From: Scytonema tolypothrichoides VB-61278
GTDB taxonomy: Bacteria > Cyanobacteriota > Cyanobacteriia > Cyanobacteriales > Nostocaceae
DNA length: 48,544 nucleotides
Direction: 5' to 3'
Assembly: GCF_000828085.3 (NCBI RefSeq)
Contig: NZ_JXCA02000024.1
Location: forward strand, 346,834-395,377
In this document: one piece after another, positions 1 through 48,544 of the stretch
How the letters are laid out: every line of letters starts with the position of its first letter
How positions within the stretch are numbered: the first letter of the stretch is position 1
The notes under the pieces: model-generated
Told to the model about the DNA's origin: nothing
The model's database searches: none
What the model saw: the letters and a program-made list of their open reading frames with translations, nothing else
Program-made: the position numbers and the translations under genes

Positions 1-1457
1 GCCAAGTTGTTGAAACTGGTGGCGACATCGGGATGCTCTTCTCCTAAACGGGATTGAACTACTGATACACATTGCTTTAACCAAGGTTTCGCCAGCGCAT
101 ACAAACCCTGTCCTTGGTAAAACCAACCCAAGCCAGTAAAAACCCAAATTAAATTTTCATCACTGACTGCATCAGTCAGATTTTGTGCAACCTCTGCTAA
201 ATGTGGAATAGCATCTTTGACTGATTCAATATCATGACGGGTTGGCGACTGGGAAATTGTCTTAGCAATTGCGATAAAAGTTTCTGCAAAAGCACGTTTC
301 ATAGGACTTACGCACGTGGTACGAAAAAAAGGGGGTTGAGATTGCTTCGCTTCGCTCGCAATGACAGTTTGTTCTGCTGCTTGCTTGACTTTCAAAAACT
401 CCCGAATTAAGGGATGAATTTTGTAGCAATCATCTTTATCTCCACTTTTATCTTCCACCCATTGAATCAAATGGCGCGAGTAAAGTTGCTCAAGCGCTGT
501 TTCAACTTCAGTTGAATCCCAATTCAGTCTCCCGGTTGCAGACTCTACCCATTCCCAAACAAAGATATCTGGTGCAAATAAGCTTAATAACTCACCGACA
601 CGCTGTGTCATCGGATGGAGTTCCAGCCAACTTAATTCAAATGCAGCCAAAACGCCAAGCTGTGCTGTACTCAAGGTTTGTTGCAATTGCTTTTGATGGC
701 GGTTTATCGCTTCATCTTGGAGTCGCTGCTGTTGAAGCCGCTGCAACATCTTAGCTAAAGTCCAATGGGGAGGTTTTTTAACCAAATACCGCCCCACCAA
801 TTCCAAACCCAAAGGTAGATATCCCAGCCATTGACACAATTGTTTCGCTGTTTCTTCTTCCTTTTGTACTCGTCTTTCACCCACTAAATTTGTCAACAAT
901 TGCAAAGCTTCTTCTTCTGACAGCACATCCAGAGATATCTCCTCAATATTAGAATCTAGATTTCGCAACCGTGTTGTCATCAACACACGGAAGCGATGAG
1001 CCGTTGGCAGGAACTCTCGACAACTCCCCAAATCTGTAATATCATCCAACACCACCAACGCGAGTCCTTCTAGTGGTTGCCAGTTCTGCCAACACCAGTG
1101 TACCTGTTCGGTGAGACTCAACAGCCTTCCTCGAAAATCCTGCTGCGGTACTTCCAGATTCATGTAAGCTTGGGCAAACTGGATAATTTCTGCTGCCAGA
1201 TTTGATTCTCTAGCATTTAACCAACAAATTCCACCAGGGTAATCCGCTTCATGTTGACGTACATATTGCGTTGCGAGTTCGGTTTTGCCAACACCACCCA
1301 TACCAGAAACAGCAGAAATTGCGACTGCGCCTGGTTTGTGCAACTTTTCTCGCAGTAGGGAAAGTTCATGCTGTCTGCCAACAAAGTTAGCAGAACCTTG
1401 AAACACAACATTATTTGGGGGATTTAACTTTGCCCGTTCCCGTTCGGGCGACTGCAG
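1..1457 (-). CDS. NB-ARC/TPR STAND ATPase, main part (runs off the left edge; start unclear)
   Basis: The minus strand is open from an in-frame TGA at 1458-1460 to the window edge. It encodes FVGR near its start, then the P-loop SGMGGVGKTELA, the Walker B-like stretch LALVVLDDI, and a GLPL-like LGYLPLGLELV. These mark an NB-ARC (AP-ATPase/STAND) switch domain of about 280 residues. A helical region follows, and near the edge EEHPDVATSFNNLA is a kinesin-light-chain-type TPR. STAND proteins bind ATP and oligomerise on sensing a ligand through their repeats; many bacterial ones act in signalling or phage defence. No ATG precedes the FVGR motif after the TGA; an in-frame GTG within NNVVFQG is the nearest alternative start. 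The frame is identical to that of the upstream 146-residue ORF, so this is probably the body of one interrupted gene. The C-terminus lies outside the window. Confidence 0.8.
   Translation of the reverse strand, partial: MQSPERERAKLNPPNNVVFQGSANFVGRQHELSLLREKLHKPGAVAISAVSGMGGVGKTELATQYVRQHEADYPGGICWLNARESNLAAEIIQFAQAYMNLEVPQQDFRGRLLSLTEQVHWCWQNWQPLEGLALVVLDDITDLGSCREFLPTAHRFRVLMTTRLRNLDSNIEEISLDVLSEEEALQLLTNLVGERRVQKEEETAKQLCQWLGYLPLGLELVGRYLVKKPPHWTLAKMLQRLQQQRLQDEAINRHQKQLQQTLSTAQLGVLAAFELSWLELHPMTQRVGELLSLFAPDIFVWEWVESATGRLNWDSTEVETALEQLYSRHLIQWVEDKSGDKDDCYKIHPLIREFLKVKQAAEQTVIASEAKQSQPPFFRTTCVSPMKRAFAETFIAIAKTISQSPTRHDIESVKDAIPHLAEVAQNLTDAVSDENLIWVFTGLGWFYQGQGLYALAKPWLKQCVSVVQSRLGEEHPDVATSFNNL
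301..366. repeat. Interspersed repeat inserted in frame in the NB-ARC gene
   Basis: This stretch carries GGACTTACGCAC at one end and, on the minus strand, the GTCATTGCGAGCGAAGCGAA motif at the other. Both are widespread bacterial and cyanobacterial intergenic repeats. Here they lie inside an open reading frame and encode VIASEAKQSQPPFFRTTCVS without breaking it, between KVKQAAEQT and PMKRAFAET. Confidence 0.65.
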
Positions 1458-1898
1458 TCAAATGTTGAAAGTACTATTGCGTTGATCTATGGTTTGAGTT
1501 TGAGCCGCATTAATAGCTTTTTGGATGTTTTGAATAAAAGCTGGAGCATCTGGATGTTGAGATTTCTCTACAGCTGCTTTTATTTCTTTCAATGCATCAG
1601 CTAAATTCAATGGTGGATTAGCTTGTGCTGCTGCTACTAATTCTTGCACAGCTTGATTGACTTGAGGATGAGCTTTAGCTACTGATTCTACCTCCAATAC
1701 TGCTTTACCATAGTCAAGTGGTTGAGAGGGCGCTTTTTCAATAGCAACTACAGTATGGGGAGAGTGTTTTTTGAGGGTGACGAGAAACTCACCAGTTTTA
1801 TTCCATAGAGTTTCTCCTACCTTTTCGCCCGTTTTTTCTAAAGCCTTAGTGGCAATTACAGTTCCAATTGCGATCGCCCCTGCAGTAAGTGGTTCCAT
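1458..1898 (-). CDS. N-terminal part of the NB-ARC gene, or a separate small protein, ending at an in-frame TGA
   Basis: This frame encodes 146 residues. It starts MEPLTAGAIAIGTVIATKAL, a hydrophobic Gly/Ala-rich helix of the type found at the N-terminus of cyanobacterial STAND proteins, followed by Lys/Glu-rich and Ala-rich helices and a polar tail ending NSTFNI. The TGA at 1458-1460 is followed without any frame change by LQSPERERAKLNPPNN and the NB-ARC domain. This is either one gene broken by a nonsense mutation (or read through), or a real short protein translated upstream of the ATPase. I favour the broken gene because the linker after the TGA still reads like protein and has no convincing start. 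The exact role of the N-terminal domain is not known to me. Confidence 0.7.
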   Translation of the reverse strand: MEPLTAGAIAIGTVIATKALEKTGEKVGETLWNKTGEFLVTLKKHSPHTVVAIEKAPSQPLDYGKAVLEVESVAKAHPQVNQAVQELVAAAQANPPLNLADALKEIKAAVEKSQHPDAPAFIQNIQKAINAAQTQTIDQRNSTFNI

Positions 1899-2070
1899 AT
1901 GCTACTTTACATAATCATCTTAATACTTACTTGTGACTACATAATGTCAGTTAGATGTTCCGGAAGCGTGGTAAAAAATCTCACAAAAAGTAGGGGGGGT
2001 AAGGGCTTCGCTGGCAATAACATACAATACTAATATATTCCCCATTTACCAGCCGCATGTTTCAGCAATT

Positions 2071-2700
2071 ATGGTAAAAACAATTCAAGCGCGAGATATC
2101 AGTCTTTACGATTTAGAAGAAAAATTTGGATTGGAATTAATCACAAGCGCTGATTTTTTTACAGAATGGGTAGAGAACTTACCACCATTGACTGATAGAG
2201 AAAAATTCTCCTTAGAACGAGTCAAAAGCAACTATTTCAATTTAACTAAACGTCGCCCAATGTCAGAAGAAGCAGTGAAGATGATAGTGTTGTCTCCACT
2301 GCTAGATTTAGCTGGCTTTTATCAACCACCTTTCGAGATTGAAACCGAAACTTCTACTGAGATTTATGCTGAAGATGAAACCATTCTAGTCAAAGGCAAT
2401 ATTGATGTTTTAGTTATACAAAAGCGTCTTTGGATCCTGGTTATAGAATCAAAAAGCACTAAATTTGATGTGATAACTGCATTACCCCAAGCACTAGCTT
2501 ATATGCTTGATACTCCCAATCTTGAACAGCCCACTTTTGGGTTACTTGTCAATGGTAGAGAGTTTGTTTTCGTAAAATTAGTTCAGCAAGAAAAACCAAA
2601 ATATGCTCGTTCTTATGCTTTATCAATAGAAAAAGAAAGTGAACTACAACAGGTTTTAAGTGTATTGAAAGTCTTGAGTGAATTAATAGTTAGTCAGTAG
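2071..2700 (+). CDS. HsdR-N-like PD-(D/E)XK protein (stand-alone)
   Basis: The protein has 209 residues. Its core reads GNIDVLVIQKRLWILVIESKS, with Asp112, Glu126 and Lys128 in the D-x(n)-E-x-K pattern of the PD-(D/E)XK nuclease fold. The N-terminal half (SEEAVKMIVLSPLLDLAGFY) resembles the N-terminal domain of type I restriction R subunits. No helicase domain follows, and no hsdM or hsdS is nearby, so it is a stand-alone version, a type common in cyanobacteria and usually annotated as restriction endonuclease subunit R. Nuclease activity is inferred only from the motif. An STRR-free gap of about 195 bases separates it from the next gene on the same strand, so co-transcription is uncertain. 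Confidence 0.65.
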   Translation: MVKTIQARDISLYDLEEKFGLELITSADFFTEWVENLPPLTDREKFSLERVKSNYFNLTKRRPMSEEAVKMIVLSPLLDLAGFYQPPFEIETETSTEIYAEDETILVKGNIDVLVIQKRLWILVIESKSTKFDVITALPQALAYMLDTPNLEQPTFGLLVNGREFVFVKLVQQEKPKYARSYALSIEKESELQQVLSVLKVLSELIVSQ

Positions 2701-2895
2701 AACATAACGGAAACTTTCTAGATAATAAGGTGTCACGGTTGGAGATGAAGTCATAATAGAGACAATCCTCGCTTCTCGGAACCACCGCGAGTTATCTCCT
2801 TGTTGCAAATCCACCTTCCGTAGATGACTCATAAAATGGTAACTTGGGAAACTAGGACTTAATTCCTCTTGCCCATTTTTCCGCAAATTCACCCC

Positions 2896-3819
2896 ATGCC
2901 ATATTTGACTTCAGCTAGCGAAATGCGTTCTCTTATTGCTGAATATACTCAAGCTCATACTTTGTGGATTGATACAGAAATCGCAGAATACAAAAGTCGT
3001 AGTCCGAGACTATCGCTGATTCAGGTATTAGATGATCCAACAGACTTGAGTGGCGATAGCATCCATATTTTAGATATACTCAACCATCCTGATATTGTGG
3101 CAGAGTTTATCGACAACATTATGCTCAATCCCCAAATTGAAAAAATATTTCATAATGCTAGCTTTGATGTGAAATATCTCGGTAACAAAAAAGCTAAGAA
3201 TATCACTTGCACTCTGGAAATGGCAAAAAAAATTCCCTACTATGCCTTACCAGTACCTAACTACCAATTAAAAACTTTAGCCGCAGAACTTTGTGATTTT
3301 AAGAATATAGAGAAACAAGAACAAACCAGTGACTGGGGAACGCGACCACTCACGGAAGAACAAGTAGAGTATGCTTACTTAGACTGCATTTATCTTGCTC
3401 AAATCCATCAACGTTTGATAGAATTAAACAATGAAATTAATCCAGAGCCTACCACAGAAAACTTAACATCACTGAATGCAAGATATGCACATATTGAGCA
3501 AGAATGGAAACTCTTAGACTCGGAATTTACACATTTAAAAGAGCGAATCCAAAAAGCTATGCTTGCTCAGAATCTATCAGAAAGTTCCGACTTCAAGCTT
3601 TCTTCTTATGAACGGAAAACAATGAAGGTAGCATTTGTAGAACTCGCAAAGCTAATACAAACTCAAGACATAGATTTCGATTTTCCGATTACACTGACTC
3701 AAAAGTTGCAAAAAGATTTAGGAGAAAACTTGGAACAATTGTCTGTAAATATTGATCAAACCACTACTTGGCGACTGATTCATAAAAATCAAGAAAGTCA
3801 CGAAAATACTGACGAGTGA
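2896..3819 (+). CDS. RNase D-like 3'-5' exonuclease (DEDDy)
   Basis: The protein has 307 residues. It carries the DEDD exonuclease motifs: WIDTEIAEY (motif I, Asp and Glu), HNASFDVKYL (motif II), and YAYLDCIYL (motif III, the YxxxD form). This is the fold of ribonuclease D, which trims the 3' ends of stable RNAs. The C-terminal third (from about residue 190) is helical and charged and does not show a recognisable HRDC domain, so the exact substrate is unknown. I chose the ATG at 2896, because MPYLTSASEMRSLI fits the family start; an in-frame ATG at 2869 would add nine residues with no support. It is followed directly by an STRR repeat array. Confidence 0.75.
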   Translation: MPYLTSASEMRSLIAEYTQAHTLWIDTEIAEYKSRSPRLSLIQVLDDPTDLSGDSIHILDILNHPDIVAEFIDNIMLNPQIEKIFHNASFDVKYLGNKKAKNITCTLEMAKKIPYYALPVPNYQLKTLAAELCDFKNIEKQEQTSDWGTRPLTEEQVEYAYLDCIYLAQIHQRLIELNNEINPEPTTENLTSLNARYAHIEQEWKLLDSEFTHLKERIQKAMLAQNLSESSDFKLSSYERKTMKVAFVELAKLIQTQDIDFDFPITLTQKLQKDLGENLEQLSVNIDQTTTWRLIHKNQESHENTDE

Positions 3820-3823
3820 TCAA

Positions 3824-3952
3824 CAGTTATCAGTTATCAGTTATCAGTTACCAGTTATCAGTTATCAGGTAGGAAACGGACTCGTCCACCCCTTGTTTAC
3901 TGTTCACTGTTTACTGTTCACTGTTCACTGTTAAGAGTTCCCTGTTCCCTAT
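3824..3952. repeat. STRR heptamer array with conserved core
   Basis: Tandem copies of TTATCAG and TTACCAG are followed by a core beginning AGGAAACGGACTCGTCC, then tandem CTGTTCA/CTGTTTA units, and a tail GTTCCCTGTTCCCTATGTTT. The same order, with different copy numbers, recurs at 12591-12805 and inverted at 18466-18699. The tail alone recurs at 6637-6667. Confidence 0.85.
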
Positions 3953-3979
3953 GTTTCTTCAGAGGATGACTGGTAAAGA

Positions 3980-4783
3980 ATGAAGGCTGTCTGCATAGCT
4001 GCGTTTACCGCATTTGTCGCCCTTGCAACTGTTTCCTGTAGCAACAGTGATAATGTTTTAGTAACAGAAATTGGAGTTCGTCCTGCTGGACGCCCTGTAG
4101 CAACACCATCTCAAGCTAGAGACTTTTATATTCAAGGTCAGTATCAGCAAATTCAAGGGGACTGGCAAGGGGCGATCGCTTCTTATTCCAAAGCCATTAA
4201 CCTCAGTCCCAATTATGGAAGTGCATATAACAGTCGGGGACTTGCTCGCTTTGATGCAGGAGATCAGCAGGGGGCAATAGAAGATTACAACCAAGCGTTG
4301 AGCATAAATTCTAACGATGCTCAAGCTTATAATAACCGAGGAAATGCTCGCGCCGCACAAGGAGACAGAGACGGAGCGATAGACGATTACAGCCAAGCGA
4401 TTCGCCTCAATCCTAAATATGCCGAGGCATACAATAATCGGGGAAATGCTCTTTCGGCAAAGGGAGAGAAAAACCAGGCGATAGACGATTACAGCCAAGC
4501 GATTCGCCTCAATCCTAACTTTGCTGTTGCTTACAATAATCGAGGAAATGCTCGCAGTGCTCAAGGAGATAGAGACGGAGCAATCACAGATTACAACGAA
4601 GCGATTCGTCTTGCTCCTAACTTTGCCGCAGCATACAATAACCGAGGAAATGCCTATGCTGCACTAGGTGATAAAGAAAAAGCTAGGCAAGACTTGCAGC
4701 GAGCAGCAGAAATCTTTGATAAACAGAATAATAAACTACTCTATCAACAAGTGATGAACAATATTAAGGAGTTAGGGCTGTAG
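3980..4783 (+). CDS. TPR-repeat lipoprotein
   Basis: The protein has 267 residues. It starts with a signal peptide and a lipobox-like ATVSC (Cys20), so it is probably a membrane-anchored, extracytoplasmic lipoprotein. From about residue 50 there are about six 34-residue TPR units with the consensus AYNNRGNA...G....AI.DY..AI.L.P. Two neighbouring repeats are nearly identical at DNA level: about 40 bases around 4376 and 4478 match, 102 bases apart, which indicates a recent internal duplication. TPR proteins are protein-interaction scaffolds; nothing here shows the partner. It starts right after the STRR array, and GGATGACTGGTAAAGA lies upstream without a strong Shine-Dalgarno. Confidence 0.8.
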   Translation: MKAVCIAAFTAFVALATVSCSNSDNVLVTEIGVRPAGRPVATPSQARDFYIQGQYQQIQGDWQGAIASYSKAINLSPNYGSAYNSRGLARFDAGDQQGAIEDYNQALSINSNDAQAYNNRGNARAAQGDRDGAIDDYSQAIRLNPKYAEAYNNRGNALSAKGEKNQAIDDYSQAIRLNPNFAVAYNNRGNARSAQGDRDGAITDYNEAIRLAPNFAAAYNNRGNAYAALGDKEKARQDLQRAAEIFDKQNNKLLYQQVMNNIKELGL

Positions 4784-5047
4784 TGCTTACGATGTAGCAG
4801 CAACAAGACAGGAAGACCACTTTATGAAAGCTTTACTTCCAGCCAGCAACTGAACACTAGCCCGTTGAGCCGCTTCATCTTTCGGTGGCAGGTAGGCGAA
4901 AGATTACTTGTGAGGGTTCCCCATCAAGTTATCGTAAAATCCATTCCGTAACGTAGGGATTAAAGGATATTGATGGATTAGTACTTAAGGAGTTTCGTTA
5001 AGTGTTTCCTGTGTAAGCTAAAGTATACTGTTCTAAATGGTATTTAC

Positions 5048-5324
5048 ATGGGATTCAGATTTAGAAAATCAGTAAAAATAGCACCAGGTCTTAAGCTTAA
5101 CTTAAGCAAGAGTGGCGGGAGCTTATCCATTGGAGGTAGGGGAGCAACTGTTAACCTAAGCAGTAGAGGAGGCTGAGAATATTACCTCTCTACATATAAA
5201 GGTATCACGGCGAGATTTTGAACAGCTAAATTTAGATACCTTAGATCCAACGTCAGTTTTCACAAGTTTGAATGGGGAATTCGCTTGTAGTAAAAAAGGT
5301 GAATTGTTGCCTATTAAAAGGTAA
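5048..5324 (+). pseudogene. Decayed DUF4236 gene
   Basis: ATG at 5048 opens a 42-codon frame that reads MGFRFRKSVKIAPGLKLNLS and then SKSGGSLSIGGRGATVNLSS, the hallmark start of DUF4236 proteins, and stops at 5176. Family members continue with a TVGIPGTGLSYS-type segment that is missing here. In another frame, open to 5324 and without a start codon, the sequence encodes DFEQLNLDTLDPTSVFTSLN and ends KKGELLPIKR, which reads like genuine protein. I infer one gene that lost its middle and its frame. The flanks (4784-5047 and 5325-5515) contain no gene I can support. Confidence 0.55.
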
Positions 5325-5515
5325 TTGCTCAGTATTTTCTCATTAGTTCATGTTCTAATCTAGGTGGCAACGGCTATAACACTTATTTGTTGTTCTTTGG
5401 CACGTCGTTGTAGTATTTGCCATGCGGTAGACGTCACAGAAGAGATTCAGATAACCGCTGAGTAAATTAATCAGTTACGTGAGATGCTGATTGATTAATT
5501 AGTTTTTACTGACAA

Positions 5516-6487
5516 ATGTCTGTTATTCCTTCTGTATCTATCACTGTTCCAGGGACAACTGCTAATCTAGGACCAGGTTTTGATTGTATTGGTGCAGCTC
5601 TAACGCTGTACAACGAGTTTAAGTTCACTCGCCTTGATATATCCCCTGATCTTGAGGGGGTGAAAATTACTGTAACAGGTGCGGAGGCTGAACGAGTTGT
5701 TACTGATGAAAGTAATTTGCTCTATCAAGCGTTTTTGAAATTTTATCAATATAGAGAGCAGACACCGCCACCTGTAGAAATTGAAATTCATCTTGGTGTT
5801 CCACTAGCACGAGGTTTGGGGAGTTCGGCGACAGCAATTGTCGGTGGGTTGGTTGGTGCTAATTTGTTGGAGGGGGAGCCTTTGAGCCAGTTGGAAGTGA
5901 TGGAGTTGGCGATCGCCCTAGAAGGACACCCAGATAATGTGGTACCAGCTTTGTTGGGAGGATGTCGGTTGGCGGCGACGGGGGTAAGAAACGAACCGCC
6001 AAGGCGCAAAGGAGGCCAAGAGTGGGAGATTTGTGAGGTTCCTTGGTGTGAGGAGATTGTGCCAGTGGTGGCGATTCCAGATTTTGAGCTTTCAACGAAG
6101 GAGGCGCGCCAGGTTTTGCCTACTGAGGTGAGTCGTGCGGATGCGATTTTTAATGCGGCGCATCTGGGGTTGTTGTTGCGTGGTTTGGAAACTGGTAGGG
6201 GTGATTGGTTGAGGGCTGCTTTGCAGGATAGGTTGCATCAGCCTTATCGAAAAGCATTGATTCGAGGTTACGATGCGGTTTATTCTGCTGCTGTTGAAGC
6301 TGGTGCTTATGGGATGGTGATTAGTGGTGCTGGTCCAACGCTGTTGGCTTTGACGGATAAGGCGCATTCTCAAGCTGTGGCGCAAGCGATGACAGCAGCT
6401 TGGATGGAGGAGGAGATAAAAGCAGAGGTGCGATCGCTCTGTGTTGATACTCAAGGAGCAAAATCAATTCAAAATTTAAAACTCTAA
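5516..6487 (+). CDS. thrB: Homoserine kinase
   Basis: The protein has 323 residues. It is a GHMP-family kinase that phosphorylates L-homoserine with ATP to O-phosphohomoserine, the substrate of threonine synthase. The N-terminal VPGTTANLGPGFDCIG (residues 11-26) and the ATP-binding PLARGLGSSATA (96-107) are the diagnostic GHMP motifs, and the C-terminal SGAGPTLLAL is motif 3. Length is normal for cyanobacterial ThrB. The start ATG fits the usual family N-terminus. It stands alone, with a GC hairpin plus T-run terminator about 200 bases downstream (6685-6709). Confidence 0.95.
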   Translation: MSVIPSVSITVPGTTANLGPGFDCIGAALTLYNEFKFTRLDISPDLEGVKITVTGAEAERVVTDESNLLYQAFLKFYQYREQTPPPVEIEIHLGVPLARGLGSSATAIVGGLVGANLLEGEPLSQLEVMELAIALEGHPDNVVPALLGGCRLAATGVRNEPPRRKGGQEWEICEVPWCEEIVPVVAIPDFELSTKEARQVLPTEVSRADAIFNAAHLGLLLRGLETGRGDWLRAALQDRLHQPYRKALIRGYDAVYSAAVEAGAYGMVISGAGPTLLALTDKAHSQAVAQAMTAAWMEEEIKAEVRSLCVDTQGAKSIQNLKL

Positions 6488-6885
6488 ATTCACATTAAAA
6501 TTTCAGATGTGTGGTTATATGTCAACCGTAACGTTTGGAGTCGTTTAACGTAACATTTTCTGTCTTTTTGTTTAAATACTGAGCCTTTAACTAGCACGGT
6601 TACACGCTCGCAACATACGAAAGAAACACCATCCCCCTGTTAAGCGTTCCCTGTTCCCTATCTTTCTTAATATAAAAATTTGTGACGGTGGCTGTTGCCG
6701 CCGTTTTTTGTTGACTTAGCAAAACTTTACAATTAGAATGGATTCGAGTTTAAAATGAGTATTTATTCTTATGCAAATCTAAAGATTTGATTTTTGTAAG
6801 GAAACAATGTTCACAAAACTATGAATTGCTTAATATAATGTAATTAAAAAGAAAAACGTAAAGTGATTGAAAGTGATTGTCAACG
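6488..6885. other. Non-coding stretch between thrB and ndhD
   Basis: No gene is visible. It holds a partial STRR tail (6637-6667, CCCCCTGTTAAGCGTTCCCT), the terminator at 6685-6709, and an AT-rich stretch that presumably contains the ndhD promoter. Just before the ndhD start AAGTGATTG occurs twice in tandem (6872 onward), and there is no clear Shine-Dalgarno. Confidence 0.6.
6685..6709 (+). terminator. Rho-independent terminator after thrB
   Basis: ACGGTGGC pairs with GCCGCCGT across a TGTT loop, with one G-U pair, and is followed by six T residues. This is the classical intrinsic terminator layout in the direction of thrB. Confidence 0.7.
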
Positions 6886-8499
6886 ATGAATACGATTGGT
6901 TTTCCTTGGTTAACAACCATAATCCTATTGCCGATAGTGGCTGCTACAGCCATTCCCTTAATCCCAGATAAAGAAGGCAGAACTCTCCGGTGGTATGGTT
7001 TGGGAGTTGCGTTTACAGACTTTGCCCTGATGATTTATGCTTTTTGGCATAACTACGATTTTCAAAGCTCTGCATTCCAACTAGTTGAAAAATATTCTTG
7101 GATTCCTCAAATAGGTTTGAATTGGTCTGTAGCGGTTGATGGCTTATCGATGCCGTTGATACTGTTGACAGGCTTGATTAATACACTCGCAGTATTCGCG
7201 GCTTGGAAGGTTACTAACAAGCCGCGTTTGTTTTATGGTTTGATGCTGGTGATGTACAGCGCTCAAATTGGCGTGTTTGTTGCCCAGGATTTGCTGTTGT
7301 TCTTCTTGATGTGGGAAATCGAGTTGGTACCTGTGTACTTGCTGATTTCTATCTGGGGAGGAGAAAAGCGCCGTTATGCAGCAACCAAATTCATTCTCTA
7401 CACTGCTGCTGCATCAATATTTATCTTGATAGCGGGCTTTGCAATGGCATTCTCTGGAGACACCGTTAGCTTCGACATGGCAACTTTGGGAATGAAGGAA
7501 TATCCCAAAGCATTTGAACTCCTTGTTTATGTGTGCTTCTTGATTGCTTTTGGTGTCAAGCTGCCGATTTTCCCTCTGCACACCTGGTTACCTGATGCGC
7601 ACGGTGAAGCCCCAGCACCTGGTTCGATGATTTTGGCTGGTGTTTTGTTGAAGATGGGTGGTTATGCACTTATCCGCATCAACGTAGAGATGTTACCCGA
7701 CGCTCATGTTTACTTTGCTCCCGTGCTAGCAATTTTAGGTGTGGTGAACATTGTCTACGGTGCTTGCTGTGCCTTTGCTCAAACAAATCTTAAGCGGCGC
7801 TTGGCTTACTCGTCAGTTGCTCACATGGGTTTTGTCCTGATTGGTATTGCCTCCTACACAGAGTTGGGCACCAGCGGCGCAATGCTACAGATGATTTCTC
7901 ATGGTTTGATTGCTGCAAGCTTGTTCTTCCTCGCTGGCGTGACTTACGAGCGCACTCACACCTTGATGATGGACAAAATGGGTGGTATCGCGAAAGTTAT
8001 GCCCAGAACGTTTGCTCTCTTCACAGCGGGTGCAATGGCTTCTCTGGCGTTACCAGGGATGAGTGGGTTTGTCGGTGAGTTGATGGTTTTTCTCGGAATT
8101 GCCACAAGCGATGTTTACAGTTCTAGCTTCAAAGTTGTCGTCGTCCTCCTCTCGGCTGTTGGTGTGATTCTGACTCCGATTTACTTACTGTCAATGCTGC
8201 GCGCAGTGTTCTACGGTCAGCAAAATGAAGAGTTAGTGCTGGATGCAGTGGTACTAGATGTTAAACCACGCGAACTGTTCATCACTGCTTGTTTGATACT
8301 TCCCATCATCGGTATCGGCTTCTATCCTAAGTTGGCGACACAAACATACGATGTGAAGACTATGCAAGTCGCAACTCATGCCCGTCAAGTTTTACCAGTT
8401 GTCGCTAGACAGCAACCAACAAGTTTATATTCCGTTATATTTACAGCACCAACACTGGCTGATTCAGAAGTTCCAGGTTTGGTTAATATTGCTGAGTAA
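6886..8499 (+). CDS. ndhD: NAD(P)H-quinone oxidoreductase subunit 4 (NdhD1-type)
   Basis: The protein has 537 residues. It is a proton-pumping, antiporter-like membrane subunit of cyanobacterial NDH-1, which feeds electrons to plastoquinone in respiration and cyclic electron flow. About 14 hydrophobic helices are visible. The conserved [12 protein letters not shown], the [20 protein letters not shown] loop, and [18 protein letters not shown] are typical of the ND4/MrpD family. The N-terminus [20 protein letters not shown] matches NdhD1 rather than the CO2-uptake forms NdhD3/D4, whose ndhF3 and cup partners are also absent nearby. I use ATG 6886; an in-frame TTG at 6877 would add only three residues. 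Two hairpins follow the stop. Confidence 0.93.
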
Positions 8500-8553
8500 T
8501 ATCTGTTCCCAGAAGGCTGGCGCTATCAAAAAATCCTAGAAAGATTATAAATG

Positions 8554-8577
8554 GGGGGTGATTAAGCAATCACCCCC
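8554..8577. terminator. Perfect 10-bp hairpin after ndhD
   Basis: GGGGGTGATT, loop AAGC, AATCACCCCC. The stem is perfect, but there is no T-run behind it, so termination or 3'-end protection of the ndhD mRNA is an inference. Confidence 0.5.
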
Positions 8578-8678
8578 TAAAATTTAGTAATAAAGTCACA
8601 TAAGTTCATGACTTTAGTCCCATGTAATTCCTCGATAGAATTTTTAGTATTAATTCGGCATTAACATCAAGCACTCAA

Positions 8679-8714
8679 AACCTGACCCGAATTAGACACG
8701 GGTTAGGTTTTTTT
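8679..8714. terminator. Bidirectional terminator between ndhD and the SLBB gene
   Basis: AACCTGACCCG pairs with CGGGTTAGGTT (one G-U pair) around a nine-base loop. Seven T residues follow on the plus strand and AAAA precedes it, so it can serve both convergent genes. Confidence 0.75.
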
Positions 8715-8759
8715 CTGTAGTTATATAAAAGAGTTCGGCTGGAGTTGAGGACGCAATCA

Positions 8760-9257
8760 TCATGGGGCGAATGGTACTACAACTGCGTCACCGTCCTGCA
8801 ACCTTATATCTTGACTTAAGTCTTTTTTTAACCTGTACTTGCACAAATCTACAGGAATTGTTTGTTTCGATCCGTCAGAAGCCTGCCGACGGACTTGAAT
8901 TCGGCAGGTATCAGCATATAAGGTAACACCGCCAGCTGCCTGAAGCGCTTTGATTACAGTAGGCAATGACCGAGACTCTGTAAAACGCTCATCCGATGGT
9001 GTAGAGTCTGCCAGAAAGTATGCCCCCGGAGCCGTCACTTCTCCAATCACGGCAATATGAATCTGCCGCTTTGTAAGGTTTTGAGTGCTAGTCTGTGCGT
9101 GATTGCTTAGGTCAGCAGACCAGAGAATTCCGCCCACCAACGGAGCGGCTGACGCTGATTGGGATACTAACGCGCTTGGTAAAGCGGTCATCAAAAGACC
9201 AACGGAAGCTAGATATTTTATTAGGGCTGTGCGAACTCCGATTGTGACGTTTAGCAT
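8760..9257 (-). CDS. Secreted SLBB-domain protein
   Basis: The protein has 165 residues. A signal peptide is visible (hydrophobic LASVGLLMTALPSALV followed by SASA). The rest contains HIAVIGEVTAPGAYFL and IRLQDGDAVVVPF, the two ends of an SLBB (soluble ligand-binding beta-grasp) domain as found in Wza-type polysaccharide export proteins, with a DTCRIQVRR segment between. Full export proteins also have a Poly_export domain, which is absent here, so this is a stand-alone periplasmic SLBB protein, possibly helping exopolysaccharide export or binding envelope glycans. There are two Cys residues near the C-terminus. No polysaccharide genes are adjacent. It converges on ndhD. Confidence 0.75.
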   Translation of the reverse strand: MLNVTIGVRTALIKYLASVGLLMTALPSALVSQSASAAPLVGGILWSADLSNHAQTSTQNLTKRQIHIAVIGEVTAPGAYFLADSTPSDERFTESRSLPTVIKALQAAGGVTLYADTCRIQVRRQASDGSKQTIPVDLCKYRLKKDLSQDIRLQDGDAVVVPFAP

Positions 9258-9303
9258 GCTTTTAGACTTCTGGTTTTTTATTTGTTAATTGGCAATCGCT
9301 CGC

Positions 9304-9441
9304 CTAAAATTCCCTCTGCTTTGACCCCATATTTTCGTCTAAAGTTTCACCTTGAGAATGCGCTCCAGCAAACCCAGGAACATAGCCAACATAAAGTTTA
9401 GTATCAAGATCTCTCTCAACAATTGCAGTAAATGTTTTCAT
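9304..9441 (-). pseudogene. Truncated HicB-family antitoxin remnant
   Basis: ATG at 9441 opens 45 codons: MKTFTAIVERDLDTKLYVGY, then VPGFAGAHSQGETLDEN, then GSKQREF and stop. The VPGxxxxxSQGETLDE core is typical of HicB antitoxins, which normally continue for at least 30-60 residues with LREVIE-type helices. That part is missing here, and there is no hicA toxin gene on either side. I infer a remnant of a HicAB module. Confidence 0.6.
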
Positions 9442-9496
9442 AAGACTTGAGTTTTGAAACTAGTTTAACGGAAAAAATGCAATAGAAAAGACCTCA

Positions 9497-10900
9497 TTAT
9501 CTACGGTCTTCTAGTTCTAATCTATACAAGCCATACCAATGACGAACCGCAAGCCAGATAACCGAAAGCAAGCCTGCAAGGCTGAGAGTAAGACCACTAA
9601 ATGGTACTAATAATCCAAAAACGGGTAGCACAGCGCCAGCAATTGTACAGATAAGAGCAGCTAGAGAAACACTGCGGTTTTTTGACCCCAAACCCCATGT
9701 TAATGTTAGTAAGACAAGCGAAATGAAAGTCCAAGCTAGCTGAGGATTTATGAAGCGACTGAGATAAGTCAAACTTAGTAAACAAGCAAAGAAAACACTA
9801 CCTAAAATTGCCACATTTGTCAAGCTCATGGGTAGTGATAAATACAGCAGCAATATCCACCAGAAAAATATTGTCGGTGCTAGCAATAGCAGTCGCGGCA
9901 GGACACCAGTGTGACGAATCGGCTCGGTGTAGGTGTATACTCCAAATGGGTTTTTCACTGAAACATTATCGTCAAAAACCCAAGTAAACTGAGTTCCTTG
10001 TCTGTCATTTTTGATTTCACTGGGTACGATACCGCTGGCAAAATCTGCTCCTGGGAAGTTGGCGATCGCTAGCAGACTAAAATTAGAAAGCAACTGCTCA
10101 TTTGCACTATAAACCCAGCGTGGTGCTCCTTGTGATTTATAAGTGACTCTTAAACTCGTTTGTTCTCCTGGTTGTAGTTGAAAAGGAAAGCTATAGTCAC
10201 CAGGATTTGTTTGTGGGAGTCTGGTACCGTCACGCTCTACTTTATAACTTTGCAATAAGGAGTAACCAATGGGTGGCGGTGCTTCAAAGAAAAAACTCTT
10301 AATATCTTTGAGTTGGTTAACAACTTTATAGTCAGCAGTATAGTCTATTTTATAAACAGCCCGACGACCTCGAACATCTGGGCTTTGGTCAATCTTAACT
10401 TGAATTTGCGATCCACTTAATGTTAAGAAACGGCTAATCTTTCGTTTTTCATTTACCTTGACTAGCTTGCCATTAATTTGAGTGCTGTATACATATGGCT
10501 CTTCAGTAACGTATCGTATTTGAGGCGCTATTTGTTCTAACCTTTCACCAGCGACACTCTGGGCAACTTGAGCTACTTTTGCTTGTTCCCAATGATGGTA
10601 ACGATTGCTCAAAGTTGAACAAAGAAAAAACCCTCCCACCAGCAGAATTAACACTAAGGTGAAATGCTGTAATCCCCGCAATAATTGAGAGTAACTAACT
10701 GCCCACTCTCCAATCAAAATCTCTTGCTGGTGTTGATTTTGACGTAGGGCAAAGCTCAACAGAGCAATTGCAATTCCCAAAGCTAAAACCAGAAATACTA
10801 ATAACAGTGAAGCTTTAAGTAAATGCGTTCCAAATTGGATCAGTTCGGTAGGATGCGTTAAATCGGGTAATCCTGGAATGCCTTGGGGAGATTCAGACAT
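9497..10900 (-). CDS. Conserved polytopic membrane protein, function unknown
   Basis: The protein has 467 residues. Two hydrophobic helices lie near the N-terminus (about residues 28-50 and 78-98). A soluble domain of roughly 230 residues follows, rich in beta-type sequence, with DYKVVNQLKDIKSFFFEAPP and FQLQPGEQTSLRVTYKSQG. Five or six helices lie in the C-terminal third (about 338-455). By this plan the middle domain would face the periplasm, somewhat like CreD-type inner-membrane proteins, but I cannot assign it to that family with certainty. It stands alone on its strand, 66 bases downstream of a pentapeptide-repeat gene, so the two could be co-transcribed. Confidence 0.6.
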   Translation of the reverse strand: MSESPQGIPGLPDLTHPTELIQFGTHLLKASLLLVFLVLALGIAIALLSFALRQNQHQQEILIGEWAVSYSQLLRGLQHFTLVLILLVGGFFLCSTLSNRYHHWEQAKVAQVAQSVAGERLEQIAPQIRYVTEEPYVYSTQINGKLVKVNEKRKISRFLTLSGSQIQVKIDQSPDVRGRRAVYKIDYTADYKVVNQLKDIKSFFFEAPPPIGYSLLQSYKVERDGTRLPQTNPGDYSFPFQLQPGEQTSLRVTYKSQGAPRWVYSANEQLLSNFSLLAIANFPGADFASGIVPSEIKNDRQGTQFTWVFDDNVSVKNPFGVYTYTEPIRHTGVLPRLLLLAPTIFFWWILLLYLSLPMSLTNVAILGSVFFACLLSLTYLSRFINPQLAWTFISLVLLTLTWGLGSKNRSVSLAALICTIAGAVLPVFGLLVPFSGLTLSLAGLLSVIWLAVRHWYGLYRLELEDRR

Positions 10901-10966
10901 GGAGGGGTGTTGGAAAAGTTTGGAGATTCTGACTGAGAAAATCTCCTAAAAGTTTCTTACCAAAAC

Positions 10967-11500
10967 TTAGCCTTTATTTTCATCCAGAATTGTTCCTTCT
11001 AGATTTGCATTATCCAAATTGGTTTGATTTAAATTCGCTTCATGGAGTTCTGCATTCTTGAGATCTGCTTGGGTGAGATCTGCTTTAGCCAAGTCAGCAT
11101 GAGTGAGATCTGCTTCGTTTAAAGAAACTGCATTGAGGTTAGCTTCTTGTAGATCTGCTTCGCGTAAGTTAGTACCGATTAACTTTGCGATCGTCAAATC
11201 AGCTTGACTCAAATTGGCACCGTCCAAAATCGCTCCTTCTAGAATTGCCCCATCTAAGATGGCACCACTCAAATTCGCTTCCGTGAGATTTGCCTGATTT
11301 AAATTGGCTCCATTTAAGTCAGCCTCTATTAAGCTTGCATGACTGAGATTAACCTTGCTTAAATCAGCCCCATCTAAAATGGCTCTGTCTAAAATTGCTC
11401 CACTCAGATCAGCTCCTTCCAAGAATGCTTCGCTCAGGTTTACTTCAGTAAAATCTCTTTTACCTGCAGCGTATTGTGTCAACAGTTCATCTGCTTTCAT
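10967..11500 (-). CDS. Pentapeptide-repeat protein
   Basis: The protein has 177 residues, and nearly all of it after residue 15 is A(D/N)Lxx repeats (EADLNGANLNQANLTEANLS and so on, over 25 units). This predicts a right-handed quadrilateral beta-helix. The N-terminal MKADELLTQYAAGKRDFTEV is the standard capping segment in cyanobacterial members. These are soluble proteins, usually of unknown role; some bacterial relatives mimic DNA. At DNA level the repeats make this stretch strongly biased. Confidence 0.85.
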   Translation of the reverse strand: MKADELLTQYAAGKRDFTEVNLSEAFLEGADLSGAILDRAILDGADLSKVNLSHASLIEADLNGANLNQANLTEANLSGAILDGAILEGAILDGANLSQADLTIAKLIGTNLREADLQEANLNAVSLNEADLTHADLAKADLTQADLKNAELHEANLNQTNLDNANLEGTILDENKG

Positions 11501-11632
11501 TGCTTCGCCTCGGATAAGTTTTACTTCTTTCGTCAGCTACACTAGCAATTTTTTTGAAGTATGCCAAATTTACCAAATCTTTTTAAATGATTTGAGGGCA
11601 GAGAAAACCTCTGCTCTCAGATATAAAACTAA

Positions 11633-11875
11633 TTAACTTTCATTTTTATTTTCAAGCTGCTTCGTTCCAACCAAAAAGTTTATATCTTCCCTTGGCAGTT
11701 TAGCAGACATATCCTTGTCTCCTGGAAGAGGAAACTGAACATCAAAACCATCTTCCTTACATTCTACAACTCTTCCTACTAAACCTTCTTTCAGGTTATC
11801 GTCTACATCGCGAGCTAGTCCAACTAAGTCGTTTCTCTCAATAGGTGTTGAATTATTATTCTCATCAGGCATCAT
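11633..11875 (-). CDS. Small conserved-type hypothetical protein (80 aa)
   Basis: The protein has 80 residues and is acidic: MMPDENNNSTPIERNDLVGL, then a region reading LVGRVVECKEDGFDVQFPLPG, like a small SH3-like beta barrel. I do not recognise a named family. CDS support comes from a complete frame, a Shine-Dalgarno-like GGAGGT just upstream of ATG (CTCC on the plus strand at 11885-11888), and plausible protein composition. It has no clear partner. Confidence 0.6.
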   Translation of the reverse strand: MMPDENNNSTPIERNDLVGLARDVDDNLKEGLVGRVVECKEDGFDVQFPLPGDKDMSAKLPREDINFLVGTKQLENKNES

Positions 11876-12223
11876 ATTTATAACCTCCAGTTACTACTAA
11901 CTATTAGAGTGGGCTGCCAATGCTTTCGCAAAGTATTTTGTTAAAGTATTCTGTTAATAATCACACATCAGTTGCAAAATCCACTTCCTACCTTTGCCCG
12001 ATATTGACGCTTTGTACCTTACCTATGGATATACGAATAAAGGAAGAGCTGATATGCGGGGTGCTGACCTAATACCAAGTTCGGCTAATTAGTTATAATT
12101 CCTGAATCTATGCATCAACCTTCAAAACCCTTCCCCTCTGCTCCTCTGCTCCTCTGCCCCCCTGCGGTCTTAATGATAAGTCTTTAACCGAACACGATAT
12201 AAGCCCTTGTAAGAATGAGATTT
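11876..12223. other. Gene-free stretch
   Basis: I see no gene here. It contains the low-complexity CTCTGCTCCTCTGCTCCTCT stretch (around 12137), a motif repeated in many cyanobacterial spacers. Confidence 0.55.
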
Positions 12224-12478
12224 TCAAGTCTTTTGATTAGCGGATTTAAACCGACCTGCGACGAATTCTCGCTTTTCTAAATGCTTGCTTTTGCGTCCGG
12301 TAACACGTTCGCGCCACATCCGAAAGCTGGATGCTTTCATTTCACGGCGCATGAGGGCAATGACTTGCTTTTCTTGCAAACCGAATTGTTTTTCAATTGC
12401 CTCAAAAGGAGTCCGGTCTTCCCATGCCATTTCGATAATACGGTTGATGATTTCGGAATCAAGTAATGGTAGTTTCAT
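12224..12478 (-). CDS. TIGR03643/DUF2805-type small protein
   Basis: The protein has 84 residues. The pattern SEIINRIIEMAWEDRTPFEA, then FGLQEKQVIALMRREMKASS, then FRMWRERVTGRKSKH is that of the TIGR03643 (DUF2805) family, basic helix-turn-helix-like proteins of about 80 residues. DNA binding is suggested by the HTH-like arrangement and basic C-terminus, but the function is not established. The start ATG at 12478 gives the usual family length. It is separated from ftsH by a repeat-filled spacer. Confidence 0.8.
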   Translation of the reverse strand: MKLPLLDSEIINRIIEMAWEDRTPFEAIEKQFGLQEKQVIALMRREMKASSFRMWRERVTGRKSKHLEKREFVAGRFKSANQKT

Positions 12479-12590
12479 TGGTGGTTAACAATGTTTATAA
12501 GCAAGATTTATCACAAAAAATCAGGGCAACTTTGGAAAATTCCAGAATTACCCTGAATCTCAAAATTTAGGAGTTCAGAATGAGAAGTGT

Positions 12591-12805
12591 TTTATCAGTT
12601 ACCAGTGAGACAGCGCTGCAGGAGGGTCTCCCGACCTAGGCGACTGCGTATGCGCTTTGCGCACGCCCAAAGGGCTAAAGCGCAGCGTGACCGGAGGTCA
12701 TACCCGAAGGGTTATCAGTTACCAGTTATCAGTTATCAGGCAGGAAACGGACTCGTCTACTCCTTGTTCACTGGTCACTGGTCACTGTTCACTGTTCACT
12801 GTTTG
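12591..12805. repeat. STRR array split by a nested palindromic repeat
   Basis: TTATCAGTTACCAGT is interrupted at about 12605 by roughly 105 bases containing GCTGCAGGAGGGTCTCCCGA and GCGTATGCGCTTTGCGCACG. It then resumes with GTTATCAGTTACCAGTTATC, the conserved AGGAAACGGACTCGTC core and CTGTTCA/CTGGTCA units. The nested part has relatives at 17490-17520 and 28965-29045. Confidence 0.75.
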
Positions 12806-12835
12806 AAGCATTCCTCACTCTTAACTCCTCACTTT

Positions 12836-14677
12836 TTAAGCAAACGTTGCAGTTTTGACATCGTTGTTTGCCAGCAGTTCTTGCAATTCGTCGGCGTCCA
12901 CTGTTTCCTTCTCAACCAGCATTTGCGCGATTTGGTCGAGAATGTGGCGGTTATTTACCAACACTTCTTTGGCGCGTTGGTAAGCTGTTTCTACCAGTGT
13001 GCGGACTTCTTCATCAATAGCAGCAGCAGTTTCTTCAGAGAAGTCGCGTTCTGCCATGATGTCTCGACCGAGGAACATATTGCCTTGCTGACGACCAAGG
13101 GCAACTGGACCTAGGCGATCGCTCATTCCAAACCGTGTTACCATCTGACGGGCGACACGAGCAACTTGTTGCAAGTCTTGAGCTGCACCTGTGGTCACTT
13201 CTTCGTCACCAAAGATGATTTCTTCAGCAAGACGACCACCTAATGCGACAGCCATCTGATTTTCCAGATAAGCGCGGCTGTATAAGCCAGTGTCCATCCG
13301 GTCTTCACTGGGGGTAAACCAAGTTAAACCACCAGCTCTACCACGAGGAATAATGCTAATCTTCTGCACGGGGTCATAATCTGGCATCAAAGCACCCACA
13401 AGGGCGTGACCAGCTTCGTGATATGCTACGAGTTCTTTGCGCTTTTCGCTCATCACTCGGTCTTTCTTCTCTGGACCTGCTAACACGCGGTCGATCGCAT
13501 CGTTAATTTCATCCATCGAAATTTCGGTTAAATTTCGACGTGCAGCGAGAATAGCAGCTTCATTCAGCAAGTTGGAAAGGTCTGCACCAGTGAACCCAGG
13601 AGTACGACGGGCAATTCTTTCTAAGTCCACATCTTTTGCCAAGGTCTTACCACGGGCATGAACTTTCAGAATTTCCACGCGTCCAGCATAATCTGGGCGG
13701 TCTACAACAACTTGACGGTCGAAGCGACCAGGACGCAACAACGCTGCATCTAGAACGTCGGGACGGTTGGTAGCAGCAATGATGATGATACCTGTGTTAC
13801 CTTCAAAGCCGTCCATTTCTGTCAGTAACTGGTTGAGGGTTTGTTCGCGTTCATCGTTACCACCGCCTAAACCAGCACCCCGCTGACGACCGACGGCGTC
13901 AATTTCATCGATGAAGACGATACAGGGGGCATTTGTCTTTGCTTGTTCAAACAAGTCGCGGACACGGGACGCACCGACACCCACGAACATTTCCACAAAC
14001 TCAGAACCAGAGATGGAGAAGAAGGGGACACCAGCTTCGCCTGCAACTGCACGCGCAAGCAGGGTTTTACCAGTTCCTGGAGGTCCAACCAGCAGTACGC
14101 CTTTGGGAATTTTTGCACCAACAGCCGTGAAGCGGTCAGCGTTTTTCAAAAAGTCTACGACTTCGTTGAGTTCTAGCTTCGCTTGGTCAATACCAGCAAC
14201 ATCATTAAATGTGACTTGGGTTTGCGGTTCCATTTGCACTCTGGCTTTGGACTTGCCAAAGTTCATGGCTTGGCTACCAGGACCATTTTGAGCGCGGCGG
14301 AGCAAGAAAAACAAACCAACTAAAAGTAATACAGGGAAAAATAAGCTGCTGAGTGCCTTAAACCAAAAACCTTCATCGGTTTGGGGCAAAACACTAATAT
14401 CTACATTGTTTTGGGTAAGGGTGTTAATAAGGTCAGGATCGTTAACCAGGGTCACCAGCTTCTTATTACCATCTTTAGGCGTCACAAGAGCTGTAGACCG
14501 ATCTGCACTTAAACTAACTTTGTCTACTCTACGATTTTGAACTTCTTGAATAAACTGACTGTATCGCCATGTCTCTCTGCTTGGTTGTTTTTGGTCAAAA
14601 AACGCTGTTCCTAGCGCAATGACAACAATAAACAGTAGTGCGTACAGCCCTGCATTTCTCCATCGTTTGTTATTCAC
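12836..14677 (-). CDS. ftsH: ATP-dependent zinc metalloprotease FtsH
   Basis: The protein has 613 residues and is membrane-anchored. It extracts and degrades membrane proteins (in cyanobacteria including damaged photosystem subunits) and regulators. It has two TM helices (about 10-27 and 107-127) flanking a lumenal/periplasmic domain, Walker A GPPGTGKT (198-205), Walker B FIDEID (255-260), the SRH with [10 protein letters not shown] (301-310), and the zinc site HEAGH (420-424). The N-terminus [20 protein letters not shown] and overall length resemble the FtsH1/FtsH3 group, which forms heterohexamers with other FtsH proteins. All catalytic residues are intact. It is single, with a repeat array immediately downstream. 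Confidence 0.96.
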
Positions 14678-14922
14678 CCAGGTTCATCCTCCTACATCTG
14701 GTTTTGTGCGATCGCTTGGGTGTCTGTTTGACAGTCCCACACCGAAGTGAAAATAACGCTTGCGCTGATTTTCATAAAAAGCCCTAGTTTTCTAAAGTCC
14801 ACATCCTGCTCTTGTCCATGCCTACTAGGAGGGTTCTAGTGAGACAGCGACACGCATGTTAGTAAAGATAGGCTTTTCTTAGAATTATGTTAACTTATCT
14901 TAACGTATAACAAATTTTGCAC

Positions 14923-15717
14923 CTACAATGCTACAAAAAATATCCGCAGTTCTTCAAAACAGGGATGGTGGGGATTATATTCTAGCTTTCCTGAATGCCA
15001 GATAACGGTGCGAAGCGGGATCATTTCTACAACACTATTGCTGTAGGCAATTGCCTCAAACCCCTTGACTAACTCTGGTGTCCAAGGTTCCTCAGGAACT
15101 TGGTGCTGCTTTTTCAAAAGCCAATCTACAAGCTGTCCGCGCACGACTCCGGGCAAAATTCCTGCTGTTAAGGGCGGCGTCCACCAACAACCATTTCGCC
15201 ACCCCCAGAGGTTACCTGTACCTGTTTCTAGCCAATTTCCCGCAGTATCTAGCAAAATGACTTCTTGGGCATCTAATTTTTGGGCGCTAGCTTTTGCTAA
15301 CCATGCGCTGAGGTAGTTTCCTGTTTTATGAGAGGGTAAACTGCGAGCCAACTCAGGTTCTGCTAGAGTTGCTATTAAACCATTTTTCTGGTTTTCTGTC
15401 AAGTTTTTTGGCAGCAATCTTCCCGTTATTAACTCACGTCCATCAGGAAAGACGGCGATTCTCAGAACAGGGAAGTGCGTCATGATAATTTCTGCTCCTT
15501 GACGCAATCGCTGCTCATCTGGTGTTGGCCAACCAAAGGTTTGTAAACTAAATTTTAGGCGATCGCAGTGAGAGCGCCAGTGAGTTAATCTACTATCGAG
15601 CGAGTTATTGTAAACTCGCAACGTCGTAAAAACAGTTGCTCCGTAGAGTAACCCAGGATCGTCAATTTCTAACTCTAGAGTTCGAGACTCAATTAATTTG
15701 CCGTTATACCAGTAAAT
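14923..15717 (-). CDS. Class IV PLP aminotransferase, probably started at AUU
   Basis: The fold-type IV PLP enzyme family comprises branched-chain aminotransferase, D-amino-acid aminotransferase and aminodeoxychorismate lyase. The PLP Lys is in LPSHKTGNYLSAW, and EVILLDTAGNWLETGTGNLW and LTAGILPGVVRGQLVDWLL are the usual cofactor loops. The frame is open well upstream of the first TTG (15621): 32 further codons encode YWYNGKLIESRTLELEIDDP and GLLYGATVFTT, the standard family N-terminus. No ATG, GTG or TTG lies between the upstream stop (TAG at 15759-15757) and this region. GGAGG sits seven bases before ATT at 15717. I therefore place the start at AUU, giving 264 residues. The exact substrate is unknown; size and divergence favour a PabC-like enzyme. 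Confidence 0.8.
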   Translation of the reverse strand: MYWYNGKLIESRTLELEIDDPGLLYGATVFTTLRVYNNSLDSRLTHWRSHCDRLKFSLQTFGWPTPDEQRLRQGAEIIMTHFPVLRIAVFPDGRELITGRLLPKNLTENQKNGLIATLAEPELARSLPSHKTGNYLSAWLAKASAQKLDAQEVILLDTAGNWLETGTGNLWGWRNGCWWTPPLTAGILPGVVRGQLVDWLLKKQHQVPEEPWTPELVKGFEAIAYSNSVVEMIPLRTVIWHSGKLEYNPHHPCFEELRIFFVAL

Positions 15718-15724
15718 AAATATA

Positions 15725-15729
15725 CCTCC
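15725..15729 (-). promoter_or_regulatory. Shine-Dalgarno that selects the AUU start
   Basis: GGAGG is followed by seven bases (TATATTT) and then ATT TAC TGG. It is one of the strongest ribosome-binding sites in the window. The only near-start codons at a usable spacing are ATA (15723) and ATT (15717). Confidence 0.65.
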
Positions 15730-15961
15730 AAGGAAGTGGTTAGTGGTCTTTTGTAACTAACTACTAACTGTTGATTTTATCTTCAGAAGACTGAAGATAG
15801 TTTAATTTTGTCACTCCCGTCAGAATGAGGGATAATTTTTCCTGCTTTATAAAATCTACTATCAGTTTTTTCAATTAATTGGTTATCGCCGATACAGCTA
15901 AACTCTAAAAAATTCAGCTAAAGTTTTGGAAAACAGTTTTGCTTAGCTCATAGAAACATGC

Positions 15962-15996
15962 TTATACGTCCAGATTTCTCTCAACTGGACGTATAA
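15962..15996. promoter_or_regulatory. Perfect 12-bp inverted repeat
   Basis: TTATACGTCCAG and CTGGACGTATAA are exact complements with an 11-base spacer. It lies in an 800-base gap (15718-16529) whose only other candidate is a 27-codon ORF. No T-run follows immediately. It could be a terminator, an RNA stem or an operator; I cannot choose between these. Confidence 0.5.
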
Positions 15997-16153
15997 ACCT
16001 TCTTATACAGAAACTGGGATTATGCAAAGCCTCAAGTATAGTCAAAGCTCATGAAACAACTGAGTGGCAATGTCCCTAATGATGTACTACTATTTCAACT
16101 CCAAATCGTATTTAGTTACAGCAACGATACTGCTTGCAGGACTTATTGAGAAT

Positions 16154-16237
16154 CTAATCCTTGTAAGAATCTGATAAACGCGATTCTTCGGTTTCTAAAC
16201 CAAATAATTTATAAATGAAGTTTAATAGTTTTTTCAT
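16154..16237 (-). CDS. Possible 27-residue small protein
   Basis: ATG at 16237 encodes MKKLLNFIYKLFGLETEESR followed by LSDSYKD and a stop. GAGG lies eight bases before the ATG (TTGAGGCAACAATT). The product would be a basic amphipathic helix with an acidic tail. I do not recognise it, and so short a frame could occur by chance. No other gene is visible in 15718-16529. Confidence 0.35.
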   Translation of the reverse strand: MKKLLNFIYKLFGLETEESRLSDSYKD

Positions 16238-16529
16238 AATTGTTGCCTCAACTTATGTTATATACTAAACTGGTTTGGTAAGTTCACTCTTGATCAGCCG
16301 TTACCAATAAATATCTCTAAACTGAAGATATAAGGGAAGTGCCGCCGTCACTGTTGTTTATTGTTAAATCTCACAATTGTCAAGTGCTAGGTATTACTGC
16401 AAACTTGTGATTCTCGTCACAGTATCTGTTTAATATCTGTTAATCCCTTGCGTGTAGGGTGTAAGGGGGTGAAGAAGGGATAAGAGCATATCTGAAGCTC
16501 TAGGGAATAAAAATATAAATGCATTTCCC

Positions 16530-17330
16530 CTACACCCCTACACCCTTAGTTCTGGTCAAATCGGCTTTACTAAAATCAGCACCATTAAGGTTGGCATTGC
16601 TCAAGTTGAGCGTTCTATCATTCAGATAACTGAAATCATACATTCCCAGTTTTCCAAAATTTGGTGGACCCACCAACTTCGCTTCGCTTAGGTTTGCGTA
16701 TGTGAGATTAGCATCACCGAAATCTGCCCCTCTAAGATCTGCGTTGCTGAGGTTTGCACCAAAAAGGTTTGCTCCTCTCAAATCTGCTGCACAAAGATCT
16801 GCTCCAGAAAAGTCTACCCCACAGAGGTTTGCGCCGTTAAGGTCTGCAAATCTCAGACTAGCTTGAGTCAGATTTGCATGAGAGAGGTTCACTCCACTGA
16901 GACTAGCCCGAAAAAAAAGACCATAATTGATAACGCAGATACCTAAGTCTGCACTTGTAAAGTTTACTCCACTCAAGTTGGCTCCACAAAACTCAACTGA
17001 ACCTAAAAATAGTCCATCACTGAGATCTGCATAACTGAGGTCTGCGCCACTTAAATCTACAATGCTAAAATCAGCTCCTCTCAAGTTTGCCTTGGTGAGA
17101 TTTGCGTTTTGTAGTTCTGCGGAGTGAATTTTTGCATATTTGAGGTCTGTGTGACTGAGGTTTATATCATCTAAAATTGCAGACAATTCTACATAACTTA
17201 GGTTCGGCTTGATATCGGGGTTGTTCTTTCTCCAATGGTTCCAAGCTTCAACTCCTAACTCAAGTAGCGTCAAATAATCGACATCTACCATAACGGTGCT
17301 ATTGTGGATATTTCTAAAGAGAAATTGCAT
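16530..17330 (-). CDS. Pentapeptide-repeat protein (266 aa)
   Basis: Residues 60-260 are A(D/N)LxG-type repeats (LTKANLRGADFSIVDLSGAD and so on), predicting a long beta-helix. The first 60 residues (TLLELGVEAWNHWRKNNPD) are a non-repeat helical cap common in cyanobacterial family members. A ten-residue region near the C-terminus (KLVGPPNFGKLGMYDF) breaks the repeat rhythm, so there may be two stacked helices. The start is uncertain between ATG 17330 and ATG 17291; neither has a clear ribosome-binding site. Function unknown. Confidence 0.8.
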   Translation of the reverse strand: MQFLFRNIHNSTVMVDVDYLTLLELGVEAWNHWRKNNPDIKPNLSYVELSAILDDINLSHTDLKYAKIHSAELQNANLTKANLRGADFSIVDLSGADLSYADLSDGLFLGSVEFCGANLSGVNFTSADLGICVINYGLFFRASLSGVNLSHANLTQASLRFADLNGANLCGVDFSGADLCAADLRGANLFGANLSNADLRGADFGDANLTYANLSEAKLVGPPNFGKLGMYDFSYLNDRTLNLSNANLNGADFSKADLTRTKGVGV

Positions 17331-17643
17331 ATAATGAGTACAAGATAGCTATTCTATGCAACTATCTGCAATCCCGAATTTTACGTATAACTTCTGCTAA
17401 ATTTTACAATAAATCTTCCATTGCTTTAATCCGTATTCTAAGATGTCATGCGTGAATTTTGAATGAGAACCAACGCGCTTTTCTTAAGACGCGCCTCTTG
17501 CAAAGCGCACGTACTTGTGTATGCTCACAGGAAAGGAGAGTGTGAGGGGAGAGAAAGAGGGAGGGAGAGAGAGAATATTTTCATGCGTTATTGGTGTACG
17601 CAGTTCATGATGGCTACTTAATTGCGAGCAAAAGTCTTTCAGG
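17331..17643. other. Gene-free divergent spacer
   Basis: No gene is visible. It contains a palindromic-repeat fragment (GCAAAGCGCACG near 17503) and a purine-rich GAGAGTGTGAGGGGAGAGAA tract (about 17535-17575). Promoters for both flanking divergent genes must lie here, but I cannot place them. Confidence 0.5.
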
Positions 17644-18459
17644 ATGAATGGAACAAACATGAGTGATTACTTGGATGACTACGAACTTAATAACCTTGAT
17701 TTTTATCGAAAAAATCATGGGTTACAGCTTTATTACAACTGGTCTGGGGAAATTTGGTGGCAAGAAAAACCAGACTTGCCAAGGGAGAAATTGTTCTCTA
17801 TTATTGGCATGAATGCGACGAAAGTCTTTATCAAGAATAGTCCTGAGTACGGCGAAGTCGGGTATCGTATCAATAGAGAATTGGGTTTATTTTGTGACCC
17901 CGTGACGCAAGAGATTCTGACTTGCTGGAAGTCACCAGAAGCAAATCAAGCAGTACCAGTCGTACATATTGCTAACCGAATTGTACAAGGTTCTGTTAAA
18001 CCAAAAAAGTTTGTCATACCCAAAGGTAGTGGATATATCACCTCTGTCATGGAAATTCCTTTGGAATATCCGCATCCGTTAGCAGGAGATAGTAAATACT
18101 CGGATTATTGTCCTGGGGAAAAGTTTAAGGGAATTGAATACTTCACATCAAATCTTTGCCGACCGGATGCTTCTGATGTTCCTCCTGCGAAGTGGGCAAG
18201 GGACTGTCCTTGGATGCCTTGGATGAAGTTAGGATATGGTCATCCAGCTAAATTAAGGTTTGAAACAACAATATCTAGAGTCGATTCTTTTGAGCGACTT
18301 CATCCTAAATTGGTCAAGCTGGTGAGAGAAAAAGTACCAATTTATGAACTCACCCCCACAGAAAGTGATGAAGCGAATATGACGAGTATTCAGTATTTTA
18401 AGAAACATTTTGAATCTTATTTAAAGGGTGAGATTTTCCCAATAGAGGAAACCTCTTGA
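17644..18459 (+). CDS. DUF1838-like protein
   Basis: The protein has 271 residues. The layout YYNWSGEIWWQEKPD, LFSIIGMNATKVF, RELGLFCDPVTQEILTCW, then PVVHIANRIVQG resembles DUF1838 proteins, which share a W-x-G-x-(V/I) start and a central DPxTxE(I/V)L strand. The central and C-terminal parts are rich in Trp, Pro and Tyr (PPAKWARDCPWMPWMKLGYG). There is no signal peptide and no known catalytic motif. The first ATG is used; an ATG five codons later (17659) has a GGA at suitable spacing and could be the true start. The gene ends directly against an STRR array. Function unknown. Confidence 0.6.
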   Translation: MNGTNMSDYLDDYELNNLDFYRKNHGLQLYYNWSGEIWWQEKPDLPREKLFSIIGMNATKVFIKNSPEYGEVGYRINRELGLFCDPVTQEILTCWKSPEANQAVPVVHIANRIVQGSVKPKKFVIPKGSGYITSVMEIPLEYPHPLAGDSKYSDYCPGEKFKGIEYFTSNLCRPDASDVPPAKWARDCPWMPWMKLGYGHPAKLRFETTISRVDSFERLHPKLVKLVREKVPIYELTPTESDEANMTSIQYFKKHFESYLKGEIFPIEETS

Positions 18460-18465
18460 GAGGGA

Positions 18466-18699
18466 ACAATAAACAGTGAACAGTGAACAGTAAACAGTAA
18501 ACAAGGGGTGGACGAGTCCGTTTCCTACCTGATAACTGATAACTGATAACTGATAACTGGTAACTGGTAACTGATAACTGATAACTGATAACTGATAACT
18601 GGTAACTGGTAACTGATAACTGGTAACTGGTAACTGATAACTGATAACTGATAACTGATAACTGATAACTGATAACTGATAACTGATAACTGATAACTG
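18466..18699. repeat. Longest STRR array (inverted orientation)
   Basis: Here the order is the reverse complement of the array at 3824: AACAGTGAACAGTGAACAGT units, then GGACGAGTCCGTTTCCTACC, then about 22 tandem ATAACTG/GTAACTG heptamers. The 94-codon frame on the minus strand is only the repeat translated (QLSVISYQ units). Confidence 0.9.
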
Positions 18700-18719
18700 A
18701 TTCAACTCATAAGCTAATT

Positions 18720-19256
18720 TTATTTACTACCCACAGGTTCAGCTTTCTCAACTGAGTTATTATTTAATCCCAAAGTTAATTGCAAAGAAGTCTGTGAGGG
18801 ATACGCCTTCACCACCTCTCGATATACTTGATAGTTCGTGGGTAGTTTTCTCTGTTCCTCTCCCACTTTATACTTGAGTTCGTACTTCACAGATTTCAAC
18901 AATTGAGGACTACTTGCCTCTTGGAATTTTTTGCGTTGTTCGATTTCATCAACCGAAGGTCGCGGTGGTAGACTGGGCCACCATAGACCCTTATCATCAG
19001 GACCAGTCACTGCTCCTTCTGGCTTCAAGCCATTACGATTAAGTAAGGAAGTGGTGGCAAAAGTTTCAAAGCGTGGTACTTGTTCATTGGCGAGGTCATC
19101 GGCATACTTAACTTGCCAGGTATAAGTGGTGAGGGCTGTGGCTTCATACTGGTTAGTGGTTAAGCTGTCGCAACTAGTCAGTGTGAACATACTCAACACA
19201 GCTACTGCTTTGAGGAAAAAGATTGGCTGTCGCATTATCGTTTTAGTATCAACCAT
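18720..19256 (-). CDS. Putative lipoprotein, function unknown
   Basis: The protein has 178 residues. A hydrophobic segment FFLKAVAVLSMFTLTSC ends in a lipobox-like TLTSC, so the mature protein would be lipidated at that Cys and extracytoplasmic. Starting at the in-frame ATG seven codons in (MRQPIFFLKAV) gives a more standard signal peptide. The mature part is mostly polar with a WWPSLPPRPSVDE segment and no known domain. It lies 15 bases downstream of ackA on the same strand, so the two may be co-transcribed. I do not recognise a family. Confidence 0.65.
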   Translation of the reverse strand: MVDTKTIMRQPIFFLKAVAVLSMFTLTSCDSLTTNQYEATALTTYTWQVKYADDLANEQVPRFETFATTSLLNRNGLKPEGAVTGPDDKGLWWPSLPPRPSVDEIEQRKKFQEASSPQLLKSVKYELKYKVGEEQRKLPTNYQVYREVVKAYPSQTSLQLTLGLNNNSVEKAEPVGSK

Positions 19257-19271
19257 CTGCTTTTGTGAAAT

Positions 19272-20492
19272 CTACTTTTTTTCCAACAATCGCCAACATT
19301 CACAAGCAATTTCCCAATCTTCTTCCGTATGAATCACTAATACCCGCACGGTAGAATCAGGAGTGGCAATATCTACATCAACAGGCTTGTGTGCGTTTTT
19401 CTCGTGGTCAAGTTTTAGTCCCAGAAATTCAAAAGCTTCACAAGCTGCGGCGCGAATCTCAGGATTATTTTCGCCTACACCACCCGTGAACACTAAGGCA
19501 TCTAATCCCCTTAAGCTAGCAAGCATTCCACCAATATAAGACCGCAGGCGATGCACGTAAATATCCCACGCCAGTTGAGCGCGGGAATTGTCTTGGGAAA
19601 TTGCCTCCCTAATCTGTCGCATATCATTAGATATACCAGAAATTCCACGCAACCCTGAAGCTTTATTGAGCACTTTTGCTAGCTCATCAACCGAGTTATC
19701 AGATTGCCGCAATAGGTGAATGAGAATCCCTGGATCAACAGCACCAGAACGGCTGCCCATCATCAATCCATCTAGTGGCGTGAACCCCATTGTTGTGTCA
19801 ATACTGCGACCGTTTTGAATCGCTGCCAAAGAGCAACCATTGCCCAAATGACAGTTGATTAACCGCACAAATGCTAAATCTCGACCGAGAATGCGAGCTG
19901 CACGTTTAGCACAGTACTGATGACTGATGCCATGAAAACCGTAGCGACGGATACCTTGCTCTACCCACTCGTAGGGACCGGGGTAGATGGCTGCAGCATC
20001 AGGGAGGTGAGAATGAAATGCAGTATCAAATGTTGCGACTTGGGTGAGTGTTCCTAAATGTTGCTCAATGGCTTCTATTCCTTCCAAGTTAGCGGGGTTA
20101 TGGTCAGGAGCGAGGGTTGCAAGGTGGGCGATCGCCTGTTTCACCTCCTCCGTAATCACTACACTCTCACGGTAATCTTGTCCACCATGCACAACACGAT
20201 GCCCCACCACATCAATTTCTGATGGCTGACTAATCACCTGCGTAGAACCCTTGCACAGCGTATCAAGCATATGAGTCATAACTTGAGTGCGGGAGTCTGC
20301 AGGAATTTTCTCTTGCAATTGTTCGCCTTTGGCTGTTTTAACTTCAAGTTCTGCAAAACCCTGTTGGTGAGTCCAGTCTACTTTTGCTTCCCAAAGGGGT
20401 TTGAGAGGTTCTTCGGGGAGAGTGTCACTCGTAATTTCGTACACACAACTCTTTTGACTGCTCGATCCGGCATTTAGTACCAGTATTTTCAT
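19272..20492 (-). CDS. ackA: Acetate kinase
   Basis: The protein has 406 residues. It interconverts acetate plus ATP and acetyl phosphate plus ADP. It starts MKILVLNAGSSSQKS, the ASKHA-fold phosphate motif. HRVVHGG, NCHLGNGCSLAA, DTTMGFTPLDGLMMGSRSG and VFTGGVGENNPEIR are the other diagnostic blocks. The active-site Asp lies in ATFDTAFH and the Arg in ENNPEIR. Length is normal. No pta gene is nearby. The downstream lipoprotein gene follows closely. Confidence 0.96.
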   Translation of the reverse strand: MKILVLNAGSSSQKSCVYEITSDTLPEEPLKPLWEAKVDWTHQQGFAELEVKTAKGEQLQEKIPADSRTQVMTHMLDTLCKGSTQVISQPSEIDVVGHRVVHGGQDYRESVVITEEVKQAIAHLATLAPDHNPANLEGIEAIEQHLGTLTQVATFDTAFHSHLPDAAAIYPGPYEWVEQGIRRYGFHGISHQYCAKRAARILGRDLAFVRLINCHLGNGCSLAAIQNGRSIDTTMGFTPLDGLMMGSRSGAVDPGILIHLLRQSDNSVDELAKVLNKASGLRGISGISNDMRQIREAISQDNSRAQLAWDIYVHRLRSYIGGMLASLRGLDALVFTGGVGENNPEIRAAACEAFEFLGLKLDHEKNAHKPVDVDIATPDSTVRVLVIHTEEDWEIACECWRLLEKK

Positions 20493-20671
20493 AGTCAGCA
20501 GAAACTGATTTTTAGAGTGGTTATGGCACTAACAATTATGAAATGGTGTCGCTTGAGGAACATCTGTCTACTGACCAGTTCCACTGGACGCTTCTCTCCT
20601 TTCTGGAAAATATGATTTATCTTTTGTATTAAAAACATATTACTCTTGTTTTTGTTCTTTTCAGGGTATTT

Positions 20672-23041
20672 ATGGTAAACAATCATCTAAGTACGTCTGA
20701 GCCAAAAGAAGCATATATCGCTAAGGCTAGTGTTAACGACCAAGCTACAGAAAAAGACTCTCTTGGTTTTGAGCCTTATGTTACAGCTATCGCAGAATTC
20801 CTAACTAATTCTGTTACCCAACCCCCACTCACTCTTTCTATTGAAGGTGAGTTGGGTAGTGGTAAATCTTCCTTTATGAAGCAGCTACAGAAAGCAATAG
20901 TCGAGGTTTCGCGTCAGAATTTTGAACAGGAACATAGACTTAAGCAACGTAAACAGAAGCTTGAGGATGAAATTAAAAATTATAACGCCAAAAATCCACT
21001 TAATAAAGTATGTGCTTTCCCAACGCTAATTAGCATCATTAAAGAATCGCTTAGTATAAGCTTGATCAAGTTAAAGTTTAAATATCCAAAAACAGTATGG
21101 TTCAATGCTTGGAGGCATGATAAAGCAGAAGCTTTATGGGCTGCTTTCGCACTTGAATTTTTGCGACAGATTTCTCAAATTCGTCGGCGTCGTGATATCT
21201 CTCGTGTGCTGAAAGGAAATCTTAAGCTATTTTTTCTTCGCTTTGATTGGAAAAACGGATTTCAGACTATCTCTTTGGTGTTACTTGGTTTACTGGTTGT
21301 AGTAGTAATTGTTATTGTTGCTTTGTTTCTAGGAGATGATTTCATTCAGGAATTAATGAAACTATTGTTTCGCAACTTTACTGAGCAATTTAATTTGCGA
21401 TTTGTTTTCAAATCAATAACAATTTTATTCGGAGGTATAGGCGTTATCTCTGTTTTACTAAAGTTGTTCAATATGGGCGATCCCAAAAACGATTTGACTA
21501 AATATCTTCGCTCCCCTAACTATCAAAATCAAGTTCCTTTCGTTGAAAATTTTCATGAAGACTTTAAGAAGATTGTAGAGGCGTTTGCAGGCAAGAACAA
21601 GGTGTATGTTTTCATTGATGACCTTGACCGCTGTGAAGTCCCTAAGTCGGCTGAGCTAATGCAGGCTATAAATATGATGATATCAAACGACCCGCAATTG
21701 ATTTTTATTCTTGGGATGGATCGCGATAAAGTGGCAGCGGGTCTTGCAATCAAATACAAGCAATTAATTCCTTATTTAGTAGTAGAATCAGAAAATAGAG
21801 TCAGGCGTAGTTCATCTCTCAAAGGAATGGATTACGCTTATACTTTCATGGAGAAGTTTATTCAGTTACCTTTCCAAGTACCACGACCTAATAAGGAAGT
21901 TTTTGACAGTTTTTTAGAGGACATTTCTCGTCCTGTATTACAAAAGACTAAGGCACCAAAACGTAACTTGCGTCAGTTAAGACAACAATCTCAATCAGAA
22001 CCAGAACCAACTAACAATCCAAAGCAAGAACCTTTACCTTCAACTTCAAGCCCAAGTAAAACCCAGATAATACAACAACGCATTGAGCGCATCAAAGTAG
22101 ATGTAACTAAAGATTCGACAACTCGCGAAATCGCGTTAATGGTTAGTTCTGCTTTGGATTATAACCCCCGTCGGGTAAAGCAGTTTATTAATCTATTTAG
22201 ATTGAAAGCGCTGATCGCTGCTTCTACAGGTTTATTCGACTCGGTGCAGTCAGAGGATTTTCATAAACAACATTTAACGCTAGAGCAGTTAGGGAAATTT
22301 ACTGCGATCATTTTGAAATGGCCCCGACTGCTTGTTGATTTGGATGCAGATCATGCGCTCATGAAAAAATTACAAAATTATGCTCTCAGTGTGTCTCCTA
22401 ACTTTGATGATTATGACAGTACTACAAAATACTGGGGAGGCGATGCAAAACTTGTTGAATTCCTTCGCTATTCTGATAAACAAGAAACTCAGGACTCAAA
22501 AATAACGATAGATGAGAAATATAGCTTAGAAGGTATAGATATAGGTAAACTGCTACAGGTCTCACCACGCGTTACCCGTCCAAAACTACAGTCTGAAAAA
22601 GGTATAGATTATACTAGACTAGAAAATCTACTGAAAGCAGAACAGTGGAAAGAAGCAGACTATGAAACCTACTTGGTGATACTCCAAGCTCTTGGTCGCA
22701 GCGCAGGTGATTGGATAAGAGATGAAGAACTGTTGAACTTTCCTTGTATAGACCTCCGCACCATAGACAGTTTATGGGTAAAATATAGCGATGGGCATTT
22801 TGGCTTCAGCGTTCAGAAACTAATTTACCTTGAAGTCGGGGGGATACCCGACGGCAGGTTCTATCAACAAGCCTGGGAAAAATTTGCCGAGCGCGTGGGA
22901 TGGAGAGTGAAAGAACACTGGATTGAATCTTCAAATGTAATATTTAATACAAATGCTCCACAGGGACACCTCCCAGAATATGTGTGTTATGAGAAACACA
23001 TCCACGAACGATGGTCTATTCTTTCACATCGCTGCTTGTAA
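20672..23041 (+). CDS. KAP-family P-loop NTPase with membrane segments
   Basis: The protein has 789 residues. Walker A GELGSGKS is at residues 59-66, and the Walker B-type VYVFIDDLDRCE is near 310. Between them are two hydrophobic segments (SLVLLGLLVVVVIVIVALFL, about 205-226, and TILFGGIGVISVLLK, about 248-264), which is the defining insertion of KAP (Kidins220/ARMS, PifA) NTPases. A disordered Pro/Gln-rich stretch (about 440-470) separates the ATPase from a C-terminal domain of about 300 residues. PifA excludes phage T7, and other KAP proteins sit in defence islands, but no partner is visible here and a transporter or signalling role is equally open. A transposase-like remnant lies just downstream. 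Confidence 0.8.
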   Translation: MVNNHLSTSEPKEAYIAKASVNDQATEKDSLGFEPYVTAIAEFLTNSVTQPPLTLSIEGELGSGKSSFMKQLQKAIVEVSRQNFEQEHRLKQRKQKLEDEIKNYNAKNPLNKVCAFPTLISIIKESLSISLIKLKFKYPKTVWFNAWRHDKAEALWAAFALEFLRQISQIRRRRDISRVLKGNLKLFFLRFDWKNGFQTISLVLLGLLVVVVIVIVALFLGDDFIQELMKLLFRNFTEQFNLRFVFKSITILFGGIGVISVLLKLFNMGDPKNDLTKYLRSPNYQNQVPFVENFHEDFKKIVEAFAGKNKVYVFIDDLDRCEVPKSAELMQAINMMISNDPQLIFILGMDRDKVAAGLAIKYKQLIPYLVVESENRVRRSSSLKGMDYAYTFMEKFIQLPFQVPRPNKEVFDSFLEDISRPVLQKTKAPKRNLRQLRQQSQSEPEPTNNPKQEPLPSTSSPSKTQIIQQRIERIKVDVTKDSTTREIALMVSSALDYNPRRVKQFINLFRLKALIAASTGLFDSVQSEDFHKQHLTLEQLGKFTAIILKWPRLLVDLDADHALMKKLQNYALSVSPNFDDYDSTTKYWGGDAKLVEFLRYSDKQETQDSKITIDEKYSLEGIDIGKLLQVSPRVTRPKLQSEKGIDYTRLENLLKAEQWKEADYETYLVILQALGRSAGDWIRDEELLNFPCIDLRTIDSLWVKYSDGHFGFSVQKLIYLEVGGIPDGRFYQQAWEKFAERVGWRVKEHWIESSNVIFNTNAPQGHLPEYVCYEKHIHERWSILSHRCL

Positions 23042-23048
23042 AGTATAA

Positions 23049-23216
23049 CCTATAACCGCTTCCGACTTTTGTAAATATTTGTTACATCGCCTGAGCTGCA
23101 AGGAAGCTTATCAATGGCAAAGAGCTAATTTCGTTTTTGACAAGATTACTGAACTCACTCAATTGCAGCAAAGGGCTTTGAATTTGCTCGGTGTTTCTCT
23201 AATTTCTATCCAGTAA
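23049..23216 (+). pseudogene. Possible C-terminal fragment of a transposase
   Basis: A startless open frame of 55 codons encodes EAYQWQRANFVFDKITELTQ followed by LQQRALNLLGVSLISIQ and a stop. The LTxLQQRALxLLGV ending resembles the C-terminus of several IS4-group transposases. I see no terminal repeats and no rest of the gene. The remainder of 23042-23393 holds no other candidate. Confidence 0.3.
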
Positions 23217-23393
23217 ACCCAAAGCCAAAATCTTTAAATCCCTTGCTTAGCATAGCACACGACTTTTGTCAAAGAGGGAAGTTCAGTTTAAAGAATAAAA
23301 AAACGATTCTTCAGTAATTAGCACGCCAAACTGAGCGCTTGCTCCAATTAGAGTTAGATATTCGTAAGAAACACTCACAGATGAGGAAAAACA

Positions 23394-24668
23394 ATGAACC
23401 GCCTTCTTGCACCAACAGAAAATTTGATGTGGTTAAGCAGCCAGAATAGTCCAGAAAATGTTGTTTTATGTGCAACAATTAGAGGAATGTTGAGCGTTAA
23501 GCAGCTAACTGACGCTCTGGCTTGGGTACAACGTCGTCATTCTCGACTTGGCTTGAGAATTGTAGTTGAACAAAATAATCGACCGCGATTTGTTTCTGAA
23601 AACGTCCCTGCTATCCCACTTCAAGTTATCCCAAGACAAGGAGCGGAGCATTGGTGTCAGGTTGTACAAGAAGAACTATTGCACCCCATACCTTGGAATA
23701 TTGGTCCACTTCTGCGTTTCGTGTTGCTGCAATCTCCTGATGAAGCTAATTTAATTCTCACCTTCGATCACTGTATTGGTGATGGGATATCAGCAGCTTA
23801 TCTCATTCGGGATATCTTACGTTACATAAGTGAACCAGATAGCGATCGCTCCCTACTACCTGATTTGCCCCCTATTGACGAACTGATTGAGAAAACTGCT
23901 TCAGATACAGTAGAGCAAGAGAACAAAGAGTGGACTCAACTTTCAGAAGTTGCACTACTTACCCATCCTAAACAAAAACAGGATTTTTCAGATTGGCAGT
24001 TACGCTTACTCCATTGGAATTTTTCCAATGAAGATACAACTCAACTTGTTGCTAGATGTCGAGAGCAGCAAACCACTGTTCATGGCGCAATATGTGCTTC
24101 ATTTTTGTTAGCGCTGGCTACTGAGAAAAACCTACAACTTGAAACTGTTATCTACTGTCACTCTCCGATAAATCTTCGCAAATATCTTCACCCACCCATC
24201 GGTGAAAACTTTGGTGAATATATTACTCGACCAACAACTTCTCACACCATCACTAAGAGTTCCGAGTTTTGGGACTTAGCCCGCGATGTCAAACACAAGC
24301 TTAATTTAGTAATCACAGAAGGGAAATTGTTTGAAGATGTATCAAGAGCACGGTCTTTGTTATCTAACTGCTATCAAGGAGAAAGATTTGTCGATTTCAG
24401 AAACCAAATCACTGTCGATTTAGCAATCACCAATATGGGACGGTTAAATATTCCTCATCAGTTTAATGACTTGGAACTACAGGAACTCTATGTAACAGTA
24501 ACGGGTCCAAAAACCCTACCAATTATAATAGGTGTAGTAACACTAAAAGGTAGAATGTGTTTGACGTGGCGTTATCCAGAGTCAGTACTTCCCAATGCCA
24601 GTGCGCAGAGAATCAAACTTGAAGCGATGCAGCGACTGTCTGATGCCGCTCAACCAAAAATTATTTAA
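23394..24668 (+). CDS. Condensation/PapA-like acyltransferase
   Basis: The protein has 424 residues in the chloramphenicol-acetyltransferase-like superfamily. The catalytic HxxxDG-type motif appears as LTFDHCIGDGISAAYLI, with the usual N-terminal half (LSVKQLTDALAWVQRRHSRL) and a second-half solvent-channel region around ITVDLAITNMGRLNIP. Such proteins form ester or amide bonds (NRPS condensation domains, mycobacterial PapA5, alcohol acetyltransferases). No carrier protein or NRPS/PKS gene is adjacent, so it is more likely a stand-alone acyltransferase with an unknown acceptor. ATGAGGAAAAACA gives a GAGGAA ribosome-binding site at good spacing. Codon use is like its neighbours. Confidence 0.75.
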   Translation: MNRLLAPTENLMWLSSQNSPENVVLCATIRGMLSVKQLTDALAWVQRRHSRLGLRIVVEQNNRPRFVSENVPAIPLQVIPRQGAEHWCQVVQEELLHPIPWNIGPLLRFVLLQSPDEANLILTFDHCIGDGISAAYLIRDILRYISEPDSDRSLLPDLPPIDELIEKTASDTVEQENKEWTQLSEVALLTHPKQKQDFSDWQLRLLHWNFSNEDTTQLVARCREQQTTVHGAICASFLLALATEKNLQLETVIYCHSPINLRKYLHPPIGENFGEYITRPTTSHTITKSSEFWDLARDVKHKLNLVITEGKLFEDVSRARSLLSNCYQGERFVDFRNQITVDLAITNMGRLNIPHQFNDLELQELYVTVTGPKTLPIIIGVVTLKGRMCLTWRYPESVLPNASAQRIKLEAMQRLSDAAQPKII

Positions 24669-24744
24669 TTGAAGAAAAAGCGGTGTTGCATAATCGCGGT
24701 ATGAATCATTCCGGAACTGGAACATCCCAGAATTTTAGATAGTA

Positions 24745-24936
24745 GTAGGGTGCGTTATGGCGCTTCGCCTAACGCACCGCCCTACAAGTTGGATATTTTT
24801 TTATTGGAAGTCTCTAACCCACCATCCCAGATTTTTGGTGCGTTAGGACTAATGTCCATAACGCACCCTACCAGAATAATCATTGGGAGGCAGAGCCTCC
24901 GATAGTGCATTCCCATGCTGAGCATGGGAACGAGAG
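24745..24936. repeat. Cluster of palindromic interspersed repeats
   Basis: Three different palindromes lie in tandem. 24745-24785 has GTAGGGTGCGTTA pairing with TAACGCACCG-CCCTAC around GGCGCTTCGCC. 24837-24867 has GGTGCGTTA and TAACGCACC with inner GGAC/GTCC. 24882-24936 has GGAGGC-AGA-GCCTCC then CCCATGCTGAGCATGGG. The last type recurs at 45709-45905. These are common cyanobacterial spacer repeats; no gene lies in 24669-24971. Confidence 0.75.
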
Positions 24937-24971
24937 AACCAGAGATCTGGTAACTGTTCACTGATTTGATA

Positions 24972-26651
<1,680 letters not shown>

Positions 26652-26903
26652 CTAACACTACTTAAGCAGATGTTGCTGCAACAACCTCTAGTTGAATTTT
26701 AATTTCCTTCTTATGGTTGAATTTCCTGTGGTTTAAATTTGATTTAGCGGTATGTTTGAGATAGGTATCTTATTATAATTGTGTTTTGTGATCTGAATCC
26801 AATGTCGGATTTACATAGATTTCACAGCTGACTTGAATAATGAACACCATTATTAGCAAACACTCTTGACTCACAGAGAGCTTATATGGAAAGGAGATTT
26901 GCA

Positions 26904-27326
26904 ATGGTCAATCAGAAATTATCTCAGTTCAACCTCGCCATATCCCAGTCAAAAGGTATACATAAGTTATTTACCACAGCGATCTTGCTGGTTGCGATCG
27001 CCTATCCATCTTCATTCACCGAAGCATCTGAGTTAAACGAGAACCATTTCAACAATGCTTCAGAACAGCAAAGTTTAGAACCAGAGATAAACCCTTCGGC
27101 GAAGCTCAGGGCAAGCCCAGTTGGAAAACAACCCTTAGTTATTGCTCAAAGATACTACAGAAGACCCCGAGTTCGCCAAAGAATCATAATAGGACCTCGG
27201 CGATACCGAGTTCGGGGAGTTCGGCGATATCGAGTTCGACCAGTCTATCGACCAGTTCGGCGATATCGCGTTCGACCAGTCAGGCGATACAACAGATATA
27301 GAGGTCAACGGGTGTACGTACGTTAA
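26904..27326 (+). CDS. Secreted Arg/Tyr/Val-repeat protein
   Basis: The protein has 140 residues. I chose ATG 26904 because AAGGAG lies seven bases upstream; the ATG at 26886 would contain that ribosome-binding site. A signal peptide is visible (LFTTAILLVAIAYPSS, cleavage near FTEAS). After a polar linker, the last 55 residues consist of repeats such as RRYRVRPVYRPVRRYRVRP, with about one Arg in three. The DNA is itself repetitive (TTCGGCGATATCGAGTTCGA units around 27215-27290). The mature protein would be extremely basic and secreted, possibly binding acidic polysaccharide or sheath. I know no family. A strong terminator follows. Confidence 0.7.
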   Translation: MVNQKLSQFNLAISQSKGIHKLFTTAILLVAIAYPSSFTEASELNENHFNNASEQQSLEPEINPSAKLRASPVGKQPLVIAQRYYRRPRVRQRIIIGPRRYRVRGVRRYRVRPVYRPVRRYRVRPVRRYNRYRGQRVYVR

Positions 27327-27349
27327 CATTTCCACGGCTTCGTGTTTTT

Positions 27350-27377
27350 ATAGCCGGGGGTTTAAATCCCCGGCTAT
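27350..27377 (+). terminator. Strong intrinsic terminator
   Basis: ATAGCCGGGG, loop GTTTAAAT, CCCCGGCTAT: a perfect 10-bp stem with TTT after it and TTTTT before it. It ends the Arg-rich gene and separates it from the next gene. Confidence 0.8.
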
Positions 27378-27407
27378 TTTACAATTTTGAACTTAGGATC
27401 CGCTCAA

Positions 27408-28814
27408 ATGAAGAAAAAATTAGGCAAAATACTTCTCGCTAATGATGCTTCAACTTTAAGTAACCTCGGATTTGAAAAATCTCCTGACGCGGCAATTTTT
27501 GCAAAAAATATTGCTAATTGGTTCACGGGCGGTCGTCCGGGCAAGTTTCATTCTTACTTGGACCCGGATTTAGCCGAATCTGAATCGGCAATAGCCGAGA
27601 CTATGACTAAAGCTGGTCATACATGGACTGTGGGATACGATCTCCCAGAAGATGTGGATGCGATTTTTATAAATGGTGAAACACCTAATGACGACGATCA
27701 GCTCAGAGATTTGTTGAGAGCCGGAGTGAGCTTTTACTTAGGTGCCGATACGGAAAATGAAGGCTATGCTTCAGCGTGTGAGTATAACTGGTTTCTTTTG
27801 GATTTTGGTTTACAGTTTCACCAACACTATAACGACATTTCAGGAAATCAACCCATTAATAGCGATCATCCGATTTTTGCTGGAGTTAAATCTCTCTATC
27901 AACGCAATGGCATTTCGGTTATAGATTTCCAACCTGACGAGGAGGCGAATCAAATTCTCGTGAAAAGTCCTAATGGAGAAGGGCTGTATGGAATATTCGA
28001 TCTCTCAAAGGCGACACCCAAAGTCAGGATTTCGATGATTTTTTCGGGTTCAAGTGTTGAATCCACTGAGGCGGACGAATATATCGCGATTGTCAACGAT
28101 GGGCTGGTTAATATAGATATATCGGGCTGGAAAATTCAAAGCAGAAGTCGCAATCAAGAATTCTGTTTTCCCGCAGGGACAGTATTGAAAAAAAAAGCTA
28201 ACTGTGGAGAGTTTCGAGTTTATACTAACGAGGTGCATCCCGAGTCAGGCGGCTTCTCTTTCGGTAGCAAACGCTCTGTTTGGAATAACTCTTCAGATGA
28301 GGGATGGCTGTATGATGCTCAGGGAAATTTGATGTCTAGCTATGTTTATACTGAGCACAGTCAGAAATTATTGGCTCTGACAAAATCCTTTGGCTATGAC
28401 CATCTTCTCGTAGAGGCAGATCCAGAAGCGATTGAGGCACAGGAAGCTTTCGGCGGTAAGGTAACTTTTGTGGACGCATTGCACGAAGCATGCGATAACT
28501 TTTCGGGCTTTGCAGGTGACGGCAGAGAAGGTTCGCTTACAGATGTGATCGGTGATAATGCTGCTGCTGTGGGTGTGCCATACGGCTATTTTAATGAAGA
28601 TCATGACCCCTCGTCTTACCACTATATGCAAAAACCCACCACTAAAATTACCCTGTGTACCCCACAGACACCGATGCTCCCAACAGAAGGGGAAAGCATA
28701 GAAGATAATTGGATATTTATGTTACAAATTCCTGAACTCAACACAGTACATTGGGCGATTATCGACCGATCAGGCGAAGAAGAAGTGTACAACTATGGTT
28801 GCAAATTGTCCTGA
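27408..28814 (+). CDS. Lamin-tail-domain protein with unusual flanking domains
   Basis: The protein has 468 residues from ATG 27408, which has AGGA nine bases upstream; an in-frame TTG at 27387 overlaps the terminator region. Residues about 215-312 form a lamin tail domain (LTD): EYIAIVNDGLVNIDISGWKI, then FCFPAGTVLKKKANCGEFRV, then WNNSSDEGWLYDAQGNLMSS. LTDs are Ig-like beta domains that in bacteria are often secreted or next to nucleases and phosphatases. Here there is no signal peptide, and the LTD sits between an N-terminal domain reminiscent of Rossmann/GATase-like folds (GHTWTVGYDLPEDVDAIFI, LLRAGVSFYLGAD) and a C-terminal domain of about 150 residues that I do not recognise. The function is unknown. 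Confidence 0.65.
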   Translation: MKKKLGKILLANDASTLSNLGFEKSPDAAIFAKNIANWFTGGRPGKFHSYLDPDLAESESAIAETMTKAGHTWTVGYDLPEDVDAIFINGETPNDDDQLRDLLRAGVSFYLGADTENEGYASACEYNWFLLDFGLQFHQHYNDISGNQPINSDHPIFAGVKSLYQRNGISVIDFQPDEEANQILVKSPNGEGLYGIFDLSKATPKVRISMIFSGSSVESTEADEYIAIVNDGLVNIDISGWKIQSRSRNQEFCFPAGTVLKKKANCGEFRVYTNEVHPESGGFSFGSKRSVWNNSSDEGWLYDAQGNLMSSYVYTEHSQKLLALTKSFGYDHLLVEADPEAIEAQEAFGGKVTFVDALHEACDNFSGFAGDGREGSLTDVIGDNAAAVGVPYGYFNEDHDPSSYHYMQKPTTKITLCTPQTPMLPTEGESIEDNWIFMLQIPELNTVHWAIIDRSGEEEVYNYGCKLS

Positions 28815-28959
28815 GATAGAGGCATTCGCTGCGGGAAGGTGGGCAACAGCATTTACGCAACGAATGAGTTAAATCTTGATGAGTACCCGTTGAACAAGCT
28901 GGGAATAGACTGCTAGTGCTTGAGCCACAACTTGATCCATATTGTAATCAGGTCATACG

Positions 28960-29130
28960 CGCGTTCCATATGTCCCCTTGGGACACGCTAGCCCCTAAGG
29001 GGGCGCTGCGCGTTAGCCCTCTGGGCGTGCGCTTTGCGCATACGCGAACAGAGAGAATAAAAAACCGCAGAGGCGCAGAGAACGCAGAGGAAGAGATAGG
29101 GAGAGGGAGAGGGAGAGAGAAAATTTTCTG
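28960..29130. repeat. Composite interspersed repeats
   Basis: Palindromes such as GTCCCCTTGGGAC and TAGCCCCTAAGGGGGCG are followed by GTGCGCTTTGCGCATACGCG and an ACCGCAGAGGCGCAGAGAAC tract, then GGGAGAGGGAGAGGGAGAGA. All are typical cyanobacterial spacer repeats. No gene is supported anywhere in 28815-29294. Confidence 0.7.
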
Positions 29131-29174
29131 TTTGAATGCAGTGTGCGTATCAACTTTTATTTGCAAATCATCAG

Positions 29175-29246
29175 TAGACCTCTCCAAAAATGGCTATGAA
29201 ACTAATACCCCGCGCTTGCACTAAAAATCATTGTTGGAGAGGTCTA
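29175..29246. mobile_element. MITE-like element, 72 bp with 13-bp perfect terminal inverted repeats
   Basis: TAGACCTCTCCAA (29175-29187) and TTGGAGAGGTCTA (29234-29246) are exact complements around 46 bases with no coding potential. Ends starting with TA fit the TA target preference of IS630/mariner-type transposases. No transposase is nearby, so movement would need one supplied in trans. Confidence 0.5.
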
Positions 29247-29294
29247 GTTACCGTAAACTCATGAAAATGCCCATTTCTCTTTCTTTTGAGAAAG

Positions 29295-30476
29295 TCAGTT
29301 GCCGATTGGGGGTGCTAAAGAAACTCGTGGAGTCCCACCACCACCCACATTCTTGAGTCCGTTGTTATCGACAATATAAAGTGCTTTAAATAACTTCATA
29401 AAGTCGTCGTAAAATTTTCCACTAGCAGTTTGGAAATCATAACCATAAGTTGCCCGGAACTCCTCAACAACTCCTTTTTCTACACATAAGTAATGTGCGT
29501 CCCAACCTGCATCATCAACAACGTAAGCACCATAATTTTGTAATGTCTGAAACAGCTTTTGAGCTGCTGGTGTTTGCAGTTTTAATCTTGCTGCAGTGAC
29601 ATTGCTAGGAATTGCCAGAAGTGTTCCTTGTACTAATTTGGGATTAGTACCGTGATATTGATTGGCGGCGTTACTGTCAGCAATGTAGGCAGGCCAACGA
29701 TATCCTGGAACAGTACGAGAGTAGTGAAGGTATTTTTCTCCCCAAATAACAACTTTTAATGCATGGCGGATGGGTTGATTATTTGTGAGTTCACCTTTGC
29801 GAATAGATCCACCGATAGAAGAGAGACCAGAACCGAGGTGTCCGCCTTTGATACCGTCACCATAAATATCAACGCCGCCCCAAGGGTTACGCCACCCATG
29901 AACAGATCCTCCTGCTGTACAGCGTGCTAGTGGTTCAAACTGTTCAAGAGTTTTACCATCAGGCATGAGAAAGGCTGAGGCATTGTTGGGTGTATGATAT
30001 GGCTGACTTGTGGCATCTGGAACAATCAAGTTGTCTGGCACAGGTAGTGAAATTCCCATAGATTGAGTTCCTGTACAGCGTCCTGGTCCAAAATTGCCAG
30101 GACTGTAAACCGGACGTAGAGGATCGCTGCTGTTGAGTTTGTAGAAGTATTCTTCATCTGCGGAAGCATATTTTGCTTGTTGAATATTTGCTGGTCGGTA
30201 AACTGCGCGAGAGCCAATCGGCATATTCCATATAGAATTGGATGCGAAAGGCCATAGCCATTTGTCGCGTTTGCCTTGAGTGGTGGTAGATTTGGCAATA
30301 TAAATGTAGTCGGTGTTCTGGGTCATGGTGGCGGTAGTAGAACCATAACTTAGATACAAGAGCAAGCTAACCAAAAATATCGTTAAGAAAACATACGTTA
30401 TGTTGCTTAACTGACGCTTCTTCTGCCCTAGTTGCCGTAAAAATACCGTATATTTACGAGCTTTGTTGGTCGTCAA
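29295..30476 (-). CDS. Membrane-anchored extracytoplasmic protein, family unknown to me
   Basis: About 393 residues from TTG 30476, which has AAGGAG nine bases upstream; a TTG at 30506 without a ribosome-binding site is also in frame. A single hydrophobic helix (ITYVFLTIFLVSLLLYLSY) follows a basic N-terminus, so the protein is anchored or secreted. The large domain reads LWPFASNSIWNMPIGSRAVY, LARCTAGGSVHGWRNPWGG, and GGHLGSGLSSIGGSIRKGEL. It also has an Asp/Tyr-rich GAYVVDDAGWDAHYLCVE and conserved-looking Cys residues. It resembles a globular secreted family found in cyanobacteria and actinobacteria, but I can name no activity. Confidence 0.6.
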   Translation of the reverse strand: MTTNKARKYTVFLRQLGQKKRQLSNITYVFLTIFLVSLLLYLSYGSTTATMTQNTDYIYIAKSTTTQGKRDKWLWPFASNSIWNMPIGSRAVYRPANIQQAKYASADEEYFYKLNSSDPLRPVYSPGNFGPGRCTGTQSMGISLPVPDNLIVPDATSQPYHTPNNASAFLMPDGKTLEQFEPLARCTAGGSVHGWRNPWGGVDIYGDGIKGGHLGSGLSSIGGSIRKGELTNNQPIRHALKVVIWGEKYLHYSRTVPGYRWPAYIADSNAANQYHGTNPKLVQGTLLAIPSNVTAARLKLQTPAAQKLFQTLQNYGAYVVDDAGWDAHYLCVEKGVVEEFRATYGYDFQTASGKFYDDFMKLFKALYIVDNNGLKNVGGGGTPRVSLAPPIGN

Positions 30477-30591
30477 GTTAGTATGCTCCTTTACTCCTAA
30501 CAACAACTAGGATAGTTTGCCAGATAATAAGCAGGTCATGAATCAATAATCTATGGCAATCCTATATGAGTTGTGAAAATTGCTGGAGTCC

Positions 30592-30624
30592 AGAAACCCG
30601 GTTTCTAGCAGAAACCGGGTTTCT
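30592..30624. terminator. 15-bp perfect hairpin downstream of gap
   Basis: AGAAACCCGGTTTCT, loop AGC, AGAAACCGGGTTTCT. Each arm is itself nearly palindromic, which is a very common cyanobacterial interspersed repeat. It lies 27 bases after the gap stop on the minus strand and is followed by ATTTTT on the plus strand, so it can terminate either way. Confidence 0.6.
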
Positions 30625-30650
30625 AATTTTTCACAAATGATTGATAACTG

Positions 30651-31724
<1,074 letters not shown>

Positions 31725-31833
31725 CTAAACAAAGGGAGAAAGTCAAAAGAAATTATCTTTTACTCTTTACTTCCCAATCCTGACAGTCCCGGTACGCTAA
31801 GGCGTATTTACTTGGCATCTTTTAAGATTTTTG

Positions 31834-32109
31834 CTATTTACACAGCTTTCTGGGTCGTTTTTGGTTAGCATTACAACAATTAGTTTTTGGTTCAAAGTCA
31901 AGACAGCCGAGTGCTTCTAGGGAACATGCTTTCACTGGGTGAACTGTACACTTGAGGCGGTAGTCATTGGTAAAATATTCACAACCACAGCAAGGAATTT
32001 GGTGCAGAGTTTTGAGATGACTTGCTCCTGTTTTCAAAGTTATCCAGACATTCCAAATCAAGAACATCAAAATTGACCACGCACAAACAGCGCAAAAAAG
32101 TGTAACCAT
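31834..32109 (-). CDS. Cys-rich small membrane protein
   Basis: The protein has 91 residues. An N-terminal hydrophobic helix (CAVCAWSILMFLIWNVWI) is followed by a soluble part with CCGCEYFTNDYRLKCTVHPV and CSLEALGCLDFEP. The C-x(2)-C, C-x-H and further Cys spacing suggests a metal- or cluster-binding knuckle. This Cys pattern looks familiar from conserved cyanobacterial hypothetical proteins, but I know no assigned function. It lies between gap and isiA on the same strand without tight spacing. Confidence 0.65.
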   Translation of the reverse strand: MVTLFCAVCAWSILMFLIWNVWITLKTGASHLKTLHQIPCCGCEYFTNDYRLKCTVHPVKACSLEALGCLDFEPKTNCCNANQKRPRKLCK

Positions 32110-32506
32110 AATTGTGAAGCCTCAAAAATAACCTTACCTTAAAAAATTGCCTGCAGCTAACTCCTGGTAACTACAGGCATGAAACATTTATTTAGCTGTT
32201 GTTGAGAGAAACTTTATTAACAGTTAACAGTTATCAGTTATCACTTTTTACTGTTCACTGATTGAAGGTCACGCTTGACGCGATGCTCCCTGAGTGAGCA
32301 TTGCCAAGAGTGCCAAACAAAACCTGAGAACGCCAATGCACCCAAAAAGAACTGGATATCTGCCAAACCAAGACGGTCTGTAGCGTAAAATTCTGGGGGA
32401 AAAACTGTCGTGTTATCCCAACAAATACGTTGGATTTTGGCAATCTAAATGACCTGTTGAAGCGAAGTAGGGTGAGCAATCCCCACCCTACAGTACTAAA
32501 ATCCTT
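32110..32506. other. Repeat-containing spacer behind isiA
   Basis: It holds a short STRR array (32219-32264, TTAACAGTTATCAGTTATCA then TTTTTACTGTTCACTGATTG). I cannot support a gene in it; the longest minus-strand frame (32255-32479) lacks protein-like composition. Confidence 0.5.
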
Positions 32507-33541
32507 TTACGGTTCGGTGCTAAGGGTATTTAATGCTCTTTCAACTTGTCTGAAGTCAACGCCAATGGCTCGCAGTGCATGCCACAGATGACCTTGTAGG
32601 AAGAAGAAAGCTAAGAAGAAGTGGGCGTTTGCCAACCAAGCACGAGAGGTATAAGCGCCATTCGCCAACTTAACGCTATCGGCAAAATAGGGTGTAACAC
32701 CAAACTTGAGTTCTAAAACAGGACCGTAAAATTCCACGGGATAGGCTAAGGTGTTCACTGCACAAAAGTAAGCTGCAACAAATCCCGCTAAGGCTATACC
32801 ACCCAAAGAGTAGGAAAGAATGGCTTCACCACTGAAGATTAAAATCTTCTTCGCCCAAGCAAAAGGCTCTGTGAGGATGTGCCAAATGCCTCCACCAATG
32901 AGCATCAGACCCACATATATATGACCGCCAACTAAATCTTTTAAGTTGTTAACAGTGGCAAAGTGGGTTTGATAGCCGTAGATGACAAATGGGTTGAGGG
33001 TGGGCTGACTCACGAGTCGGACTTCATGAATAGTGGAGTCGTAGAGTCCTCCCCAGAACATTGCTTTCCCCACGAGTAGTAAAGCCCCTACTCCCAAGAA
33101 AATCAGGTGATGTCCCAAGATAAAGCTGAGTTTTTTGGGGTCGTCCCATTCAAAGTGAAATTTACGAGCCCGACCGGAGGCGTCTTTCAAGTTCCGAGGA
33201 CCTTTGAAGGTATGGAAAAGCGCGCCTGCACCTAAAACAGCGGATGAGATGAGGTGCAAAGCCCCAATCACGAAATAGGGGTAAGTATTCACTACCTGAC
33301 CGCCGCTTCCAATACCAAAGCCTAAAGTCGCTAAGTGGGGCAGCAAAATCAGTCCTTGCTCACCCATCGGTACTGCAGGGTTGTATCGAGAGAGTTCAAA
33401 CCAAGTAAATGCACCCGCCCAGAGGGTTGTCAGTGCAGCTTGCGCCACATGTGCGCCGATAAATAAGCCGGAGAGATTGGCGAAGCGAGCGTTACCAGCC
33501 CACCAATCATATTTGACGTTTGGTTCACCGTATGTTTGCAT
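32507..33541 (-). CDS. isiA: Iron-stress chlorophyll-binding protein IsiA (CP43')
   Basis: The protein has 344 residues with six hydrophobic helices and paired His residues. It is a chlorophyll a antenna of the CP43/Pcb family that forms rings around photosystem I under iron limitation. [38 protein letters not shown] and [20 protein letters not shown] are typical. The large lumenal loop of PsbC is absent, as expected for IsiA/Pcb, and length is normal. It lies 87 bases downstream of isiB, which suggests co-transcription and, by analogy, Fur control. Confidence 0.93.
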
Positions 33542-33628
33542 TACTTTTCTCTGGATAAGTTGTTGCTAGTAATCATCAACAAAGTTGATTGCCAGTAGGC
33601 TTTTGAGTTGAGGAAATGGAAAACTTGG

Positions 33629-34141
33629 CTACAAACCAAATTCTTTCTTTAACTGAGCAACCCAAGCTTTGACTCGCTCTTTTGTTAAATCAGATTGATT
33701 GTCTTCATCAAGTGCCAGTCCCACAAATTTGCCATTCTTGACGGCTTTAGACTCACTGAAGTCATAGCCCTCGGTTGACCAAGAACCAACAGTTTTACCC
33801 CCTTGTTCAGAAATCTTTTCTTCTAGAATCCCGATCGCATCCTGGAAGTTATCAGAATAACCAATCTGGTCTCCAGTACCAAAATATGCAACCAGTTTGC
33901 GACTGAAATCTATGTCGTCCAGGTCGGGGAAAAAGCCATCCCAATCACTTTGAAGTTCGCCAATATTCCAAGTGGGACAGCCAATAATCAGACATTCATA
34001 TTCATCAAAATCACTCGCGTCCACTTTGGCCATATCGTGCAATGTGACGACATTACTACCAAACTCATCGCGAATCATTTCCGCAGCAGATTCAGTTTTG
34101 CCAGTTTGAGTACCATAGAACAGACCAATTTTTTTCGACAT
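33629..34141 (-). CDS. isiB: Flavodoxin IsiB
   Basis: The protein has 170 residues, a long-chain flavodoxin that replaces ferredoxin as FMN electron carrier when iron is scarce. The phosphate loop is FYGTQTGKTES, and the isoalloxazine loops are around GCPTWNIGELQSDWDG and YFGTGDQIGYSDNF. I take ATG 34141, seven bases after AGG; an in-frame GTG at 34147 adds two residues. It precedes isiA. The upstream region is AT-rich, but I could not identify a convincing Fur box by eye. Confidence 0.95.
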   Translation of the reverse strand: MSKKIGLFYGTQTGKTESAAEMIRDEFGSNVVTLHDMAKVDASDFDEYECLIIGCPTWNIGELQSDWDGFFPDLDDIDFSRKLVAYFGTGDQIGYSDNFQDAIGILEEKISEQGGKTVGSWSTEGYDFSESKAVKNGKFVGLALDEDNQSDLTKERVKAWVAQLKKEFGL

Positions 34142-34873
34142 TTTCACACCTAATAGATTGCTTAGCCCCGACTCGTCAACGAACCAACCAGTTCAACTAA
34201 CAAATCGCTACTATTCAAAACCAGAAACCCAAAGAAGGCTTTTTTGCAACTACCTATCCTCCACCTAGCATGAAACTAACTTGCTCCAAGACTGATTTGT
34301 TCAAGTCCAAAGACCTAGAAGTCGTCACCAGAGGTTGGTTAACCCAGCGTTCCCTGACCACCAGGGAATCAATATAGGAGTTTGAACAGCCATGTTAGTC
34401 ATGACTTTCTCTCCTGAAAATTGTCAAAACAACTGGAATACGCATCTTCCTTAATGAAGAAGTATCTCAATAAGTGTTGCGTTTATCGTATCAGACTTCT
34501 TGCAAATTCTTCTCAATCTTTTATGTGAATTTTTGTAAATCTGTAGCCGGAGATTTTTACCTTTCTTCACACAACGACAAATCAGCCCATCAGATAACAC
34601 CCTGAAAGGTTAACAGGACATGATATCAAACACTCTGAAGAAACACAGGGGTGTAAGGGTGTAATATCATGTCCGGATAAAGACTTATCGTTAAGGCAGC
34701 AGGGGAGCGGCTTTTCCGGTTTTTGCACAGATCGTTTAATAATAACTAATTAATCGGACTTGATATAAGGGTGTATGGGCAAAACAAGAATTCCCCCGAA
34801 GGGGGTGGGGGTGTAAGGAAAAAAGGTGTTTCTTTGGTTACGGGTGTGTAATCGCGCCCCTTGGGCACTCATA
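34142..34873. other. Spacer between the Cmr operon end and isiB
   Basis: No gene is visible. It includes a 7-bp hairpin (34350-34368, TTCCCTG-ACCAC-CAGGGAA) and several copies of a GACATGATAT/ATATCATGTCC motif (34617, 34666, 34871) within repetitive GGGTGTAAGGG sequence. The isiB promoter must lie near 34150-34500, and the 3' end of the cmr transcript near 34870. Confidence 0.5.
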
Positions 34874-36571
34874 TCATGTCCCACCCCACAGTTTTTGAAA
34901 ACCTTGTGGTCGATTTTGTTGAGAATTGAGAAACTCCACAAACTGCCGAGACTCAACAGAATCATCGGGAAATAAAGTCAAAAGTTCAAAGTATCTTGGG
35001 GTTTTCTTTGGAATTGGTTTTCCGTTTGGGTCTTGGGGATTTTGGACTAACCTCACAAAAGGGTACATCCGATGCCATAATCGACCTATTCGCCCCATTT
35101 GTCCAGTCACCGATGAGCGGTAAATTGAACCATTCGGCTGTACTCGGTGAATTTCCCTTTGATAAGGTCGGTGTAACCAAAAAATAGCTTCAGATTCTTC
35201 TTTGCTATCAGCTTCTCGTCCCCAGACTTGTACTGTATCTGGATGCCATGCTTCTCGCCAAGGTGCTTTTTGAGTGGGATTGGGAGTTATTCCTTGCAGT
35301 TGCATCCAATCTTGGGCTGATTGACGTACTTTATTTATAAATGCACTCACTTGGTCTAACCTACGCACTTGGACATCTCTAAGGAGCGATCGCTCTCCCA
35401 ACCACTGCCAATGACACCCAATTAAAGGGTTGTATCCATTCTCATAATATTCTTCATAAAACAGACGATGGTCTGCCCTGCGCCAAGATTTGCCGAAACC
35501 ACCCAATACCATAGCGAACTGGGTTAAATTCGCTACTAATCTTGTCAAAGCTTCCTTATGTTCTGGATTTTGTAGTTGACTATTCAACAACCAAACGAGC
35601 TCTCCTTCAACATTGTAAGTCGGTGTAGAATAGTTACCTAACCCAAAGATTCCCATATCTAGATGAGAATTTCGGAAGCTCATACCCAGCAAGCCAACAA
35701 TTGCACCACTGTTACCTTTGATACCACCAAACAGCTGATCAACAATTTGATCAGCCATTTCTGCATTCGTTAATCCACCAAATATCCGCAGCGCATGACC
35801 GCGTATTCCAGCCCGGAAAATATTCGCCCGAAACTCTCCCGTCCCATCAATTAACTTGGCAGCTTGCCCTTGACCTTTGAGATGAGTGCCATATATCACA
35901 TTCCCAGTGTGGTTTTCTGGTTGTCCGTAACCTGCACAAACACGGCTACCAATTCCTGTAGAAAGGGCTTTTTCCCAAATCTTCCAGATTGTTTTCCACT
36001 CGGAATCTTCCAAAGCAACAGTGCTAGAAATCCCAAACTTTAGTGTCGGTTGATGCAGAGAAATCTGAATAAAAGCACCACCATCTTTGTTTCCTGTTTT
36101 AACTTGCCAATTCTGCTGCGGGTGAACGATATCGACTAAATTTTCCGTCCAAGCGGTATCGGTAGGATAACCGCCATGAAAGCGGAGAAGACCTGGTATA
36201 AAATCTTCACTAGCGAGAGACTTGCCGCAATAGCGTTGGGCTTGTTCTTCGGTACAAGCGCGACGGAATATCCCCTTCATACTACTACCAGGATAAAACG
36301 GCCAGCCTCTTGCACCAATGACCGGACGAATCACACCGTCGTCCTGTCCGCTGTTGGTAATAAATCGCCAAGTCAAAGTATACGTGCGACATCTGACTTC
36401 AGAAGGGAGTTCCGAAAGGTTGGGATACGCTTTATCAACCCATTCATCAGCCCAACGTGTGGCATCTTGTTCTTCCGCACCAGGAATAAGTCGCTGAATT
36501 TGGCAACGTCCGCCAATCTGTGCCCGAAACATCATCGGGACTTTTTTGGCAGGATCGGGAATTACAGACAT
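34874..36571 (-). CDS. Type III-B RAMP fusion (Cmr6-like plus Cmr1-like)
   Basis: The protein has 565 residues, about twice a normal RAMP. The first half has the Cas7-like WPFYPGSSMKGIFRRAC (residues 90-106) and a glycine loop GTGIGSRVCAGYGQ, as in Cmr6. From about residue 255 a second RAMP begins with GIRGHALRIFGGLTNAEMAD and QLFGGIKGNSGAIVG, the pattern of Cmr1. In Cmr complexes, Cmr1 and Cmr6 cap the end of the filament that binds the crRNA 3' part. The start ATG overlaps the cmr5 stop (TAATG), so translation is coupled. It is the last gene of the cmr operon. The assignment of each half should be confirmed by profile search. Confidence 0.75.
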   Translation of the reverse strand: MSVIPDPAKKVPMMFRAQIGGRCQIQRLIPGAEEQDATRWADEWVDKAYPNLSELPSEVRCRTYTLTWRFITNSGQDDGVIRPVIGARGWPFYPGSSMKGIFRRACTEEQAQRYCGKSLASEDFIPGLLRFHGGYPTDTAWTENLVDIVHPQQNWQVKTGNKDGGAFIQISLHQPTLKFGISSTVALEDSEWKTIWKIWEKALSTGIGSRVCAGYGQPENHTGNVIYGTHLKGQGQAAKLIDGTGEFRANIFRAGIRGHALRIFGGLTNAEMADQIVDQLFGGIKGNSGAIVGLLGMSFRNSHLDMGIFGLGNYSTPTYNVEGELVWLLNSQLQNPEHKEALTRLVANLTQFAMVLGGFGKSWRRADHRLFYEEYYENGYNPLIGCHWQWLGERSLLRDVQVRRLDQVSAFINKVRQSAQDWMQLQGITPNPTQKAPWREAWHPDTVQVWGREADSKEESEAIFWLHRPYQREIHRVQPNGSIYRSSVTGQMGRIGRLWHRMYPFVRLVQNPQDPNGKPIPKKTPRYFELLTLFPDDSVESRQFVEFLNSQQNRPQGFQKLWGGT

Positions 36572-36972
36572 TAATTGTTTCCTTTATAGCGTTGTGTCCA
36601 CCAAACCATACAGTCACAAAGTTGCGTCAAAACGGCTAAAGCCACCCTTTGCTCATTTATTTTCAATTCCCAAAGCTGGTCAGACATTGCTTGAATTTGG
36701 TTGACATTGTTGACATTAACTGCTTCATTAGGAATTAAAACTCCCGCTTGTTCCATAATTCCTACTAAAGCATCCCAGGTTTCTTTCCAATATTGAGATT
36801 TCTCTGGTTCTTTAGCTTGCAAGCGCAAATGTTCTCCCCAAAAACGTTCTAACCCATAAGCAACAGCCATTCGCATTTTATAAGACTGGTTGAGAGACTT
36901 TTCATCCCGCTTTTTGGCATCCAATACCAATTTTTGCGCTTCTCTGTCTAAATCGTAAGATTTCCAACCCAT
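36571..36972 (-). CDS. cmr5: Cmr5-type small subunit
   Basis: The protein has 133 residues and is mostly helical, with no catalytic motif, in the position and size expected for Cmr5 (Cas11 small subunit), which stacks along the backbone and contacts target RNA. I place the start at ATG 36972, ten bases after AGGAG and two bases after the cmr4 stop; an upstream frame to 37005 overlaps cmr4. Conserved-looking features include LDREAQKLVLDAKKRDEKS and an AVLTQLCDCMVWW C-terminus. Assignment rests mainly on context. Confidence 0.65.
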   Translation of the reverse strand: MGWKSYDLDREAQKLVLDAKKRDEKSLNQSYKMRMAVAYGLERFWGEHLRLQAKEPEKSQYWKETWDALVGIMEQAGVLIPNEAVNVNNVNQIQAMSDQLWELKINEQRVALAVLTQLCDCMVWWTQRYKGNN

Positions 36973-36974
36973 AA

Positions 36975-37805
36975 TTAATAATCTCCTGCTAATCTGACTC
37001 GACAACGACCAAATCCAATCGACTCCAACCCACCAAAATACAGTTCTTGGGATTTTTTATGATCGCCAAAAGGACTCCAACCTTTTTCTTTGACTGCGAC
37101 AGGAAACACTAAAATACTTGCTTCCGGTAAAGCTTCTACATTAAAAAACGCACTTCCATCTACTTTCTTTTCATCATCTGCTAGCTTGACGCGACTTTGA
37201 CGGTAAAGCGCCATATCGTGCAACATGGCAATATCATTGTTAGCAACTACCAGCAAATTATCAGGGTTTAAATCAGTATCAGTTGGTATCCAAGCAGTGA
37301 GATTGTCCTCATGTTCAATTTCGATAAAACCGAGGTTGAAAAACAGAACTCGATGGTTAGTGCCAACTTGACGACTTTGTAAAGCTTTAGGCGCTGTATA
37401 TGGTTTCGGTAAATCTGCAGCTATACCAGTTATTTGCTTGTATCGTTTGAGTAACCAAGGACAAGTCACCCAAACAATTGGTTGACCGGGGCAAAATACG
37501 GGAAGCCAGACCAAAGAAGCGTATTCAAACTTGACTAATGCTTCTGTAGTTTTGTTTTCCTCTCCTGGTATGGCTTCATGACCGTACCATTTTCTTTCCT
37601 TTTCCTTATTATCGGTATTGTTTTCTTTTTGGTGCGATCGCATATCCGCCCTAAACCTACCCCGAATCGAACTCCCAGGAATAATCCCTGTTTGGGTAAA
37701 CTGGTCGCGGAAAATCAGGTTTAAGTTACCTGTTTCTTCTCCCGCACTCGCTCCAACATGCAGAGGTGCTAAAGTTTCAATAATGCCGTATGCTTTTTGG
37801 TACAT
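36975..37805 (-). CDS. cmr4: Cmr4 (Cas7-group backbone), catalytic Asp apparently replaced
   Basis: The protein has 276 residues. It is a RAMP with LHVGASAGEETGNLNLIFRD (residues 15-34), then GIIPGSSIRGRFRADMR, and a C-terminal GLESIGFGRCRV glycine loop. Cmr4/Csm3 subunits form the filament and cut target RNA every six bases using an Asp in the V-D-L-P-I/G-I-D-N-P loop. Aligning by the I-x-(R/K)-(D/E) that follows, Leu28 falls at that Asp, so target cleavage may be lost. It starts 23 bases after cmr3. The assignment to Cmr4 follows from order and length. Confidence 0.8.
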   Translation of the reverse strand: MYQKAYGIIETLAPLHVGASAGEETGNLNLIFRDQFTQTGIIPGSSIRGRFRADMRSHQKENNTDNKEKERKWYGHEAIPGEENKTTEALVKFEYASLVWLPVFCPGQPIVWVTCPWLLKRYKQITGIAADLPKPYTAPKALQSRQVGTNHRVLFFNLGFIEIEHEDNLTAWIPTDTDLNPDNLLVVANNDIAMLHDMALYRQSRVKLADDEKKVDGSAFFNVEALPEASILVFPVAVKEKGWSPFGDHKKSQELYFGGLESIGFGRCRVRLAGDY

Positions 37806-37828
37806 TTATATAACTCCAAACTCACTCA

Positions 37829-38989
37829 TTAGTTGACTGCACTTGGTAAAGGTAGTGCTAACCCACATCCCCAGCGTTTCAGCGAGGGACCTTCCTGAGG
37901 AAACCAATCATCAGACCATTCTTGCCAAGATTTTTCTATCGACTCTTGAACGATGTAAACTGTACCTGGAGGAACTGCATAACGTCCGCGAGACAATAAT
38001 TTCGGCGGTTTTTTACGTTGTTCAAGTTCACTCGAAATAGATTGAGAATCTCCCAAGCGGTAACGGAAAGGTATGGGACGTTCTGTGATTAAAGCTTCTA
38101 GCGACCAAACAGTTTTCTCGTTGCTTTCTGGATTTTCTTGTTGATATTTTGGCTTATTACCTTTTTCCAAATAAACAGGTTCTCGTTTAGATAAGCGATT
38201 GGAACCCCAAACCGCAGGTGTAATTAATGCAAAACTGCGTCCTACATGTTGGTTGAGTAAATCTTGGACAGTCTCGGACAAGTTATGACAACGAACATCG
38301 ACCATGTGTCCCTCCCCACCAAAGCGATACCAATCATCTTTGAGTTGGGTATTGGAAAGATATACTAAACAAGCATCAGGATTTAGTTGCACAGCATTTT
38401 CTAAAAACAAACTACCACGTTCTAAATCTTGATCAACTCTGCGTTCATCTTCTTTGAGTCGGGGATGTAGGTGGGGAGTGTATTTCCAAGGTGGAGTCGC
38501 TACTGGAATTTTTTGAGATTCTTCCTGTTGTCTCAATGCAAGCTTTTCCCACTGCTGAATCGCAATACAGGTTCCTTTATCGAATTTATCAACGACAGAT
38601 GGTAGCCACTTACCTTCAATTTTTCCACTATCTTTGTACCATGTTAGCAAGTGTTCAATTCTGCTATTTTTAACTAAACAATTAAAGGGTGTGGGAACGT
38701 AAAAGTTCTCTGGGTTTTCACTCCAAGCCCAAAATGGACCGGCGAGTTGTAAATTCTTGAGGTATTTTTCATCCCCTTTATAGTATGCTGCAAATAATCC
38801 GGATAAAGCTGCAGCACTAGGAGGAAAACTACTTCCAGAACGTCCGACTAAGTTTTCTGGTGATAAGAATTTCCCCGCGCTACCGTAGAGAAAACCTAAA
38901 GGTTCGATGACTATCAAGTATTTGAATGGAGGACGAGAAGAATTATTTGATGGTGTAGAGTCTTTTTCTACTGTTTCGATTCCTGACAT
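37829..38989 (-). CDS. cmr3: Cmr3 (Cas5-group)
   Basis: The protein has 386 residues. The N-terminal IEPLGFLYGSAGKFLSPENL and the Gly/Ser/Pro-rich GRSGSSFPPSAAALSGLFAA are the characteristic start of Cmr3, the Cas5-like RAMP that binds the crRNA 5' tag and contacts Cas10. The first 22 bases overlap the 3' end of cas10, so the two are translationally coupled. A GRYAVPPGTVYIV segment and a Gly-rich C-terminus (KRWGCGLALPLPSA) complete the RAMP pattern. Length is typical. Confidence 0.82.
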   Translation of the reverse strand: MSGIETVEKDSTPSNNSSRPPFKYLIVIEPLGFLYGSAGKFLSPENLVGRSGSSFPPSAAALSGLFAAYYKGDEKYLKNLQLAGPFWAWSENPENFYVPTPFNCLVKNSRIEHLLTWYKDSGKIEGKWLPSVVDKFDKGTCIAIQQWEKLALRQQEESQKIPVATPPWKYTPHLHPRLKEDERRVDQDLERGSLFLENAVQLNPDACLVYLSNTQLKDDWYRFGGEGHMVDVRCHNLSETVQDLLNQHVGRSFALITPAVWGSNRLSKREPVYLEKGNKPKYQQENPESNEKTVWSLEALITERPIPFRYRLGDSQSISSELEQRKKPPKLLSRGRYAVPPGTVYIVQESIEKSWQEWSDDWFPQEGPSLKRWGCGLALPLPSAVN

Positions 38990-40767
38990 AGGTGAAATCC
39001 AAGTTTGGCAAGGTTTATAATCCAGTTAGTTAGAGCTTTTTTAACTTTGCTCTCATCTGTTTCCTCTGTATTCTCTTTGTAATAGCTTTTGCGATCGCCT
39101 AAAATTCCTGCCTTAGTAGTTGTCAGGTCTGCGTCACTTTCATGTAATTGCTTGTTTCTGTTTTTAATAATATCCACATGTTCGGGAAAATATATTTCAA
39201 GTAAACCTAGCGCAACATCTAAACCTCCGTCATCTGAACCTTTATCGTCAAAGACATGACGCGATTCCAGAACTGCGACATCATTATATATATGTGTCCA
39301 GTTTGGTTTCTCTTGATTGTGTTCTCTATCGCGATAACTCGACAGCAAACCAGCTTCTAAAAGCCACCAAGGACACACCCACTCTAAATGATTACCGTTG
39401 TTAAACAAAACCCGAAAAGCAATTCTATCTCTTCCATTACTTTTCGCTGATTTCTCAGCTAAACGACAATGTTGCAGTACATCGCGTTGTGGAACACCAG
39501 GACCAGCCCAGACAAAACCAACGCTGACAGTAATTTTCTTTTTTTCCTCCGACTTAATCCCCTCATTCCAAGTATCAGTTTTAAATCTAGAGAAAAAGTT
39601 CACACAATCGACGGCATTTTTTCTGTCATAAAACACACCTAAAAAATCATCGCCACCTGCGTAAACAACACGCCAATTCGCAATTGTTTTAGTTTCGGGT
39701 AACTTTTTAAAGTCATCAGCCCATTTCCTCATCTCCTTACTAAATTCATTAGTTTTCTTAGCTTCTTCATCTGTTTTTGCCAAACTTTTCAGGTATTCAG
39801 CAGCTTTATCACCATCTCCGTGAAACCAACCACTCCAGAATTTATCTTGTTTGATTTGTTCACCAGTGCGCTTCTTGTTGGTAATTCGGCTTAAGTCGGT
39901 GAATCTAGTGGGTTTTAGATCTTCTGATAACTGGTTTATTTGCTGGGCAAGATTTTTAAGAATTACCCCGTTATTTCCAAAAGCCTGTTTGAGTCGTTCA
40001 GTTAATTTATCAGCAATGACGTTATGGGTAATCAATCGCTTGATTAATTCTGGAACACTCAATTCTTCATCTGGATCGATAAAAGATTCCCCATACTCTT
40101 TGCTACGTTCGCTCATTTTCTCGTCAGGAACTTTTAACCCAACTGACTTTATGAATGATTCTCCTAATTTCTCGCTGAGTGCGTTGTAGAAAGCTGTGAC
40201 ATCTTTTTTTTCTTGCTGGTAATTGTATTGGCGAGGATCGGAAATTTGACCGAGTTTCGGGTAGGCGATCGCATCCGCACCAGAAAGAGTAGAACTCTCA
40301 CCCTGCCAATTTATTCCAGTCCAATCACGCCAATATTTTTTATTATTTAAGCGCTGACGAACATCGCTAATGCTTTCACCAGATTCTCCTTTAACCCAGA
40401 AAAATTCCCAGGCGTGCGTTGTCCATAAATCCCAATTTCTCTTCCAGTAATACTCTCCTGATACATGTTTTTCAATCCAATCACGACAGGTTTGTGTGAC
40501 GCATTCCCAAGCGGTATCAAAGGCTGATTTTGCATCCTCTTCTGTAAAATTGCCTTCAATAATAATCTGGTTGGGCATTCCCTGAGTCACGTTTGGTAAA
40601 GCTGGAGAAACAACTTTACAATGATGTTGTTCTGCAGCTTTACAAATCACCCAAGATAAGTAAGAAAGTAAATAAGAACTCCCATACAAATCTCGCAACT
40701 TCCGCGATTTCTCGATAAATCCCTGCACAGGGGCAAAAGAAATGACTGTGTAAATCTCGTTTGTCAT
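38968..40767 (-). CDS. cmr2: Cas10/Cmr2 without an HD domain
   Basis: The protein has 599 residues; Cmr2 with an HD nuclease is usually over 800. The sequence starts directly in the first Palm domain (TVISFAPVQGFIEKSRKLRD, LYGSSYLLSYLSWVI), so no HD domain is present. The second Palm has an intact GGDD (residues 371-374, VVYAGGDDFLGVFY), the site that makes cyclic oligoadenylate when target RNA is bound. Single-stranded DNA cleavage is therefore unlikely, while second-messenger synthesis is likely. The neighbouring csx3 fits that. ATG 40767 follows an AAGGAAAAGAGAA ribosome-binding region. Confidence 0.88.
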   Translation of the reverse strand: MTNEIYTVISFAPVQGFIEKSRKLRDLYGSSYLLSYLSWVICKAAEQHHCKVVSPALPNVTQGMPNQIIIEGNFTEEDAKSAFDTAWECVTQTCRDWIEKHVSGEYYWKRNWDLWTTHAWEFFWVKGESGESISDVRQRLNNKKYWRDWTGINWQGESSTLSGADAIAYPKLGQISDPRQYNYQQEKKDVTAFYNALSEKLGESFIKSVGLKVPDEKMSERSKEYGESFIDPDEELSVPELIKRLITHNVIADKLTERLKQAFGNNGVILKNLAQQINQLSEDLKPTRFTDLSRITNKKRTGEQIKQDKFWSGWFHGDGDKAAEYLKSLAKTDEEAKKTNEFSKEMRKWADDFKKLPETKTIANWRVVYAGGDDFLGVFYDRKNAVDCVNFFSRFKTDTWNEGIKSEEKKKITVSVGFVWAGPGVPQRDVLQHCRLAEKSAKSNGRDRIAFRVLFNNGNHLEWVCPWWLLEAGLLSSYRDREHNQEKPNWTHIYNDVAVLESRHVFDDKGSDDGGLDVALGLLEIYFPEHVDIIKNRNKQLHESDADLTTTKAGILGDRKSYYKENTEETDESKVKKALTNWIINLAKLGFHLCQESKQ

Positions 40768-40810
40768 ATTCTCTTTTCCTTACTGAATTCTAATCATGGT
40801 ATTTGTCATA

Positions 40811-40984
40811 CTAACTTTGTCGTGTCTGCAAATCTTCTTGCCATCTCAAACGACTCCACAGCATGCATTCTGTCGAAAACGTAAAAACGCATAACAGTAA
40901 ATCCCCCATCTGATAATAGTTCTTTTTATTACCTAAATGTAAATACGCTATTTTAGGGATTTTTCCGCTTGAACGGTAAAAACC
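40811..40984 (-). other. Startless 57-codon open frame directly after the csx3 stop
   Basis: In the same frame as csx3, right after its TAA (40985-40987), 57 codons stay open to a TAG at 40811. They include SGKIPKIAYLHLGNKKNYYQ and, from an ATG at 40909, MGDLLLCVFTFSTECMLWSR. It might be a small gene of 32 residues, a decayed gene, or chance. I do not recognise the peptide. Confidence 0.3.
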
Positions 40985-41986
40985 TTAACATTTCGTCAAA
41001 TGAATCAACACATTAGCCAGTGCTTTTATCATTGGACGAGTAGATAAATCCTCTCCCCGTTCTAAATGATGAACGCTACCCGTCAGTAATGGTGCTGTTT
41101 TTAGCAGTTCGTCGGTATTCTGCTTCCAGTCGTCAGCGAGAATTACCTCGTCTTGAGTTGCATGTAACTGACTGTGAATCTTTGCAACGATTTTGAGATT
41201 TAATTTTTGACAAAACTTCTCCCACTCTGCAAACTTGGTTGTATCACCTGCAAGGATAACTGCGTGGGATGCTGGCTGCATGATTCTCTCATTTTCTGGA
41301 GAGATTTTCCCGCCAACATCAACAATGTTAATTAACTGATTGGCACTTTTAACCCATTGAGAAGCTTCTTGTGCAAATTCTGGGGTAACATCTGTTTTAT
41401 TGTTTCGCTTACAGTCTTTGGCTACTGACTGATTATTTTCACAAGCTTCTTGATGCCAAGACCCTTCACCATCAGGACAAGCGGTAATCACATAAGGATA
41501 AGGTGCGCCTAAAGTCAGCAAAATCGCTCTTTTTAAACCATCCCGCAAACATGATTTGCCTGATTGTGGTGGTCCGCATAAGACGACTTTGATAGGCGAT
41601 CGCTCTTTTTGGGATTCTTTTGTTTCAATCACATCTCCCACTTTATATTCTGCGGAACCGTGTGCAGAAGTGACTATGTAGGTTTTGTATCTGATAGCAC
41701 CTGTTGGTGTACCAATTTTACTACCTAGTTTGGGATCGAGGACGGCAACGATTTCATATAAATGCACGAGTTTGTGAGAGAGAACATAGGCAACGGGAAC
41801 AGATTGCGGTCCGTCAATTAAAATACGCTTTCCTCCAGTAATTTGCCCGGAATCAATCATTTGGTTTAAGACTTGTAGGGCATCTTTAGCAATGCGATCG
41901 CCCTGTGCAGGTAAAGTCCGATTAAACCCTACTCGCAATACCTCACCTTCTAACGTCATCTGGTAGCTGTACATATTATTCTGCAT
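40985..41986 (-). CDS. csx3: Csx3-AAA fusion (ring-nuclease domain plus P-loop ATPase)
   Basis: The protein has 333 residues. The first 120 match Csx3: ILIDGPQSVPVAYVLSHKLV, VAVLDPKL, and IVTSAHGSAEYKVGDVIE. Csx3 (Crn3) is known to degrade cyclic tetra-adenylate and so switches off type III signalling. Residues 130-330 are a P-loop ATPase (Walker A GPPQSGKS, 138-145; NIVDVGG as a probable Walker B). Csx3-AAA fusions are known in cyanobacteria; the ATPase role is unclear. AAGGAA precedes ATG 41986. It lies 217 bases upstream of cas10 on the same strand, with its own palindromic operator at 42090-42107. Confidence 0.85.
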   Translation of the reverse strand: MQNNMYSYQMTLEGEVLRVGFNRTLPAQGDRIAKDALQVLNQMIDSGQITGGKRILIDGPQSVPVAYVLSHKLVHLYEIVAVLDPKLGSKIGTPTGAIRYKTYIVTSAHGSAEYKVGDVIETKESQKERSPIKVVLCGPPQSGKSCLRDGLKRAILLTLGAPYPYVITACPDGEGSWHQEACENNQSVAKDCKRNNKTDVTPEFAQEASQWVKSANQLINIVDVGGKISPENERIMQPASHAVILAGDTTKFAEWEKFCQKLNLKIVAKIHSQLHATQDEVILADDWKQNTDELLKTAPLLTGSVHHLERGEDLSTRPMIKALANVLIHLTKC

Positions 41987-42000
41987 TGACCGTGTTCCTT

Positions 42001-42071
42001 AACAGTTATCAGTTGTCACTTATCAGTTGTCAGTTACCAGTTACCAGTTATCACTGTTCACTGTTCACTGA
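42001..42071. repeat. STRR heptamers between csx3 and its operator
   Basis: AACAGTTATCAGTTGTCACT, then TTATCAGTTGTCAGTTACCA and CTGTTCACTGTTCACTG. The array sits between the csx3 start and the palindrome at 42090. Confidence 0.8.
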
Positions 42072-42089
42072 TTTAATATGGCATGGGAG

Positions 42090-42107
42090 TGGAAAACGCC
42101 TTTTCCA
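42090..42107. promoter_or_regulatory. Palindromic operator candidate, site 1 (csx3)
   Basis: TGGAAA-ACGCCT-TTTCCA, extended by AG and CT to 8-bp half sites. It lies 104 bases upstream of the csx3 start. Downstream of it on the minus strand is CCCATGCCATATTAAATCAG, similar to the sequence after site 2. Confidence 0.65.
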
Positions 42108-42115
42108 CTTTGGTT

Positions 42116-42182
42116 GTCTCCCCCCTCTCCTTTATCCCCTCTCCTTTATAAGGAGAGGGGTGCCCGTAAGGGCGGGGTGAGG
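42116..42182. repeat. CTCTCCTTTATAAGGAGAGG repeat
   Basis: TTTATCCCCTCTCCTTTATA followed by AGGAGAGGGGTGCCCGTAAG is an interspersed palindrome of the CCCCTTATAAAGGGGA type. Two related copies lie at 44462-44582. Confidence 0.6.
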
Positions 42183-42220
42183 TATAAGTCATGAATGCAA
42201 CACGCATAACCACCTTCTAC

Positions 42221-43561
42221 TTAACAACAAAAGTAACAATCATCCGTCCGGAAATACTCAATATTAGTCTTGTGCCAATCACTACCAGGAAACTCATAAA
42301 TCCAGTCCAGACCGGAATCTACATTCAAAAAACCGCTTACCATCCCGTGAATCACACCAACACCCGTACTTGCACAGATACTGTTTAGCCAAAAAACCGC
42401 TGGATCATTCACACCTTCCAAATAACCCGCACCCGCAGCCATTTGATGAATATCAGAAGGTGCAGACTCTAAAGCCGCGAGTTGCAGATTGATAATATTA
42501 CCGCACATCAAACACCAACCACCGCCCAAAGGAGGAACAGTCACTCTGCAATACATTCGCGGTGTCTTGTCTGGTTTCACATCTATATGAGTACCCAGAC
42601 ACACCAAAGGACGCATATATTCCAACGCTAATTCTTGGGCAGTTTTTCGAGAAAGGTGATTGTCTGTTGCGACCACAATTAAATCGCAACTTGCTACTTC
42701 TTGTTTAGCTAATTCACTTTCAATTGAGGTTGGTATGGTTTTAACACAAGAACCTTCACGGTAAATTCTTTTGATCAGATGCTTGACATAATACACTTTA
42801 TGCCATTGTTGTTCTACCATTTCTTGTGTTGCACCAGGCATTCGGTTGAGATTCACTGTTTCTAATTTATCTGGGTCGATGAATACCCAATTCTTCACAC
42901 CCAAACGCCCCAATAATTCCGCAAAAATTGAACCAATCCCGCCACAACCAATTAATGCTACTTTTAGCTGATTCAGTTGTTTTTGATTCGCTTCCCCAAA
43001 GATTTTTTGGCGAGCAAACATCAAATCTGTGTTATTCATCATATCTCTATTTTCCGAGACATCAAACAAGGAATGACAGAATTTCACATTCTCAAACTTT
43101 TTTCCTTTTCTATCCCACATCCGGAATTGACAAGATTGTAAATCCTCGTCAAAGACACCCGAAATCAAACGAGGTTTTTTGGGAAAACCAGAGGCGAGAA
43201 ACCGCGCATATTCCGACTCATGGCGGTCATCAATATAAGAAAAATCAGGGATACCTTGACCTGCATGAGTATGAATGTGAACGACATCTAAACCTTCCTG
43301 AAGATGATTTTCCAGCAGATATGAATGAAAATGCTGTTTTAATACCAATCCATTCGTCGATTGATGTTCGTAGCAGTCAGAAGAAGGAACAACCCAAGTT
43401 TTAGGAATATAGCGGATTTTGTTTTTAAATACTTGATGACGTTGACAAAATAAAAAACCAATAACTTCTTCATTCAACATGCGAGACTTGAGCATAGAAT
43501 CCCGAAAATCAGACCACATTTTGGGTGGTATATGCAGAGAAACTTCAGCAGATTTGTTCAT
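42221..43561 (-). CDS. JAB-E1 fusion (Ubl-activating enzyme with N-terminal JAMM peptidase)
   Basis: The protein has 446 residues from ATG 43561; a TTG at 43621 overlapping the E2 stop (TTGA) is the alternative. The N-terminal 170 residues are a JAB/JAMM domain: NEEVIGFLF supplies the Glu, and HIHTHAGQGIPDFSYIDD the HxH...SxxD zinc ligands, with one extra residue before the Ser relative to the usual spacing. The C-terminal 250 residues are an E1/ThiF domain: VALIGCGGIGSIFAELLGRL, FIDPDKLETVNLNRM (nucleotide Asp and Arg), and paired CLMC and CYFC zinc knuckles. E1 adenylates a Ubl C-terminal Gly; JAB proteases cut conjugates or precursors. Part of the Ubl-E2-E1 operon. Confidence 0.85.
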   Translation of the reverse strand: MNKSAEVSLHIPPKMWSDFRDSMLKSRMLNEEVIGFLFCQRHQVFKNKIRYIPKTWVVPSSDCYEHQSTNGLVLKQHFHSYLLENHLQEGLDVVHIHTHAGQGIPDFSYIDDRHESEYARFLASGFPKKPRLISGVFDEDLQSCQFRMWDRKGKKFENVKFCHSLFDVSENRDMMNNTDLMFARQKIFGEANQKQLNQLKVALIGCGGIGSIFAELLGRLGVKNWVFIDPDKLETVNLNRMPGATQEMVEQQWHKVYYVKHLIKRIYREGSCVKTIPTSIESELAKQEVASCDLIVVATDNHLSRKTAQELALEYMRPLVCLGTHIDVKPDKTPRMYCRVTVPPLGGGWCLMCGNIINLQLAALESAPSDIHQMAAGAGYLEGVNDPAVFWLNSICASTGVGVIHGMVSGFLNVDSGLDWIYEFPGSDWHKTNIEYFRTDDCYFCC

Positions 43562-43617
43562 ATTTTTGAATTTTGTAAGCCCAAGGGCATATTTTGAATT
43601 TTTCAGCAGCGAGTGGA

Positions 43618-44103
43618 TCAATCTTCACTATTAATCGCGTGACGTGCTGTGACAAACAAAGTCGCAAGATTATGACCTTTCTCAGGATTATGACTAGGTC
43701 TCCAAGAATTCAACCAGACATCTTGATTAAATCCTCCCCCCAATCCCACACAATACCAATACCATCCTTGTTCACTTAGAAACGGCGCACCATAGTAACT
43801 TTGTCTGGTAAAGTGATGGTCTCCTTCTCCTACCGTATTCCACGGATAATTTAGATAGCAACCAATAGGAGGAAGTCGTGGATAATCTGGTGGCAACAAA
43901 AACAAAACATCTGTGTTAGAAACGGTAAACTTTTTGGAAGACAAAGGCATTCCTTTGAGAAGAACAGCCGTATATTTGATATCGCCAACTGTCTTGCTAC
44001 CAACAATGATTTTCTTGGCAACTTTTTCTAACAGCTTCAGTTCTTCAATAATTCTCGTACTCGGCTGAAAGCCCGATTTATCTTGGCTAATTGTAACTGT
44101 CAT
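43618..44103 (-). CDS. E2-like protein (Prok-E2 family E-type)
   Basis: The protein has 161 residues. VSNTDVLFLLPPDYPRLPPI carries the E2/UBC YPxxPP strand-turn, and later come DHHFTRQSYYGAP and GWYWYCVGLGGGFNQ. Cys118 is the likely thioester Cys and His96/His97 possible helpers. The canonical HPN is absent, as in bacterial E2 families. E2s carry an activated Ubl as a thioester and pass it to a target. AAGGTG precedes ATG 44103. It lies between the Ubl and E1 genes on the same strand. E2 assignment comes from the motif plus context. Confidence 0.75.
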   Translation of the reverse strand: MTVTISQDKSGFQPSTRIIEELKLLEKVAKKIIVGSKTVGDIKYTAVLLKGMPLSSKKFTVSNTDVLFLLPPDYPRLPPIGCYLNYPWNTVGEGDHHFTRQSYYGAPFLSEQGWYWYCVGLGGGFNQDVWLNSWRPSHNPEKGHNLATLFVTARHAINSED

Positions 44104-44142
44104 ACTTCACCTTAAAAATAGTTATCAGTTATCAAGTACCCG

Positions 44143-44183
44143 CAGTTATCAGTACTTGTTACTCATAACCGCTGATTTGTGTT
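44143..44183. repeat. 40-bp repeat shared with 47601-47642 (inverted)
   Basis: Its reverse complement, containing ACACAAATCAGCGGTTATGA and AAGTACTGATAACTG, is found almost unchanged at 47601-47642. It sits between the Ubl and E2 genes. Confidence 0.7.
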
Positions 44184-44202
44184 CACTGCGGCTGGTACTG
44201 CA

Positions 44203-44400
44203 TTACCCTTTCACAATTTTGGGCACAGTCCAAACCTTTGAACCTTCTTTGAGTGCTTCGTTATTTTTCAGAGGACGAGTACCACCAAAACCCTCTTCCA
44301 TGACATCATCCTGACCAATTTCTGGCAACTTTTTTCTTAATTCTTCAACAGTTGTACCTTCTGGTAAATCTACCAGTTTGCCATTAATAACTGCTCTCAT
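44203..44400 (-). CDS. Ubiquitin-like beta-grasp protein (65 aa)
   Basis: The sequence MRAVINGKLVDLPEGTTVEE followed by LRKKLPEIG is the beta-beta-alpha start of a beta-grasp (ThiS/MoaD/ubiquitin-like) fold. The second half is FGGTRPLKNNEALKEGSKVW. The protein ends VPKIVKG, a terminal Gly rather than GG, that an E1 could adenylate directly. With E2 and JAB-E1 genes immediately downstream it is most likely the modifier of a conjugation pathway; a sulfur carrier is the alternative. A strong GAGGAA ribosome-binding site lies six bases before ATG 44400. Confidence 0.75.
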   Translation of the reverse strand: MRAVINGKLVDLPEGTTVEELRKKLPEIGQDDVMEEGFGGTRPLKNNEALKEGSKVWTVPKIVKG

Positions 44401-44461
44401 GTAAGTTCCTCACTGTCTTCTGAAGAGTTTGATTGATAGAGATATAACGTTGTAAGTTTTA

Positions 44462-44582
44462 CCCCACCCTAACCCTCCCCTTATAAAGGGGAGAGTGTAC
44501 ACACAAGTGATCCAATTACCCAAAATTCCTGGAAAACCTCACCCTGCCCTGTCGGGCATCCCTCCCCTTATAAAGGGGAGGG
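44462..44582. repeat. Two CCCCTTATAAAGGGGA repeats, one overlapping a coding end
   Basis: CCCTCCCCTTATAAAGGGGA occurs at about 44473 and again at about 44561, the second preceded by CCCTGCCCTGTCGGGCATCC. The second forms the last 21 codons of the coiled-coil gene. Confidence 0.75.
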
Positions 44583-44983
44583 AAAATATGATGTTGTTGA
44601 ATTGAAGCTAAATTTAACTCTGTAGATTGCGTATGTTTTTGAGGCTGATTGTTGTCATATTCAGGTGGATTATTCATACTAAACACAAACCACAAGCCTG
44701 CCAAACCTATAACACTGCTAATCTTGAGGAATAGCAACTGTTTAGCTTGCTTTGATGTCACTTCCTCCAAAAAGCCAATTCTTTTATCAAGCTTTTGCAA
44801 ATAGGATTTAGCACTATTTACCTCTAGGGTTATCTTTTGCAAATCTTGTGTGTAGTCTTGTTTACTGATAGTGACCTGAGATTCTAAAGATTCACAACGT
44901 CGAATGATTTTCTCAGTCTTTTGTGTCAGTTCCTCTAACTGATGGAATTCTTGATTAATTAACTTGCCATTCACTGTGTTCAT
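44516..44983 (-). CDS. Coiled-coil protein with one transmembrane helix
   Basis: The protein has 155 residues from ATG 44983, chosen because AAGGGAG lies six bases upstream. A longer frame starts at ATG 45016, overlapping the NYN stop (TGATG), but has no ribosome-binding site. Residues 1-85 are a coiled coil (FHQLEELTQKTEKIIRRCES), followed by a TM helix (FLKISSVIGLAGLWFVFSM) and a polar tail. The last residues (FPPLYKGRDARQGRVRFSRN) are encoded by an interspersed repeat, so the natural C-terminus was probably different. Position just after the NYN gene suggests that it anchors the NYN protein to the membrane. Confidence 0.65.
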   Translation of the reverse strand: MNTVNGKLINQEFHQLEELTQKTEKIIRRCESLESQVTISKQDYTQDLQKITLEVNSAKSYLQKLDKRIGFLEEVTSKQAKQLLFLKISSVIGLAGLWFVFSMNNPPEYDNNQPQKHTQSTELNLASIQQHHIFPPLYKGRDARQGRVRFSRNFG

Positions 44984-45015
44984 GAATAACTCCCTTGTTT
45001 TTCTGACTGCATTCA

Positions 45016-45588
45016 TCAATCAAAAACATTAGAACTACCAATGCGGTGAAAATTTTGGTTAGTATCATGCTGGTCAAATTTATCAAACACCTCAGTTAAA
45101 TCCACCACGCTATTAGCTGAATTTTTTAACTCGCTTCCCAGAGATTGTTCGACTGAAGCGACTTCAACCCGCATTCCTCTTCTTCTGAGTTTTTCTGCTA
45201 AATAAGCAAAATCAGAATCTCCTGTCACCAAAACAACAATATCTGGTTTAACTTCTAAAGCTAATTCAATCGCATCCATCGCCATCACAACATCAACATT
45301 ATTCTCGTAATCGTCTCCCTTGGCTTTACCTTCTTTAGTCACAACTAAAAAACCATTACTTCTTGCCCAGTAGATAAATTTCTCTTTGCTTTTTCGCTGT
45401 TCCTCAAATCTTTCTTTAGCAGGGGGTAAACCAAGATAAATCACCATGTCTATGAGTTCTCTCCCCTCTTTTGGATCTGCTAAATAGTCGCGCACTTTAT
45501 GCCAGTTGATTTTACGATTAAAATTTTGTGCAGCCATAAAGGTGTTATCACCATCTGCAAGAATCATGACTCGACGAGGACTTACCAT
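45016..45588 (-). CDS. NYN-domain (LabA/DUF88-like, PIN-fold) protein 1
   Basis: The protein has 190 residues. The acidic site is complete: ILADGDNTFMAA (Asp12, Asp14), NNVDVVMAMDAIELAL (Asp99), and LVTGDSDFAYLAEKLRRRG (Asp124, Asp126). NYN domains are PIN-related metal-dependent RNases; LabA-type proteins also act in regulation. It is the first gene of the minus-strand Ubl-E2-E1 run. The palindromic site 45647-45664 lies 59 bases upstream of the ATG. It is the only gene here without a visible membrane segment of its own, but the next gene has one. Confidence 0.82.
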   Translation of the reverse strand: MVSPRRVMILADGDNTFMAAQNFNRKINWHKVRDYLADPKEGRELIDMVIYLGLPPAKERFEEQRKSKEKFIYWARSNGFLVVTKEGKAKGDDYENNVDVVMAMDAIELALEVKPDIVVLVTGDSDFAYLAEKLRRRGMRVEVASVEQSLGSELKNSANSVVDLTEVFDKFDQHDTNQNFHRIGSSNVFD

Positions 45589-45646
45589 GCACTCTCACCA
45601 TTTCTTTTGGGTTTGTGTTTTCTTATTTCTGATTAAAACTCATGGG

Positions 45647-45664
45647 TGGAAAGTGCTATTTCCT
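45647..45664. promoter_or_regulatory. Palindromic operator candidate, site 2 (NYN 1 / Ubl operon)
   Basis: TGGAAA-GTGCTA-TTTCCT, one base off the perfect palindrome. Directly downstream on the minus strand is CCACCCATGAGTTTTAATCAG-type sequence, like that behind site 1. It lies 59 bases from the NYN 1 start. Confidence 0.6.
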
Positions 45665-45708
45665 CTTTCTTTTGACTCACATTCCTCTCGTTACGACTGC
45701 TTTCCTCT

Positions 45709-45905
45709 CGTTCCTATGCTCTGCATAGGAATGCCTAAAAGGAGGCTCCCAATTACTCTCGTTTCCCTCGTTCTCTCGTTCCTATGCTCTGCATAGGAAT
45801 GCCTAAAAGGAGGCTCCGCCTCCCAATGATTATAATGATATTGAGGCAGAGCCTCAAGTTATGCATTTCTCTCGTTCCTCTCGTTCCTAGCCTCTGGCTA
45901 GGAAC
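45709..45905. repeat. Tandem interspersed repeats in the divergent spacer
   Basis: TCCTATGCTCTGCATAGGAA with TGCCTAAAAGGAGGCTCC occurs twice (from about 45713 and 45780), followed by TTGAGGCAGAGCCTCAAG and CTAGCCTCTGGCTAGGAACG. The same family occurs at 24882-24936. No gene is visible in 45589-46075 apart from the operators. Confidence 0.7.
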
Positions 45906-45938
45906 GAGAAATAGGATTGTTTTTGAAAATTTCACACA

Positions 45939-45968
45939 TGTAGAGACGTTGCATGCAACGTCTCTACA
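45939..45968. repeat. 30-bp perfect palindrome
   Basis: TGTAGAGACGTTGCA followed by its exact complement TGCAACGTCTCTACA, with no spacer. This is a known type of cyanobacterial interspersed palindrome. It lies 52 bases left of operator site 3. Confidence 0.7.
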
Positions 45969-46019
45969 AAGGTTACCGTTCTTGCAAATTATCTTATCTG
46001 AACGGTATTGTCCCAGAAC

Positions 46020-46037
46020 TGGAAACATCACTTTCCA
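46020..46037. promoter_or_regulatory. Palindromic operator candidate, site 3 (NYN 2)
   Basis: TGGAAA-CATCAC-TTTCCA. The 30 bases after it (CAACTCACTAAATTAAATAC) are also nearly the same as those after site 4, so the whole promoter seems duplicated. ATG 46088 is 51 bases downstream. Confidence 0.65.
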
Positions 46038-46087
46038 CCAACTCACTAAATTAAATACATGAAAGCCAAAGATTAGTGAGTCATGTT

Positions 46088-47047
46088 ATGAAACTTACTC
46101 AATTATTCCCAATCACATTAGTTCTATCTATGGGGTGCATCTTGACTGGAACGACTAGCAAACAACCTCTACTGCGAGTGTTGGGTGAAATCACTGCCTT
46201 GGGAGCTATTTCTAGAGAAATACTAGTCAAACAGCACCAATTAGATGCTAATAACCAAAAGCAATTAACCCTATTAACTAAAGAGAATACCTGCTTGCAA
46301 ACTAAACTCTCTGATGCACAGTGTGAATTCAATAAACTTGAGAAAAAAGTCAAAACTCAAGATACCTGTCAGCGTCTTTATCTTTCTAAAATCAATAAAT
46401 TGCAGCATCAACAAAAGGTCATTTTAGGAAATGTCGCTCAATTGCAAGAGAAGTTAGCTAAGAAAACTACTGCTAAATCTGAAAATCATCAACAAGTTTT
46501 TAAAAAACAATCTGTGAAATCCCTTCCCGAACCTCAAATATCGGTAACTCGTGTTTATATTGATGGCAATAATTTAAGTTTTGCTCTCGATAGTTTGCAG
46601 ATTGAGGTTGATTATAACGCTTTGCGGGTAGAACTTTCTCGAAATGCAACTGTTACTACTTTTAAATATTACACTGGTGTTCATTCACCGATGAGCGAAG
46701 GACAAAGACATTTTCTGAGTTATTTAGAACATTTGCGTTATGAAGTTATTGGACTTCCTATTTTACCTCGACCTGATAGCAAGAATGTCAAAACTGTTGG
46801 TGATGATGTCAAAATTGCTGTTGATATGCTGGGAGAAGTGAAACAGCAAGATAGAGTGATTCTTGTGAGTGGTGATGGTGATTTTATTCCTGCTATTGAG
46901 GAAATTCAACGACGTGGTGCTCAAGTCACTGTTATTGCCAAGAAAACAATGCTGAGTGAGCAACTTTGCCAAGTGGCTGATGATGTTGTTTTGTTAGATG
47001 ATATTCAATATGAAATCGCTAAATATAGAAAGTTTAATGTGGCTTAA
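46088..47047 (+). CDS. NYN-domain protein 2 with coiled coil and hydrophobic N-terminus
   Basis: The protein has 319 residues from ATG 46088; a GTG at 46076 adds four. The first 25 residues are hydrophobic (LFPITLVLSMGCILTG) and may be a membrane anchor, though a cytoplasmic NYN domain would then need an unusual topology. About residues 45-130 form a coiled coil. The NYN domain follows: VYIDGNNLSFALDSL, VGDDVKIAVDML, and ILVSGDGDFIPAIEEIQRRG, with all acidic residues present. It combines in one chain what NYN 1 and its neighbour have as two. Its promoter has operator site 3. Confidence 0.8.
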   Translation: MKLTQLFPITLVLSMGCILTGTTSKQPLLRVLGEITALGAISREILVKQHQLDANNQKQLTLLTKENTCLQTKLSDAQCEFNKLEKKVKTQDTCQRLYLSKINKLQHQQKVILGNVAQLQEKLAKKTTAKSENHQQVFKKQSVKSLPEPQISVTRVYIDGNNLSFALDSLQIEVDYNALRVELSRNATVTTFKYYTGVHSPMSEGQRHFLSYLEHLRYEVIGLPILPRPDSKNVKTVGDDVKIAVDMLGEVKQQDRVILVSGDGDFIPAIEEIQRRGAQVTVIAKKTMLSEQLCQVADDVVLLDDIQYEIAKYRKFNVA

Positions 47048-47114
47048 CTCATTCTGAGTAGTGTTGCAAAAATGTCTGGAAAATAAAAAAGAGGAGCAAA
47101 GGATGATTTTTCAC

Positions 47115-47320
47115 TCAACCCTCTTGCTCCCAATCCTCAATATGCAAGCCTTCCACTCGACTAAATTCACGAGTGTTATGGGTAACTAATATGACATTAT
47201 TTGCTAAGGCGATCGCCACAATTTGCAAATCATAAAGACCAATTGACGTACCCATAGCCGCTCATTCTGCTCGAATTCTGCCAGCTATTTTTGCAGCTTC
47301 TAGGTTGAGGAGTATTATAG
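47115..47320 (-). pseudogene. VapC (PIN toxin) remnant
   Basis: The frame reads AAKIAGRIRAE, an in-frame TGA, AAMGTSIGLYDLQIVAIA, then LANNVILVTHNTREFSRVEG and LHIEDWEQEG. This is the C-terminal half of a VapC toxin (DxQIxAIAL...VTxNxxEF). The N-terminal half with the first catalytic Asp is missing and a stop interrupts the rest, so it is inactive. Confidence 0.75.
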
Positions 47321-47464
47321 AAAATTGACTAAAAAACCATTGCAAGCCTTTCTTATATCTGTTAGTGTCATATGCTCAGCGATTAGCTCAGCCGCTCGCG
47401 CTTCTATTTTATCTCGACGTGCGCGTGGAAGTTTTTCCATTATTTCATTAAGCTTCTTCGCCAT
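47315..47464 (-). pseudogene. Truncated HTH-type antitoxin (HigA-like) remnant
   Basis: ATG 47464 opens 49 codons: MAKKLNEIMEKLPRARRDKI, EARAAELIAEHMTLTDIRKA, then CNGFLVNFL and a stop. The start matches XRE-type antitoxins of HigBA modules, which normally continue with an HTH of about 60 residues. The end overlaps the VapC remnant, so two unrelated TA genes have been joined by deletion. Confidence 0.6.
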
Positions 47465-47540
47465 CGCCAAATTTTCCTTTTTCTTTTAGTTGACTAATGC
47501 AGTGGCTTGGATATACAAACTAAGTCCACTTGCAAATACC

Positions 47541-47558
47541 TGGAAATGTCGTTTTCCA
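47541..47558. promoter_or_regulatory. Palindromic operator candidate, site 4 (membrane protein)
   Basis: TGGAAA-TGTCGT-TTTCCA, followed by CTAACTCATTAAATTAAATA, nearly the same as behind site 3. The gene at 47711 starts 153 bases downstream; an STRR array fills most of that distance. Confidence 0.65.
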
Positions 47559-47585
47559 CTAACTCATTAAATTAAATATATCAAC

Positions 47586-47671
47586 TTAACAGTAAACGGT
47601 AAACACAAATCAGCGGTTATGAGTAATAAGTACTGATAACTGATAACTGATAACTGGTAACTGATAACTGA
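47586..47671. repeat. STRR array inserted between operator and gene
   Basis: AACAGTAAACGGTAAACACA and the 40-bp unit shared with 44143-44183, then GATAACTGATAACTGATAAC heptamers. Confidence 0.8.
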
Positions 47672-47710
47672 ACCGGTCAAATTTAGTGAATATTCAACAG
47701 TTAGAAACTC

Positions 47711-48325
47711 ATGAAAAAAGAACCAATGCAAACAAACCAAGTTTTCTCAGGACTAATCGCTGCGGAGAAAGCAGTATATGAAGAGTTAGTCTCTTTGGTA
47801 GGTGAAGATGCAAAGAAAGCTGTAGAAACTATTAGACAACACTCTTATATTTCTGCTACCTGTGGCGTTCTTGTGATAGCTCCAGGTGTCGATATATTAG
47901 CTTTTGTAGCTAACACTTGGACAATGTATGCCCGAATAAATAGCGCACTTGGCATTTCACTGAGCAAAAACATTTTAAAATCAGTTGCATCAGCAATAGG
48001 AACAAATGTATTGTCAATTATTCCAGGAATGATACTGGGATCAGTTGGAGGTTCTATTTTAAAAATATTCCCAGTTTTGGGAACAGCTGGAGGAATGGCA
48101 GTCACAGGTGCTACTTTCTATGCTATTTCGACTGTAATGGGTTGGACTTACTTGAAAGCAATCATGTTTCTTGTTTCCTCAAATGCGCCCATTAATGAAA
48201 ATAATTTAAAAGTTGCGACAAATAAAGTTGCTAAAGACAAAGATTTTATCAGGGAAATATACAATTCAGCAAAATCTGATTTTAAGGAAGAAAAGCACGA
48301 TTCTGACCGTGCTAGTGATAGCTAA
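47711..48325 (+). CDS. Small hydrophobic membrane protein (DUF697-like)
   Basis: The protein has 204 residues. The middle (residues 45-160) is hydrophobic and Gly-rich: CGVLVIAPGVDILAFVANTW, SLSKNILKSVASAIGTNVLS, GSVGGSILKIFPVLGTAGGM and FYAISTVMGWTYLKAI. This resembles DUF697/YcjF C-terminal domains. The N-terminal 40 and C-terminal 40 residues are charged helices. It has no signal peptide and no nuclease motif. It sits between operator site 4 and the CRISPR array, so it may be a membrane effector of the CRISPR system; this is inference from position and regulation only. Confidence 0.65.
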   Translation: MKKEPMQTNQVFSGLIAAEKAVYEELVSLVGEDAKKAVETIRQHSYISATCGVLVIAPGVDILAFVANTWTMYARINSALGISLSKNILKSVASAIGTNVLSIIPGMILGSVGGSILKIFPVLGTAGGMAVTGATFYAISTVMGWTYLKAIMFLVSSNAPINENNLKVATNKVAKDKDFIREIYNSAKSDFKEEKHDSDRASDS

Positions 48326-48342
48326 AGTTTATCAACAGGAAA

Positions 48343-48366
48343 GTAGCTGCAGTGAACTGCAGCTAC
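48343..48366. terminator. 10-bp perfect hairpin between gene and CRISPR array
   Basis: GTAGCTGCAG, loop TGAA, CTGCAGCTAC. It starts 18 bases after the stop of the membrane gene and ends 7 bases before the first CRISPR repeat, so it could end transcription from both sides. Confidence 0.6.
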
Positions 48367-48373
48367 GGGTCGA

Positions 48374-48544
48374 GTTTCCAACTAATCCGATTTAACCCAA
48401 TCGGTAGGGCAACTTCTAAGATTGGCTGCACAACTTATCTTGTACTACTGTTTCCAACTAATCCGATTTAACCCAATCGGTAGGGTTCAAAAACTGCAAC
48501 AGGGTTAAATTACAACGTTTCCAACTAATCCGATTTAACCCAAT
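48374..48544 (-). CRISPR. CRISPR array (first two repeats complete, third cut by the window edge)
   Basis: The 36-bp repeat begins GTTTCCAACTAATCCGATTT and ends ATCGGTAGGG on the plus strand; copies are at 48374-48409, 48450-48485 and 48517 onward, identical as far as visible. Spacers are 40 bases (48410-48449) and 31 bases (48486-48516). CCGATT and AATCGG form a stem inside the repeat. The minus strand ends in TTGGAAAC, like crRNA 5' tags that end in GAAAC. Together with the lack of a leader-length gap on the left, this suggests transcription on the minus strand with the leader beyond the right edge. No cas1, cas2 or cas6 is in the window. Confidence 0.93.

What the first reader, a model, noticed from the sequence alone, without database searches (positions are those of the whole stretch)
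42090..47558. One palindrome, TGGAAA-N6-TTTCC(A/T), at four promoters of the CRISPR region
Seen: sites at 42090-42107, 45647-45664, 46020-46037 and 47541-47558, each 18 bp with exactly six bases between half sites, upstream of csx3, NYN 1/Ubl operon, NYN 2 and the membrane-protein gene. Site 1 has 8-bp half sites. I noticed no other copy of this 12-base pattern in the window while reading. Inference: a dimeric regulator controls all four units, so NYN, Ubl cassette, Csx3/Cmr and the membrane protein act as one regulon.
Basis: partly seen in the sequence, partly recalled or inferred. Interest (0 to 1): 0.9.

Follow-up and report, generated by a model that had tools for sequence, protein, structure and literature searches.

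The report
One DNA switch for CRISPR operons
A short mirror-image DNA motif sits in front of the main gene clusters of a cyanobacterium's RNA-targeting CRISPR defence, including the gene of a likely switch protein itself, so this defence is probably controlled as a whole by one regulator.

Summary
TGGAAA-N6-TTTCCA occurs four times in the 7.89-Mb genome, all within 13.5 kb: at csx3, NYN2, the membrane protein, and, beyond the right edge, 47 nt upstream of a TIGR03985 CRISPR-associated wHTH-WYL regulator gene heading WYL-HD-RT-Cas1-Cas2. The NYN1/Ubl site ends in T. In 80 relatives' loci TGGAA-N8-TTCCA occurs 85 times and lies near the WYL start in 58; 29 permuted arms score 0 there, other spacings 0-1. 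Thirty-eight sites lie between divergent csx3 and WYL genes. In up to 10 related genomes the site (at most one mismatch) precedes csx3 in 7 of 7, NYN1 6 of 6, NYN2 3 of 3, WYL 10 of 10, membrane protein 1 of 2, but the operon-internal HD gene in 0 of 7. In this genome two unlinked copies precede type III-D and III-A operons. A -10 element follows the palindrome by 8-9 nt in 71 of 95 sites; the -35 position lies inside it, the layout of WYL activators (DriD, SiwR), not of WYL repressors (CapW, BrxR). Best reading: operator of this WYL regulator, probably an activator. Binding, direction and ligand are untested; a Synechocystis relative is described as a repressor.

The parts
42090..42107 (.). 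Palindrome 1 (operator of the csx3-Cmr operon), TGGAAAACGCCTTTTCCA, 9-bp half sites with flanks
   Evidence: Exact match; csx3 promoters of 7 relatives: 6 perfect, 1 with one mismatch
42075..42080 (-). Candidate -10 element CATATT, 9 nt downstream of palindrome 1 for csx3
   Evidence: Sequence; position rule from 95 sites
40985..41986 (-). csx3-AAA gene, first gene of the Cmr operon
   Evidence: PADLOC Csx3-AAA E=4.8e-114
34874..40767 (-). Type III-B effector genes: Cas10/Cmr2 (38968-40767), Cmr3 (37829-38989), RAMP protein, probably Cmr4 (36975-37805), 144-aa protein (36571-37005), 565-aa protein (34874-36571)
   Evidence: Pfam Cas10-Cmr2_palm2, Cmr2_N, Cas_Cmr3, RAMPs; the last two proteins have no Pfam hit
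45647..45664 (.). Palindrome 2 (operator of the NYN1/Ubl operon), read on the gene strand AGGAAATAGCACTTTCCA
45632..45637 (-). Candidate -10 element TTTAAT, 9 nt downstream of palindrome 2 for NYN1
   Evidence: Sequence, position rule
42221..45588 (-). NYN1 (45016-45588), coiled-coil protein (44516-45019), 65-aa Ubl (44206-44400), E2-like (43618-44103), ThiF/E1-like (42221-43567)
   Evidence: Pfam NYN, ThiS-like (below cut-off), Prok-E2_E, ThiF; NYN1, Ubl, E2 and E1 genes stand together in L049, L052, L054, L055, L056, L129
46020..46037 (.). Palindrome 3 (operator of NYN2), TGGAAACATCACTTTCCA
   Evidence: Exact match; NYN2 promoters of 3 of 3 relatives have a perfect site
46047..46052 (+). Candidate -10 element TAAATT, 9 nt downstream of palindrome 3
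   Evidence: Sequence, position rule
46076..47047 (+). NYN2, LabA-like NYN nuclease
   Evidence: PADLOC NYN PDLC01154 E=1.4e-169
47541..47558 (.). Palindrome 4 (operator of the membrane-protein gene), TGGAAATGTCGTTTTCCA
   Evidence: Exact match; perfect site in 1 of 2 relatives (Nostoc MG11 yes, Calothrix NIES-3974 no)
47568..47573 (+). Candidate -10 element TAAATT, 9 nt downstream of palindrome 4
   Evidence: Sequence, position rule
47711..48325 (+). 204-aa protein that looks membrane-bound (by eye), weak DUF697 similarity
   Evidence: Pfam DUF697 E=0.035, below cut-off

Best explanation
The palindrome (family consensus TGGAAnnnGCnnnTTCCA, two 5-bp half sites 13 bp apart start to start) is the operator of the TIGR03985 wHTH-WYL regulator encoded 7 kb beyond the right window edge. 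A dimer binds it and controls, in this genome, at least seven promoters: csx3-Cmr (III-B), NYN1-coiled-coil-Ubl-E2-E1, NYN2, the membrane protein, WYL-HD-RT-Cas1-Cas2 (autoregulation), and on another contig the III-D and III-A effector operons. Shown: sites, genes, conservation, promoter geometry, predicted fold. Inferred: that this protein binds these sites, and how. Most likely it is an activator working like DriD: the dimer straddles the -35 position of promoters that have no usable -35 box, recruits RNA polymerase, and is switched on by a ligand of its WYL domain made during infection (single-stranded DNA is the known ligand of DriD and PafBC).
For: Specificity: 4 of 4 perfect palindromes of a 7.89-Mb genome lie in 13.5 kb of CRISPR genes. 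A site precedes the regulator gene itself. In 80 relatives' loci 85 sites; 58 of 80 loci have one near the WYL start; 29 permuted arms give 0-8 in all and 0 near WYL; spacers other than 8 give 1-11 in all and 0-1 near WYL. 38 of 85 sites lie between divergent csx3 and WYL. Orthologues have the site (csx3 7 of 7, NYN1 6 of 6, NYN2 3 of 3, WYL 10 of 10, at most one mismatch), whereas HD genes inside the WYL operon have none (0 of 7); the one HD gene standing apart has a perfect one. Unlinked sites precede the III-D and III-A operons of this genome, each with a 5/6 -10. Activator geometry: TAnnnT exactly 8 nt downstream in 62 of 95 sites; a -10 of at least 4/6 at 8-9 nt in 71 of 95 against 91 of 855 (11%) at background offsets; best -35 score 2/6 or less in 57 of 71. 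DriD is the top fold match; positions of DriD, SiwR, CapW and BrxR sites from passages of papers.
Against: No binding or expression data. In the 30 best loci of the genome sample only 13 have a perfect site near the WYL start; of the 80 loci nearest to this protein 22 lack one, 11 of these having a site with one mismatch and about 10 none. Synechocystis Sll7078 (34% identical) has no such palindrome upstream, and a citing paper lists Sll7009, Sll7062 and Sll7078 as repressors (passage), which speaks against activation. Of four genomes with csx3 but no detectable TIGR03985, three keep a site (G385 with an intact csx3, G091 with a fragment, G231 with one mismatch). Sites upstream of III-D/III-A cas10 do not clearly follow WYL presence (17 of 39 in WYL+ genomes, 2 of 9 in WYL-). 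The fixed -10 spacing is partly shared ancestry. The membrane-protein gene of Calothrix NIES-3974 has no site.
Confidence: 0.8

Rival explanations
1. Same operator and same regulator, but a repressor that keeps the type III genes silent and lets go when its WYL domain binds a ligand, as CapW and BrxR do.
For: CapW and BrxR, WYL regulators of defence systems, repress (passages). Sll7009 is cited as a negative regulator, and one paper's introduction lists Sll7078, itself a TIGR03985 member, among repressors. A dimer covering about -38 to -21 could block polymerase. CapW and BrxR also match the predicted fold.
Against: CapW sites overlap the -10 and the BrxR repeats lie downstream of it (passages); here the -10 follows the site by a fixed 8-9 nt in 71 of 95, and the -35 box is poorer than random sequence, so unaided promoters should be weak with little to repress. 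DriD is the better fold match.
Confidence: 0.35
2. The palindrome is the site of another dimeric regulator of the host; TIGR03985 is merely one of its targets.
For: Three of four genomes with csx3 and without a detectable TIGR03985 gene keep a site; about 10 of 80 WYL genes have none; no binding data.
Against: Outside CRISPR genes the site is at background in this genome, so a host-wide regulator is unlikely; site and WYL gene go together in 58 of 80 loci and on a plasmid; 44 of 48 genomes with csx3 also have TIGR03985, against 51 of 386 overall.
Confidence: 0.12
3. The palindrome is an RNA hairpin in the leader, a repeat element, or copies of one duplicated promoter without a regulatory role.
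For: Sites 3 and 4 share 45 nt at 82%, so one promoter may stem from the other; other repeats lie nearby.
Against: The spacing of 8 and the arm sequence are what is enriched, not pairing as such, since palindromes of permuted arms are not; the site lies upstream of the -10 and so outside the RNA; one site can serve two divergent genes.
Confidence: 0.02

Closest known systems
DriD of Caulobacter (WYL homodimer activator)
   Same: wHTH-WYL fold (best Foldseek hits); pseudo-palindrome overlapping the -35 at constant distance from the -10; poor -35; site between divergent units at its own gene (passages)
   Different: DriD controls DNA-damage genes; here CRISPR type III, adaptation and Ubl genes; TIGR03985 is longer (505 aa against 324-326 residues in the DriD chains); 18-bp instead of 20-bp site
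SiwR and PafBC of mycobacteria (WYL activators)
   Same: Site spanning the region between -35 and -10 (SiwR, 19-bp palindrome; passages) or a -26 motif used through sigma adaptation (PafBC; passages)
   Different: Other regulons; PafBC is a heterodimer
CapW (CBASS) and BrxR (BREX)
   Same: WYL regulators of anti-phage systems that bind palindromes or inverted repeats (passages)
   Different: Repressors; operator on or downstream of the -10; targets in the local defence locus, not a regulon over several systems
Sll7009, Sll7062, Sll7078 of Synechocystis
   Same: WYL proteins of the CRISPR plasmid pSYSA; Sll7078 is called a TIGR03985 member, and the one TIGR03985 gene found on pSYSA stands beside csx3 and III-B genes
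   Different: Described as repressors in citing papers (the original paper is not held); no TGGAA-N8-TTCCA upstream of the pSYSA gene, only a one-mismatch site elsewhere in that locus (L135:10786)

Membership tests
TIGR03985 CRISPR-associated protein | NCBIfam score over the curated cut-off of 60 bits | tested here: met
   259.1 bits over residues 246-503
TIGR03985 CRISPR-associated protein | Gene lies among CRISPR-cas genes | tested here: met
   Followed by HD, RT, Cas1, Cas2
WYL-domain transcription regulators (wHTH-WYL-WCX) | Pfam WYL and WCX above gathering score | tested here: inconclusive
   WYL 21.4 against 21.8 bits, WCX 19.9 against 23.9 bits, both below; PADLOC HTH-WYL E=1.7e-119 over residues 5-503
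WYL-domain transcription regulators (wHTH-WYL-WCX) | Fold of the family | tested here: met
   AlphaFold model of the L049 ortholog (pLDDT 82.5, pTM 0.51); all 28 PDB chains with E <= 0.001 are DriD, PafBC, BrxR, CapW or 6oaw, 'a CRISPR Cas-related protein'; global TM-scores are low, so the match is by domains
DriD-type WYL activators | Palindrome overlapping the -35 at a fixed distance from the -10, with poor -35 | tested here: met
   TAnnnT at 8 nt in 62 of 95; -10 at 8-9 nt in 71 of 95, best -35 at most 2/6 in 57 of these 71
DriD-type WYL activators | Activates transcription; binds single-stranded DNA | not testable with these tools
   No expression or binding data
CapW/BrxR-type WYL repressors | Operator overlaps or follows the -10 | tested here: not met
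   Operator ends 8-9 nt before the -10 in 71 of 95 sites; positions of CapW and BrxR sites from passages; start sites are predicted, not mapped

The most novel reading that the evidence does not exclude
One infection-sensing WYL activator is the master switch of the type III immunity of these cyanobacteria: it turns on, in concert and from unlinked loci, three type III effector complexes (III-B, III-D, III-A) with their CARF effectors, the Csx3 off-switch, the RT-Cas1-Cas2 spacer-acquisition module, two NYN RNases and a ubiquitin-like conjugation cassette, and amplifies itself. The conjugation cassette would then be a working part of type III immunity.
Probability: 0.42. Interest if true: 0.85.

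Novelty: new variant of a known kind. Interest (0 to 1): 0.73.

Why it matters
WYL proteins were the most abundant neighbours of CARF genes in one survey (PMC4012209, passage), yet for the CRISPR-linked TIGR03985 family I found no operator or target list in print (searches; open-licence papers only, most seen as listings). A defined operator turns gene neighbourhood into a regulon: it says which genes act together (including a Ubl cassette and NYN nucleases of unknown role), finds unlinked members, and gives a directly testable claim that type III immunity, spacer acquisition and the Csx3 off-switch are switched together.

Tried and rejected
RNA hairpin: rejected because the site lies upstream of the -10 and only one arm sequence and one spacing are enriched. 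Repeat element: sites 3 and 4 share 45 nt, the others no more than the operator and -10. Strict dependence on the WYL gene: tested through csx3 and cas10 genes in genomes without TIGR03985; not clean. A profile search of solved-structure sequences with alignment A1 gave nothing firm: GntR-type FadR over positions 132-203 (E=0.023 and up), PafC at E=0.91, and unrelated chains. Of the WYL proteins read, three with a GQLA-type N-terminus (L019, L029, L035) lack the site while L027 has it. A recognition-helix variant (LLAKTR type) is found in 4 of 10 loci without a site, 1 of 11 with a one-mismatch site, and in none of the 40 variants printed for the 59 loci with a perfect one (16 of these loci were not printed); this fits a protein-DNA pair but is a small sample. 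In this genome 10 of 16 TGGAAN8TTCCA sites look like chance: 9 lie inside ORFs and 1 is intergenic with no ORF of 80 aa or more starting within 200 nt. The arm conservation of 0.96-1.00 is no evidence, because the sequences were chosen by the motif, which searches upstream of orthologues whether or not they have the site, replaces it.

Errors of mine: one search read minus-strand loci in the wrong orientation and was discarded. My note after says about 14 of 30; the output shows 13. My notes give the Allocoleopsis HD gene its own site; in fact that site (L136:5626) lies downstream of HD, before a 71-aa gene. In one search the query for the coiled-coil protein was translated out of frame, so its hits are not used. 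In one search one of 28 genomes with the III-D protein (G300) was dropped because its match starts at residue 150. In one search the csx3 start was extrapolated over more than 100 residues for L155, L156, L157, L161, L162.
Full report
Observation. Site 2 ends in T; site 1 has 9-bp, not 8-bp, half sites. In the whole genome (7,893,269 bases, window at C7:346834-395377) the perfect palindrome TGGAAA-N6-TTTCCA occurs four times, all between C7:388923 and C7:402469. The 17-mer without the last base has 12 distinct sites: five in this stretch and seven scattered, against seven strand-matches for the reversed control.

The regulator. The new site, C7:402452-402469 (L017:9453-9470), lies 47 nt upstream of a 505-aa gene on the minus strand, followed by HD, RT, Cas1 and Cas2 genes. 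The protein is TIGR03985, 'CRISPR-associated', at 259 bits (cut-off 60), and PADLOC HTH-WYL over residues 5-503 (E=1.7e-119); Pfam WYL and WCX match just below their cut-offs. A model of the 88% identical Brasilonema ortholog (pLDDT 82.5, pTM 0.51) has 28 PDB chains with E <= 0.001: DriD first, then PafBC, BrxR, CapW and 6oaw, 'a CRISPR Cas-related protein'. Global TM-scores to the full-length DriD chains are low (0.28-0.44), so the match is by domains.

Conservation near the regulator gene. TIGR03985 is over its cut-off in 51 of 386 genomes sampled from the phylum. In the 30 best loci of that search 13 have a perfect TGGAA-N8-TTCCA near the WYL start. In 80 named loci around nearer relatives (1,367,415 bases) it occurs 85 times, and 58 of 80 loci have one within -350 to +60 of the WYL start. 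For the 29 other permutations of the arm the totals are 0-8, with 0 near WYL; for spacers 0-7 and 9-20 the totals are 1-11, with 0-1 near WYL. Of the 22 loci without a perfect site, 11 have one with a single mismatch. Thirty-eight of the 85 sites lie between divergent csx3 and WYL genes; 72 of 85 lie within 500 nt upstream of a gene homologous to one of this island (the loci were chosen by WYL). Of the 13 others six lie inside ORFs of at least 120 aa (L051, L061, L073, L078, L084:9608, L127:16222). The other seven precede a membrane CARF protein (L084:6308), a CARF7/APE2256 protein (L095), Csx3 (L111), Csm1/Cas10 (L127:7233), a Cas8a-like protein (L116), a PH-domain protein (L079) and an 81-aa ORF without family (L058).

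Orthologous promoters. A search of up to 400 nt upstream of orthologues in 10 related genomes, whether or not a site is there, gives: csx3 6 perfect and 1 one-mismatch of 7; NYN1 4 and 2 of 6; NYN2 3 of 3; WYL 9 and 1 of 10; membrane protein 1 of 2 (none in Calothrix NIES-3974). HD serves as control: inside the WYL operon 0 of 7 have a site with one mismatch or less. In Calothrix PCC 7716 the WYL operon has no HD gene; an HD gene (66% identical) about 447 kb away has a perfect site identical in all 18 bases to that of WYL. Two genomes (Cyanomargarita, Nostoc MG11) have one site shared by NYN1, 226-275 nt away, and a divergent NYN2 or membrane-protein gene. On a plasmid of Allocoleopsis sites lie between csx3 and WYL, before Cas10, and before a 71-aa gene downstream of HD.

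Unlinked members. In this genome TGGAA-N8-TTCCA has 16 sites (control 10). Six are in promoters: csx3, NYN2, membrane protein, WYL, and two on contig C6. C6:188239 lies 114 nt upstream of a III-D operon (Cas10, Csm3, Csx10, Csm2, CARF-RelE, Csm3, PD-DExK); C6:199531 lies 49 nt upstream of a III-A operon (Csm1, Csm2, Csm3, Csm4, Csm5, Cas6, CARF-HEPN); both have a -10 of 5/6 at 9 nt. Nine of the other ten lie inside ORFs and one is intergenic with no ORF of 80 aa or more starting within 200 nt. The NYN1 site, ending in T, makes seven promoters. With the inner GC added, 11 genomes hold 34 sites against 2 for the control. Of these, 19 loci were opened: 10 precede csx3, WYL, HD, Cas10 or membrane-protein/NYN1 genes, 6 lie inside other ORFs (L167, L168, L169, L176, L178, L185), and 3 have no identified neighbour (L171, L173, L175).

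Tests that speak less clearly. csx3 is found in 48 of 386 genomes, 44 of which have TIGR03985 over its cut-off. Of 29 csx3 loci examined up to 700 nt upstream 19 have a perfect site, 5 one with a mismatch, 5 none. Of the four genomes without TIGR03985, G385 has an intact csx3 with a perfect site and no WYL-like sequence in the 1.1 kb opposite, G091 a csx3 fragment with a perfect site, G231 a short csx3 with a one-mismatch site, G300 a partial match without one; this may be recent loss or another regulator. Within 1,400 nt upstream of III-D Cas10 a site (perfect, or one mismatch with a -10) is seen in 6 of 21 genomes with WYL and 2 of 6 without; of III-A Csm1 in 11 of 18 and 0 of 3. Twelve of these 19 have a csx3 gene in between or upstream. 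The TIGR03985 gene of Synechocystis pSYSA, beside csx3, has no such palindrome upstream.

Promoter geometry and mechanism. In 95 non-redundant oriented sites a TAnnnT hexamer starts exactly 8 nt after the palindrome in 62; no other offset from 0 to 39 exceeds 13. A hexamer with at least 4/6 of TATAAT at 8 or 9 nt is present in 71 of 95, against 91 of 855 (11%) at background offsets; the best -35 hexamer at spacing 16-18 scores 2/6 or less in 57 of these 71 (random sequence: about half). So the site spans about -38 to -21 and takes the place of a -35 box. [quoted passage not shown] the SiwR palindrome spans the region from -10 to -35 (PMC10693628); PafBC reads a -26 motif by sigma adaptation (PMC11804915); CapW repressor sites overlap the -10 (PMC9122588); and the BrxR repeats lie downstream of it (PMC9122601). 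By that rule, drawn from few cases, the present layout is that of an activator. Against it, an introduction names Sll7009, Sll7062 and Sll7078 as repressors (PMC6789036, passage), and Sll7078 is a TIGR03985 member (PMC7283877, passage), though its gene lacks this operator. I hold operator-and-regulator at about 0.9 and activation at about 0.6; the ligand is unknown, single-stranded DNA being a guess from DriD and PafBC.

Known and new. WYL regulators of defence loci and their palindromes are known. Makarova et al. 2014 proposed that WYL transcription factors control defence systems through a ligand (PMC4012209, passages), and a 2024 survey of type III loci set WYL proteins aside for a later study (PMC11229360, passages). 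Hein et al. 2013 on Sll7009 is not held and is cited through others. New here, as far as the searches listed under Why it matters show: an operator of the TIGR03985 family, its multi-operon and multi-system regulon, the inclusion of the NYN/Ubl cassette, and the activator-type geometry.

Noticed in passing
L186:8372-16083 and L201:1662-11051 (G000:C6, about 188-208 kb): A III-D and a III-A effector operon stand on the same strand of another contig of this genome, with CARF-RelE and CARF-HEPN effectors; a Csx21 gene lies just before the III-A operator.
   Followed up: partly
L131:9287-9853; L017:6844-7443: A single-domain HD protein related to the hydrolase part of RelA/SpoT belongs to the WYL operon; in Calothrix PCC 7716 an HD gene stands apart and has its own operator. 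Its substrate is unknown.
   Followed up: partly
window 45705-45922: Three copies (two identical, one 69% alike) of a 45-nt repeat with an inner inverted repeat between the NYN1 and NYN2 promoters.
   Followed up: no
window 41998-42061, 44114-44142 and 47585-47680: Runs of AGTTATCAGT-like short repeats close to three of the units.
   Followed up: no
window 47116-47258: Remnant that reads like the C-terminus of a PIN-domain toxin (translation; the name is from memory) between NYN2 and the membrane-protein gene.
   Followed up: partly
L130:14097-15128: In Cyanomargarita a Peptidase_M48 gene has a perfect site about 80 nt upstream, a possible further member of the regulon.
   Followed up: partly
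L055:16958-17005: Two operators 30 nt apart between divergent NYN2 and NYN1 genes, each at the usual distance from one of them.
   Followed up: no
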